Positions 1-64,000 of a stretch of DNA of 64,000 bases are shown here, one piece after another (within the stretch, counting starts at the first letter, position 1; every line of letters begins with the position of its first letter). The position numbers and the translations under genes were made by a program. This DNA comes from Mrakia gelida (Eukaryota; Basidiomycota; Tremellomycetes; Cystofilobasidiales; Mrakiaceae). Below the pieces are notes generated by a model that saw only the letters and a program-made list of their open reading frames with translations, was not told the origin of the DNA and did not search any database. The DNA lies in assembly GCA_024345305.1 (NCBI GenBank), contig BRON01000004.1, positions 1-64,000 of the forward strand, written 5' to 3'.

Positions 1-3000
1 CCGTGAGAGCTTGGAGATCGAGAGGAGTCCGGCTTCTTGAGGATACTTCCACCGCACTTGGTGGAAGAATCGAAATCCTCTCCTCCTCCTCCGAGACTGG
101 ATCTCCTCCTCCTCCTGCCGCGTCGTCGCGACTTAGCTCCATCGGCTCGGATCCTTCGTCGTCGTACCCTGAGACTGGAGGAGGGGAGGGTGGTGCTGGT
201 GTGGGACGTTTGAAGAGAGGTTGGGAGGAAGAGAGAGAAGAGGAGGAGGGACGCTTGGAGGAGAGCTGAAGAGAAGGAGAGGAGGAGAGACGCGTCAGTC
301 AGGCGAGGGACGTCGAGAGAAGAGAGAAGGGAGGAAGGACTCACCGACGGATGAGAGCTACGCCCAAGAAACAGATCCAGCCTGTCGGGCAAGCGATTGA
401 TCTTAAGAACCTGCGTAGCGGAGGGGGGAGAGGAGGGTTGGTCAGAACGAGGTGTCGCGTGAAGATCGAGAGAACGAACATGGAGGCGAAGACTCACAGG
501 GTCCACTCCCAACGCGAGTTGATACAGGCTCACGACCCTCATCGCATTCGTCGCGTCTCCAAAAGCAGCCAAGTCCCGAATCCCACCACTGGAGTCGGTG
601 TTTCCGTAAGCGGCCTCGTCCGTCTTGAGCGAGTGGCCTCGTTGGCTCGACTGAGTCTCCAGAGCGACAAGGAGTCCGTTGGCGTCTGATCCGAGGAGAG
701 GAAGGATGATCCGACTGATGAAGACTTCGGCGTGTCGAACCGTTTGGAGCCCGACTCCCGACGAGGAGCCTGACAAGACGAAGGCGAGCTTGAGGTGGGA
801 TCGGAGGTCGGCGGCGACGATCTGCTTCCCGACACCGTCTGTCCAAAGGAACGTCCTGAAGGTGGTCTGAACGGCGAGGTTGTTGTCCAGAGGGCTGAGA
901 GAGTGGAGGAGGGAGAGAAGGTAGAGAGCGAAGGGTTGTACGACTCCGAAGAGCTGGATGACGAGAGGCACGAGGGTCGGAGACACGAAGCGATGGATGG
1001 TCTTCGTTCCTGTCTTGTTGACCTCCGTACGAATGGCGAGTCGGTTGGAGGTGATGAAGAGAGAGGAACCGTGGTCGACCGTTCGGGTGAGCTGCTGAGT
1101 AACGAGTTCCGAAGCTCGACCTCCAGGGGAGGAGAGGTGGATGGCGACGAGGAGGTTGAGCTTCGCGGCGGCGAGGGAGTGAAGGAAGGCTCGGGCGTGA
1201 GGAAGGTTGAGCTGGGGTTTGAGAGGATCCGAGGGGTTTGAGATCCAGAGCTTGGAGTTGGAGAGAGAGAGGGAGAGGAGGAGAGCCTGTTGGTTCCGAG
1301 GTATCCCGAGCTTGATGCAGTTCGATAGATCCGTGAAGATCGATCCCCCAACCTCTCCCGCAACTCCTCCGACCGTCACTCCTTCCATCGTTCGGCCAAC
1401 TGCTGAGAGGTCCGCCGAGAAGGTGAGGGTCTTGATCGAGGAAGCAGCTGATGCGATGGCTCCCTTGGCTGCGTCGGCAATAGCGGTGAGGGAGATGAAG
1501 CGGTTGTAGGAGAGGAGAGGGAGGAGGTGGCCTTCGACTGGGTCGTGGAGGGGTTGGATGGAGACGACGGGTCCAGCAGCGGTGATGGCGTGGGAGATGG
1601 GATAGCGAGTAGCTCGAAGGACGACGAAGGGTGTGACTTGAGCTCCGTTGGGGTGAGCTGTGACGAGTTCGAAGAGCGGCGAGTCGAGACTGAGAAAGAA
1701 GAAAGAGAGAGGTGAGCGACGCGTTTCGAACCCCAAAGCGATCAAGACAACCGACTTACCCTCTCGACACTGGCACTGCTCCAACCTCAGCTTCATCCAA
1801 CTCCCTAACCTCTCCCCATCCAATCTCGTCCAGCACTAGGCGGTAGACGACGAGTCGAACGAAGAACTCGCAGGACGCGAGCTGAGGTCCGAACGATCCG
1901 ATCTCCCGAAAGCCTCCTCCAGCAGCAAGGGAAAGGCAGATTAGGAACTGATCTAGGACCATCTGGCCCCGAGGAGGAGTGGATGAGTATCGAGGGGAGT
2001 AGATCGCAAGGAGGAACTGGAGGAGGGCGTCCTGAACCTCCTTTGACTCCTCGACTCCTCCTCTCCCTTCTCCTCCGACGACCCCGTTCGGCTGGGTGAG
2101 GACGTCCCTCTGGAGGACTTGACGGAGGGTGTTGGCTGCGAGTACCATCCGCTCGGTGGTGTGGAAGGAGGGAAGGTCGATGGAGGTGGTGAAGGAGGAG
2201 GAGGAGGGAGGAGGGGAGATGATCGGAGGAGGTGCGAGCTCGCCCTGAGGGATGGGGATGGGGTTTCGGTAGACCGTTGGCGTGACCCTGAGGGCGAAGA
2301 GGATGAGCGAGCTTGAATCCCTGCTGTATCGTTTGAGGGTCGAATCCGCGAGCCGCGGCTTGAAGATCCTCGTCGGTCCCTTCCCTCCTCGCTCTTCCTC
2401 GACCATGTCCTCCGAGATCTGCACCGACCCGTCCCCCATCCCGATCTTCCGCGCCACAGCGAACTCGCTCGGATTCGTCCCGTACTTCCGAACTCCTAAG
2501 GCGAGATCCTGAACGTGGACCCAGACGTTTCGCAGAGGGTCGCGGTCTTCGATTCGAGTCTTGTCCGAGGATCGGTAGTTGTGGGCGGGGGAGATGGCTG
2601 AGCGAAGGATGGCGAGAGAGTAGGGTCGGATGAAGGAGCCGTAGCCGAGAGGGTTCTGGTAGACTGGTTGGTGGTAGAGGGAATTGTCGAGCTTGTCGCT
2701 GGGGATGGGAAGGGAGGAGAGTATCTCGTCCTGCTGCTTGAGAAGGAAGGCTGCTGATGCCGAGAGGGGATCCGATCGTGGAACCTTGGGAGGGGGAGGA
2801 GGAACGAAGTTGGTGGAGTCGTGGGAGGGAGGAGGAACGGCGAAGGCGGGGAGGTGAGCGTCGGGGAAGAGCCGTTGGAAGTAGGCGGGAGTGGGAGCGA
2901 GGTTTGTTCCTCCGTGCCTCTTGTGACGGTGGCTTCGGAGGGAGTCGCCATCCTTGTAGACAGCTCCACAGCTCCCACACCCTATTCCTGACCTCACAGC

Positions 3001-4876
3001 GAGTCCCTCGACCATAGGGAAGGTCGAGCCTGAACTCGTCGAGAGGAGGAGGCCGATCGCGTCTTGGTTGTTGGCGAGGGAAGCGTAGTCGGAGGTGTCG
3101 AGAGAGGAAGAGAGTTTGAGGAGGTGGGTGGCATCTCGGGTGAGAGTCTTCCGCTGGGAGGAGGAGAGGGACGGAGTGTGGAGTGAAAGATGGTGTCCGA
3201 TGCGAGAGGGACGAACACCTCCTCCGTGGGAGTCCTCGTGGGTTGAGATGACAAGGCCGATGCGAGTGTTGACAGCGAGAGAGGCGATATTGAGAGCGGG
3301 AGTGGCTGAAAGGAGGAAGAGGAGAAAGGTCAGGGTCGGGAAGGAAGGGGGAGAGCAAGGAGGAGGGAGGAGAAGAAGAACGAACTGGCGAGATGAGGTA
3401 GCTTCCAGAACGCGTCTCGAACGAAAAATCCTCCGATGATGAGTCCCCTGAGGCTGTTGTTACCAGCCCTGTCGTCTCTAAGAACCGATGCTGTTGAGCC
3501 TGATGGAGGGAAGAAGGGTTTGAGGATCAGCACGAGTCCATACTCTCGAGCGAGAGAGCAAACAAGAGTGACCTAGAGAGACTCACCATCGTCCGAAGAG
3601 ACCTCGCCCTCGACTCCATCCATCCCACATGCAGCACCGACTCCTCCATCTTCCGAAAGGTTCCCATCCTCCCCACCAACACCCTCACTCTCAACAACCT
3701 CGCGTTCCTTCCCCTTCCTCGTCCCACTCGAGCTCGACCCACTCGCACTCCCTCCAACTCCCTCGCCACCACCTTGCTCGGTCTCTCCCTCTCCCTCCCC
3801 CTCGTCCATCCCAAAACCAAACCCTTCCCCATCCCCTAGGTGAGCGTTCTCCTCCTCCTCCTGTTGATCCTGTGTTGGCGGAGGGGGAGCGTCGGGTTGG
3901 GGAGAGGAAGATGGAGAGTGAACGAGAGGAGAAGGGAAGAGCGGGTGGAGAGGTTCGGTGAGGATGCAGATCTTCCAGTGCTTATGAAACGCGTTTGGGG
4001 TACGGGAAAAGTGAGGTTCCGAGTGAGGTCGAGGGCAGGAGAACGATCCGTTGGTTCCACGCGGCACTGAGAGGGATGGGGGAGGGAGAACGAGAGGAAG
4101 GGAGGAACGGGATGAGTGTTGGGCTTGAACGGAACCTACACGGAGAAGATGTGTGCAAGCGCACCTTTGAGACCTCCAGCAAGACGAATTTCAGCTTGAT
4201 GAACATCCTTCACATGCTCGGTGAGTTTAGCAAGGGTGGAGAAGGGTGAGAGGGCATGGCAGATCGCTCTTGAGCATGGGAAGCTCATCTGCTCGAGCAC
4301 GAACGAGAGAAGGTCAATCGAAAGTCAGAACAGAACCAAGTGGAGGGTGGGTGGTATGAGAAGATTGAGGTATGCGAGGGCAACTTACGGTACTGAAGAA
4401 AGAACCTGAGAGTGCAAGGGGAAGGAGGGAGAGCGAGCGAGGTAGAGGGAAGAACGATGGTCAGCTCGAGCTCGCAACTCCTCCTTCCTTCTCCTTCCTT
4501 CTGCAAAGGCAGGTGACACCTCATCCCACCTCCCCTACCTCCAACTGAAAGCGAAAGACTCACTTGAGTCCACGAGAAAGTCTCTCGAGAGCTCGTTCAG
4601 CGAGGGTTCCAAAGGGGAAGGAGGTTTGGCTGAGGTCGCTTTCGAAGGAAGCTGAAGAGGGTTGTAGAATTGGATCGGATCCGTTGGATGGCTAGGAGTA
4701 GAGGAGGAGTGGAGGAGAAGTTCCTGGTGGGAGAAAAGTGGAGGAAAGGGGTCAGCATCGAGCTCGCTCATGAAGGAGGGAAGGGAAGGAGGAGCGGAAG
4801 ACCGAGTCATAAGCGAGCGAGCGAGCGACGAGCTCCTCCCTTCTTCCTTCAAACGAGAGACCTTCCCAGCATGCAT
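1..4876 (-). CDS. Telomere-linked helicase copy 1 (3' part outside window)
   Basis: This is a multi-exon TLH-type gene read leftward and cut by the window edge before the helicase motifs. Visible in order are a first exon ending in a conserved SLNELSRDFLV segment (about 4876-4560), an acidic Gly/Glu-rich exon (4067-3590), a short exon (about 3530-3440), and a long C2H2-containing exon (about 3300-1756) with GCGSCGAVYKDGDSLRSHRHKRHG. Next comes the central domain (about 1710-470), which ends in the RGHSLKTDEAAYG motif. Several donors start GTGAGT. The frame stays open to base 1. It differs from copies 2 and 3 by many substitutions. It also has four rather than five G at about 4748, which shifts the frame of its first exon relative to the other two. 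The family is recognised from architecture (C2H2/OrsD-like region, recombinase-like motif, RecQ helicase as seen in copy 3). The start codon is not certain. Confidence 0.65.
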
Positions 4877-5368
4877 CCACCTTCTCAGTGGGTTCTATTC
4901 ACCCCAAAGGATACTCTCCCAACATGGAAGCTCGAGAGAAAGGACTTTCCTTCCTTTGCGAGAGGAGGAGGGGTTGAGGAAAGGGAAGCGATGAGGAAGC
5001 GATAAGGCGAGGGAGCTCACCAAGGCTGCCGTTCAAGCACTGCTCCAGTGGGCCCTTGGGAGGGATGCTACTCCCTCGTAGGAGCTGACAAGTTGTTGGT
5101 AGAGGAAGTGGGAAATGGAAAGGAAGTGGTCAAGGGAAGAGGTCGATGTGGTTGGGGGAGAGAGCAGCTCCGCAACTTCTCGTCGAAGACACGCGATTGA
5201 CTCGGGAGCTCGTCCCCTTCGGTCTACGGCTTTGTAGACCGATTTATGAAACCACCCTCCCATCACCCAGGTTGATCATATAGTACCAAAGAGGCAGGAG
5301 GCCCGAGAAGAGTCCAGCTGCTGTTGTAGGAGGTAAGCGAGGGAGGAGGGGGAGGGGGGAGGAGATGG

Positions 5369-6054
5369 GGGTTGAGCTTGAACGAACGAGAGGGCAAGTT
5401 CCATCGACAGGTTCGCTGCCGCTTTGCAACGACTCTAGCAGTAACTCGAAATCTGAAAACAGATTAGTCCGGAGGCCGGGTATAGAGAACACGGTCCCCC
5501 TTCAAGCGAGCAACTTTTCTTACCACGAGGCTCAGACTCGCATAGGAGAAAGGAGGAGGAGCTGGGAGGTGAGCTTGAGCTCATACGTTTCAACCTCGAG
5601 ACGTCGGCTAATCTTTACTCTAGAGCTAAGCCCTCTTTACGGGACATACTAGAGCTATGCACCAGCGACTCCAGCCCTTTACAATCCGCTGTTTTGATCT
5701 TGAGTATACAAAGAAGCTGAAAGAGAGAGGATGGAGCTCCTCCGAAAAGAACTCGCGGAAGTCAGCTCGAGCTCACCCTCTCCTTCGTTTTGAGGTACCT
5801 CTCGGGAGAATCGCTGTCGACCATGCAGATTTTGTTCTAGAGAGCTGTGCTTCTGATACATTGTGCTTCATGGGTAGATCTCGCTGGTCGTGTTTCCCGT
5901 TTGCGATTCGGTGGAAGGAGGAAGGAGAACGAAGCGACGCAAAGTCCGGGTAGTCCAAAAAGGGCTGCTGGAACGGTCGGACTACCCGGATCCGGGTAGT
6001 CGACTACACGGAATCGACCGTTCCTGCTAGCAGGAACGGACGGCATACGGTTAG
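5369..6054. repeat. Terminal module A with palindrome cluster
   Basis: This is the right-hand terminus shared by all units. The last 110 bp hold four copies of a 12-nt module X in alternating orientation. They are TCCGGGTAGTCC at 5945-5956, its complement at 5979-5990, X again at 5991-6001, and an imperfect complement at 6002-6012 (one mismatch, A for C). A second module Y (GGAACGG core) lies at about 5968-5977. It recurs as a perfect 20-nt palindrome at 6019-6038. The terminus follows as GGCATACGG then TTAG (6051-6054). It lies upstream of the minus-strand TLH gene. Confidence 0.85.
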
Positions 6055-9000
6055 AATCCGTGTTTCCGTAAGCCGCCTCGTCCGTCTTGAGCGAGTGGCC
6101 TCGTTGGCTCGACTGAGTCTCCAGAGCGACAAGGAGTCCGTTGGCGTCTGATCCGAGGAGGGGTAGGATGATCCGACTGATGAAGACTTCGGCGTGCCGA
6201 ACCGTTTGGAGCCCAACTCCTGACGAGGAGCCTGACAAGACGAAGGCGAGCTTGAGGTGGGATCGGAGGTCGGCGGCGACGATCTGCTTCCCGACACCGT
6301 CTGTCCAAAGGAACGTCCTGAAGGTGGTCTGAACGGCGAGGTTGTTGTCCAGAGGGCTGAGAGAGTGGAGGAGGGAGAGAAGGTAGAGAGCGAAGGGTTG
6401 TACGACTCCGAAGAGCTGGATGACGAGAGGCACGAGGGTCGGAGACACGAAGCGATGGATGGTCTTCGTTCCTGTCTTGTTGACCTCCGTACGAATGGCG
6501 AGTCGGTTGGAGGTGATGAAGAGAGAGGAACCGTGGTCGACCGTTCGGGTGAGCTGCTGAGTAACGAGTTCCGAAGCTCGACCTCCAGGGGAGGAGAGGT
6601 GGATGGCGACGAGGACGTTGAGCTTCGCGGCGGCGAGGGAGTGAAGGAAGGCTCGGGCGTGAGGAAGGTTGAGCTGGGGTTTGAGAGGATCCGAGGGGTT
6701 TGAGATCCAGAGCTTGGAGTTGGAGAGAGAGAGGGAGAGGAGGAGAGCCTGTTGGTTCCGAGGTATCCCGAGCTTGATGCAGTTCGATGGATCCGTGAAG
6801 ATCGATCCCCCAACCTCTCCCGCAACTCCTCCGACCGTCGCTCCTTCCATCGTTCGGCCAACTGCTGAGAGGTCCGCCGAGAAGGTGAGGGTCTTGATCG
6901 AGGAAGTAGCTGATGCGATGGCTCCCTTGGCTGCGTCGGCAATAGCGGTGAGGGAGATGAAGCGGTTGTAGGAGAGGAGAGGGAGGAGGTGGCCTTCGAC
7001 TGGGTCGTGGAGGGGTTGGATGGAGACGACGGGTCCAGCAGCGGTGATGGCGTGGGAGATGGGATAGCGAGTAGCTCGAAGGACGACGAAGGGTGTGACT
7101 TGAGCTCCGTTGGGGTGAGCTGTGACGAGTTCGAAGAGCGGCGAGTCGAGACTGAGAAAGAAGAAAGAGAGAGGTGAGCGACGTGTTTCGAACCCCAAAG
7201 CGATCAAGACAACCGACTTACCCTCTCGACACTGGCACTGCTCCAGCCTCAGCTTCATCCAACTCCCTAACCTCTCCCCATCCAATCTCGTCCAGCACTA
7301 GGCGGTAGACAACGAGTCAAACGAAGAACTCGCAGGACGCGAGCTGAGGTCTGAACGATCCGATCTCCCGAAAGCCTCCTCCAGCAGCAAGGGAAAGGCA
7401 GATTAGGAACTGATCTAGGACCATCTGGCCCCGAGGAGGAGTGGATGAGTATCGAGGGGAGTAGATCGCAAGGAGGAACTGGAGGAGGGCGTCCTGAACC
7501 TCCTTTGACTCCTCGACTCCTCCTCTCCCTTCTCCTCCGACGACCCCGTTCGGCTGGGTGAGGACGTCCCTCTGGAGGACTTGACGGAGGGTGTTGGCTG
7601 CGAGTACCATCCGCTCGGTGGTGTGGAAGGAGGGAAGGTCGATGGAGGTGGTGAAGGAGCAGGAGGAGGGAGGAGGGGAGATGATTGGAGGAGGTGCGAG
7701 CTCGCCCTGAGGGATGGGGATGGGGTTTCGGTAGACCGTTGGCGTGACCCTGAGGGCAAAGAGGATGAGCGAGCTTGAATCCCTGCTGTATCGTTTGAGG
7801 GTCGAATCCGCGAGCCGCGGCTTGAAGATCCTTGTCGGTCCCTTCCCTCCTCGCTCTTCGTCGACCATGTCCTCCGAGATCTGCACCGACCCGTCCCCCA
7901 TCCCGATCTTCCTCGCCACAGCAAACTCGCTCGGATTCGTCCCGTACTTCCGAACCCCTAAGGCGAGATCCTGAACGTGGACCCAGACGTTTCGCAGAGG
8001 GTCGCGGTCCTCGATTCGAGTCTTGTCCGAGGACCGGTAGTTGTGGGCGGGGGAGATGGCTGAGCGGAGGACGGCGAGAGGGTAGGGTTGGATGAAGGAG
8101 CCGTAGCCGAGAGGGTTCTGGTAGACTGGTTGGTGGTAGAGGGAATTGTCGAGCTTGTCGCTGGGGGTGGGAAGGGAGGAGAGTATCTCGTTCTGCTGCT
8201 CGAGAAGGAAGGCTGCTGATGCTGAGGAGGGATCCGATCGTGGGACCTTGGGAGGGGGAGGAGGAACGAGGTTGATGGAGTTGTGAGACGGAGGAGGAAC
8301 GGCGAAGGCGGGGAGGTGAGCGTCGGGGAAGAGTTGTTGGGAGTGAACGGAAGCGGAGGAGAGATTCGTTCCTCCGTGCTTCTTGTGACGGTGGCTTCGG
8401 AGGGAGTCGCCATCCTTGCAGACCACACCACAGCTCCCCCAACCCTACTCCCATCCTCACGGCGATGCCCTCGACCATAGGGAAGGTCGAGGTGGACCGT
8501 CTCGAGAGGAGCAGCTGACTTGCAAGTTTCCGATCGGAGAGGGGAGCGTAGATGGAGTGCTTGAAGGAGTTCGCGAGGTTCAGGAGGAGGGTTGCTTCTC
8601 GGACGAGGGTTTTTCGATGGGAGGAGGAGAGGGAAGGGCAGAACTTGAGTAGGTGAGCGGTGAGTCCGGATGGTGCGACTCCTCCTCCGTACGGGTCCTC
8701 GTGGGTGGAAACGACGAGACCGATCCTCATGTTGATGGCTAGAGAAGCGGCGTGGAGGTTGGTCGTGGCTGAGAGAGAGAGAGAAAAAGAAAGGAAGATC
8801 AGGATCGGGAAGCAAGAGATTGGAGAGAAGGAGATGAAGGACGAACAAGCGAGGCTCTCTCCTTTCCAAAACGCGACAAGTCCTTCCACGTCGAGTTTCC
8901 TGAAGCATCCAATCCCAGCTTCGTCGTCTCTTGGCACCGATGCTGTTGAGCCTGATGGAAGGAAGAAGGGTTTAAAGATCAGCACAGGTCCATACTCTCG

Positions 9001-10412
9001 AGCGAGAGAGCAAACGAGAGTGACGGAACAGGACGCGAGAGACTCACCATCGTCCGAAGAGACCTCACCGACGACACCATCCATCCCACAAACCCCACCC
9101 TCCGCTTCGTCTTCCAGACAGTTCCTATCCTCCCCACCACTACCCTCCCTCCCATCAACAACCTCGTGTTCCTTCCCCTTCCTCGTCCCACTCAAGCTCG
9201 ACCCACTCGCACTCCCTCCAACTCCCTCGCCACCACCTCCCTCGGTCTCTCCCTCTCCCTCCCCCTCGTCCATCCCAGAACCAAACCCTTCCCCATCCCC
9301 TAGGTGAGCGAGTACCTCCTCCTCCTGCTGATCCTGTGTTGGTGGAAGGGGAGTGTTGGGTTGGGGAGAGAGAGAGGGAGGGTGAACAAGAGGAGAAGGG
9401 AAGAGCGGATGGAGAGGTTCGGTGACCGTACACGTCTTCCAGTGCTCGTGGAGAGCAGAGGGGGTTGGAGAGAGGTGAGATTGAGGATGAGGGCGAGGGC
9501 AGGGGAAGGATCCGTTGCTCCTTCGAGGAACTGAAAGGAGGGAGGTGGAAGAACGAGAGCGAGGGAGGAACGGGATGAGTGTTGAGCTAGCTTGAACGAA
9601 GCGAGCACGGTGAAGATGCATGCAAGCGGACCTTTGAGACCTCCAGAAAGACGAACTTCAGCTTGGTGAACATCCTTCACATGCTGAGTGAGTTTAGCGA
9701 GGGTGGAGAAGGGCGAGAGGCCGTGGCAGATAGCTCTCGGGCACGGGAAGCTCATCTGCTCAAGCACGAACAAGAGCAGGCCAATCGAGAGTCAGAACAG
9801 AACCAAATGGTGGATGGGTGGTATGGGAGGATTGGTGTATGCAAGAGGGACATACAGTATTGAAGGAAAAGCCTGAGAGTGCAAGGGGAAGGAGGGAGAG
9901 CGAGTGGGGTGAAGGGAAGGACGATGGTCAGCTCGGGCTCGCAACTCCTCCTTCCTTCTTCCTTCCCTCTCCCTCCCCTCCCCTTCCAAGGGCAGGCCCC
10001 ACCTTTTCCGACCTCTCCCAACCTCCAGCTCCATAGCAGAAAGCAAAAGACCCACTTGAATCCTACGAGAAGGTCTCTCGAGCGCTCGTTCAGCGAGGTG
10101 TCAAAGGGGAAGGAGGTTTGGCTGAGGTCGCTTTCGAAGGAAGCTCGAGAGGGTTGTGAGAGTGGATCGGGTCCGTTGGACGGATAGGAGTAGAGGAGGA
10201 GTGGGGGAGAAGTTCCTGGTAGGGAGAGAAGGGGAGGAAAGGGGGTCAGCATCGAGCTCGCTCATGAAGGAGGGAAGGGAAGGAGGAGGGGAAGACCGAG
10301 TCATGAGCGAGCGAGCGAGCTCCTCCTTCTCTCCTTCCAACACGAGACCTTCCCAGCATGCATCCACCTTCTCAGTGGGTTCTATTAACCCCAAATGATG
10401 CTCTCCCAACAT
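6055..10412 (-). pseudogene. Telomere-linked helicase copy 2, truncated and frameshifted
   Basis: Same exon order as copies 1 and 3, but the gene is cut shortly after the RGHSLKTDEAAYG motif. Translation runs straight into the palindromic end of unit 1, and the whole RecQ-like helicase domain is lost. There is also one extra base in the run at about 8434-8442 compared with 20937-20945 of copy 3. This shifts the frame inside the C2H2 finger, so copy 3 reads VGCGSCGVVCKDG while copy 2 reads VGLGELWC and loses the zinc ligands. Elsewhere it is almost identical to copy 3 from about 6790 to 10900, so the damage is young. It could still yield a truncated zinc-finger protein, but not a helicase. Confidence 0.75.
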
Positions 10413-10863
10413 AGAAGCTAGAGAAAAAGGACTTCCCTTCCTTTGCGAGAGGAGGAGGGGTTGAGGAAAGGGAAGCGATAAGGGAGCGATAAGGCGAGGG
10501 AGCTCACCAAGTCTGCCGTTCGAGCACTGCTCCAGTGGGTCCTTGGGAAGGAGGCTGGTCCCTCGTAGGATCTGACAAGTTGTTGGTAAGGGGAAGTGGA
10601 AATGGAAAGGAAGGTGTCAAGGGAAGAGGTCGATGTCGATGTGGTTGGGGGAGAGAGAGCAGGTCCGCGACTCCTCGTCGAAGACACGCGATTGACTCGG
10701 AGCTCGTCCCCTTCGGTCTACGGCTTCGTAGACCGATTTATGAAACCACCCTCCCATCACCCAGGTTGATCCTATAGTACCAAAGAGGCAGAAGGTCCAG
10801 GAAGAGTGCACTGCTGTTGTAGAAGGTAAGCGAGAGAGGAGGGAGAGAGGGGAGGAGGTCGAC

Positions 10864-11546
10864 GGTGAGCTTGAACGAACGAGAAGGCCCTTCCATCGAC
10901 AGGTTCGCTGCCGCTGCGCAACGACTCTAGCAGTAACTCGAAATCTGAAAACAGATTAGCCAGGAGGCCGGGTATAGAGAACACGTTCCCCCTTCAAGCG
11001 AGCAACTTTTCCTACCACGAGGCTCAGACTCGCATAGGAGAAAGGAGGAGGAGCTGGGAGGTGAGCTTGGGCTCATACGTTTCAACCTCGAGACGTCGGC
11101 AAATCTTCACTCTAGAGCTAAGCCCTCTTTACGGGACATAATAGAGCTACGTACGAACGACTCCAGCCCTTTACAATCCGCGGTTTCGGCCTTGAGTATA
11201 CAGAGAAGCTGAAAGAGAGAGGATGGAGCTCCTCCGAAAAGAACTCGCGGAAGTCAGCTCGAGCTCGCCCTCTCCTTCGTTTTGAGGTACCTCTCGGGAG
11301 AATAGCTGTCGGCGATGCAGATCTCACGATATAGAGCTGTGCTTCTGATACATTGTGCTTCATAGGTAGATCTCGCTGGTCGTTTTTCCCGTTTGCGATT
11401 CGGTGGGGAGGGGAGGGAAAAACGAAGCAGCGCAGGTTGCGTACCCTCCGGAAAGCCTGTTGGAACGGTCGGAGGGTACGCATGCGTACCCTCGAGGGTA
11501 CGCAGGGGCCCGTTCCAACGCGTTGGAACGGGTCGCATACCGTTAG
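10864..11546. repeat. Terminal module B with palindrome cluster
   Basis: Same layout as module A with a different stem sequence. X is GCGTACCCTCC at 11439-11449, its complement is at 11471-11481, and X plus complement form a perfect 20-nt palindrome at 11484-11503. The adjoining complement and X also make a perfect 22-nt palindrome at 11472-11493. The Y hairpin is a perfect 24-nt palindrome at 11509-11532, with arms CCCGTTCCAACG and CGTTGGAACGGG. TTAG is at 11543-11546. Confidence 0.88.
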
Positions 11547-11959
11547 GGACATACTAGAGCTATGTACCAACGACTTCAGCCCTTTACGACCCGCGGTTTT
11601 GATCTTGAGTATACAGAGGAGCTGAAAGAGAGAGGATGGAGCTCCTCCGAAAAGAACTCGCGGAAGTCAGCTCGAGCTCGCCCTCTCCTTCGTTTTGAGG
11701 TACCTCTCGGGAGAATCGCTGTCGGCGATGCAGATTCTATCATAAAGAGCTGTGCATCTGATACATTGGGCTTCATGGGTAGATCCTGCTGGTCGTCTTT
11801 CCCGTTTGCGATTTGGTGGAAAGGGGAGGGAGGAACGAAGCCGCGCAGGTTGCGGACCCTCCGGAAAGGCGCCAGGAACGGTCGGAGGGTCCGCATGCGG
11901 ACCCTCGAGGGTCCGCAGAGGCCCGTTCCTGCCTCCAGGAACGGGGCGCATACGGTTAG
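11547..11959. repeat. Terminal module C, left-truncated solo copy
   Basis: This piece starts at GGACATACTAGAGC, which is internal in modules A, B and E, so only the right part of the module is present. X is GCGGACCCTCC (11852-11862), with complement at 11884-11894. Perfect palindromes lie at 11885-11906 and 11897-11916. Relative to module B a single T-to-G change in X appears in both X copies, with the matching A-to-C change in both complements. The Y hairpin is at 11922-11945 (10-nt arms, 4-nt loop), with CAGGAACGGG replacing the TTGGAACGG type of module B. TTAG is at 11956-11959. Confidence 0.85.
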
Positions 11960-12321
11960 GAACTCGGCCTTGAATATACAGTGCAGCTAAAGAGAGGCTG
12001 GAGCTCCTCCGAAAAGAACTCGCGGAAGTCAGCTCGAGCTCACCCTCTCCTTCGTTTTGAGGTACCTCTCGGGAGAATCGCTGTCGACCATGCAGATTTT
12101 GTTCTAGAGAGCTGTGCTTCTGATACATTGTGCTTCATGGGTAGATCTCGCTGGTCGTGTTTCCCGTTTGCGATTCGGTGGAAGGAGGAAGGAGAACGAA
12201 GCGACGCAAAGTCCGGGTAGTCCAAAAAGGGCTGCTGGAACGGTCGGACTACCCGGATCCGGGTAGTCGACTACACGGAAACGACCGTTCCTGGAGGCAG
12301 GAACGGGTCGCATACCGTTAG
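11960..12321. repeat. Terminal module D, left-truncated solo copy
   Basis: This begins at GAACTCGGCCTTGAATATAC, internal to the full modules, directly after the TTAG of copy C. X is TCCGGGTAGTCC (12212-12223), with complement 12246-12257, X again 12258-12268 and an imperfect complement 12269-12279. That is the same stem type as module A, including its one mismatch. The Y hairpin is 12286-12305 with a GAGG loop. TTAG is 12318-12321. Confidence 0.85.
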
Positions 12322-12419
12322 AGAAAATTTGAGTGAGTCGAACTGGCACAAGAGGGGAGAGGACGCAACATGAACAAGGGATCACGAAACGACTTCTTCC
12401 ATCTCGTATAGATCACCTC

Positions 12420-12832
12420 GAGTGATTCATAGTTGAAACCGAATTTGAATTCCCTTTTCATCGCGTATGCCCGCGAGTATATAGGTGCGCCCGTTCATGT
12501 TCTAGTAGCCGTTGAAGAGCGCGTCCACCATCTCGCACCCACTTACGAACACTTTTAACTTCGGACCCAGAGCAGCTGGAGCGGCACCGAATAAATTGGG
12601 AGAACCATCAAGACTACTAGAGATGATCCGAATTGGTTTCGATCAGCTCAGAGAAGATTTGAGCAAGTCGAACTTGGCTGGAAGAAGGGAGGACGCGACT
12701 GGAAGGAGAAGTCCCGAATTGATCGCTTCCATCTGATGTAGATCACCTCGGGTCATAGATGGATCAAACAGGCTTTTGATTCCCTTTTGATCGCGTATGC
12801 CCGCGAGTATATAGGTGCGCCCGTTCATGTTC
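12420..12832 (+). repeat. Diverged direct repeats with TATATAGGTGCGCCCG core
   Basis: A segment of about 200 bp ending CGAGTATATAGGTGCGCCCG followed by TTCATGTTCTAGTAGCC occurs at about 12320-12510. It recurs, diverged, at about 12645-12840, and again in unit G at about 14420-14615. The core is nearly invariant while the flanks have drifted. It lies just beyond the 3' end of the small minus-strand gene and may hold its 3' end signals. TATATA could instead be a plus-strand promoter. No function is demonstrated. Confidence 0.55.
12502..12600 (-). pseudogene. C-terminal remnant of the small unit gene
   Basis: The minus strand reads a VSGCEMVDALFNGY ending and a stop at 12502-12504. This matches the C-terminus of the genes at 12832-13615 and 14600-15384. 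Upstream the similarity decays within about 60 bp, so it is a broken third copy of the last exon. Confidence 0.5.
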
Positions 12833-13615
12833 TAGTAGCCGTCATAGAGCGCGTCCACCATCTCACACCCACTCGCGAGCACTCCCAACTCCTCAACGAA
12901 AGCAGCTAGAGCGACACTGAACATACCCAGAGAGTCAGCGAAGCGATACGAGGTCATAGGTAGGTCATCTAGCAGTGCCACGGAAGAACTGACGAACGTC
13001 GAAGGGAGGCAAGGTCGAGATGGAGGGAAGGGGAGGAGCGGTGAGCTCAACGAGAGCTCACTCGACGAGCGAGAGAGACCTTCCAACACTCCTAAGGCAT
13101 CCCTCTACTTCCCGGACCATGGCCCCACTTCATATAACCCCGATTTATCCACCAGAATCGAGGAAAAGGAGCGAGAACTCGCCTCGACAGACTCGACACA
13201 GGAAAGGAAGGAGAAGGGTCGAGCTGCCAGCGCATGGAGTGGGGAGGTCGAGGGAGGGAGAGGTGGAGCAAGAGGGGTAGTGGGAGTGTTTCGCGATGGA
13301 AGAGGAGGTATACTAGAGTGGTAGGAAAGAGAGAATGAGAAGATAGAGTGAGTACGAGAGTCTCAGCAGCATCGGATGCATGGGAGGAAGGAGAGTCAAG
13401 CTCAACAAGACTGCATGAGCGAGGAGCCTCAACCGTATACATCCCTCGAAATCTGAGACCTTCCACCTAGGCACCCTAGCTGCCCTACTATACCCCCGAA
13501 GTCCCATTGCGATCCGAGCAAGAGGTGAGGAGAACGGAAGGAGAGAAGATGGAGGGAAGGAAGGGGAGGAGGTGGAGGTGGAGCTCACATTGATCGAGCT
13601 CATTTCCTCTTGCAT
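12832..13615 (-). CDS. Small intron-containing gene of unknown function, copy 1
   Basis: I do not recognise this gene. A plausible first exon starts ATG at 13615 (MQEEMSSIN) and runs into a GTGAGCTCC donor. Internal coding includes MGLRGYSRAARVPRWKVSDF (about 13520-13440). The last two exons read RDALGVLEGLSRSS and then SSVALLDDLPMTSYRFADSL, ending GCEMVDALYDGY with a stop at 12832-12834. The last exon is conserved in frame between two full copies and one remnant, which supports coding. It lies downstream of the shared terminal module exactly where units 1, 2 and F have the TLH gene. Exon borders in the middle are uncertain. Confidence 0.45.
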
Positions 13616-13736
13616 CCAACCCTAGCGAAAGATAAAAAGTGGATAGGGTTACTCCTATACTACCATAGACTCATAATGGAGAAGGAGGAGTAAGGGGGAA
13701 GCGCATGTATAGAGCGAGGGGCAAGGGAAGATGGGG

Positions 13737-14419
13737 GTTGAGCTTGAACGAACGAGAGGGCCCTTCCATCGACAGGTTCGCTGCCGCTGCGCAACGGTTC
13801 TAGCAGTAAATTGAAATCTGAAAACAGATTAGTCAGGAGGCCGGGTATAGAGAACACGTTCCCTCTTCGAGCGAGCAAATTTTCTTACCACGAGGCTCAG
13901 ACTCGCATAGGAGAAAGGAGGAGGAGCTCAGAGGTGAGCTTGAGCTCATACCTTTCAACCTCGAGACGTCGGCAAATCTTCACTCTAGAGCTAAGCCCTC
14001 TTTACGGGACATACTAGAGCTACGTACGAACGACTCCAGCCCTTTACAATCCGCGGTTTCGGCCTTGAATATACAGTGCAGCTAAAAGAGAGAGGATGGA
14101 GCTCCTCCGAAAAGAACTCGCGGAAGTCAGCTCGAGCTCGCCCTCTTCATCGTTTTGAGGTACCTCTCGGGAGAATATCTGTCGACGATGCAGCTTTTCT
14201 CGTATACAGCTGTGCATCTGATACATTGTACTTCATAGGTAGATCTAGCTGGTCGTTTTTCCCGCTCGCAATTCGGTGGGGAGGGGAGGGAGAACGAAGC
14301 GACGCAAAGTCCGTCAAGTCCGTCAAGTCCTGTTGGAACGGTCGGACTTGACGGATCCGTCAAGTCGACTTGACGGAAAGGACCGTTCCAACGCGTTGGA
14401 ACGGCTCGCATAGGATTAG
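13737..14419. repeat. Terminal module E with palindrome cluster
   Basis: Full module with stem type TCCGTCAAGTCC. X is at 14310-14321, followed by an extra direct copy to 14330. The complement is at 14344-14355, X again at 14356-14366 and a perfect complement at 14367-14377. Two overlapping perfect 22-nt palindromes result (14345-14366 and 14356-14377). The Y hairpin 14383-14404 is a perfect 22-nt palindrome with arms CCGTTCCAACG and CGTTGGAACGG. TTAG is 14416-14419. A leader ORF (minus, 13878-13660) is conserved in all modules: VFSIPGLLTNLFSDF then RSGSEPVDGR. Confidence 0.88.
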
Positions 14420-14599
14420 AGAAAATTTGAGTGAGTCGAACTGGCACAAGAGGGGAGAGGACGCAACATGAACAAGGGATCACGAAACGACTTCTTCCAT
14501 CTCGTATAGATCACCTCGAGTGATTCATAGTTGAAACCGAATTTGAATTCCCTTTTCATCGCGTATGCCCGCGAGTATATAGGTGCGCCCGTTCATGTT

Positions 14600-15384
14600 C
14601 TAGTAGCCGTTGAAGAGCGCGTCCACCATCTCGCACCCACTCGCAAGCACTCCCAACTCCTCAAAGAAAGCAGCTAGAGCGACACTGAACATACCCAGAG
14701 AGTCAGCGAAGCAATACGAGATCATCGGTAGGTCAAATAGCAATGCCACGGAAGAACTGACGAACGTCGAAGGGAGGCAAGGTCGAGATGCAGGGAAGGG
14801 GAGGAGCGGTGAGCTCAACGAGAGCTCACTCGACGAGCGAGAGAGACCTTCCAACACTCCTAAGGCATCCCTCTACTTCCCGGACCATGGCCCCACTTCA
14901 TATAACCCCGATTTATCCACCAGAATCGAGGAAAAGGAGCGAGAACTCGCCTCGACAGACTCGACACAGGAAAGGAAGGAGAAGGGTTGAGCTGCCAGCG
15001 CACGGAGTGGGGAGGTCGAGGGAGGGAGAGGTGGAGCAAGAGGGGTAGTGGGAGTGTTTCGCGATGGAAGAGGAGGTATACTAGAGTGGTAGGAAAGAAA
15101 GAACGAGAGGATAGAGTTGGTACGAGAGTCAGGACTGCATGGGGAAGCATGGGAGGAAGGAGAGTCAAGCTCAACATGACTCCATGAGCGACGAGCCTCA
15201 ACCGTATACATCCCTCGAAATCTGAGACCTTCCACCTAGGCACCCTAGCTGCCCTACTATACCCCCGAAGTCCCATTGCGATCCGAGCAAGAGGTGAGGA
15301 GAACGGAAGGAGAGAAGATGGAGGGAAGGAAGGGGAGGAGGTGGAGGTGGAGCTCACATTGATCGAGCTCATTTTCTCCTGCAT
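14600..15384 (-). CDS. Small intron-containing gene of unknown function, copy 2
   Basis: Near-duplicate of the gene at 12832-13615, with start MQEKMSSIN at 15384 and stop at 14600-14602. The final exon reads LLFDLPMISYCFADSLG and ends GCEMVDALFNGY. A small deletion or replacement around 15100-15190 distinguishes the two copies in a middle region that is probably intronic. Substitutions in the last exon keep the frame. Function is unknown and exon borders are tentative. Confidence 0.45.
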
Positions 15385-15505
15385 CCAGCCCTGGCGAAAG
15401 ATAAAAAGTGGATAGGGTTGGTCCTATACTACCATAGACTCATAATGGAGAAGGAGGGGCAAGGGGGAAGCGCATGTATAGAGCGAGAGGCAAGGGAAGA
15501 TGGGG

Positions 15506-15807
15506 GTTGAGCTTGAACGAACGAGAGGGCCCTTCCATCGACAGGTTCGCTGCCGCTGCGCAACAATTCTAGCAGTAAATCGAAATCTGAAAACATATTA
15601 GTCAGGAGGCCGGATATAAAGAACACGCTCCCCCTTCGAGCGAGCAACTTTTCCTACCACGAGGCTCAGACTCGCATAGGAGAAAGGAGGAGGAGCTGGG
15701 AGGTGAGCTTGGGCTCATACGTTTCAACCTCGAGACGTCGGCAAATCTTCACTCTAGAGCTAAGCCCTCTTTAGGGGACATACTAGAGCTATGTACCAAC
15801 GACTCCA
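15506..15807. repeat. Terminal module G, truncated before the palindromes
   Basis: This matches the first 300 bp of the module, including the VF(S/F)I(P/S)GLLTN leader ORF (minus, 15647-15429). It stops at the shared GACTCCA and has no palindromes. Confidence 0.75.
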
Positions 15808-15903
15808 ACTTCAGACAAGAGACATCAAATAGAACCGGAGAAGAAACGAAAGCGGAGCGCAACAAGATTCAAAACCAGTACAGAAAGAGGAGGACACGAG
15901 TTA

Positions 15904-18900
15904 CTACGTAGGGCGAGAGACAGTCTTGTAGAACCAGAGGAGGAGAAGAGCAGCGTTGGTGAAAGGAAGTGTAGGGGAGAGCAAACCTAGCCAGAACGAG
16001 AACTCCACGTCCTTCTCCTTCGTGATCTTCCACTTGTAATATTCCCTCGTCCCCAGCAGTATCCCTTCTCCGTCAGACACCCACCGCCAGTCTGATCCAA
16101 TCCTCCCCTCCTCGATAGCCCTCTCCCTCCAACTCCGATCCCGGAACAGCTGCATGCAAAGAGGAACAACCATCTTCGCAGCTCTGAACGGACACCCTCC
16201 TCCCATCCCACCCTCTGCCGCCTCGTCGTGCAGCGAGATAGGGAAGAGGCATCCGAAACAGCAGTTGGAGTAGGTAGAGCGTTGGGCGGTAAGGACTGCG
16301 CATGTCTCGAGACTCCTCCAGTTGCAGCCAGTACAGTACGAGCACCTGCGAGAGAAGAGAAGAAAGCGACGTCAGAACGCGTCGCGGTCAAGAAGGAGAG
16401 GCAAACAGGATCGAAAACGTACTCTTTCTTCTTGCTGGGGCATCCGTACTTGTGGAGTGAGGTGGCGTTGGGAGAGAGTTGAGTGGTTGGGTGAAGGAGG
16501 ATGCACGACGAGCAGAGGGAGTCGAGGGTTCGGAGGAGATGGGCAAGTTCGTTGAGGAGGATGTTTGCTTGAGTATGGAGCTGACGTGATTGGAGGTAGG
16601 CTTCGGGGATCTCGGAGGAGTGAGGGATGGTAGGGAAGAGAGAGCTGATGAGGGGAGGAGAGATGGCTGAGGGGAGGAGGTTGGTGGTTCGGTGGGAGGG
16701 GAGGGAGGGAGATTGAGGAGGGGCAACGCGACGACGACGACATTCCGTACAGAGTCCACAGTCTCCCGACGAGAAATCGTTGAGCTGCTCCTCCAGTGCT
16801 TTGGCAATGCAGCTGTTTGGAGAGCGGAAGCGAGGGTCGAACCCGTTTGGGTGGTCGACGAAAAGCGTCGACTTCTTCCGTTGGAGGTCCCAGACGACGG
16901 TCTCCCAGTCTCGACCTCGACCTCCTCCCTGAACGCGCTCGGAAACTGTCCATCCTTTTGGGTGAGGAAGGAAGATGACGAGGTTGCATTGCTGGAAGAG
17001 GAAGGAAGAGAGTTCGGTTGTTGTTCTCGTCCTGACCCGACGCGACGCAAGGGGGGTTGTGTTTGACTCACCGGACAGTCCAGAGCTTGAATCCCCGCTG
17101 TTGTGCAGAACAGGTAGTTGATCCTTCCGGCTTCCCAATCCCTGCTCGTTCCATCCATCTTCCTTGTCTCCTCCACACCCGTCACCGCGTAGTAGACCTC
17201 CGTCCTCACCTCGACACCCTTCCTCTCTGCCTCCTCCACCAGCCTTCCTCGTAGCGCGTCCAGCTCCTTCTTGGTGAATCCAAAGATGATGACTGGAGCT
17301 CTAGGAGCAGAGAGGTGACCGTTCCCGAAAGTATCCATCATCGTCTTGAAGACGTCGTCGCTGGAGTCCAGCTTCACAACGTGGAACGTGACTCCAGGAC
17401 GACGAAGAGGAAAGTTGAGCTCGGTGAGGGTTGAGTGAAGGAGTGTTCCGGCGTGTCTCCGTGCTCCCTCAGTCCAGCTGCCGGAGAGAAGGAGGAAGGG
17501 AGCTCGCGCGAGTCGAGCGAGGGAGACGTAGCCCATCGACGGCCTCCAATCCGACTGAGTCGCCCAGGTGTGAGCCTCATCCCCGACGAACTGGAGGACC
17601 TTCCCTATGGTGCCGAGGGAAGCGAGGTCCTCTCGAAGCTGCTTGTTGCCTAGCTGCTCGATCGAGATGAGGAGGACACCTCGGAGGCTGACGAGAGGGG
17701 TTTCGGGAGGGAAGGGGTGGGTGTGGACGTCGAGACTGCTGTTCCGACATCGAGCGTGAAGCGTAGCGAGGATGGAGCGGAAGGGTGTTATGAAGACGAC
17801 GAGACGACCAGTAGGGTGACTGCGGTCAAGGAGAGCTCGAAGGAGGGAGAGGAAGGTCTTGCCCGACCCAACGGGGCTGCTGAGAAGGTAATCGGTTCCT
17901 CCGCGGATGATCTTGGCAGCAGCTTCGAGCTGGTTCTCGTAGAGCTCCGCGTCGTCGAAGTCGACACCGTCCGTGAGAGCTTGGAGATCGAGAGGAGTCC
18001 GGCTTCTTGAGGATACTTCCACCGCACTTGGTGGAAGAATCGAAATCCTCTCCTCCTCCTCCGAGACTGGATCTCCTCCTCCTCCTGCCGCGTCGTCGCG
18101 ACTTGGCTCCATCGGCTCGGATCCTTCGTCGTCGTACCCTGAGACTGGAGGAGGGGAGGGTGGTACTGGTGTGGGACGTTTGAAGAGAGGTTGGGAGGAA
18201 GAGAGAGAAGAGGAGGAGGGACGCTTGGAGGAGAGCTGAAGAGAAGGAGAGAAAGAGAGACGCGTCAGTCAGGCGAGGGACGTCGACAGAAGAGAGAAGG
18301 GAGGAAAGACTCACCGACGGATGAGAGCTACGCCCAAGAAACAGATCCAGCCTGTCGGGCAAGCGATCGATCTTGAGAACCTGCGTAGCGGAGGGGGAAG
18401 AGGAGGGTTGGTCAGAACGAGGGGTCGAGTGAAGATCGAGAACGAGCCTGGAGGCGAAGACTCACAGGATCCACTCCCAACGCGAGTTGATACAGGCTCA
18501 CAACCCTCATCGCATTCGTTGCATCTCCAAAAGCAGCCAAGTCCCGAATCCCACCACTCGAATCCGTGTTTCCGTAAGCCGCCTCGTCCGTCTTGAGCGA
18601 GTGGCCTCGTTGGCTCGACTGAGTCTCCAGAGCGACAAGGAGTCCGTTAGCGTCGGATCCGAGGAGAGGAAGGATGATCCGACTGATGAAGACTTCGGTG
18701 TGCCGAACCGTTTGGAGCCCAACTCCTGACGAGGAGCCTGACAGGACGAAGGCGAGCTGGAGGTGGGATCTGAGGTCGGCAGCGACGATCTGCTTCCCGA
18801 AACGGTCTGTCCAAAGGAACGTCCTAAAGCTGGTCTGCAGGTCGAGGTTGTTGTCTAGAGGGCTGAGAGAGTGGAGGAGGGAGAGAAGGTAGAGAGCGAA

Positions 18901-21900
18901 GGGTTGTACGACTCCGAAGAGCTGGATGACGAGAGGCACGAGGGTCGGAGACACAAAGCGATGGATGGTCTTCCTTCCGACCTTGTTCACCTCGGTGCGA
19001 ATGGCGAGTCGGTTGGAGGTGATGAAGAGAGAGGAACCGTGGTCGACCGTTCGGGTGAGCTGCTGAGTAACGAGTTCCGAAGCTCGACCTCCAGGGGAGG
19101 AGAGGTGCATGGCGACGAGGAGGTTGAGCTTTGCGGCGGCGAGGGAGTGAAGGAAGGCTCGGGCGTGAGGAAGGTTGAGCTGGGGTTTGAGAGGATCCGA
19201 GGGGTTTGAGATCCAGAGCTTGGAGTTGGAGAGAGAAAGGGAGAGGAGGAGAGCCTGTTGGTTCCGAGGTATCCCGAGCTTGATGCAGTTCGATGGATCC
19301 GTGAAGATCGATCCCCCAACCTCTCCCGCAACTCCTCCGACCGTCGCTCCTTCCATCGTTCGGCCAACTGCTGAGAGGTCCGCCGAGAAGGTGAGGGTCT
19401 TGATCGAGGAAGTAGCTGATGCGATGGCTCCCTTGGCTGCGTCGGCAATAGCGGTGAGGGAGATGAAGCGGTTGTAGGAGAGGAGAGGGAGGAGGTGGCC
19501 TTCGACTGGGTCGTGGAGGGGTTGGATGGAGACGACGGGTCCAGCAGCGGTGATGGCGTGGGAGATGGGATAGCGAGTAGCTCGAAGGACGACGAAGGGT
19601 GTGACTTGAGCTCCGTTGGGGTGAGCTGTGACGAGTTCGAAGAGCGGCGAGTCGAGACTGAGAAAGAAGAAAGAGAGAGGTGAGCGACGTGTTTCGAACC
19701 CCAAAGCGATCAAGACAACCGACTTACCCTCTCGACACTGGCACTGCTCCAGCCTCAGCTTCATCCAACTCCCTAACCTCTCCCCATCCAATCTCGTCCA
19801 GCACTAGGCGGTAGACAACGAGTCGAACGAAGAACTCGCAGGACGCGAGCTGAGGTCTGAACGATCCGATCTCCCGAAAGCCTCCTCCAGCAGCAAGGGA
19901 AAGGCAGATTAGGAACTGATCTAGGACCATCTGGCCCCGAGGAGGAGTGGATGAGTATCGAGGGGAGTAGATCGCAAGGAGGAACTGGAGGAGGGCGTCC
20001 TGAACCTCCTTTGACTCCTCGACTCCTCCTCTCCCTTCTCCTCCGACGACCCCGTTCGGCTGGGTGAGGACGTCCCTCTGGAGGACTTGACGGAGGGTGT
20101 TGGCTGCGAGTACCATCCGCTCGGTGGTGTGGAAGGAGGGAAGGTCGATGGAGGTGGTGAAGGAGCAGGAGGAGGGAGGAGGGGAGATGATTGGAGGAGG
20201 TGCGAGCTCGCCCTGAGGGATGGGGATGGGGTTTCGGTAGACCGTTGGCGTGACCCTGAGGGCAAAGAGGATGAGCGAGCTTGAATCCCTGCTGTATCGT
20301 TTGAGGGTCGAATCCGCGAGCCGCGGCTTGAAGATCCTTGTCGGTCCCTTCCCTCCTCGCTCTTCGTCGACCATGTCCTCCGAGATCTGCACCGACCCGT
20401 CCCCCATCCCGATCTTCCTCGCCACAGCAAACTCGCTCGGATTCGTCCCGTACTTCCGAACCCCTAAGGCGAGATCCTGAACGTGGACCCAGACGTTTCG
20501 CAGAGGGTCGCGGTCCTCGATTCGAGTCTTGTCCGAGGACCGGTAGTTGTGGGCGGGGGAGATGGCTGAGCGGAGGACGGCGAGAGGGTAGGGTTGGATG
20601 AAGGAGCCGTAGCCGAGAGGGTTCTGGTAGACTGGTTGGTGGTAGAGGGAATTGTCGAGCTTGTCGCTGGGGGTGGGAAGGGAGGAGAGTATCTCGTTCT
20701 GCTGCTCGAGAAGGAAGGCTGCTGATGCTGAGGAGGGATCCGATCGTGGGACCTTGGGAGGGGGAGGAGGAACGAGGTTGATGGAGTTGTGAGACGGAGG
20801 AGGAACGGCGAAGGCGGGGAGGTGAGCGTCGGGGAAGAGTTGTTGGGAGTGAACGGAAGCGGAGGAGAGATTCGTTCCTCCGTGCTTCTTGTGACGGTGG
20901 CTTCGGAGGGAGTCGCCATCCTTGCAGACCACACCACAGCTCCCACACCCTACTCCCATCCTCACGGCGATGCCCTCGACCATAGGGAAGGTCGAGGTGG
21001 ACCGTCTCGAGAGGAGCAGCTGACTTGCAAGTTTCCGATCGGAGAGGGGAGCGTAGATGGAGTGCTTGAAGGAGTTCGCGAGGTTCAGGAGGAGGGTTGC
21101 TTCTCGGACGAGGGTTTTTCGATGGGAGGAGGAGAGGGAAGGGCAGAACTTGAGTAGGTGAGCGGTGAGTCCGGATGGTGCGACTCCTCCTCCGTACGGG
21201 TCCTCGTGGGTGGAAACGACGAGACCGATCCTCATGTTGATGGCTAGAGAAGCGGCGTGGAGGTTGGTCGTGGCTGAGAGAGAGAGAGAAAAAGAAAGGA
21301 AGATCAGGATCGGGAAGCAAGAGATTGGAGAGAAGGAGATGAAGGACGAACAAGCGAGGCTCTCTCCTTTCCAAAACGCGACAAGTCCTTCCACGTCGAG
21401 TTTCCTGAAGCATCCAATCCCAGCTTCGTCGTCTCTTGGCACCGATGCTGTTGAGCCTGATGGAAGGAAGAAGGGTTTAAAGATCAGCACAGGTCCATAC
21501 TCTCGAGCGAGAGAGCAAACGAGAGTGACGGAACAGGACGCGAGAGACTCACCATCGTCCGAAGAGACCTCACCGACGACACCATCCATCCCACAAACCC
21601 CACCCTCCGCTTCGTCTTCCAGACAGTTCCTATCCTCCCCACCACTACCCTCCCTCCCATCAACAACCTCGTGTTCCTTCCCCTTCCTCGTCCCACTCAA
21701 GCTCGACCCACTCGCACTCCCTCCAACTCCCTCGCCACCACCTCCCTCGGTCTCTCCCTCTCCCTCCCCCTCGTCCATCCCAGAACCAAACCCTTCCCCA
21801 TCCCCTAGGTGAGCGAGTACCTCCTCCTCCTGCTGATCCTGTGTTGGTGGAAGGGGAGTGTTGGGTTGGGGAGAGAGAGAGGGAGGGTGAACAAGAGGAG

Positions 21901-22917
21901 AAGGGAAGAGCGGATGGAGAGGTTCGGTGACCGTACACGTCTTCCAGTGCTCGTGGAGAGCAGAGGGGGTTGGAGAGAGGTGAGATTGAGGATGAGGGCG
22001 AGGGCAGGGGAAGGATCCGTTGCTCCTTCGAGGAACTGAAAGGAGGGAGGTGGAAGAACGAGAGCGAGGGAGGAACGGGATGAGTGTTGAGCTAGCTTGA
22101 ACGAAGCGAGCACGGTGAAGATGCATGCAAGCGGACCTTTGAGACCTCCAGAAAGACGAACTTCAGCTTGGTGAACATCCTTCACATGCTGAGTGAGTTT
22201 AGCGAGGGTGGAGAAGGGCGAGAGGCCGTGGCAGATAGCTCTCGGGCACGGGAAGCTCATCTGCTCAAGCACGAACAAGAGCAGGCCAATCGAGAGTCAG
22301 AACAGAACCAAATGGTGGATGGGTGGTATGGGAGGATTGGTGTATGCAAGAGGGACATACAGTATTGAAGGAAAAGCCTGAGAGTGCAAGGGGAAGGAGG
22401 GAGAGCGAGTGGGGTGAAGGGAAGGACGATGGTCAGCTCGGGCTCGCAACTCCTCCTTCCTTCTTCCTTCCCTCTCCCTCCCCTCCCCTTCCAAGGGCAG
22501 GCCCCACCTTTTCCGACCTCTCCCAACCTCCAGCTCCATAGCAGAAAGCAAAAGACCCACTTGAATCCTACGAGAAGGTCTCTCGAGCGCTCGTTCAGCG
22601 AGGTGTCAAAGGGGAAGGAGGTTTGGCTGAGGTCGCTTTCGAAGGAAGCTCGAGAGGGTTGTGAGAGTGGATCGGGTCCGTTGGACGGATAGGAGTAGAG
22701 GAGGAGTGGGGGAGAAGTTCCTGGTAGGGAGAGAAGGGGAGGAAAGGGGGTCAGCATCGAGCTCGCTCATGAAGGAGGGAAGGGAAGGAGGAGGGGAAGA
22801 CCGAGTCATGAGCGAGCGAGCGAGCTCCTCCTTCTCTCCTTCCAACACGAGACCTTCCCAGCATGCATCCACCTTCTCAGTGGGTTCTATTAACCCCAAA
22901 TGATGCTCTCCCAACAT
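15904..22917 (-). CDS. Telomere-linked RecQ-type helicase, copy 3 (complete)
   Basis: A large gene of about ten exons, roughly 2,000 residues. The order from the 5' end is as follows. A C2H2 finger CPRAICHGLSPF... with H-x4-H (about 22260-22170). A Cys/His segment CPRPHPQSHL and an acidic stretch (22070-21560). A second zinc finger GCGSCGVVCKDGDSLRSHRH (about 20950-20880). A central domain (19680-18470) ending RGHSLKTDEAAYG, where His to Tyr is nine residues as in tyrosine recombinases. Then an SF2 helicase: PVGSGKT, DEAH, SGSWT, a motif V-like CTTAGIQALD, and QGGGRGRD (RecQ motif VI; about 17930-16900). A Cys-rich tail follows, with stop at 15904-15906. Helicase activity, DNA binding and a role at chromosome ends are inferred from the TLH family. 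The start codon is uncertain. Confidence 0.75.
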
Positions 22918-23374
22918 AGAAGCTAGAGAAAAAGGACTTCCCTTCCTTTGCGAGAGGAGGAGGGGTTGAGGAAAGGGAAGCGATAAGGGAGCGATAAGGC
23001 GAGGGAGCTCACCAAGTCTGCCGTTCGAGCACTGCTCCAGTGGGTCCTTGGGAAGGAGGCTGGTCCCTCGTAGGATCTGACAAGTTGTTGGTAAGGGGAA
23101 GTGGAAATGGAAAGGAAGGTGTCAAGGGAAGAGGTCGATGTCGATGTGGTTGGGGGAGAGAGAGCAGCTCCGCGACTTCTCGTCGAAGACACGGGATGGA
23201 CTCGGAGCTCGTCCCCCTGGGTCCACGGCTTTGTAGATCCACCGATTTATGAAACCACCCTCCCATCGCCCAGGTCGATTCTAGAGTACCAAAGAGGCAG
23301 GAGGTCCAGGAAGAGTCCAGCTGCTGTTGTAGGAGGTAAGCGAGGGAGGAAGGAGAGAGGGGAGGAGGTTGATG

Positions 23375-24056
23375 CTGAGCTTGAACGAACGAGAAGGTCC
23401 TTCCATCGACAGGTTTGCTGCCACTGCGCCAGCGTTCTCGCAGTGAATCGGAATCTGAGAAAAGCCTAGTCAGGAAACTAGGTATAGAGAGCACGCTCCC
23501 CATTCGAGCGAGCAAATTCTCCCGCCACGACGCTCAGGCCTGCATCGGAGGGAGGGGAAGGAGCTCAGAGGTGAGCTCGAGCTCATAACTTTTAACCTCG
23601 AGTCGAGAGCACGTTCTCACTCTAGAGCTAAGCCCTCTTTACGGGACATACTAGAGCTATGTACCAACGACTCCAGCTCTTTACAATCCGCGGTTTCGGC
23701 CTTGAGTATACAGAGAAGCTGAAAGAGAGAGGATGGAGCTCCTCCGAAAAGAACTCGCGGAAGTCAGCTCGAGCTCGCCCTCTTCATCGTTTTGAGGTAC
23801 CTCTCGGGAGAATATCTGTCGACGATGCAGCTTTTCTCGTATACAGCTGTGCATCTGATACATTGTACTTCATAGGTAGATCTAGCTGGTCGTTTTTCCC
23901 GCTCGCAATTCGGTGGGGAGGGGAGGGAGAACGAAGCGACGCAAAGTCCGTCAAGTCCGTCAAGTCCTGTTGGAACGGTCGGACTTGACGGATCCGTCAA
24001 GTCGACTTGACGGAAAGGACCGTTCCAACGCGTTGGAACGGCTCGCATAGGATTAG
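23375..24056. repeat. Terminal module F with palindrome cluster
   Basis: Stem type TCCGTCAAGTCC, the same as module E and identical over the palindromes. Perfect 22-nt palindromes lie at 23982-24003 and 23993-24014, the Y palindrome at 24020-24041 and TTAG at 24053-24056. Its 5' half is more diverged from the other modules than the 3' half. For example, the leader ORF reads VLSIPSFLTRLFSDS (23515-23009). Confidence 0.85.
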
Positions 24057-27000
24057 GGGGAGAAATCTCTCTCGAGAGCGTCTGAGCTGAATTGAGCGAT
24101 CAAAAGCACGATTTGAGCTAGTTACCCGAATGGAATCGGAAGGTATTAAAAGGGGAGCTAGCATGTATCGATTCAAGCACGACCCATCTTAAACGTCGAA
24201 AGGAAAGATAGCCGGCGGTCAGTCGAGTGGGTCGGTTCAAAGTTCGAGGGACAACGAAAGCAAAGAACTGACCTTCATGTTGCGGAGACCTCGAAGTCCT
24301 TCGTGTCCTCCGACTCGTCCGTAGCCTAGAGAAGAGAAGAGAAGCGATGCGAACGAAGCGAGAAAGAAGTCGATCAGTACCGAGACGGTCGGCGAAAGGA
24401 AGGAGGGGAGAGTGGGGAGGGACGCGACTGGATCCAAACTCACCCGACGCTTCTCATCCTCCGAAAGGTTGGTTGACTTTGGTCGAGGTAGACTGTAGTG
24501 AAAGATAGTACAGTTCAGGAACATCGTCAGTGGTGACGGGAGGCAGTGAGAAGAGCGAAAGAAGGGAGCAAAAACGAACACTGTTGCGACGCGTCGAGGC
24601 AAGAAGATCCAAAGTCAGTTTGCGGGTCGAGCCGTGGATTCAGATAAGGACGAGCTTGTGTAAGGCGTCGATCGTCACCATACCGCACGCAGCCGTGAGA
24701 GGAGCAGGAAAGACGTGATTGAATCTTCAAGCATCATGGCCCAGGCGCTCTCAAACACTACTCAATCAAGCCTGGTCCAAGATCGCAGCTGAGGTACATG
24801 CTCTAGAGTAGATGGTCTATCTTCCACTTCAAGGAGATCCGAAAAAGGACGGAAGAGACTCGCCTGCAACCTCTGAGCGAAGCGTTTCAGCCGCTGTCTC
24901 ATTCAGCAGCCACCATCGAGCACCGCTGGACGTGCGACAGCGCTCGACAATCATCTACCAGAGGAAGCATTCAGGGACAAAAGTTGAGAGAGGAAGAGGA
25001 AGGGAAAGACGGACGCGACTTGGTCTGTTTCGACCTCTGAAACAGCTCGTCCTACAGCTCTCGCAATCTCAGAGAGGGCTGAAAAGTTGAGAGCCATCCC
25101 GGCATGCTGTCAGAGAGGAAGGACGACCCAGCGCTCCAAGATGTAGGGACGTGAATGGGCGGAGATAAAGAAAGCGTACCCATTCGCGCGACGCGAGTTC
25201 CGGATTACACAAAGGGAAGGAAGGTCTCTTCTGCAAGCTGATCACCCTAACTCCAAGAGCATCGAGATGGAATGAACAGGATGAGGGATGAGGAGGCAAG
25301 GGTGAGAGGGTCGAAGAGGACGGAAAGGAAAACGAAGACGGCCCGAAGAACGCGTCGCTGCGTCCAGTACGGCTTCGGCACGCGGTCCAAGAAACGGATC
25401 GTGCAAAAGGATGCGAAACCCTAGTAGAGGTAGAGAGAGTGACTCGGAACCAATCGGGACTCGACTTCACTCCCTCGCCTCCGCGTTCACTCCATTGTTA
25501 CCAGCTCAACATCCCCCTATCGAGGATCCTTCTGCACCCAAAGCGAGGCTCCTGCCTGGCGATATGGATGCGAGGATGAAGTGCGAAGGGGATGAAGAGC
25601 CGAGACAAAAAAGGAAAGAGGAGTCGACGCGACGACGCAGGGAAGGAGGAAGAATGGATGAGGTGAATAAAAGAGGAAGAAAATTGATAGAAGATAAGAG
25701 AGAGCCAAGATCAAGACGGCGAAGGGAAGACAGATAACGAGCCGAAGAAGAGGGAAGAAGGGGGACAGCGCGTCGCGCCTCCTGCCATCCTCCCCGTCAA
25801 CGAGCTCTCTTGTCTCCTTTAGTCCGCTCCGCCAAACCACATCGATGGAGCATCCGAGACTGTGGGGGATCCCTCTCCTTTCTCTTTGGTCCTCCTCGGG
25901 GGTCGGGGTGAGGATGAACTTGGTTCTCCCTCGATGGGAGCGAGCTAGCCTCGAAACTGAACGTCGGGGGGGACTCTCGAAGGTCTCTGAGCTCTCCCTC
26001 CGCTCCCCTCCCCTCCCTGACGCTGTCAGTCAACAAAAGCCAACGAAAGCGAACCAAACTGGTTTCTTCCTTCTCTCTCCTTCTTTCCTGCCTTTGTCAA
26101 ATCTGCCTCTTCCCAGCGAGGAGACCAGAAGAAAGAAGGGATTCATCCATTCAACCGAGAGGCAATCGGGGCGACCGAGAGCAAGTAACGAGGAGGGAGA
26201 GAGAGACGATGGAAGAGGGGAAGGTTGATGGAAGTGAGCGAGGAAGAGAGAGAGAACGACGATGGAAGGGAGGGACGGGCCGGTTGGGGAGGAGAGGAGA
26301 AGGCAAAGGGGGAAGGAAGCGACGCGTTCTTCTGGAGTTCAGTGTTGCCGCTCGTCTCCTACTTTTTTCTTCTCCCCATCTCAACTGCTCCCCGTCACGC
26401 CCCAATCTCCCAGTTCTTCGTTTCGTTTCGATTCGTCGGACGGGTTTTGTTCGATGCGTTGGGTGGAAGAACAGAGCGAGGCGCCCGTTCGTGTTGTTCA
26501 AGCTGGTTTGGTTTGGTTTGGAGCTGGACTACACTGATCCTACAACCAGGTCTTTCTGGTACCATTGCAAGAGCAGCGAGGGGAGTGGGGTTGGGTGGGG
26601 AACGAGCTCGAAGTGAACAGGCGGGTCACGCACGTTTGGATAGTAGAATGAGGGGAGCAGGTGGCAGTGGGCGACAGAAACACGCTGAGGGAGGAAGACT
26701 CAGCGCTCAGAGCAGGACGAACTGAGCTCTCTCTTCACCACTCCCAACCCTCCCAGACGAATTAAGTCACCCGCAAAGTTGACCTCTCAACCATAGATCC
26801 CACCAACATCATCAACAACTCCCAGTGAGCAAGCACCCTCACCAGCCCATCACGCATTTGTTCCTTCTTTCCTCCTCCCTCCTCTCCACCCCTCTTCCTC
26901 CTCGCATGTTCTGCTTCCCACCCAGCAAAACCCACTCCCACTCCCACTCTCCTGTTCTTCCTTCCCACCCCTTTGCCTTCCTCCTTTACCTCTACCTAGT

Positions 27001-28505
27001 CTTCCCTTAGTTCCCGGAAGGATTGTTTGGGGAGGGCAAGTCAGAAACCGGAAATCCCAACGCTCGAAATGAGGTCTCTCTTCTTTCGTTTCGTTTCGCG
27101 CTCTCTCTCTTTCGCGCGCGCGTGTGTTTGTTCCACCGCTTGGGCTTTGTCTGATGTTTGTAGGCGTTCTAGGGTGGGGAGAGGAAAGGAGGGGTGGGCG
27201 TTTGGGTGGGGGTGGAGAGAGGGACGGAAGGAAAGAAAGAGGGAGGGGGGGAGGGAGAGAGGGAGGGAGGGAAGGAAGGATGATGAGGTCTTGAGCTGCC
27301 TCTGTCGTTGTCTCCCTATTCCTATTCGGGACATGTCCGTTCTCTTCTGCCATGTGTGATTGAGGTCTTCGCTTCGTTCTTCTTGACAGCTGTTAGAGGA
27401 AGCTCAGCTTACAATGAGCAACGAAAACGATGGCATAGCTCCAACTCCCCTCCTTTCCTTTCTTTCTTCTCCTTCAGACCCTTCGTTTCGTCCGTCTAGC
27501 TTCGGAACAGAAGTTCCTGCACTTCTTTCTTTCCCTTCGGCTCGGTTTGGTTCGGAGCGCGTGCAAGAGGTTTCCGTTGCGATCTGCTTCTGGTCCTTCT
27601 CTCTCAGGTTCCTCCTTGCACACGCTCTGAGCGGGCGACTCACGCTCGTCTCCTGCACGGTTCAATTCTTTGACTGGCTCGCGCTCTGCTCTTTCGTTCT
27701 CGTTCCTCTTGGTCTTGCGATGCCGTTTCTCGTCCCTTCTCCGTCTGTGGTCGGCTCCCTTTCCTTCGCGCAATCTTCCCAGCGCTTCCCATCCCCGTCC
27801 CACAACCACTCAACTCACTCTCGCTTCCAAAACATCCACCTCGGTTGTTTGCGTTTGTGGTTCCCTCTTCCCCCCACATCGAGAGGGAACCGACCAAGGG
27901 AGCAGGTCCGTTCCGTCCGTCCGTGTAATCGACGCGGTGAGGAACTGAGTTGAGTTAGAACGAGGCGCACAGGCACACGAGAGGGGGTGCGGTAAGGATA
28001 GGTGCGGTTGGCTGAGCAATACTGGACCCTCCTAGTCCCGCGGATCTTTCGTTCTTCTTGCTCAGTCTTTCGAGTGGGTCGGTTCCCAGGTTTGGCGAGG
28101 AGGAAGAAGGGAGGGAGATGATGAAGAGAGAACAAGACAAGGGGAGAGAAAGCAAGTAAGCAAGTGGGTTCACGAGGTGAAGATAGGAACGGAGAAGCCG
28201 AGAGCGTGGTGAAGGAAGGTGGGCTGGCTGGACCGATGGCTGGGGCTAAGGATTGAATGAGGCATGGGCGACAAGACGGTGGGTAGTAAACAGCGAAAAA
28301 AAGGCGGGAGAGGAAACCTCCCTTGATGGCTTGTGAAAAGAAGGAGAAGCAACAAAGAAAGTACCTCTTCCCTCGCACCTTCCCAACCTCACCTCCCCAT
28401 CCCGCTCCCTTCCCTCCCCTCCCCTCCCTCCCTACACCAAAAACCACTCCCCCTCCTTCAACCAACCATCTCCCCGCTCACTCTCGCGTCCAGCAAAAAG
28501 TAAAT
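24057..28505. other. Gene-poor stretch between subtelomeric stack and tRNA cluster
   Basis: I see no confident gene here. The sequence is rich in purine or pyrimidine tracts, especially 25500-25740 and 26100-28460. The open frames are Ser/Pro/Arg-rich, overlap on both strands, and lack recognisable domains or consistent splice signals. One weak candidate is listed separately (24237-24730). Confidence 0.5.
24237..24730 (-). CDS. Weak candidate: possible intron-containing gene remnant
   Basis: Minus-strand pieces such as FHYSLPRPKSTNLSEDEKRR (before a GTGAGT donor) and LGYGRVGGHEGLRGLRNMK (before GTCAGT) look exon-like and lie in one direction. I cannot join them into a recognised protein. The 3' end would be only about 180 bp from the end of unit F, so a gene cut by attachment of the repeat stack is possible. 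Confidence 0.2.
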
Positions 28506-28579
28506 GACCAATGTGGGGATCGAACCCAAGACCTTGGCGTTATTAGCACCACGCTCTAAACCAACTGAGCTAATCGGTC
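28506..28579 (-). tRNA. tRNA-Ile(AAT)
   Basis: Full cloverleaf on the minus strand. Acceptor GACCGAT pairs with ATTGGTC, the anticodon stem is TGGTG/CGCCA around loop CTAATAA, and the T-loop is GTTCGATC. No intron. Confidence 0.9.
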
Positions 28580-29520
28580 TGCCAACTATTTTCCAGTTAG
28601 TGTATATGAAGGCAACGCCTCCGACGCGCCGCGCCGGCGAGCGGAGGTTCCGTTCTTGCTCTCCGCATGAGGAGAAGGAACCATTGCGCTGAGGAAGGGG
28701 TGAGCTTTGAGGAAGGGGGAGAAAGCGCTTTGGGGGAGGGCGGATGTGGGAGGTGGGATGAGGGAGAGGTGGGTGGGTGGAAGGAGGACTGGGAGGGTGA
28801 GGGAGAAGGAAAGTTGGCGGGTCGGGTCGTGTCTCAAGAAGACTTCGGATCTGCTTCTTAGCCTTCACCCCGACCCGCATAGACTCAAACTCACACCTTC
28901 TTCCATCAGTTCCACCGGTTGTGTGAGGGAGAGGAGCAAGCAGTTTCCAGCCCTGTTTTCGTATCGTTCCTCATCGATACTTGGTTGCTTCTTCTCCTTC
29001 CTCTTCCCGTCCTTGTCCGGCATATCCAGCACTTCTGGGCAAGGCAGAAAAAGACCCATGCGTCAAGAAGAAGCTTGTCCCCAAGGGGGGATCGTCTTCC
29101 TTCTGCTCGCTTCCTCACCGAGTTGTAAGGGTCGGAGTGGAGTAAGGAAGAAGCAGTGTTCAAAAAGGGGTCAGAGGTCCGAAGACTTGGAGAGAGGCAA
29201 GGCGAGGGAGTGAGCGGGCGAGGAGAGGTAGAGGAAGAGAACAAAGGACACCCTTGGGATCCGCTTTGTCTCTTTGTCTGTCTTCTGTCTTCCCTCCACC
29301 TCTTTTTGCGCTCGTACCCGAGAAGCAGAACACCTCTTCCTCTCTGTACTCCGCTCCATCTACCCATAGAAGAAGCAACAGCAGCAAAAAACCCTGCGAC
29401 CCAGCTCAACTCCGGCGCGTCCACCTGCTACTCCCGCCCTCCTTCCCACTCACCCACCTCCTACCCATAAGACGCCGAGCCGAAGTATCGGAAAAGGGAA
29501 TGTACCTTCCTCTTTCCGAC
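28580..29520. other. Spacer between tRNA-Ile and tRNA-Ala
   Basis: I see no gene here: purine-rich spacer with overlapping low-complexity frames on both strands. Confidence 0.4.
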
Positions 29521-29677
29521 GGGGGTTTAGCTCAGTTGGTAGAGCATACGCTTAGCACTACAGCAGCATCGGTACAGAGATCACAAGCTTCTCCTTTCCG
29601 AGAAGGTTCATGACTCTGGATCGCTACTTCTTCAGTTCGGTTTGTGTAAGGTCGTGAGTTCAATCCTTACAGCCTCC
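29521..29677 (+). tRNA. tRNA-Ala(AGC) with 85-nt intron
   Basis: Acceptor GGGGGTT pairs with AGCCTCC; D-arm GCTCAGTTGGTAGAGC; anticodon stem TACGC/GTGTA with loop TTAGCA plus T; T-arm GTGAG/CTTAC. The intron lies after position 37, at 29558-29642. It is much longer than the 10-34 nt introns in the neighbouring tRNA genes. Confidence 0.8.
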
Positions 29678-29717
29678 AGTCCTTTTTGCTCGGCGTAAGA
29701 GCGGTGGGTGGACGGAA

Positions 29718-30082
29718 GGATGGACGGGAGGGAGAGAAGAGGGCTGAGGGGGAAGGAGGGTTGTGTTTTGTTTTGCTTTTTGGTGCTTTCCTCCTCTCAG
29801 TCCCCTGCTTTTGGACGGTAAGACGGAGGCAGGTCGGCGGTGGGGCAAGGTTGGATTGGAAAAAAGAAGAGGGAAAGGGAAGGAGGAGAAGGGGGATGGG
29901 AGACGACAAGCAGCTGAGGCCCTGGGAAATGGCAAAGCCACTGAAAACGGGTGGAAGCCCAAAAGATAGACAGCTGCAGGAGCAGCTGCCAAAAATATAC
30001 GTTAGCCTAACGGGGGGGTCGAACCCCCAACCTTCAGATAGGACTGTGTTAGTCACTATACCGTGTAGTAAGAGTCTGACGC
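29718..30082 (+). repeat. Inverted duplication, left arm
   Basis: About 365 bp that reappear in reverse orientation at 40214-40580. It spans the 3' part of tRNA-Lys with its intron and the flank containing CAGCTGCAGGAGCAGCTGCC. Similarity is high, with a few substitutions and small indels. Confidence 0.85.
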
Positions 30083-30105
30083 TCTACCGATTGAGCTAGC
30101 CAGGC
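30005..30105 (-). tRNA. tRNA-Lys(CTT) with 29-nt intron
   Basis: Acceptor GCCTGGC pairs with GTTAGGC, anticodon stem is TCAGA/TCTGA and the loop CTCTTA is interrupted after position 37 by an intron at 30040-30068. The T-arm is GGGGG/CCCCC. Its 3' two thirds are duplicated at 40217-40292. Confidence 0.88.
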
Positions 30106-30626
30106 GAGTTGATGGTCGAGATCGAGGGTTCTTGGATAGGTTTGGAGCACGGAAAGGGAGGGTAGCGAGGGGGAGTTGTTGGCTTGGACGGAGGGAGAAG
30201 AGCGGTGATCTCTGTCAGAGCTGACGACTGTTTGAGCGGTACTGAGTGCTGGTACCGAAAGAGGATGAGGGGAAGAAGAAGGAAAAGGACTGGAAGAGTG
30301 AGGAGTTGAGTTTGGGTCGATTCGAGAGAGACGCGTCCGAGTTGAGTCGAGTCGAGCACCCTCTCCCTCTTTTTTCTTTGATACCCTTGCAAGTCTTGTT
30401 TAGAGCAAAGGGTTAGTAAAGGGGATGCATGGAAGATGACTGGGACGACTCTTTAAGGTGAGAAGAGGGAGTCACGAGTGGAAAGCGAATCAAGAATCCT
30501 TCCTCCGACGCGCAACAGCTCGAACCGTCCACTTCTCCTGGCCTTCCGAACGAGCCAAAACAAAAGGCAGGGGGTCCGCATCTTTCGTGGTGGCCGACTC
30601 CCAGACACCGGAGCGACAAAAAGAGA
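30106..30626. other. Spacer between tRNA-Lys and tRNA-Ser
   Basis: I see no gene or recognisable element in this stretch. Confidence 0.4.
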
Positions 30627-30709
30627 GCTGAATACAGGATTCGAACCTGTGCCCTCAAAGAGGATGTGATTTCTAATCAAACACCGTAGACCACTTGGGT
30701 TAATTCAGC
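30627..30709 (-). tRNA. tRNA-Ser(AGA)
   Basis: Class II tRNA with variable arm CCTC-TTT-GAGG, acceptor GCTGAAT/ATTCAGC, T-arm ACAGG/CCTGT and loop TTAGAAA. The anticodon stem TTTGA/TCACA has one mismatch, so function is likely but not certain. Confidence 0.75.
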
Positions 30710-30998
30710 TTGATTGCCAACGTTTCATGATTCAAGCCTGGTATCTCTCTGCAGAAAGGAAGAGGGAGAGACGAGGGCAGACCTTCTTAGCCGGTGCGGC
30801 TCGAAGGGCGAAGAGAAGGCCGGTGGAACCGCCCTGAGCTGAGCTCACCGCTGCGTCCACCCTTCCTCCTGTCTCCCCCCCCTCCTCAGCCTGGAGCAAG
30901 CGGACGTCCGAGGCAAAAAGAGCAGGGAGAGGAGGAGTCGCCCATCAAACTCAACTTGGACCAGCGTCTCCTCCCTCCTTGTGCTGCTGAGCAAAAGT

Positions 30999-31088
30999 GA
31001 AGACGATGGGATTCGAACCCATGCCATTTCTGACCAGCGAGATGATATCACCTTAAGCTGGCGCCTTAGACCGCTCGGCCACATCTCC
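30999..31088 (-). tRNA. tRNA-Leu(AAG) with 11-nt intron
   Basis: D-arm TGGCCGAGCGGTCTAAGGCG, anticodon stem CCAGC/GCTGG, loop TTAAGG split after position 37 by an 11-nt intron (31040-31050). The T-arm is ATGGG/CCCAT. The acceptor GGAGATG/CGTCTTC includes wobble pairs. Confidence 0.88.
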
Positions 31089-31608
31089 GCGTCAACTGTA
31101 GCAGCTGTTGTTGATGACGTCGATTCTCAGTTTATTCCTAGTATCTCTTTGAAAGTCCGGCGAGACCCCGGAGAGACGCGTGAGGTAAGGAACGATTTCT
31201 GCCTCCGGTGGCGCTTCTTCCCGCCTCACAGAGGACGCAGGCTCAAAGAGTCACAACTTTGAGGAAGAAAGAGAAGAGCCGGTTGAGTGAAAGGGGATCT
31301 TCCTTTCAGATGTCGGGTGGAGAGCCGTCAATGCAAAGCGGTAACGGGCTTCAGTTTGGCTTACGGCAATGAAGACCTCTTGGTTTCACTGCTGAGGTCA
31401 AAGGGAGGGAAGGAGGAGTTGAACCAGCCGCTGGGTGGAGTCTGGGAGCCGGACAGCAATGAGCCATGGAGGGAGAGGGACGGAAATTTAAAAGGGACCA
31501 AAAGTGAATTCTGATCAATCCCAGCGGTGCGGGTGGGGTGAAGACATGTCTAGAAGGGCTTGAAAAGCAAAAAAAAAAAAAAAAAAATGCCAAAAGGCGA
31601 AAAATGAA
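31089..31608. other. Spacer between tRNA-Leu and tRNA-Thr
   Basis: No gene seen. A run of about 21 A at 31567-31587 reads as T on the minus strand, just downstream of tRNA-Thr. It would act as a strong RNA polymerase III terminator for that gene. Confidence 0.5.
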
Positions 31609-31689
31609 GCTTCCTAGCCGGATCGAACGACTGACCTCATCATTTCGTATTTCTACTAGTGACGCGTTATACCACTAAACCAAGGAAGC
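31609..31689 (-). tRNA. tRNA-Thr(AGT) with 10-nt intron
   Basis: Acceptor GCTTCCT/AGGAAGC; anticodon stem CGTCA/TGATG with one G-T pair; loop CTAGTA followed by a 10-nt intron (31644-31653, GAAATACGAA). T-arm AGTCG/CGGCT. The intron is very short. Confidence 0.85.
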
Positions 31690-32151
31690 TGTGATGACAA
31701 CCCAAACTTGCAAGTAAATATAGCATAACGGCCGTGGTTCGGTGACAAGGAGGTCTGAAGTGAGAAGGAGGTCTGAAGAGGGAGGAGGAAGTGCAGCGCT
31801 TCAAATGAGATTCAACACGTCCGAGCAGGAGGGAGAGATGAAGATGTTGTGTAGAGAGGGTATATCTAGCGCCCTTTACCTAGCGTTTCCTTTGTCCAGC
31901 GTTCCGTGTTTGGGGCAAGGGGAGGGAACAGTTTCCCGGTGGCCTCCCTCTCTGCATCCACCTCTTCTCCCCCCGGCTCGCAGACGGTCACCCCTGCAGT
32001 AGAGACGTTCAAGGCGGTGCATGTCTCATCGCTGGTAGACCTCCAGCGGGTGAAGGCGGCAATTCAAAAACAAGGGAAAATAAAATATGCACCGAAGAGG
32101 CCGATATGGAAGAATCATGTAGGAACCATCTCTACGAGTGGCAAAAAGCTG
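31690..32151. other. Spacer between tRNA-Thr and tRNA-Pro
   Basis: I see no gene or recognisable element in this stretch. Confidence 0.4.
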
Positions 32152-32235
32152 GCACGATCCCGGGATTGAACCGAGGACCTCCATGAAGCAGTTGAACAAC
32201 CCTAACATGGCGCGATACCACTACACCAATCATGC
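32152..32235 (-). tRNA. tRNA-Pro(AGG) with 13-nt intron
   Basis: Acceptor GCATGAT/ATCGTGC, D-arm TGGTGTAGTGGTATCGCGC, anticodon stem CCATG/CATGG, loop TTAGGG with an intron at 32187-32199. T-arm CTCGG/CCGGG. Confidence 0.88.
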
Positions 32236-32238
32236 AAA

Positions 32239-32948
32239 CAGCTATATTTGATGACTAAGCAAATCCTGGGCATATCCGGTCAGCCTAGCTGGATTCAGCG
32301 CCCCATTTTCAGGACCTATACTTCTCTACGAGACCCCCTGGGTTGGTTTGAACCTCTTCCTCCCTCGCTCTCTCCTCCCAGCCTTCCTCCGGTGTTTCCA
32401 CCTTTACCTGGAGGTTGCTTAACATCACGACATCCTCTCAGCACAAGGGAATGAGCCCAAGTCAAGCAGCTCCCCCCTCCCTCTTCCTCCTCAGCCTTCG
32501 CTTCCCATGCTTCCATCTCCTTCCTCCCTCCTTTCCTCCCTCCCTCAGCTATGTTTGATGACTAAGCGATACCCAGGCATGTTTCGGTAGTCTAGTCGAA
32601 TTCAGCCGACAATTTTTGGGATCTATACTTTCCTACGAGAGGCTCTGGATTGATTTGACCCTCTCCCTCACTCCGTCTCTCTTCACACACCCCTTCCGGT
32701 GATTCTGCCTTTTCCCAGAGAGTGCTTGGCTCTCACTGCACCCCCTCCGGCAAGGGGAGGAGCCTAAGTCAAGCAGCTTCCCTCTCCCTCTTCCTCCTCA
32801 GCCCTTGCTGCTCTTGTTCCGTTTTCCTTCCTTCTCTTCTACCTTTGAGCTTTATTTGATGACTAAGCAGCCCTGGAACATCGTTGGTCACTCTACCGAG
32901 ATTCAGCGCTCCGTTTTTAGCATCTATACTTTGCTAGGAGAGGCCCTG
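32239..32948 (+). repeat. Diverged tandem repeats of about 300 bp, left block
   Basis: Successive units start at 32239, about 32546 and about 32848 with CAGCTATATTTGATGACTAA or close variants. Each continues through an ATTCAGC...TTTT...TATACTT...CTACGAGA segment, a GGTTTGAACC-like motif and a CTTCCTCCTCAGCC tail. The third unit is interrupted by the LTR retrotransposon and resumes at 39250. Confidence 0.7.
32944..32948 (+). repeat. Target-site duplication, left (CCCTG)
   Basis: CCCTG directly before the left LTR is repeated at 39245-39249 directly after the right LTR. Confidence 0.85.
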
Positions 32949-33307
32949 TGTCAGGGAATCAGGTTTCAGCTCCTTCTTGTTTCACTCTCCCTTACTCTTT
33001 CCCTTTCTTCCCCCTACTTCCCTTTCACCGCTACTAGTCCTTTGTTCTCAGCTACGCGTTCTGCCTTTGTCCCTTTGTTCATAACTCTTCCCCTGTTATC
33101 GTTTCAGCCTTCAAAGTCTTTTGTTCTTTCTTCCCTTTGATCGCTTCGCCTCCCTTAAATATGTTCGCCTCGCTTTTCACTTTCTAACCTCTATCTTGAA
33201 TCACCTTTGGATCATACCTCGTCCTCGTTCCTCGATAAGCACCTGACTTCTCTTCGTCGCGTCGCTCTCGTTCCCTCGCCTTCCCCGCTCCTCGCTCGAT
33301 CCTCACA
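32949..33307 (+). repeat. Left LTR (359 bp)
   Basis: Begins TGTCAGGGAATCAGG and ends GATCCTCACA. A TATA-like TTAAATATG lies at 33155-33163. The segment ATCTTGAAT at 33193-33201, about 35 bp downstream, is a good candidate for the RNA start because it is complementary to the primer site. Confidence 0.95.
33155..33163 (+). promoter_or_regulatory. TATA-like box of the LTR promoter
   Basis: TTAAATATG about 35 bp upstream of the inferred transcript start at 33193. The same sequence is in the right LTR. Confidence 0.5.
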
Positions 33308-33309
33308 TA

Positions 33310-33318
33310 ATTCAAGAT
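33310..33318 (+). other. Primer-binding site, probably self-priming
   Basis: ATTCAAGAT lies two bases inside the left LTR boundary. It is exactly complementary to ATCTTGAAT at 33193-33201, the inferred 5' end of the element's own RNA. It does not resemble the 3' end of a tRNA seen here. Self-primed reverse transcription of this kind is known for Tf1/sushi-type elements. Confidence 0.65.
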
Positions 33319-33365
33319 CAACAAACCGGTCGCCTGCTTATCACCAATCCCCCAACAACAACAAC

Positions 33366-34475
33366 ATGTCCTCCGACGCCTCCTCTCCTGCTTTCAGCTC
33401 TGAGCACGAAACGAACTCTCCTGGATGGTTTTCCGACGCCCTCAGATGGCAACAAGACCAACATGACGTCGCCTCCAACCGCTTCAGGACCAACCTCGAT
33501 CAACAGCAACAGGCACTTGCTCAAGCTCAAGCTCAACAGGAGGAACTCGTCCAACTCGTCCACCAACTTCAAGCTCAACTCCCCTCTTCGGTCAATTCCT
33601 CCCTCCACAACTCCTCCATCCCCTACGCTCAAGAACCCAAGGAGCCCAAGGTCGCTGCTCCTACTCCCTTCACCGGAAAAGTTTCCGAAGCGAGGGAATT
33701 CCTCATCAAGTGCGAACTCGTCTTCAAAGTCCAACCTCGTTCCTACTCCTCCGACTCGGCCAAGATCACCTTCGTCGTTACCTACCTCAAGGACGCCGCC
33801 TTTCACTGGATCCGACCGGCTCTCGATCTCAAGGATGACGAGACTCCTCCCAACTGGTCTCAGGATTGGATTCTCTTCAAGAAGAAGTTCCTCCAAGACT
33901 TCGGAGACGCGGACCTCATTGAAACCTCTCGACGCTCCCTCGCCAAACTCAAACAAACAGGACCCTGCACCACTTACGCCATCGACTTCCGACGCTTCGC
34001 TTCCTCCCTCGAGATGAGCGATCAGTCTCTTCGACATGCCTACTACGACGGACTCAAGGACGACGTCAAGGATCGAATCCTCAACCCTCTCTCCACCGAC
34101 TTCACCGACTTGGAAACCCTCATCAACACTTCAATCCGATGGGACACCCTCCTTTACAACCGTCGAAAACAGCCTTCCACCACCAACAAGCCTTTCCCCG
34201 TCACCAACTTCCTCCCTCGAAACTCCACCCTCTCCTCTGGACCAACTCCAATGGACGTCGACGCGACTACTTCTCGACCTCGAGGACCTCTCACCGACGC
34301 CGAAAAACTTCGCCGACGAACTCTCGGACTCTGCGGATACTGTGGTGGAGCGGGTCACTTCGCAATCACCTGTCCTCTCGCGGCAAATCGACGACAACAT
34401 CAGCTTTCCGCTTTGGAATACGGAACCGACGCACTTCCCTCGGCCACGGTCACCCCTCTTCCCGCTTTGGAATGA
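33366..34475 (+). CDS. gag: Gag of the chromodomain retrotransposon
   Basis: A 369-residue capsid/nucleocapsid protein starting at the first ATG after the LTR (MSSDASSPAF). The N-terminal part has a Gln-rich, probably coiled segment (QQQQALAQAQAQQEEL, residues 50-70). A retrotransposon gag core follows (FTGKVSEAREFLIKCELVF onward, about residues 100-270), then a CCHC knuckle CGYCGGAGHFAITC near residue 335. The ORF ends at TGA 34473-34475. The same frame stays open without another stop into the protease, so pol could be reached by readthrough of this TGA. Alternatively TGA is a recent nonsense change in what was one gag-pol ORF. Confidence 0.92.
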   Translation: MSSDASSPAFSSEHETNSPGWFSDALRWQQDQHDVASNRFRTNLDQQQQALAQAQAQQEELVQLVHQLQAQLPSSVNSSLHNSSIPYAQEPKEPKVAAPTPFTGKVSEAREFLIKCELVFKVQPRSYSSDSAKITFVVTYLKDAAFHWIRPALDLKDDETPPNWSQDWILFKKKFLQDFGDADLIETSRRSLAKLKQTGPCTTYAIDFRRFASSLEMSDQSLRHAYYDGLKDDVKDRILNPLSTDFTDLETLINTSIRWDTLLYNRRKQPSTTNKPFPVTNFLPRNSTLSSGPTPMDVDATTSRPRGPLTDAEKLRRRTLGLCGYCGGAGHFAITCPLAANRRQHQLSALEYGTDALPSATVTPLPALE

Positions 34476-37400
34476 AGGCCACAGCCTTCCCCCTTCGCTC
34501 AGCTCAACAATCACCGGTCCTCGCTCTCGTCCTCGTCAACTATAAACCTACCAAACTCCCCTCTGGTCGCCAACTCCAAATCGACTTCCCATCCTCACCC
34601 CGGTCGTCTTACCACTCCCTCCCCTCTCAACATCTCCCTCAACTCCCTCTCCAACTCGCTCTCACCTTTCACCCATCCAAACCCCTTCGAAATCCTTGCG
34701 CTCGAGACGATCTTCTCAGAGGAGGATCACCTCGTTATCGAAGTCTCGTTGGGCTTCGGATCTTCCGCCATCAAGACCTTCGCGATGCTGGACTCTGGAG
34801 CTACTTCAAATTTCGTCGACTCTACCTTCGTCTCCGCCCATTCCCTCAAAACGGTCGCCAAACCCATTCCTCGGGAACTCGTCGTTGTTGACGGTCGTTC
34901 CATCTCCTCTGGCGCCGTCACCCACCACACCTCTCCACTCCCTTTCTCCGTCACCTCCTCATCGCCACTTCACTCCGAAACCCTCTCCTTCGACATCACT
35001 ACCCTCGGATCCTACCCCATCATCCTCGGAATCCCCTGGCTCAAAAAACACGAACCAACAATCGGATGGAGCACCCACTCGCTCGACTTCCTCTCGGACC
35101 ACTGCGACTATCACTGCCTCCCACCTATCGCGGATCGGAATCTTCGCTTCCCAACAGCTTCCACCCCCACTCCACTCTCTTCCCTTCCCTCATCGTTCCA
35201 CCCATCGCCAAAACCTCCTTCCCTCAGCAAGCCTCCTCCCAGCAAACCAAGACCCTCGACGCGGCCCACCGTCGCATCTCCCTCGCCCCCAACCTCGCCT
35301 CTCCCTCAAATATCCATCATCTCCGCTGCCGCCTTCACTCAAGCCGCCAAGGCAGGAGCATTCAAGAACGTCTACTCTCTCTCAGCCAACTATTCCCCCG
35401 TTCCTGTCGACATCTCTCCGCCTCGCTCAGGAGAGGAACCTCCCTCGGATCCAACCTTCAACCTCGACAAACACCTCCCTCCCGAGTTCCTTCCCTATCG
35501 CTCAGTCTTCGAAAAATCCTCCGCCGACATCCTCCCTCCTCATCGATCCTACGACCTCAAGATCAACACCGAACCCGGCTCCACTCCTCCCTTCCAACAC
35601 ATCTACGGACTCTCCGCCACGGAACTCGACGCTCTCAAGACCTTCATCGACGAAAACCTCACCAAAGGATTCATTCGACACTCAACCTCTCCCGCTGGAG
35701 CTCCCATCCTTTTCGTCAAAAAGAAGGACGGATCTCTTCGCCTTTGCGTCGACTACCGAGGACTCAACAAGATCACCCTCAAGAATCGCTACCTCTCCCC
35801 CTCATCCCCGAATCCCTCGATCGACTCTCCAAGGCAAAATTCTTCACCAAACTCGATCTTCGTGGAGCATACAACCTCGTTCGGATCGCTCCTGGAGACG
35901 AGTGGAAAACCGCCTTCCGCTGTCGTTACGGCCACTTCGAATACACCGTCATGCCCTTCGGCCTCACCAACGCTCCCGCCGCCTTCCAGCACTTTATGAA
36001 CGACACCCTTCGCCAACACCTCGACATCTTCTGCATCGTTTACCTCGACGACATCCTCATCTACTCCAACTCCCTCGCCGAACACACTCAACACGTCTCC
36101 GTCATCCTCAAGGCTCTTCAAGAAGCACAACTCTGGGTCAAACCGGAGAAGTGTGAGTTCTACAAGGAGGAGGTCGACTTCCTCGGTTACGTCGTCGGTC
36201 GAAATGGAGTTCGAATGGACAAGAACAAGGTCTCCGCTATCCTCGAATGGTCCCCTCCCTCCTCGGTCAAGGATATTCAGGTCTTCCTTGGATTCGCCAA
36301 CTTCTATCGCCGCTTCATCCATCACTTCTCGGACATCGCCGCTCCCCTCACCTCCCTCCTTCGAAAAGACGTCCCCTTCGACTTTGGACGCGACGCTCTC
36401 TCCGCCTTTAACAAACTCAAAACCGCCTTCACCACCGCTCCCGTCCTCACCGTCTTCGATCCCTCACTCCCACTCCTCCTCGAAACCGACGCGTCCGACT
36501 TCGCTATCGCCGGAATCCTCTCCCAACGCTCTCCCACCAACGAATTCAACCACCCCATCGCTTTCTACTCTCGAAAACTCAACCCCGCCGAACTCAACTA
36601 CGAAATCCACGACAAGGAGATGCTCGCCATCGTTGAGTGCCTCAAGGAATGGAGACACTACTGTGAAGGACACCCGTCAACCCTCACGATTCACTCCGAC
36701 CACGAGGCCCTTCAATACTTCAATTCGTCCAAGGTCCTCACGCGTCGACAAGCTCGCTGGTGCGAACTCCTCGGAAACTTCTCCTTCGTCATTCACTACA
36801 AACAGGGAACTAAGATGGAACTTCCGGATGCCCTCTCGAGACGATCGGGTCTTTCAGAGGGGAGTAGAGCTTCTCAACAAGCCCCTCAACGCGTCCTCAA
36901 GCCTGGTCAACTCGTCGCTCCTCCCCGTCCTCCCTCGGAACCCTTCGTCAACCTTACCCCGGCTATCAACACTCCTCCACATCTATCTATCGCTCAAGGC
37001 TCTCGGCCAATCCGAACATCCACTCGCCTTTCACTCTCGAAACCTCAACAACCTCAACCTCCTCCCTCGATCCTCGCTCCCTCCCTCGACCCTGCACCTC
37101 AACCTCCTCCCTCAATCCTCGCTCCCTCCCTCGACCCTCAACCTCCTCCCTCGATCCTCGCTCCCTCCCTCGATCCTGCACCTCAACCTCCTCCCTCAAT
37201 CCTCGCTCCCTCCCTCGACCCTGCACCTCAACCTCCTCCCTCGATCCTCGCTCCCTCCCTCGTCCCTGAACCTCAACCTCCTCCCTCGATCCTCGCTCCC
37301 TCCCTCGACCCTCAACCTGCCGATCCGGATCCCGACCTTGTCGGACGCATTCGTCGCGCTACTTCCCTCGACCCTTCGCTCGACGAAATCGGACAGCTCC

Positions 37401-38848
37401 TCCGGAACCCGATGCTCCCTCTAGAATACGACAACTTCATCCTCCTCCGAGACTTCTCACTCCACCCAACCCTCGACCTCATCCTCTTCAAGGGACTCAT
37501 CCGAGTACCCAACGATCACCAACTTCGCCTCGACATCGTTCGCTCCTGCCACAACACCCTCCTTGCTGGTCACCTCGGACGAACCAAGACGCACGACCTC
37601 CTTCGACGATCCTTCATCTTCCCTCTGGACTCGGATTTCGTCGGAACCTACGTCGCGGGTTGTGATACCTGCGCTCGAAACAAACCCTCGCGACAACTCC
37701 CCCTCGGCCTCCTCCAACCTATCCCTCCTCCACTTGCTCCCTGGCGCCAAATTTCGATGGACGGAATCGTCAAGCTCCCTCTCTCCAACGGATTCGACTG
37801 CATTCAGGTCTTCGTCGATCGCTTCTCCAAGATGGTCGTCCTCGTCCCTTATAAGGAAGATGGATTCAACGCGTCGGATCTCGCCAAAATGTACCTTAAC
37901 CACGTCGTCGCTCATCACGGTCTTCAAACAGACATCCTCTCGGATCGCGGAACTACCTTCACCTCCTCCTTCTTCACCTCCTTCATCCAACTCCTCGGCG
38001 TTCGTCCTCACTTTACTACGGCGTTCCACCCTCAAGGAAACGGTCAAACGGAAAAGACGAATCAAGCAACGGAAACCTACCTTCGGATGTTTTGCGACTA
38101 CAACCAATCGAACTGGTCCGGACTCCTCCCAACATGCGCCTTCGCTCTCAACAACTCTCGCTCGGCCACCACCCTCGAATCTCCCTTCTTCGCGGATCAT
38201 GGTTACCATCCTTTGGCTCCCTCCGACTTCCTCCTCACCGCCACCTCTCACAACCCCGCCGCCAACACCGAAATCCTCGCTCTCGCCAAAGTCCACTCCT
38301 CTATCCACCACTCAATCATCCACGCTCAAGACCTCCAAAAAAAGTACTACGATCGGAAACATCGGGCTCCAATTCGACGCGACAAGGATGGAAAGGAGGT
38401 CGACCTCTTCAACGTCGGGGATCTCGTTTGGCTCAACTCCAGAAACATCTCCACCGCTCGGCCCTCGTTCAAGCTCGACGCACGAAATCTCGGTCCCTTC
38501 CCCATTGTCAAGAAACTCTCCCCAATCACCTTCGTCCTGGACCTTCCCCCTACCCTCCAAGTTCATCCCGTCTTCCACGTCTCGCTCCTCCTCCCTCACT
38601 CTCCCGGCCTCCACGATCAGCATCAGGATCCTCCTCCCATCATTGAATTCGAATCCCAGGAACACTTCATCCCGGAACGGATCCTCGCTCACGAACATCG
38701 TCCTGACGGAACCTACTACCTCGTTCACTGGGAAGGATATCAAGACTTCGACGACACTTGGGAACCGGCCAACGGACTTGCTCGACTTCGAGTTCTCAAC
38801 TCTTATCTTCGCTCTCACAAGGATGCTCGCCCTAGGAAAGGTTCTTAG
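34476..38848 (+). pseudogene. pol: Pol polyprotein (PR-RT-RH-IN-chromodomain), frameshifted
   Basis: Aspartic protease with [12 protein letters not shown] (about 34790). Reverse transcriptase begins [20 protein letters not shown], then the frame breaks near 35793, where a C is missing from TACCTCTCCCC. It resumes one frame over as [12 protein letters not shown] and continues with the YLDD active site (about 36040). RNase H has LETDASDFAIAG. A Pro-rich linker holds six repeats of PQPPPSILAPSLDPA or close variants (about 37050-37320). Integrase has the HHCC zinc site (CDTCARNKP) and catalytic residues in MDGIV, SDRGTTF and QGNGQTEK. The C-terminal chromodomain reads YYLVHWEGYQDFDDTWEP. Stop TAG is at 38846-38848. 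It is inactive unless the deletion is a sequencing error or is bypassed. Confidence 0.92.
37040..37325 (+). repeat. In-frame 45-bp tandem repeats in pol linker
   Basis: Six imperfect copies of CCTCAACCTCCTCCCTCGAT plus CCTCGCTCCCTCCCTCGACC encode PQPPPSILAPSLDPA between RNase H and integrase. One or two copies are shortened by two codons. Confidence 0.85.
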
Positions 38849-38885
38849 ACGCTTGAGAGACCTTCGCGTCTTAGATGGGGGATTA

Positions 38886-39244
38886 TGTCAGGGAATCAGG
38901 TTTCAGCTCCTTCTTGTTTCACTCTCCCTTACTCTTTCCCTTTCTTCCCCCTACTTCCCTTTCACCGCTACTAGTCCTTTGTTCTCAGCTACGCGTTCTG
39001 CCTTTGTCCCTTTGTTCATAACTCTTCCCCTGTTATCGTTTCAGCCTTCAAAGTCTTTTGTTCTTTCTTCCCTTTGATCGCTTCGCCTCCCTTAAATATG
39101 TTCGCCTCGCTTTTCACTTTCTAACCTCTATCTTGAATCACCTTTGGATCATACCTCGTCCTCGTTCCTCGATAAGCACCTGACTTCTCTTCGTCGCGTC
39201 GCTCTCGTTCCCTCGCCTTCCCCGCTCCTCGCTCGATCCTCACA
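38886..39244 (+). repeat. Right LTR (359 bp)
   Basis: Same length and termini as the left LTR. It is preceded by a purine-rich tract (GATGGGGGATTA at about 38874-38885) that could serve as polypurine tract. Confidence 0.95.
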
Positions 39245-39615
39245 CCCTGGGCGGGTTTGAACCTCTCCCTCACTTCCTCTCTCTCCCCACACCCCTTCCG
39301 GTGATTCTGCGGTTTCCCGGAGAGTGCTTGGCCCCAAATGCATCCTCTCAGTCAAAGGAAGAACCGCTCAGCACAAGTGAGTTGACTTCCCCCCTTGCTC
39401 TCCCTCTCCGGCTCATGGCTTCCATCTCCTACCTTCTCTCCCCTCCTTCAGCTATATTTGATGACCGAGCAAATCCCACGCATGTCTGGGAAGGCTGCAG
39501 AGACTCAGCACTCCATTTTTGGGGTCTATAGTTTCCTACGAGAGGTCCCGGGTTGATTTGAACCCTTCTCCCTCCCTCTCTCTTCTCAACCTTCTCCCGG
39601 TGATTCTGCACTCAG
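39245..39615 (+). repeat. Diverged tandem repeats of about 300 bp, right block
   Basis: From the target duplication at 39245 the interrupted repeat continues (GGCGGGTTTGAACCTC...CCGGTGATTCTGC). Another unit starts at about 39450 with CAGCTATATTTGATGACC and ends at about 39615. Confidence 0.65.
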
Positions 39616-39938
39616 ATTTCTGTCCTCCTTACAGTTCCATCATCTCCTCTATCTCTCCCACTCCCAACCTGGTGTAGCTAGCTTCTTCTCACCCTCACCA
39701 TCTCCACACCAATCATCACTCCTTTCCTCGGTCCTCAACATGTTGCTCCCATCTCAATTCTTCAATTTCCCCTCCCCTCCCCTTCCCACCACGCTCTTCC
39801 CCTTCCTCATCTCCTCGAGACGTCAACCCAACGCACCGGGACCCAACCAGAGCGGGAAAAGACGCGTTCATCGTATCGTCCTGTCTTGAACGCTAATTTG
39901 AACCGAAGCTTCATGAATTTAAGGCTTACTAAGCCCCG
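39616..39938. other. Spacer before tRNA-Asp
   Basis: I see no gene in this stretch; it is mainly pyrimidine-rich. Confidence 0.4.
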
Positions 39939-40043
39939 TTCTGGCTAGTATATTGGTTAGTATGCAAGCTTGTCATCTAGATCTGTATCTCTGATAGATC
40001 AAAGCTGTTCGCTTGAGAGCAGGGTTCGATTCCCTGGCCGGAA
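39939..40043 (+). tRNA. tRNA-Asp(GTC) with 34-nt intron
   Basis: Acceptor TTCTGGC/GCCGGAA, D-arm TAGTATATTGGTTAGTA, anticodon stem CAAGC/GCTTG, loop TTGTCA interrupted at 39976-40009. T-arm CAGGG/CCCTG. Confidence 0.88.
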
Positions 40044-40213
40044 GAAGTCCTTTCTTTTTGAGTTCTGCTTGCTTCGTTTTGCTCCTTTCGTTTCGGGCTA
40101 TCAGCGTAAGTGGGAGAGGTATGCAAGAGGCAGGTCGGAGGAGAGGAGGAGAGGTGTGGCGAGGGTCAGAAGGGAAGGGAAGAGGGGAAGAGGAAAGGTC
40201 CGCAGACTTGCAA

Positions 40214-40580
40214 GCGTCAGACTCTTACTACACAGTTATAGTGACTAACAAAGTCCTATCTGAAGGTTGGGGGTTCGACCCCCCCGTTAGGCTAACGTAT
40301 ATTTTTGGCAGCTGCTCCTGCAGCTGTCTATCTTTTGGGCTTCCACCCGTTTTCAGTGGCTTTGCCATTTCCCAGGGCCTCAGCTGCTTGTCGTCTCCCA
40401 TCCCCCTCCTCCTCCTTCCCTTTCCCTCTTCTTGCCTCCAATCCAACCTTGCCCCACCGCCGACCTGCCTCCGTCTTACCGTCCAAAAGCAGGGGACTGA
40501 GAGGAGGAAAGCACCAAAAAGCAAAACAAAACACAACCCTCCTTTCCCCTCAGCCCTCTTCTCTCCCTTCCCGTCCATCC
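40214..40580 (-). repeat. Inverted duplication, right arm
   Basis: Reverse complement of 29718-30082 with a few substitutions. One end falls exactly at the D-arm/anticodon-stem border of tRNA-Lys. Confidence 0.85.
40217..40292 (+). pseudogene. tRNA-Lys(CTT) fragment lacking the 5' part
   Basis: Anticodon arm, intron, variable region, T-arm and 3' acceptor strand match tRNA-Lys at 30005-30105. The 5' acceptor strand and D-arm are absent and replaced by unrelated sequence, so it cannot fold as a tRNA. Confidence 0.85.
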
Positions 40581-41023
40581 TTCGTTCCCCCCAGCTCCTC
40601 CACCTCCTCAGCGCCCTCAGCTAAAAGGAAACGAGGCGGTAGGTATCCATGTTAGCATCACAAAGCAGGAAGGGGGGGGGGAAGGAGACCAAAAGAAGAG
40701 CAGACTTCCCTCTCCCTCAACGGTCTCCCAGCGTGTTCCTCCTTCCTCGTCCCTCCTATGTCCTTCGCTCTTTCCTCCCCTGGCTGCCTCAGTTGCATAT
40801 CCTTCTGCCCTTTCGTCCCTGCTGCTCTCCCAGTGTCTGTTGCCGCTACGTCTCCGCCATTCTCCTCTTCTCAACTCACCCGCACTGCTTCCCGCTTCTT
40901 TGCTAGATGCCTAAAAAGAACCGCTTGATGTCACAAAGAGAGTGTATTCGACCTTTCAATCTGTCGTGTCGGGATGCATCCGGATCCTCCCGCTAGAGCA
41001 AAAGGAGATAAAAACAGGAAATT
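40581..41023. other. Spacer before first Gly-like tRNA
   Basis: Pyrimidine-rich spacer with a run of nine or ten G at about 40672-40681. No gene seen. Confidence 0.4.
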
Positions 41024-41136
41024 GTCGTGTCCGGGACTCGAACCCGGTTCCACTGCTGAACTCCTGGTCTAAACTGATTTGCTAGACTTGAAAGTGGGAA
41101 GCAGAGATCTCTATCCCACTCCCACTTGACATAGCT
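41024..41136 (-). pseudogene. tRNA-Gly(CCC)-like sequence with intron, degenerate
   Basis: The minus strand has a strong T-arm (CCGGG-TTCGAGT-CCCGG), and TCTGC/GCAGT anticodon-stem halves around TTCCCA with a 37-nt intron (41058-41094). Acceptor and D-arm pairing is poor. It is probably a decayed tRNA gene, although the 3' half is well conserved. Confidence 0.45.
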
Positions 41137-42545
41137 ACGTCTATAGTAGGTCTCGCGCAACGAGAACGTGTTCTGCGGACATTTAGACGCTTGCACCCTC
41201 TCCCGTTCCTCGAGCCTCCCGGGAACGGCCTCCAGCAGAGCGACCTCCCCTCTGCTTCCCTACAATTTCAACTAGATATATACCACTTCAGATTGTGATC
41301 TACAAGTACCCTTGGGGAAGCAGCCCTCCGTAGAGAACAAAGGAAAGTGAGTGAGTGATGAGAGAGGGAGGGGAGCGGCCTCTCCATGCAAGGGGGCCCC
41401 TCTTGTAGATACCAAGAAGTACGTTCGCCTTATAGTTCTGGTATGTTTGGATCAATTTAGACCGGGAAACACGGCGTAGAACCAAGACAGAGTTGCTGGA
41501 GGCAGAGAAAGGAGGGCGAAGGAAGAGCAAGAGAGAAGGGAGCAAGAAAGGCCAAGCGGGTTCATTCCACTACTAGACCTCGTTCGTTAACGTCAAAGAC
41601 TAAGGTGTGTAGAGCGATCTGTAAGCGAGCATAGTTACTAACTAGTCTTACAGGGGATAGATATAGGTAGAGAGAAACAGACAAGTTCAAACAGCTCTCT
41701 CAAAACGAGAGCAAGCGCTGAACACAACCTCACTTCAAGCGTTTTGATTTCCGGTTTCTGACTCGTTAATGAGCTCAAACTCGTCTTGTTCGCTGTCTTC
41801 TTTCGCTTCACTCAAAGAACTACAGTGCAAAGAAGGTGTCTGAAAAGACTTGACGCCAAAGGGAGGCCGAGTACGGAGGGAGAGCGAAGCAAATGAAAAG
41901 CACCAAAAGGACAAAGTGCTCAGAATGGGGGAGTTGAGACCCAAGGAGGTTACTTTGTCGTTTCCGAGGAACTGGGGAAAGACTTCACTCGGAGCATCGT
42001 TTTTCTGTAGACGTGTATAGTATAGGAGTTGGTGCCGTGTCTGAGTTGGTTCCAAACGGCTCGAGGAGCGGAAAATCTTGCAAACGACCCTATGAGCTGA
42101 GAAGCGCGTCTCGGTGAATCCATACTTCTCGAACATTTTCATCGCATGCTATCGGTACTAAGACTCATCACATACTATCCAGCATGTTTCGGATTCGACT
42201 TAACCTCGGTTGAGGTCTACCAAAGCAGGGGAAGAGGGGAGAGAGTGAGCGCGCCCCCTTCGCCTTGAGGGCTGTTCTGAGCTTCTTTTGGTAGCTGGAT
42301 ACGTCCCATCGCAGACGGGATCTCATCTGATCTCGACATCGCTGGCCGGAAACGAAAGTGCGCTCAGAGAGCGGAAACTTCACGCTTGTCGATAAGCTCT
42401 TCCTTCCCTCCTTCTCGCTTCCCCATCCTTCTGAGAGTGCCATCCACCACTGAAGGAGGAGTTTATTAGGTCAACCGTAAGCAAAAAGAGGAGGGCGGCG
42501 GGTACGCGGAAAGAAGGAACAGTCGAAAAAAGCGGAAAAAATCAT
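41137..42545. other. Intergenic stretch between two Gly-like tRNA sequences
   Basis: ORFs here (for example minus 42142-41735 and 42443-42168) lack recognisable domains. I see no feature that I can support. Confidence 0.4.
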
Positions 42546-42639
42546 GTCACGTCCGGGACTCGAACCCGGTTCCACTGCTATTCAACCTTTTTGAGGAGGA
42601 GAATGGGAAGCAGAGATCTTACCCATGGACAAACGAAAC
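42546..42639 (-). tRNA. tRNA-Gly(CCC)-like gene with 24-nt intron
   Basis: Same type as 41024-41136. T-arm CCGGG/CCCGG, acceptor GTTTCGT against ACGTGAC with one mismatch, anticodon loop TTCCCA, intron 42580-42603. The D-arm pairs weakly. It is better preserved than the first copy but not certain to be functional. Confidence 0.45.
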
Positions 42640-43827
42640 TTGCTTTTAACGTTAACAACCGCAGTTTTCCTGCAGCCGCACCGGTACTCTCCAGCCGTCT
42701 CTCGACTTCGCCTCTGTGGCCGCGTGTCGAAGCAGCTGGTTCTAGATTTCCACGTTCGACAGAAGAAGTGCAGATCTAGCTTTCGTTGTTCCATTCGAAG
42801 GGAGAATTCCGTGACACCGAGCGAGCTACGAGACTGACAGTGCAGAAAGAGTGAGACCGTGCTTGACGAAGGAAGGAGGCCCTTCCAAGTCAAGTTAGAA
42901 ACGGGCAAGGAGAGAAAGCGAAGTTAGAAACACCGCAAGCTGAGATCAAAATTTACTCCGTCAGCGGATTCGATATCTGAGGGAACAGTACATCAAAGAC
43001 GCAAAGGGAGAGTGAAGCGAGAGGTGCAAAGTTCCGACGCGTCGCTTCCCTCCCAGCCGAAAATGAGTTCTTTGTGTCAAAGTGCGAAATCTACCGATCT
43101 AGTTCTTTGGGCGGGTAGCCTCACACCAGGAGACAAGCGGATATCAGTTTCAGCGTCAGTGCCGTTGAGGGGAGCTCACAATCGCGTCTTGAAGATCGCA
43201 AATTTCGAGGAAAGTGAAGACTTGGGCTACGGAGCAGGGAGTTGTTTTACTGGAACGCCCCAGTCAAGGAGAGATGAAAACAAAAAGGAAAGTGAAAATT
43301 TCATCCTTGGTTGAGACTGGGGAACGGTTTCAAAGATACAAACGGCCGTTCTGAGGGCAGCAACAGTCAAGTTTGCGAAGCTGTGAAGATTTGCGTATCT
43401 CTTTCTTTCTTTTCTACAGTAGAATAGGTTGCTGAGCTCGCTCCTCTAGTTTCTAATCTCGCTAGCTCTCTCTCTCTTCGCACACTGCCTTATTCCCTTA
43501 ACCTTTTTCACTTCCCTCTCCTCCCTTCTTACTCTCGTCTACATCTTGACCACCAAGCTAGCGTCTCACGAGTCCTTGTTCGTTCATCTTCTACTCTCCT
43601 TCTCTTCATCAGTCGTGTACTTATATTCTCTCTATACTTCTACAGCTTTCTCTCTCCAGGTTAGCTCGATACATTGTCTACATCTTGACCACCAAGCTAG
43701 CGTCTCACGAGTCCTTCTTTCTCTCTCCAGATCGAACCAGACGCTAGACCTTACATCTTCATATCTTCATACCCTCCTCCTCTCCCTCCTCTCCCCCAAC
43801 GAACGAAACGAACAAACGCGAATCAAC
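42640..43827. other. Intergenic stretch with a 45-bp direct repeat
   Basis: No gene seen. The segment GTCTACATCTTGACCACCAA plus GCTAGCGTCTCACGAGTCCT occurs at about 43539-43578 and again at about 43677-43716. Confidence 0.5.
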
Positions 43828-46206
43828 TCACCTCGTCTCCCCATCCCCATCCTCCTTCAACCCATTCAGGAACCTCTCCGGAATCTCATCGAGCGCAGCG
43901 TAGAGTGAAGAGAGGGAGGAGTACTGTTCGTCCGACGACGACGACGACGAGCGTGAACCTCGAGGTCGTTTCTCGACTGATCCTGAAGCGTGAGCGGAAG
44001 CGGCATCGACGTCCTGATCCTGAGAGAGCGCGTCCGAGGCTCTTCGTTTCTTTGAAGCGAGTCCGGCGAGGGAAGAGGAAGAGGGAACGGAGACGTTCGA
44101 GGTTCCAGGGACGAACGACGACGAAGACGAGGAAGGTTCGGTTTGATGTTGAGGAGAAGAAGAAGAAGAAGGAGCAGGAGCTTCCGAACGGCTCGAGGAG
44201 GGACCTGAACGGCGAGTGAAGAAGTGGATCGAGGAGCGATGAGAGGATCGGTTGCTGAGCGGGAGGAGGAGAGCGAGGTCAAGGGTGAGGAAGTCGAGGG
44301 AGAGAGGTTCGTGTTCGTGTTCGTGTTCGTGTTCGGAGTAGGAGCGGGAGGTTTGAGGTCGTTCGTGGGTGAGGTGGTTCGAGTGCGACACCCGAAGGTG
44401 GAGGTTTCGGAGTCGGTCTGAGAGAGGAGGGCGAGGGGGGAGGGAAGAGAGTCAGCTTGGAGTTTGAAGAGGACGACGCGACGAGAGCGAGAGAAAACGA
44501 CGAGAGTCGACGAGCCTGTTTCGAGTTCCCGTCCTGTTTGTCGAGCGAAGGAACACAAACGAGAAGAGTCAGCACCGCCCTAGCGACAGCTCGAAGCACC
44601 CCTCCCTCTCACCCTCACCTCCAGCATGGCAGCCAACTCGCTCAACGGATCCATCGCCCGCCCATCCTCCCTCTCCTCCCTCCTCACCCTTCCCACCCCA
44701 CCACCTCCCCCTCCCACCCCGCCCCCACCACCAACCACCTCCCCACCCCCACCCAAATGCTCCTCAACCCTCTCCTCCTCACTCAGTTCAACCATCAAAC
44801 TCCTATCCAGTTCCTCCTCCAACCTCCTCCTCTCCGCTCGACTCTCCTCCACATGACGCTTCAACCTCTTCACACTCGTGCGATACCCATCCCTCTCCTT
44901 TTCCACCTCCCCCAACTTTCTCCCTTGCTCCTCTAGCTGCTTCTCCAAGCTCGCTCGCTCCTCTCCCCACCCTTCCCTCTCCCCTTCCCACCCCTTCCTC
45001 TCCCCTTCGACCCTCTCCGCGTCGGAGACGAGTCGAGCGACCTCCCCTTCGAGGGTCTGGACCGTCGCTTTCCACTCCTTCTCCTTCCCCTCCGACGCGT
45101 CCAACCTCGCTCTCACCGCCCCTTCCCCCTTCTGAACATCGTCGTACACGGCTCGGGCAGCTTCGTGCTGCTTGAGGAGTTGGGTCTTATCCTTCCTGAG
45201 AGCGGAGGCGACGAGTTGTTCCTGATTGAGTTGGTGAGCGTGGGAGGCGAGGAGGTTGGTGTGGATGGTTCGGAGGAGGGAGAGGTTGTTCTGACGTTGG
45301 TGGTAGTGGGTTTGTTCGGCTGCGTCGGCGGCTGGAGAGGAAGACGAACGAGGGGCGGGAGGAGGGAGGGAAAGAGGTCAGTCGTTCGTTCTGTGAGCGC
45401 TTCCGAGGGAGACACTGGGATAAGGAAGCGATGCTAGGGTAAAGGGGAGATGCGCATACCTTGGAAGTAGTGTAGGAAGTCGGTCGGAGGTCCAGGACTG
45501 TAGGGAACGAAAGGAAAGGGGAGAGAGAGAGGAGTCAGGAACGCGCGAACGTGAAGGTCGAGCTCAACTCCCTCCCTCTCCTTCCCATCGCCTTCCCACG
45601 TCTCTTTTCGAGCTCACACACAACCGGAGACATATATGCGAGCGTCCACTGACCTTTAAGTAGGCGTCCCAGGGAGTGGGAAGGGCTGAAGCTGTCGTAC
45701 CTGACCTTGTTGTTGCTGCTGTTGATGATGCTGATACGGTCCTCCTCCACCTCCGAATCCAGGAGTGTAAGGAGACGGAGAACCTTGGTAGACGGACGGA
45801 GAAGGAGGAGGTTCTGGCCGTTGCTGTTGCTGGAAGGGAGATTGAAGGAGAGATGCTGAAGCGGGAGGAGGAGGAGCAGGTCGAGGTGAAGCGGGATTGG
45901 GTTGAGGAGTTCGTTGCTGTTGAGGAGCTTGTGCTGGTGAGGCAGGAGCGAGTCGAGGAAGAGCGAAGGAAGAGGTTCGAGAAGTGGAAGGCGTAGTTGC
46001 ACTGGAGTAGACCGTTTGAGAAGGCGTGGAGGGAGCTGGACGGGAGGAGGCACGGGAGGGAGGGAGAGGTCGAGAGGGGAGGGAAGGAGAAGCTGAAGCT
46101 CGAGTAGAGGATGAGACGGGTGGGTTCTGGCTCGAGGACGAGGAGGATGCTGGTCGAGGGGAGTCAATGGAAGCTCTTCGACGAGGATCGGGATGTTCTT
46201 TCGACA
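43828..46206 (-). CDS. Coiled-coil protein of unknown function
   Basis: Multi-exon gene starting ATG at 46206 (MSKEHPDPRRRASIDSPRPA). The first part is a long Ser/Pro/Gln-rich disordered stretch (46206-45660). Next is a small exon SPGPPTDFLHYFQ (about 45510-45465). The exon from about 45340 to 44635 is strongly predicted coiled coil, from AADAAEQTHYHQRQNNLSLL through EKQLEEQGRKLGEVEKERDG to RRRLEEELDRSLMVELSEEE, and then Gly-rich. Later exons are Ser-rich with an EHEHEHEH run (44310-44336) and end YAALDEIPERFLNGLKEDGD. The stop may instead be bypassed by a GTGAGT donor at the same place. No recognised domain; a structural or scaffolding role is only a guess. Exon joins near 45680 and 44500 are uncertain. 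Confidence 0.55.
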
Positions 46207-46522
46207 TGCTGGAGGGTCGAAGGATGGCGTTTGGGACGGACTCGCGAGTGGTCGAGCTCAACGGGAGGAGGGAAGGCGAGAAGCGTCGTCAAGGGTGGCT
46301 TCCTTATCAATTTTGCAGCAGATTTTCACGAGGTCGTGAGCTCAGCCGTTTAAGTCTCTCAGCCTTCGGAAATCTTCCTTCTCAAAACGACCGACGAGCT
46401 TCTGAGCTTCTCAACCGCTGCGCCTCGCCCTCCTCTCCTCCCTTCCGAGCTCGGCGACCTCGACTCGTCCAACTTCCATCCTCTCCTCCCCCGACTTCCT
46501 TCCCTCTATCTTTCTCTTCGCC

Positions 46523-48706
46523 ATGCCTTCAGGATATTCAGATGCACCTCCGTGAGTGTTTCAGAACGTCTCTCTCCCTTGGATGGCATCGCTCGGAAGG
46601 AAGCGAAGGTCGAATCGAATCGAAGCTGACCGAGATCCCTTCCTTCCCTTCTTCTCTCTCCCAGACCTGTCCCTCACGACCTGATGATCGTCGCCGACTA
46701 CGCGGATACCCTGGATGCTCTCCCTCTTGAGCTGACCCGAGGATTCTCGGATCTTAGAGAGTTGGATGCCGTTCTCTCTTGTGAGTACGAGTCGAGAGTT
46801 CCATCTTCCCACCTTCCCTCCTTCCTCCTCCCTTGTCTTGCCCGTCTCGCTCTCGCTAACTCTCGATTCGCTTCACCCGTTGCTCTTCTCGTTTATACAG
46901 CCTCGTTAATCCACCTCACGGACTCTATCAAAGCTCTCACCGGCAAGGTTCTCGATCCCGAATCCACTCCTCAAGAACGACTTCAAGCGCTTCGGGAGGT
47001 GGCCGACTTTGCTCAGAGGTTCAAGTTGGGAGGAGAGGACAAGATCAGAGTCGTAGGAGGAGTGTGCGAAGGAGTGAGTACTAGTATACATCTATCCTCG
47101 TCGAGCTTCTAGCAGGATTCTTCGCTCGAGTCGTAGCTCGGAAGGTCGTTCCTTCCTTCGTTTCAAGCTCACCTTCCTCCTTCTTCCTTCCCTCCCTCAG
47201 GTCATCTCCCACCAAACCCACCTCAACAACCTCCTCCTCAACTCCACTCTCCTCACCCAACGTCCCTCCTCCCCTCCAGGCGGATCCAATGTCGTCTACC
47301 TCCCTCCCACCACCTCCTCCAAACGAACTCGAACAGGCGCCAACGCTACGCTCACGACGCCCGCTCGAAAGGAGAAGGCCAGGAAGGTCGCCAACCCTGA
47401 TGGAGGAGGACGAGGAGGAGGGAAGAAGGATAGGGAGACGACGGAGTTCATGGACGAGTGGTACGATCACAAGCAGAGTCCTGGGAAGGGAGGAGCGTCG
47501 GGGAGTGGGAGAGCTGGTGGGGCAGGAGGAGGAGGAGGGAAGAAGAAGAGGTGAGCTTGAGCTTCGTTGTTTCCTTGCTTCGTTTCGTTCTTCTCTTCGT
47601 TTGTTCGTTTAGCTGATCACCTTCCCACTTTCTCCACCTCATCCTCTCCCTCTTCTCCCCTTTATCCGTTCTTCCCCGTTCACCAGCGTCCCCCGTCCAG
47701 CCTCCCCAGCCCTCTCCACCGCCTCCCACAACAACAACGACTCCTCCCACCCCTCCCCTCGTCTCGCCAACTCCAAACCAGCCGCCCGATCCCGCTTCGA
47801 CGACGACGACGGTCACCCTTCCTCCTACCCTTCCCCAAGCAACAACAACAACACCCCAGGAGCAGCCACCAACGACCATCTCGCCCTCGTCGACTCCGTC
47901 ACAGGCCGAGGACACGACGTCGGAGTTGGGATCGACGGCTTGGGTTCTGCTGCTCACGGCGGTGGTGGGCAAGGCTTCGACGGTGGCGACGACGTCGACG
48001 GCAAGAAGGGTGCAGCTGCCGCAAGAGCTAGATCTCGAACCAACACCAACGGCGGCGACGTCGGATCTCCCTCTGGTGGTGACGAGCACTTCACCACCAC
48101 CACCGGCCGACCCGTCCGTCGTCCAGCAGCTCAGCAGCACTCGCACGACGACGGCCAGAGGACGTTCGAGAGCGAGTCGGACGAGTCTTCGGAGGGGGAG
48201 GACGACCATCATGGACCTGGTGGAGGAGGACCGGAGGGAGGTGTGGGTGTGGGAGGAGGAGGAGGAGGAGGGGAGGGTGGGGATAAGAACACGTACTGCT
48301 ACTGCAATGGAGCGAGTTACGGGGAGATGATTGGGTGCGATGATGATGATTGTGAGATTGAATGGGTGAGTGGTTTTCGTTCTTCTTTCCTTCTTTCCCA
48401 ACCCACCCTCCCACTTTCCCCTTCCCTTCCCTTCTCCCTCCGCTTCAAATCCCTCATCGTTTTTGGTCGCTCGCTCGAATTAAACCCTCCGCTGACACCC
48501 CACCCCCCCACCCGTTCTTCGTCTTCGTTCGTTCCTCAGTACCACCTCGACTGCCTTCGTCTTTCCGCTCCTCCCGACGGGACCTGGCACTGTCCTACGT
48601 GCTCGAAGAGGAGAGCGGACAAGGCCGCTCAGAAGGCCGCGCAGAGAGCTGGTGGGGGTGGGGGTGGTGCGGGTGGAGGGAAGGCTGGGAGGGGGAGGGG
48701 GAGATG
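46523..48706 (+). CDS. ING-family chromatin protein with PHD finger
   Basis: Six exons: 46523-46551, 46665-46780, 46901-47073, 47201-47550, 47687-48365 and 48540-48706. All have GT donors and AG acceptors, and they join in frame. The N-terminal ING domain reads VADYADTLDALPLELTRGFS and continues in exon 3 (KVLDPESTPQERLQALREVA). The middle is a long disordered stretch rich in Ser, Pro, Asn, Asp and Gly. The C-terminal PHD finger is complete (C4HC3): CYCNGASYGEMIGCDDDDC, then YHLDC and WHCPTC. It ends in a basic, Gly-rich tail. By family knowledge it binds H3K4me3 within a histone acetyltransferase or deacetylase complex in the nucleus. It lies head-to-head with the coiled-coil gene, sharing about 315 bp of upstream region. 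Confidence 0.92.
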
Positions 48707-49362
48707 AGTTCGACGCTCGCGACGCGTTCCTTTCTTGTCCTTCTTTCGCTTCGCCTGTTTCTACCCTTCGTTTCGTGCCGCTTTTGTTTGAAGTTTCGTT
48801 ACGTCTACCATGTTTCTCTCTTCTTTTTTTCGAATCGCCTGGGTTTGGACGAGAGTTCTGAGGAGTTCGAAAGCAAGGAACGGGAGGCGACGCGACGCGA
48901 CTTCATCTCTCGCTCGCCCTTCGACTCTTTCCCTTCGCTTTCGGAAAGATCTCTCGAGGATGCGATCATACAAGCGATATAGAGTTACAAGATACTCTAA
49001 AACGATCCAACACTACAATCAACGTCACGCACGGCGGAGAGCGAAGCCACTTCGACGTCGACCCTCCTCCACCCGACTCGTTCGCCTTGCCGCTGTGAAC
49101 TCCTTCGAGGTGCGATAACGATGAAGAGGGTAGTGGATGCGAGAGGGTAGAGGGTGGATGGGTGGTTGGTCGAGTTGATAAGAGATGAGAGTTGATGAGG
49201 AGGGAGGGAGGGAGGGAGTGACATGAAAGGAGGGAAGACGGTCGATCTTGAAGACGGACGCGTCGAGCTCGATCTGCACGAAAGGCTGGGAACAGGCGAA
49301 GAGGGTCAGTCTCGGAACGAAGGGGAGTTCGAGAAGTAGATATATGAACCCACTTGGTGCGA
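48707..49362. other. Convergent 3' region between ING and MYND genes
   Basis: I see no gene here; it probably holds the two 3' UTRs. Both strands carry short Ser/Arg-rich shadow frames only. Confidence 0.5.
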
Positions 49363-50962
49363 TCACCAAGTCGGCTCGTGGCAGTAGGACTTGTGATTCT
49401 TCCAATCGGCTTTTTGATGAGCTTTGCGAAAGAAGAGGGTGCGGGAGAGAGAAAGAGAGAGAGTCGCGAAGTCAGCTCGACGTCTGCACAGAGGCCGTTT
49501 CGAGAAGCTCACCTGCCCCGCAGTACTTGACGGTTTTGCACTGAAAGAGAAGAGGGGAGAGAGCGAGGTCAGTCGAGTGGTCTTGACGAAGGAGAGCGCG
49601 AACGAAAGCGACTCCGAAACGAAAAACTCACCCTCCCACACCCCAACATCTCCTCCCCCTCCTTCCTCTTCACGCAACTCTTATCCTTCTCCCGACTCTC
49701 ACACCGCTGACACCCCCACCACACCACAATCCCACTCCTCGTCGTCCAGTCCGTTCTCCAAGCCTCAGCACTAGGCGCCTGAAGGAACGTCCTCACAGCT
49801 CCCATCGTCGCGAGCGCGTTGTCAATGAGGTTCCGATCCCTAGGGCTAGCGTTCCTGCCGAAAGTTTGGTCGAACTGCTCCATAGTGAGGCCGTGAAGTT
49901 CGAGTCGGGCGTTGAGTCGCGTCTTGAACGTTGAGGAGAGGCGAGGGTAGAAGCTGGTGGAAGGGGAGGGAGGAAGAGGCATGGCCATGCTGGCGACGAA
50001 GATGATCTTCATGAGGTGGTCGATGAGTTCGATGCTGTCGAGGGTGTTGATGGGGAGGTTCTGGAGGTGTGTTTGAGAGAGAAAGAGCAAACGAGAGTTA
50101 GTGGATCTGTGCTCGAACTCGAACGAAGACGCGACGGACGAGGGAGTCAGAGCTAGGGAGAGAAGAGAGTTGAACGAACCGGCTTGGTGAAATCCAACGG
50201 GAACGAGCAAGACATGTAGTACTCGGCTACGGTGATGATGAGCTTCTCTGCGTCGTGCTCTCGACACCAACGAGATAGGAGGGGGTACTTGGTGAGCTGA
50301 GCCCCTAGGATGACCATCGTGTTGGTTGGGTGGACCGAGCCGTCCGTTCGACTGAAGATTTCCATGTAAGCTTCCATGAAGCGAGGGAGGTAGAGGCTGG
50401 CGAAGACTTTCTGTGAGGTTCAAAAAGAGAGAGAGGTGGAGTGGAATCGTCAGCTCGACAGGAGAATCAGCAGAGAGGGGAGGAGGGAGAACGAGGGGAG
50501 CGTCAAGCTCAACGGAAAAGAGAAGGAGGGAAAAGACCGACCAGACCTGTCGTTAGAGCTACTCCGTTGGCGTTTTTTTTCGATCTGAATGAAAGGAATA
50601 CACACTCCTATCAGTCTCTGGACGCTTGCTACGAGGAAAAGGACGAAGAGGACGAGGGAAGAGAGGTGAAGAAGAGAGGAAGGACGAACCACCTTGTCGG
50701 CTTCGTACCCTGTTCTTCGACCCTTGTACGCCTCGAACTGATCGTCGTTCAGTCTTAAAGCAGCTCCGAGCTCGCGAGCTACCTCCAGAGGTGTCAAAGT
50801 CATCTGCAAACTTGGTGGGGGAGGTAAGGAAGAGGGCTGCTGGTCGTTAGGCGGAAGGGAAGAAAGGTCGAGCTCGTTTCGACCTTCATCCCTTCCTCCG
50901 CAAGCATCGACCCTCCTCCCCACCACCTTTACTACCCACGCTTCCTCGTACCCTCTCGTCAT
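49363..50962 (-). CDS. MYND-type zinc-finger protein
   Basis: Multi-exon gene. The start is either ATG at 50962 (MTRGYEEAWVVKVVGRR) or ATG at 50803 (MTLTPLEVARELGAAL); the second lies right behind a possible acceptor. Exons include KVFASLYLPRFMEAYMEIFS (about 50415-50180) and NLPINTLDSIELIDHLMKII through LSSTFKTRLNARLELHGLTM (about 50060-49640). The C-terminus carries paired cysteines GCQRCESREKDKSC, CGR, CKTVKYCGA and ADWKNHKSYCHEPTW, split by two introns. These fit a MYND finger, a protein-interaction module. Stop is at 49363-49365. The rest of the protein is not recognised. It is divergent from the F-box-like gene with only about 80 bp between starts. Confidence 0.7.
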
Positions 50963-51040
50963 CTCGACTGGATTCTCCTTTGTCTCAGGATTCCACTCGT
51001 ACCGAAATCAACCTCCTTCGACCCTCGAATCCTCCTCAAG

Positions 51041-52149
51041 ATGGACACACCTTCTCCCTCGCTCCTTCCTTCTTCCCTCCCCATCGCATCCCCTTTCCTC
51101 GACCTCTCTTCTCTCGAGATCACCTCGTCTCTTCAACCCTTCCCTCCTCTTCCCATGGAGCTCAAGAAGGAAATCCTCCGCTTCTGCTACGCTGGCGAAG
51201 ACCTCGAGGGTGAGCTTGGCCCTTCTCGAGATGTCCTCCCCCATCCTCTACGACGTCGTCGAGGTCGTAGGATTCGAGAACATGGCGAGACTGTTCTGCT
51301 CGCGAGTGAGTATATCTCCCATCTTCGCTGACTCCAAATCTCTTCATGAGCGAACAGGAGCTGACCTTCCTCTCGTCTGCTCTCCTTCGAAGGACCCCCC
51401 CTCCCTCCATCAACCTCACCTCGAACCCTTCCTCTCCCTCCATCGAATGCGATCCTGCACCTTGATCGCCGGACCCTCCGACGCTCGAAAAGGAACCGAG
51501 GTCTACTGCTTCTCCCAGGCTCGAACGCCTCCCTCTGGCATCGCCGTCGAGACGCTCACAGTCAAGGTCCGACGGGTGTGGCACGAGCTCGATGATTCCG
51601 TCTTCGACAGCTCCTGGACCACTCTCCTCTCCTTCTTCAATCCACGCTCAGTTTACATCCATCCGTTGCACCCTTTCCCTAACATTGGCGCTCGTATCCC
51701 TCTCGACAAAGGTCCCACCTGGTCCCGCCTCCAACTTCTCGACGTCGTCGGCGGCGACTCAGTCTCCCTCCCCTCGCTGGGAACAGGCTTCCTCAGTCGA
51801 TTTCCTACCCTCGGAAGGGGACCTGGGGATGCGAAGCAGTCAGAAGGGGGACTCACGACTGTCCCTGGACGTCAGTTTCCACTGGTGGTCGACGGAGGAT
51901 TGGCAGTTCTTGGGGAGGGAGCGAGAGTGGCTTTTCAGCTCGGACTGTATCCTCGACTACGTCCAAATGGAGATGTTGGTCCTTCGAGTCAGGGCCTACG
52001 ATCAGGAGTCAAGGAGAATCGCTGCGTTCCAGTTCCCGTCGGAGTACTTCGAGGCGAAGTGGAGGAGAATGGGCGTGGACGCGGAGAGGGCAAAGAAAAG
52101 GAACAGCCGTCTCAGGATCGAGGTCCAGAGCGAGGACCCCGGCGCTTGA
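51041..52149 (+). pseudogene. F-box-like gene with disrupted frame
   Basis: ATG at 51041 (MDTPSPSLLP). An F-box-like start LPMELKKEILRF is followed, but only one frame over, by ATLAKTSRVSLALLEMSSPI, the expected second half of an F-box. The break lies at about 51178-51195. An intron (about 51305-51395, GTGAGT to GAAG) leads to a long exon with WHELDDSVFDSSWTTLLSFF. Another frame change at about 51745-51800 leads to SLDVSFHWWSTEDWQFLGRE and a stop at 52147-52149. The second change could be an unusual short intron; the first looks like a one-base indel. It is therefore either a pseudogene or a site of sequence error. If intact it would be a substrate adaptor of an SCF ubiquitin ligase. Confidence 0.45.
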
Positions 52150-52992
52150 GGTACGTCTCATCACTCTCAACACTCTCCTCGAGCTCGTTTTCTTTCGGCG
52201 ACAGCTGACCGTGTTCGCGTCTTCTTCTTGCAGGTTTCGTCCTCGACGCGTCGCGTCCTTCCCGAAGTCTTCTCGCACTCCTCTTCACAACTACACCCGT
52301 ACGTACACTCACTCCCCTTCCATGTCGATCGGTGTCTACTCGATGCGAGCACTCACCTTCTCCCTCTTCTCTTCATCCGGACCCCTCATCGCCGCTCCCT
52401 CGTCGTCGACCTCGTTCACCAACGCACCCCTTCACCTCCCCTACCTCCAGACCTTTCCCGCTCGACAACTCGGACTCGAACATCTTACGATATTCTTTCT
52501 CGCTCTCAGTAGCCTCAATATCATGCCTCTCATCTCCTCCTCTCCCATAGTTCGAATCGCGAGTCGCGTCGTCCTTCGCTCGCTCGAGACTTCGTCGTCC
52601 AAGGATCGTCAACGTCGAAACGAGGAGTGAACTAGCATCTGGTAGGGTCTGAAGTGCCCCACCCCAGTTGCATCTCTCATATCGCCCCCATCGCTGAGAA
52701 AGGCACCCAGAGAGTCGAAGGGATCACTCGCGCGTCGAGCGCTCGTCGAGGTCGGGAGCTCGCCGCTCAGTTTCACCTCAGCTAACCAATCGCAAGCTCT
52801 CTTTGAACGCTGTTCCATGCGAGTCAGATAAGCTCGCATCTGATTCGCTCAGATCCGGTATACTTTCCAATCAACCCCCCTTCGAAGGGACCAAAAAAGG
52901 ACGTTCTCCCCGCACGACCCTCTCCTCCTTCGTTCACCTCCCAACGTCTTCCTTCTCCTCTCCCAACCCCCTCTTTGGCCTTCTCGCTTCGA
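52150..52992. other. Intergenic stretch upstream of the MFS transporter
   Basis: An open frame at 52211-52630 might be a further exon of the preceding gene (possible GTACGT donor at 52151 and TTGCAG acceptor before 52234). I find no domain in it. 52631-52992 looks non-coding. Confidence 0.35.
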
Positions 52993-55264
52993 ATGGCACC
53001 CTCCTCCAAAGCTGTCGTAGGACTCGTGTTCGGATGTCTGGTTATCGACCTGCTTGCTTTCACGTGAGTCCTCTCGTCAAGAAGAGAAGGGACAGAGAGC
53101 TCGAGCTGACCATCTTCCTTCCTTCCCCAGGATTCCTCTCCCTCTTTTCCCTCGTGCGCCTTTTCTCTTCTTCAAAACTTTCTCGCTTCGAGCTCAAGCT
53201 GACGAGCCGCTCTCCCCTCTTGTTTATGTAGGGATCGTGGAGTGGTACCACGTCCGGGAAGCTACAGGGTCGTCGGACAGCAACCTCCTTTCTTGGAGTT
53301 TGAGCTCTCTCCATTCCCTTCGTTCCACGGTCGCTTCTCATACGCTCGCTTCGCCTCACTTGCACGTTAAAAAATGGGACGTAGTAGTGAGCTGACACCT
53401 CTCATCTACCTCCCTATACCACTCTGGTGCTGATTTTCATCCCGTTTCTCGCAGCTTCTCGGTGGTTTCCTCGGCTCCATATTCAGGTTCATTCCCGAGC
53501 TCACTTCATCGCCCTTCCTTCCCTTTCGCTGACGTCTCTCCACTCCTCCTCTTTCATAGTTTCTGCCAGTTCATGGTCTCTCCCTGGATAGGCATCCTCT
53601 CAGACAAGTACGGAAGGAGACCCGTCCTCCTTTTCAGCATGCTGGGGAACATCGTCTCGAGCGCAATCTGGGTCCAGTCGACTTCGTTTGTTCGTCTCTC
53701 CGTCACCCACCCTCGAAACGATTGGTCGACCGACCGAGCATGCCAGAAGCTCACTTCCTTCCTTCTTCTTCTTCTCTTCTGGGTGACCGATGGGATCTGC
53801 AGGCTTCGTTCCTTCTCGCTCGTCTGGTAGGGGGTCTCAGCGAAGGAAACGTTCAGCTCTCCCTGTTCGTTCTCGACTTCGCTCGCTCACTCCCCATCTC
53901 CTCGTCGTCGTGCTGTCTCGAGCTCGCCAACTTCGTCGCTGACGTTTCTCTCCTCTCTTTGATCACTGCAGAGCCATCATCTCAGACGTCACCACTCCTC
54001 TCAACCGATCCAAATCCCTCGCTCTCGTCGGACTCGCCTTCTCGCTCTGCTTCACGTTTGGGTCAGTTTCTCTGGCGACGCGACGTCTCCTCCCCTCTCG
54101 TCGCCTTTCAAAACTAACCCCTGTTCTCGTCGGTCGACTTCAGACCCTCCATTGGAGCCTACTTCGCCTCCCTCCCTCTTCCATCGACTCCCCTCCTGCT
54201 CAACACCACCCGAGAGCTCAACATCTACGCTTTCCCAGCTCTCATCGCCCTCGGACTTCTCTCCGTTGAGACGGGTTTGCTCTGGCGGCTGCTGCCTGAG
54301 ACGAAGGGGTGGAAGGTTGAGGCTGTTCCTGGAGCGGAGAAGAAGGAGGGGGAGGAGGAGAAGGTTGTGCTCGTCGATGAAGTCGAGCGAGCGAGGTTGT
54401 TGAAGAGGCTCGGGCGGCTGCATGGGATTTTCTTGTTCTTCTTTTCTGGAGCTGAGTTCACCTTGACGTGAGTTCTTTATGATCATCGGTTTCGAAGTCT
54501 CAAGGATCGTGCTGACTCGGTTTGGAGTTGCTGGTTTCTCAGCTTCCTGACCTACGACCTCTTCGGCGCGACGAACGCTCAAAACGGACGACTGCTCTCC
54601 TTGTTCGTCTATCTCTCTCTCTCTCTCCATCTTCCTCTCTCCTCTTTCTCGCTCTTCCCCAACTCACCGTTCTTCTCCCCCCTCTTTTTCCCCACAGCAT
54701 CGGTGTCCTCTCCTCCCTCCTCCAAGGAGGCTACACCCGACGCGCCTCCTCCTCCCCTCTCCTCCTCGCCCACCGCGGTGTGCTCGCTACTTCCCTCGGT
54801 CTCCTCCTCCTCTCTGCCCTCTCCACCTACCCCTCTTCTTACCTGCTTTACGCAGGAGCGACGTGTCTGGCATTCACGAGCGCGTCGGTCGTGACGGGGT
54901 TGAACGCTTTCGTTGGAGGGTTGGAGGGAGGCAAGGAAGGAAGGGGAGAGAGGATGGGCAGGTTCAGGAGTAGGGGACAGATGGGACGGGCGCTGGGACC
55001 GCTGAGTGGTGAGTGGAATCTTCCTCGTTTTTCGTTTGTGAGAGGCAGGACGGAGGGAGGGCAAGGAAAGGATAACTGACCGACGCGTCTCTCTCCTCCT
55101 TCTCGTTCTCGATCGCAGCCTGCGCTCTCTACTGGGTCCTCGGACCTTCCGCCTGCTACGCCTCCGCTGGTCTGGCTCTCTCGGCAGTCGCATGGTCGAC
55201 GAGGTCGTTGGTCGAGATGGAAGCGAAGGAGAAGGCGTCGTCGCTGAAGAAGAAGGTCGCGTAA
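52993..55264 (+). CDS. Major facilitator superfamily transporter (DHA1/TETRAN-like)
   Basis: Eleven exons join cleanly: 52993-53063, 53131-53153, 53232-53386, 53455-53486, 53560-53690, 53803-53864, 53972-54061, 54144-54467, 54543-54602, 54698-55008 and 55119-55264. The protein starts [20 protein letters not shown] (helix 1), then [20 protein letters not shown] motif A reads [14 protein letters not shown] and [16 protein letters not shown] follows. A central charged loop ([20 protein letters not shown]) separates the two six-helix halves. The C-terminus is Lys-rich ([15 protein letters not shown]). This is a membrane proton-coupled exporter by family; the substrate is unknown. The segment [15 protein letters not shown] in the first loop is unusually hydrophilic and long. 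Confidence 0.88.
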
Positions 55265-55513
55265 AACGAACCCTCGCCTTTGCCCCTATCCTTTTTCGGT
55301 TAGCGATTTTTCTCAGCGATATCTATCAGCTCTCATCTTCGTCTCCCTCCTCTCCCTGGCCTCGAGGAGAACGAAAGTATAGAAATCGCGTCGTTCTCAA
55401 AGCAAGCACAGCTCACGCGTCTTTCTCCCCTCCTCGATCGCTCCAACCTCGCGAGCTCGCCTCCCTTCCTTCCCCTGCCCTCCATCTCCTCCCCTCCCTC
55501 CCTCAGCAGGGCC

Positions 55514-56582
55514 ATGAACAACAAATCCAGCAAGAACGCCAACAAACGAAAATCCGACGCTCTCGACTACGAGGACGACGACTCTGAGCCCGTCGCCTCC
55601 TCGTCAAAGCAGCAGAAGAAGATCCAGGACAAGCCCGGACGAATCCTCTCGACGAAGGAAGCTCAGCTTGATTTGCTCGAGAGGATCAATGCTGTTGAGT
55701 TGGACGATGAGGTGAGTTCGGGAATGAAGTCTGATGGGAAGCAAGGAGTGGATGGATGGGCTGCTGACCCTTGGATGGGCTCGTTTGGGCGAGGAAAAAG
55801 AGGATCTTCGACAACTGTCAACAGGTGAGCTTCGACCTCCCTCCCTCCGACCTTCCGATTCGTTTTCCCTCTCAGCGAACTGACTCTGCGCTCTCTGATT
55901 CCTTTGCCCACGGCCCATCAGGTCAGAAGAAAGATCAACGACTTCCTCGCTACCAAACAGTGCACCAAGACTGCCTTCCTCGTCGCTCTCGGAAGTGAGC
56001 TCGCTCGTTCCTCCCTCCCTCCCTCCCTCCCCATCTCGTTCTCGCCAGTCCTCTACCCTCCTTCCTCACTGCTCTTAACTGACTCTCATGCTGTTCCTTC
56101 TGCTCTCAGACGTCAATTCGAACTCCCTTCGACAGTTCTTGAGCTACAAGGGACCCGTTCAAGGAGCTGGCAGCTGCGTCTACTGTACCCCGACGCGTGA
56201 GTCCCGCTCGCGTTCTCCCTCGTCCCCTCCGTCTCTGTCTTCAGCGCTGACCTTCGCGTCACGTCTCTCCGGAATCAGCTACTACTTCTTCGAAAAGCTC
56301 CGAATCCTCAACAGGAAACCCAAGGGAGCAGCGAGGAAGAGAGCCGAAGATGAACTCCCGTTCGTTCCACTGCATCTTCCATCTCCCTCTTCGTTCCCCC
56401 TCTCCCTTGCCTCGTCCGTCGTTGCAGTAAGACTGACTCGACCTTTTCGGCTTTCGGTTCGATGTAGTCACGGGTTCAAGACTGAAACCCAAACGAACAG
56501 GTCGTACATCGTCTTCGGAAACGCGAGTTTGTGGACGGACGAGTTGGGACGAGTCAGGTCTGGTCCTCGAGGAGGATACTAA
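55514..56582 (+). CDS. DUF7726-like protein
   Basis: Starts MNNKSSKNANKRKSDALDYE with a basic/acidic, probably nuclear, N-terminus. An intron at 55712-55790 is followed by a short exon. Splicing onto 55921 gives the conserved block KKRIFDNCQQVRRKINDFL. Next come TKTAFLVALGNVNSNSLRQF and YKGPVQGAGSCVYC, then SYYFFEKLRILNRKPKGAAR and a last exon SYIVFGNASLWTDELGRVRS. Stop TAA is at 56580-56582. This order (IFDxCxxVRRKI, Y-x-G, Y-x-FFEK) fits the fungal DUF7726 family, whose function is unknown. About five introns. The family call is from memory of the motif pattern, not a search. Confidence 0.65.
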
Positions 56583-57015
56583 CCTGAGTAGTAGTCTGCG
56601 TGTGAATCTGCTGTCTTAATCCCTCTCTCTCTCTTCGTCGCCTAGTCAGTCGTCTATGCTCCCCCCTTCTCTTCTTCCTTCTCGCTCTTCATCCCTCCTC
56701 GTCGACGCGTCCGCTTCTCGACTCTTCGTCTCTTTCGTTTTTGTTTCCCTCTCGTTATCCATGCCTACTGTAGCTCTTACCTTTGCTTCTCTCGCCTTTC
56801 GTAGTTGTAACGTATGACTAATGATGACCTATGTATCAGATCGAAGCGAGAGCAGCGCCGCACCCAGGCTCATCGCCGACGAGCTAGCTCTCTGTATCTT
56901 GCTCCTTTACTGTCGGCTCGTCTACGATGTATGTCTATGTGATGTTGACTCGAGCATGTTCCCTCAATCTCGATTCTACTCCACACTCTCTCTCGAACTC
57001 CCCACGACGCGCCCT
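56583..57015. other. Convergent 3' region between DUF7726-like gene and caleosin 1
   Basis: I see no gene; it is pyrimidine-rich and probably holds two 3' UTRs. Confidence 0.5.
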
Positions 57016-58254
57016 TCACTTCCCTCCAGCCTTCTCTCTCCTCCTTCTCTCTGCAATCCTGTAGAACGCTGAGCCCTGCCTCAGACCAACCGTCAGGCAT
57101 CGTCAGCGCTCTGGAGACCTCAAACTGACATCTCAAAATGAGACGCGCGAGAGCTCACATCAAAAACACCCACCACCTCCTCTTTCTTCATCCTCCCATC
57201 TTCCGGCCAGAGCAGGAAGTACGTCGCTATCCACTCGAACGTGGTGCACATCATTCCGAAGTAGTCTCCTGAGTCGGACGAGCCGCGAGGATTGAAGCCC
57301 GAGTGGGTGAGACGCGTCGAAGACGAGAGGAAACAGAGAGAGACGCGACGAACCCTTACGAAGAGCGACTGCTTCCAGAGCCGACATGGAGGTATGGGGT
57401 GGTGGCGTGTATGGCCTGAGACAAGGAAGAGGTAGGTCAGAAGGACTGGAAGGAGTCAAGAGGGGAAGCGAGACGAGACGAACCGAAAGACCTCGTCGAG
57501 TCGCGACGCGTCGAAGGTTCCTTTTGCGTTGTAGCTTCGAGCGAGGAACGGAGCAGGTGTCAGCTTTTCGTTCCCATCGTCATCGATATATCGCAGAACT
57601 CACCATCCAGAATCTGACCCATGTTTCCCCTGAGGAAGGAGAGCATCGAGACGAGCGAGGATCGGTCAGGTCGTTGACTCAAAGGAAACCAGACAAAGGG
57701 AGAGGAGAGACTCACAAGCTTCTTGACCTGAAGTCTGAACAACGGATCAGGGATAACGCCGAAGTAGCTCCCCGAGGCGATGTGGCTGCTCCCGACCAAA
57801 GAAGGAAAGATAAGATGATCAGTCTCGAGCAGAGAAACACAAACCGCGACGCGAGAATCAACTCACGCCATCGCAAGATGGATCGTTACCATCGCCCAGA
57901 GACAGAGAGCCCAGCTGGATCCTAAGCTTCTGAAGGCCCAGAAAGTCTCGGATGGGTAGATGATCCCGTCGCCGTCGAGATCAACTGAAGAGGAGAGGAA
58001 GGTCAGCTTTGATCGCGGGGGGTGGGTGACGCGACGAACTCACAGAAGGCGACGTGGGATCTCATTTCTGAGGAGCTGATGGAATTGGAGATCAAGGGTG
58101 GGATCAGCATCTTGATCTCTCGTCCGAGAAGATGATGGAAGGAGGAAGGGAAGGGAAGATCGAGCTCACTCTGAAACGACCTCCTCGTCGCGCGTTCCTC
58201 GCCCGTCGTCTTGGGATTTCTCGGGGACAAACCTGGAGAGGAGGAGCCCTTCAT
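57016..58254 (-). CDS. Caleosin (lipid-droplet EF-hand protein), copy 1
   Basis: Start ATG at 58254 (MKGSSSPGLSPRNPKTTGEE). Exons splice to KMRSHVAFFDLDGDGIIYP and SETFWAFRSLG, a single EF-hand with the caleosin HVAFFD signature (about 58070-57880). A hydrophobic stretch SSWALCLWAMVTIHLAMA follows, then SHIASGSYFGVIPDPLFRLQ, SYNAKGTFDASR, and FEWIATYFLLWPEDGRMKKE. The last exon is GSAFYRIAERRRREKAGGK with stop at 57016-57018. Caleosins are calcium- and heme-binding proteins of lipid droplets or ER with peroxygenase activity. The many small exons (about eight) are typical of this window. A second caleosin lies at 63168-64000. Confidence 0.82.
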
Positions 58255-59832
58255 CAGTGTCTACTTGAGTCTAAAAGGAAAAGACACGCCCACATGCTTG
58301 CTGGTGGTTGTGGCGAAGAAGATCGAGAAGAGGGCTGATGCAGGAGAGACGAGGGGGTCGTCGGAGTCGACCGTCCTTTGGGGCCAAACAGAACGATGGC
58401 CTCTGAGCCCCTTCCAGTAGAAAACCTTCCGATGGCTTTTTCGATCGTATCTCCTTTGTGGGGATGAACAAGAGCAGATTTTCTCTGATAAAGGATAGTG
58501 CCGAAGCGAGGAACCGAAGGGCTGAGAGCTGACCTTCGATTCCGCGAGCTCGACCATCCTCCCCTTTCAACGACCAGCACTCCCCGTAATCACCTCTTCT
58601 CTTCTTCTCAGAACCTCGAAGGGTCCCTCAGTCGGTTAAACTGCTCCAATCTACCTCGAAATTGCCTCAAGAACATCTCCTGCAGGCTCTACTGGACCTC
58701 TCTGCTTCGACCTCCACTCCCTTCGCCCCCTCTCTTCCCTCTTCCCTCCAGCAGCAGACGACGACCTCTACACCCGTACCACCCCTCCTCGAGTCCTCTC
58801 GATAGCTTCAAAATAAGCTTACTGTCGCTTGGAGGCCTTGGTCTTCTTTGAGGCTCGTTGGAGGAGCTCCGATGTCCATGGGGGTGAGCTCGACTCTTCC
58901 CTCCCTCCCTCTCTTCCGAGCTCTCTCCCTCCAAGCCTGAGCTTGATCTGACTCTACTTTGGACCATCGTGTTTCTCGGAATCAGAAGGTCATAGCGATC
59001 GACCTCATATGTTGAATCGCCGTGTTGGTCGTGCTGGGAAGGGAGGAGAGACGAGTTGAGCGTGAGCGTGAAAGACCTTGTGCGATCTGTGAGTTGTAAC
59101 ACCGCTCCCGTCGCCTGATCGTGTGTAAACGAGCGGGGGAAAGGGTGAATGAGGTTCTCAAGACTCTCGAACGTGTCCTCCAAGCCTTGGGTGGTCGGAG
59201 GACAGAGAACGACGCGGTCTCGTTGAGCTCAACGTTTCCGAGGACCACGTTTGAGGAGCCTGCACGTTTTGCGATGGAATGCAGCGTTGGTCTCATCTCT
59301 TTCTCGAGTGGTCAAGTTAGAGGAGCAATGATGAGCTTCCTCCTCGAGTCGTCTACGTTATTGACGTAGTAGAAGGGTGGTAGCACGGAAGGGAAGGAGG
59401 AGGGAAGCTCAACTCTCCTTAGGCTCGAAGCTCGAGAGTGAGATCGATCACTCTGACTCTCTCCCCCACGTCGCAAAATTATCCTGACTCGCCAAGGACC
59501 TCCTTCGCGCCATCTCCTACACAGATCTCTTCAAAGTGAAGATCTTCTTTGCAGCCTGAGTCCTCGCATCTCCTCCGAAAGGTGAGCTCTCACGTTCAGC
59601 CCTCCCTCCTCCTCCCCCCGTCGTATTGCCTCCACGCGGGCGAGCTTGAACGCTCATCCGCGGCCTTGGCCGTCTGTTCTGGCTCGATAAGAGCTGCGAA
59701 AGTCTTGGCAGGCAAGGAGTGCCACGATGGCTCTCTTTTTTGCTCACTTCTGTTGACGCAAACTTCCTTCTCGTCGGGCTGAGTCTGACCCGCTAACCAT
59801 CACTTTCTCCTTCTCTTCTCCTTCAAAACAGG
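58255..59832. other. Stretch between caleosin 1 and 5'-nucleotidase
   Basis: No confident gene. The minus frame 59183-58689 begins MEDTFESLENLIHPFPRSFT and reads LNSSLLPSQHDQHGDSTYEV, which looks somewhat protein-like. It has no known domain and no clear splice partners. The 5' UTR and promoter of the nucleotidase must lie in the right part. A CAAAACAG just before its ATG suggests a 5' UTR intron. Confidence 0.35.
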
Positions 59833-62800
59833 ATGGTATCCTCAGCTCTCGTTCTCCTCGCTGCTCTCTCGTCGGTCGTCTCTTCCGTCGTCGCTCTCCC
59901 AGAACCAGTCCATCTTGTCTCGGAGGATTTCGCGAGCCATCAACTTCAAGCTCGAAACGGAGACGGAGGGAAGCAGGACTCGACGTACAAGTGAGCTCTC
60001 TGGTTCATTCCTTCGAAGCTGGGAGTGACTCTATGTGCTCAGCTGATGTCGTATCTCTGCATCTTCCACCTCAGCGTCACCTTCCTTCACATCAACGACG
60101 TTCACGCTCGTTCGTCCTCGCTCTCTTCTTCTCTCGGTCTGAACCGTCGCGAAGGCTGACCAGCTCTTCGTCTGCCGCTTTCTCCAGATCTCGACGAGTA
60201 CAGGTCTTCAGGTCAGCTCACAGCCATCTCTGAAGCCGGACTGCCCGTCGATGAGGTGTCTCGCTGACCTCGGCGCGTTGCTCTTCGCATGCTTCGTCTC
60301 GTTCCTCCCCAGGCGTCGACTGTCCTCGGAACTCGACCGATATCTTCAACGTCACCAAGGTCCCTTGTTTCGGTGGTTACTCGAGAGTGTTGACCAAGGC
60401 GACGGAGGAGAGGAAGAAAAAGAAGAGTGAGTCTCGTCGCGTCCGTTCGAGAGGGAAGGAGTCGGACGACGGCTCGAGCTCACGTTCGTTCTCCTTTCGT
60501 TCGCTGCGTCGCCATTTCTCGCAGACTCTCTCTTCTTCAACGCTGGTGACGAGTTCCAAGGAGTGAGTGCACTCTCGCATCCAGGACGAGCGACTGAAGT
60601 GCGATCCGATTCGCAGATCAAACGCTGACCTCGAACCTTGCTCTTTCCTCTCACAGACTCTCTTCTACTCCTTCTACGGAGGATGGAAGATCGCCGAAGC
60701 TATCAACAAGCTCGGTTTCTCAGCTTTCACTCTTGGAAACCACGAGTTTGATGGAGGAGACTGGCCTCTCGGTTCGTCGCGCTCATCTCCTCGTCCTCCT
60801 CTCGAATCTCGCTGAACTTGTTCCTATTCGACCACAGCTGCCTTCCTTTCCAACCTCACCTTCCCTACGGTCTCAACCAACGTCGTCTCGACTTACAAGC
60901 CTCTCGCTGAGCAGCTCTGGCCTTACTTGCTCTTCCGTTCGTTCCTTCACCCACCTTCTCCGTTTCATCCTCTCCTTCGTTCTGACTCAAATCTCCATCT
61001 TCATCCTCATCTACACCCCTCGTGTTCCATCAACAGCCGAGCACGAGCTCGCTCTCGTTGCCGTCACCACCACCAGTTCGCATCCTTTTCGACGCGTCTC
61101 TTTTCTCGACCGACGCTTCGATGCTGACTCTCTCTCCTTCCTTCGATCCCTCTCCTTCAGCCGTCCCCGGTATCTCCTCTCCCGGAAACGGAACCCAGTT
61201 CCTGAACTACACCACCTCCCTCCAACCCGTCGTCGACAAGCTTCTCAAGACGAGGAAGTCGGGAACCATCGTCAAGCGAGTCGTCGCGTTGACCCACATC
61301 GGATACGACGAGGACATTGCTCTCGCTAAGGCTACTCGAGGGATTCATCTCATCGTCGGTGGACACTCTCACACTCGACTCGGAAACGATAGCGTCGCTC
61401 TCGGTTCCTACCCGACCATCGTCAAGAACCTCGACGGCGAGGAGGTCTTCATCGTTACTGCTTGGAGGTTGGTCCGATTGACTGCCTCTTGCGGCTCTTA
61501 TTCCGTGCTAAATTCGCTTCTTGATTTTGACAGATGGGGACAGCAGCTCGGAGAGATCAACGTCGCGTTCGCCAAAGACTCGGGAAAGATCTTGTCTTGT
61601 GAGCGGGTCTCGCTCCTTTCCCTCGCTTGAACCTTGGAGCTGATCCGACTCCCTCTTCGCTTCCCTTCAGACACTGGAGCACCGATCAACATGACCGAGG
61701 AGATCAAGCAGAGTGAGCTCGAAGTCTCAATTGCGTCTTCAGTTTCCCTCGTCGCGAGAGCTGATCCTGCTTTTCTCTTCTCTTGCCTCGCTCAGACTCC
61801 AGCCTCCAAGCCGAGGTCCTCGAGTGGAGGAAGCCTTTCGAGGAGTTCTCGAAGGTCATCATCGGACAGAGTGCGACCGCTCTAGACCAGTCGACGTGCC
61901 AGACGAAGGAATGCACTCTCGGAAACGCCGTCACCGACTCGTGAGTCATGTCTCCGTCCTCGACTCTTTCTTCGTTCGACTGCTCGACTCGAGGCTCACC
62001 TTTGTCTCATCTCTCCTTCCAGCATGCTCTACGCCCGAACTGCTCTCGGAGCTGACGTCACCTTTGCTCTTCACAACGCTGGTGGAATCCGAGCCACGAT
62101 CGAGGGACCTGCTGTGTCCCGAGGAGGTGAGTCTCTCGTCGCTCTTGCCCTCTCACCCTCGTTCGAACGATTGAGCTGACGTCTCCTCGCCGCTTTCTTC
62201 AGACGTCCTTACCGCCTTCCCCTTCGGAAACAACATCGTCGATATGACCTTCACTGGAACTGAGGTCAGTTCGAGCCACTCCCTGCTCCTCGCCTCGACG
62301 CGTCGCTGATCTCTCGCTCTTCTTCGTCGCAGTTGTGGGACATCTTCGAGGGACTTGTCTCCGTCAGCAGCCTTTCCTGTCCCTCTTCTCAACACTGGTC
62401 TCTTACTGACCCACTCGTCCGTTCACCTCTCAGCGCGTCAACTCCGCCGGCAAAACCATCACGTCCTTCTTCCAGGTCAGCGAGGGCATCCAGATCATCT
62501 ACAACCCTTCCAACCCCGTCGGGTCTCGTCTCATCGAACTCAACATCGGAAAGACCACTCTCGCTCCTATCGTTCTCGGTACGAGCTACACCATCAGTGA
62601 GCCCACTTTCATCTCTCGTCGACTCAGCTCGTTCTCGACGCGTCGTCCGTCGTCGTGTTCTGACTTTGCCTTTCACTCCTTCTCGTCCCAGCTACCCTCG
62701 ACTTCATCTCCACCGGCGGAGACTTCTTCTTCCCCATTCCTTTCATCGCTCCTCCTCCTGGTCTTGGGTCGCAGTCCGACATCTTCGAGGCTTGGGTCAA

Positions 62801-62882
62801 GGAGTTCACGCCGTTGGATGTCAAGGTCGGGGAAAGGATCGTCGTCACCACCGAGACGGCGCAGAAGAAGCCTACTGCTTGA
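59833..62882 (+). CDS. Secreted 5'-nucleotidase
   Basis: Starts MVSSALVLLAALSSVVSSVV, a clear signal peptide. About a dozen short introns. Metallophosphatase motifs in order: FLHINDVHAHLDEYRSSG, NAGDEFQGTLFYSFYGGW, TLGNHEFDGGDWPL, VVALTHIGYDEDIALAK and GGHSHTRLG. The C-terminal nucleotidase domain has DVTFALHNAGGIRATIEGP, AFPFGNNIVDMTFTGTELWD and FISTGGDFFFPIPFIAPPPG. It ends ERIVVTTETAQKKPTA with TGA at 62880-62882. By family it hydrolyses extracellular nucleoside 5'-monophosphates to nucleosides using two divalent metal ions. No GPI-anchor hydrophobic tail is evident, so it is probably secreted or cell-wall associated. Confidence 0.92.
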
Positions 62883-63167
62883 AGGACTGGCGTTGAGGGA
62901 AAAGTTTGGCTCGATTTGATAGATCCATAGTTTGGGCTAGGCGGGGTGGATGGAACTGCAAAAAAAAACGATGAGCGCGCGTGATGTTTGATCTTTCCTT
63001 TTCTTTCGCGAACGCAAGGCGAGGGACGAGGAAAGAGACACGACCATGTATACGAGAATGTGAGGTTAAGACTACAACTATCCGAAACGAGACCAGAAAG
63101 GGGAGAAGAGAGAGAGAGGTGTTGGGGTTTTGTTCGAACGATTCGAACCGACAGTCGAAGAGGGAGC
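62883..63167. other. Convergent 3' region
   Basis: Intergenic, with a short A run at about 62959-62966. No gene seen. Confidence 0.5.
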
Positions 63168-64000
63168 CTAATCGAGTTTCTTCCCTTCAGCCTTCGCCTT
63201 CTTCCTCGCCTCGGCGATCTTGTAGAAGACGGATCCCTGTTGATTTGAGCGCGATGACAGACTCAATCAGCGAATGTTGAGCGGGGGGAAGAAAGAGAAA
63301 GGAAACATCGCGGCTCACATCGTAGACTCCGAGGATCTGATCTTTCTTCATCCTTCCGTCCGCCGGCCAAAGTAGCAAGTAAGTCGCGAGCCATTCCAAG
63401 GAGGCAGCGGTCCAGCCGAAGGGATCCATCGCGTCGGATTGACTGTGAGGAACAGGGGAAGGAGTCTCCGAGTGAGCGCGAGGACGCGTCGAAAGAGCTG
63501 AGGACGAACGAACCCTCGAACCATGGAAGCAGCCTCCCAGAAGGACATGGAGTCGTGAGGAGCGGGAGTGTAGGTTCTGGGAGTGAGAAGTTGTGATGAG
63601 GAAAGTCAGTGAGGCGAAGAGGCGGAGAAGAGGATCGGGAGACGAAGCTCACTCGAACATCTCGTCGAATCGCGAAGGATCGAACTTTCCCTTCTTGGTG
63701 TAGCTGGAGAGATGGGAAGAGGTCAGATCGAGAGAGGCGGATTTGAATCTCAGAGACCCTACCTTTCAGTATCCGAACCATGTTTCGCCTGCGAAGCATC
63801 GAAGAGAAAAATCAGCTCTCGACTTCTCACGACGCGACGCATCCTTCCTTCCTGCCGTCAACGAGCGAGCGAGCTCACCTTGTGCATCTTGTTGATCTGG
63901 AGTCTGAAGAGAGGATCAGGGATGAATCCTAAGTGCTTGATGGACGCGACAAGTCTGCAAAATCTCCCCGAAATAAAAGCTCGTGTCAGACTAGGGAAAA
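63168..64000 (-). CDS. Caleosin, copy 2 (5' part outside window)
   Basis: The C-terminal half of a second caleosin. Exons include LVASIKHLGFIPDPLFRLQI at the right edge, then FDASRFDEMF (about 63690-63655), FDPFGWTAASLEWLATYLLL and ADGRMKKDQILGVYD (about 63440-63320). The last exon is GSVFYKIAEARKKAKAEGKK with stop at 63168-63170. The EF-hand exon lies beyond 64000. It shares intron positions with copy 1 (GVFD or GVYD, then GSAFYRIA or GSVFYKIA). The two are therefore duplicates now separated by the 5'-nucleotidase gene. Confidence 0.82.

Follow-up and report, generated by a model that had tools for sequence, protein, structure and literature searches.

Palindrome clusters that change in concert form the constant inner end of a subtelomeric helicase element in Mrakia gelida

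Fungal telomere-linked helicases have long been known; to our knowledge a clear account of their telomere location and spread is lacking. Elsewhere, the telomere retrotransposons of Drosophila are truncated on the telomere side, and Coprina, like Athena, is an endonuclease-lacking Penelope-like element. HeT-A, TART and TAHRE are described as same-direction arrays, added to the chromosome 3' end, with a fixed end that faces the centromere (PMC5537684). The same source describes their centromere-ward strand as G-poor and HeT-A as without its own reverse transcriptase. It also has Athena and the Terminons attaching to uncapped chromosome ends and being 5' truncated. MoTeR and FoTeR are described as fungal chromosome-end elements, many of them truncated, and FoTeRs adjoin telomere-linked helicases (PMC12857005, PMC7367193). 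Telomere-linked RecQ-like helicase regions are described for Agaricus bisporus var. burnettii, Zymoseptoria and Fusarium, and Ustilago and Magnaporthe are also named for such helicases (PMC7473861, PMC4522978, PMC12857005).

The material considered here is one genome only, that of Mrakia gelida (GCA_024345305.1). The window is the whole stretch that was analysed, positions 1-64,000 (64,000 nucleotides) of the forward strand of contig BRON01000004.1. It has six clusters of palindromic arms whose TTAG ends lie exactly at 6054, 11546, 11959, 12321, 14419 and 24056. In all six the arms follow one another as X, Y, X', X, X', Y', Y; after them come 11 nt and the TTAG (15 nt including TTAG). The original prediction gave these positions and this order, and both are exact in the window. 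It was also right about the X versions, with the one mismatch of A and D (in the fourth X arm), about the single base by which B and C differ in all four arms, and about the Y pairs of B, C, E and F. In A and D, Y1 CTGGAACGG lies opposite CCGTTCCTG with a single T/T mismatch. These clusters form one end of a subtelomeric element, the fixed end that faces the centromere, and the element has a telomere-linked helicase gene that is putatively RecQ-like. The clusters in the window, with the copies that they terminate, are:

5938..6054, plus strand: cluster A, attachment end with three hairpins, X = TCCGGGTAG three times and TCCGTGTAG once
11431..11546, plus strand: cluster B, X = TGCGTACCC four times; terminates copy B (6055-11546)
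11844..11959, plus strand: cluster C, X = TGCGGACCC four times; terminates copy C (11547-11959), truncated to 413 bp
12205..12321, plus strand: cluster D, X = TCCGGGTAG three times and TCCGTGTAG once; terminates copy D (11960-12321), truncated to 362 bp
14303..14419, plus strand: cluster E, X = TCCGTCAAG four times; terminates copy E (12322-14419)
23940..24056, plus strand: cluster F, X = TCCGTCAAG four times; terminates copy F (14420-24056), the longest copy of the window
14089..14388, plus strand: conserved stretch leading up to the cluster, repeat family D1

The D1 stretch has six in-register copies, starting at 5724, 11216, 11629, 11991, 14089 and 23726. Cluster A is joined to a point inside the helicase region of copy B.

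Genome-wide there are 78 cluster-type ends, 74 of them full clusters. The set includes four stubs (13-42 bp, outside the window) and a distant relative, C24:15672. All 68 places matched with 0-1 mismatch are inside it, and 10 further ends were added. The stubs are excluded from cluster counts, and C24:15672 from the 46-row haplotype alignment. Outside the set are C13:1348003, a cluster that lost one palindrome and is without the CGCATA-TTAG end, and decayed copies at C1:18591, at C7:10364 and internally at 136 kb on C7 and at C3:2269703, the last in reversed direction at 72 kb from the right end. The ends point the same way in 77 of 78 cases (plus in 36/36 in left contig halves, minus in 41/42 in right halves). 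No more than 36 kb separates 76 of the 78 from a contig end, and 35 contig ends have such an end. A copy 197 kb from a contig end sits at a telomere-to-end fusion. A matching 22-mer is also found away from ends, at C6:992875. Same-direction arrays with the fixed end to the centromere are what is described for HeT-A, TART and TAHRE, and here this holds for 77/78, with one decayed extra copy reversed. Unlike their poly(A), the fixed end in Mrakia is a covarying three-hairpin cluster with TTAG.

TTAG is terminal in 76/78 ends, in part owing to the search pattern. The 78 ends have 70 distinct flanks. Among the genome pieces examined there is an uninterrupted paralogue for 38/78 junctions, or 33 distinct targets. 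The base at -1 of the junction is G, the same as the last base of TTAG, in 32 of these 33 (p = 3e-18); targets are keyed by 14 nt of flank, which counts one target twice (C10:1576990 and C11:26285, 1 base apart). The lone miss is a telomere junction wrongly paired to vector sequence, and the rule holds for 32/32 non-telomeric targets. Two distinct junctions (four copies) lie directly on CCCTAA repeats and both violate it. MoTeR and FoTeR, as described, lie within telomere repeats and have a reverse transcriptase of their own, whereas 67/70 distinct flanks here are non-telomeric and a reverse transcriptase is not recognised. Only 3/70 are telomeric, one being the C24 relative, which speaks against membership in MoTeR or FoTeR. 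The element also differs from Athena-type Penelope-like elements, which are described as encoding a reverse transcriptase and having telomere repeats at the attaching end.

The end does resemble that of a Helitron or other rolling-circle element, which would have a 3' hairpin and a short terminal tetranucleotide. The Helitron hallmarks are a 3' hairpin with CTRR, insertion between A and T, and a Rep-helicase, and a hairpin 11 nt ahead of a fixed 4-nt terminus looks similar. We consider this reading extremely improbable. The terminus is TTAG and not CTRR. The base before the junction is G, and a T follows it in only 1/70 flanks, unlike A/T. A Rep-helicase match is absent from the scanned frames, and genome-wide there are two 31-bit Helitron_like_N fragments, both on C21. 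End sequence and target contradict a Helitron.

At the telomere-capped left and right ends of C7 the distal target remainder (2.5 kb and 1.5 kb) gave 0 matches, and the control matched both. Since the remainder is missing at both tested ends and one orientation prevails, a simple internal insertion that keeps both target sides is rejected. In two cases different elements have one target in common, namely clusters D and E with their identical flank (C4:12321/14419) and C5:2052371/C16:1238774. Site preference or replacement fits these better than random erosion.

One can imagine a DNA-based scenario without transposition, where subtelomeric elements already present are copied onto broken ends through break-induced replication or end joining. 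Four copies have the common flank GAGGACACG..., and C3:2329710 and C10:6900 likewise share a flank. Judging from such flanks, some copies clearly spread within larger duplications. Repair of this type is described for telomeric arrays of the blast fungus (PMC7367193), which also speaks for the scenario. We still find it unlikely as the explanation of the element. Homologous copying alone does not explain how the same exact end came to adjoin 70 distinct flanks, nor does it account for a G before the junction in all non-telomeric targets tested.

The coding region is on the minus strand of the window:

16388..18112, minus strand: helicase open frame of copy F, putatively RecQ-like, DEAD PF00270 1.7e-6, above the Pfam cut-off
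18412..19791, minus strand: frame in the middle of this gene region (copy F); nothing in Pfam at E <= 0.01
19724..22126, minus strand: copy F's upstream frame; weak matches to C2H2 (E 0.0029) and to OrsD (E 0.0078), both below cut-off
7267..9621, minus strand: the same upstream frame in copy B, repeat family D11, 99% DNA identity to copy F over 300 bp
1756..3015, minus strand: counterpart of this frame in copy A, 67% identical across those 300 bp

The window has three long copies, and clusters lie near 35 contig ends, in keeping with full and truncated copies next to telomeres. The helicase frame of copy F reads towards the telomere. It contains GSGKT and DEAHTWATQSDWRPSMGY, which we take to be a RecQ motif. 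Among structure matches the best RecQ has only E 0.14, and the HamB helicase has E 0.0046. NCBIfam has nothing near cut-off for this frame, and there are no protein relatives at E <= 0.001 in a collection with uncertain fungal coverage. The element's frames include no recognised reverse transcriptase or other polymerase, and RVT_1 has no match within the element. Genome-wide there are 20 RVT_1 matches, one of them weak; 16 are in frames of 1246-1493 aa, which we take for Gypsy from the domains of the window's copy. A telomerase domain is found on C8. The element has a helicase, and neither gag nor reverse transcriptase is recognised in it, unlike HeT-A, TART and TAHRE. A subtelomeric helicase gene, putatively RecQ-like, with full and truncated copies at many ends is like the fungal telomere-linked helicase regions. 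The fixed structured end, the G rule and the covarying palindromes are unlike these genes as described, which their descriptions do not present as end-attaching. Neither the chromosome-end location nor the helicase cargo was part of the original prediction.

The outer zone has 0-0.4% G across 156-541 bp at 8/8 ends read (two alike), and G content is 23-25% in the 500 bp starting 100 bp inward of it. All eight outer ends carry TTAGGG-type repeats. The element adjoins telomerase-type repeats, needs a target with G at -1 and is G-free in its outer tract only, which sets it apart from HeT-A, TART and TAHRE as described. A hairpin-capped chromosome end is rejected, since the cluster is the internal, centromere-facing end and the eight outer ends read carry telomere repeats.

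We argue, with a probability of roughly 55%, that eroded or broken chromosome ends receive the helicase element by terminal-G priming, and that template switching and selection keep its arms alike. End addition is well supported. What we observe is that one orientation prevails, that the end is fixed and follows the G rule, that two ends have lost the distal target, that a telomere cap is present and that the arms change in concert; from these we infer the rest. The terminal 3' strand of the chromosome, ending in C, would pair with the G that closes the element's TTAG. This single base pair would prime copying of the element from the TTAG end outward. The template would more likely be RNA than DNA, and the polymerase would act in trans; no reverse transcriptase is recognised in the element. 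Telomerase would then cap the outer end, where up to ~540 bp are nearly C-free on the 3' strand. Erosion would later shorten the copy on its telomere side, and another copy would join at the shortened end. Cycles of erosion and re-addition would build arrays of truncated copies that all point one way. In this reading the three-hairpin cluster would mark where copying starts. While copying the palindromes the polymerase may jump template between arms, which would keep them alike, and selection would maintain the fold.

A freshly capped end would be without a priming base because the outer tract is nearly C-free on the 3' strand, which would leave mostly only eroded ends receptive. It is tempting, if rather doubtful, to see here a new class of element, with a helicase instead of a reverse transcriptase, a one-base-pair start on eroded ends, a self-rewriting four-arm start signal and a role as telomere-loss sensor. 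The two junctions on telomere repeats are exceptions to the sensor reading. With a fixed end, a target rule of one base and an outer tract that seeds telomeres, telomere-linked helicases would be end-attaching elements, and if so their addition would be testable through telomere erosion.

The arms change together, and independent mutation is no explanation, as the original prediction held. In 46 cluster haplotypes the three-hairpin fold has 98.3% of cells paired against a shuffled mean of 78.0% (sd 0.8), a level that 0/500 shuffles reach. Pairing drops to 27-46% once the partner is slid by 1-3 columns. Changes in paired cells are two-sided in 261 cases, with the lone G-U cell of hairpin II scored among them, and one-sided in 3. 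Another 23 cells lack pairing, and the GGTAG version accounts for 18 of these. A wrong MAFFT gap in 2/46 rows (C2:11510, C23:184872) produces 2 of the unpaired and 2 of the 3 one-sided cells. There is no excess over shuffles of pairs with two-sided change (16 vs 15.0) or of further pair types (25 vs 29.8). Seven X versions occur, so the case of two or three founders, which the original prediction named as a refutation, fails. All four arms are identical in 31/46 haplotypes. The claim that all arms carry one version stands for these and not for the GGTAG version (12/46 haplotypes, 22/73 copies), whose fourth arm is always of another version. In 22/22 copies of this version one or two mismatches interrupt hairpin II, which implies that perfect pairing is unneeded or homogenisation is incomplete. 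There is also a fifth copy of X, whose version-specific part falls in a loop; it matches the version of the other arms in 11/46. Partly converted arm sets are present, and the terminal loop is GAGG in some and its reverse complement CCTC in others.

Selection alone would require an RNA (or single-strand DNA) fold in which each change is later compensated. The minimum-energy fold has the three hairpins in each of the three copies folded (z-scores F -6.0, B -7.1, A -5.4), though the centroid fold of A is unlike it. Hairpins I and III, but not II, are predicted in C24:15672, with upstream DNA ~55% different. Together with the high pairing this favours selection. On the other side, pairing of X1 with X'1 and of X2 with X'2 need not equalise the two hairpins, yet most haplotypes have them equal. 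The alternative pairing X1:X'2 with X'1:X2 fits 97.2% of cells, and selection on both folds could give equal hairpins. The rarity of one-sided cells, the fifth X, the partly converted sets and the loop inversion make us prefer copying between arms, which fits these sequences better than selection for pairing alone. We hold selection alone to be improbable, and the fold is probably under selection too. The original interpretation is partly supported: the concerted change of the stems is upheld, a hairpin chromosome end is not.

The arms could also be four binding sites for a protein, changing jointly after a shift in its specificity. A 9-12 nt word in four equal copies and a weakly zinc-finger-like frame agree with this. 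Copies B and F, 99% alike over 300 bp of the helicase region, have different X versions, which tells against it unless the protein acts in trans. X versions are also linked only partly to upstream sequence (mean distance 0.04-0.14 within versions, 0.10-0.17 between, smallest between 0.027). Binding sites are a quite unlikely explanation. X as a mark of helicase lineage is not supported either, given B and F.

Arm copying by template switching would have a precedent. For rRNA and microRNA genes, Monttinen and Loytynoja (2022) infer single switch events that rewrite a stem from its partner, and they propose such events as the origin of compensating changes and of loop inversions (PMC8794818). 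Unlike those cases, there are four to five arms and seven versions here in one element family. The cluster is a natural record, with intermediates, of palindrome arms changing jointly, which makes it suited to testing whether compensating changes arise by template switching. A known RNA family or ribozyme is rejected, as Rfam has 0 matches to the cluster (window 23700-24080) at E <= 1; Rfam matches within the window are tRNAs only. The last 15 nt of the cluster have no relation by eye to the target flank, and among otherwise identical copies they are ~37x more variable than the remainder.

The six clusters that the original prediction described lie exactly where it placed them. Each follows one plan of stem words and partner arms (X, Y, X', X, X', Y', Y), then about 15 nt and TTAG. 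It is the fixed, centromere-facing end of a subtelomeric element. The window forms the left end of contig C4 in an assembly of 34.86 Mb and 25 contigs, across which ends of this kind were located by two pattern searches and one DNA search. In all, 78 ends were gathered by script; 74 are full clusters and the other 4 are stubs of 13-42 bp. This set includes all 68 places that one of the pattern searches matched with 0-1 mismatch, plus 10 more. There are 47 distinct clusters, or 46 after leaving out C24:15672 (contig:position). The latter is a divergent relative that has hairpins I and III of the three-hairpin plan and ends GGTTGG on degenerate telomere repeats. One X'X palindrome is missing from the copies at C17:6280, C1:18591 and C13:1348003, and the last of these is also without the CGCATA-TTAG end.

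The 9-nt core of X exists in seven versions among the 46 haplotypes: TCCGTCAAG, TCCGTGGAG, TCCGGGTAG, TCCGTATCC, TGCGTATCC, TGCGTACCC and TGCGGACCC. All four X arms are identical in 31/46 haplotypes. The GGTAG version makes up 12 of the 15 that deviate, with arm 4 being either TCCGTGGAG (n=6) or TCCGTGTAG (n=6). The other three are a hybrid (arms 1-2 TATCC, arms 3-4 TACCC), a point change in arm 3 and a lost palindrome. The three-hairpin structure is paired in 98.3% of 1360 cells across the 46 haplotypes. Shuffles give 78.0% (sd 0.8), and none of 500 reaches the observed value. Two-sided changes account for 261 cells, one-sided for 3, and 23 are unpaired. Neither the pairs with a two-sided change (16 versus 15.0 in shuffles) nor the further pair types (25 versus 29.8) are in excess, because each column holds few letters. 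An alternative pairing of the arms reaches 97.2%, so these data favour neither fold over the other. Between the first Y and Y', one outer pair covaries in 46/46 haplotypes, the next pair is mismatched in 21/46 and the last in 8/46. The three copies folded singly as RNA have z of -6.0, -7.1 and -5.4, and copy F folded as DNA has z of -5.6. The centroid fold of copy A is unlike its minimum-energy fold.

Pairing by itself requires no identical sequence in both hairpins. One-sided states are very rare, and the pattern suggests that X arms are rewritten by copying between arms. Partly converted sets were found, in which arms 1-3 differ from arm 4 or arms 1-2 from arms 3-4; recombination between versions could be an alternative source of these. 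In the fold of copy F the version-specific part of a fifth X copy sits in the loop of hairpin I. It matches X1 fully in 11/46 haplotypes and with one base different in 6, and it could also pair in a slipped register. The inner loop of the terminal hairpin is GAGG in 21/74 copies and its reverse complement CCTC in 4/74. PMC8794818 proposes template switching for such rewriting and loop inversion in RNA hairpin genes. X versions, loops and the final 15 nt are found combined in several ways, so copies have swapped modules within a stretch of less than 120 bp. A decayed copy at C3:2269703 keeps the palindrome GGGCACGGATCCGTGCCC, which would be a further X version.

The last 15 nt behave differently from the rest of the cluster. 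We compared 47 copy pairs, not independent of each other, whose 250 bp upstream are identical and whose flanks differ. The cluster differs at 6/4778 positions and the last 15 nt at 33/715. This makes NN CGCATA NNN TTAG about 37 times more variable than the rest among otherwise identical copies. CGCATA and TTAG are mostly conserved, and the variation is in the two and three bases around them. Some groups have a constant end (5/5 copies, five flanks), so the end is not re-made at random each time.

In left contig halves 36/36 ends are in "+" orientation, and in right halves 41/42 are in "-". A contig end lies within 36 kb of 76/78. One exception, C15:1069024, lies at the relic of an old chromosome end-to-end fusion; near 1,074,440 seven TTAGGG units stand head-on against a truncated copy. 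The other, C23:131293, lies between Copia-type sequences (recognised by eye) on a small contig. Two decayed copies fall outside the set of 78, one at 136 kb on C7 and the other, reversed, at C3:2269703, with 72 kb between it and the right end. C6:992875 has a 22-mer in common with the former, as a pattern match only. The rule of orientation and position thus holds for intact ends, with a few old exceptions. The decayed copies at C7:10364 and C7 136 kb end TTAC, and one then has a second short TTAG stub.

At eight contig ends, telomere repeats join the element within a tract of 156-541 bp that is 0-0.4% G; the strand that runs towards the centromere has at most one G there. The 500 bp starting 100 bp further inward have 23-25% G. 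The tract is identical at C3 left and C5 right, which may be duplicates. At the left end of C1, vector-like, non-fungal sequence (1-1024, by eye) precedes the telomere repeats and is probably the remnant of a telomere clone.

Seventy distinct flanks follow the ends, 3 of them telomere-like. An element-free paralogue was present among the fetched pieces for 38/78 junctions, giving 33 distinct targets. In 32 of these a G precedes the junction (p = 3e-18 for a G frequency of 0.256), so element and target share the final G of TTAG. The one target that deviates is a telomere junction whose match to vector is wrong. One base further inward stand A (16), T (10), C (6) and G (1); directly after the junction come G (20), A (10) and C (3). 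Two distinct junctions on CCCTAA repeats break the G rule. At two targets, different elements are joined to the very same base, a sign of site preference or replacement. At both C7 left and C7 right the part of the target expected beyond the element is absent. Together with the junction features this rejects internal insertion, and leaves either addition at an end or a break that cost the distal piece.

Minus-strand frames left of the clusters encode a helicase (DEAD, above cut-off); C2H2 and OrsD also match weakly, below cut-off. Such an arrangement is known from fungi as that of telomere-linked helicases. Motifs seen in the frame, together with a weak match to a structure, suggest that the helicase is of RecQ type. 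The region is present as three long copies, and its frames, read singly, are interrupted. No relatives turned up when a protein collection was searched twice. A genome search with RVT_1 found, besides the telomerase domain, long LTR-type frames and one weak match.

Read on the 3' strand of the chromosome, the G rule requires a C as the last base of the end. A polymerase could start by pairing this terminal C with the terminal G of its template and then copy outward, which would yield the observed junction features. RNA is one possible template. According to PMC5537684, the chromosome end primes the telomere elements of Drosophila, and HeT-A is without reverse transcriptase; none was recognised in our element either. 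Elements that attach to ends are known, and so are telomere-linked helicases. For a fungal telomere-linked helicase, neither palindromes that covary, nor a fixed end, nor a target rule of one base was found described in a survey of open-access papers, which mostly leaves out subscription titles.

The window also contains:
28505-31088, a tight group of five tRNA genes (RF00005, 75-158 nt matched)
35066-38848, a 1260-aa LTR-retrotransposon frame with RT, RNase H, integrase and chromodomain
37051-37312, a 45-bp tandem repeat inside that frame
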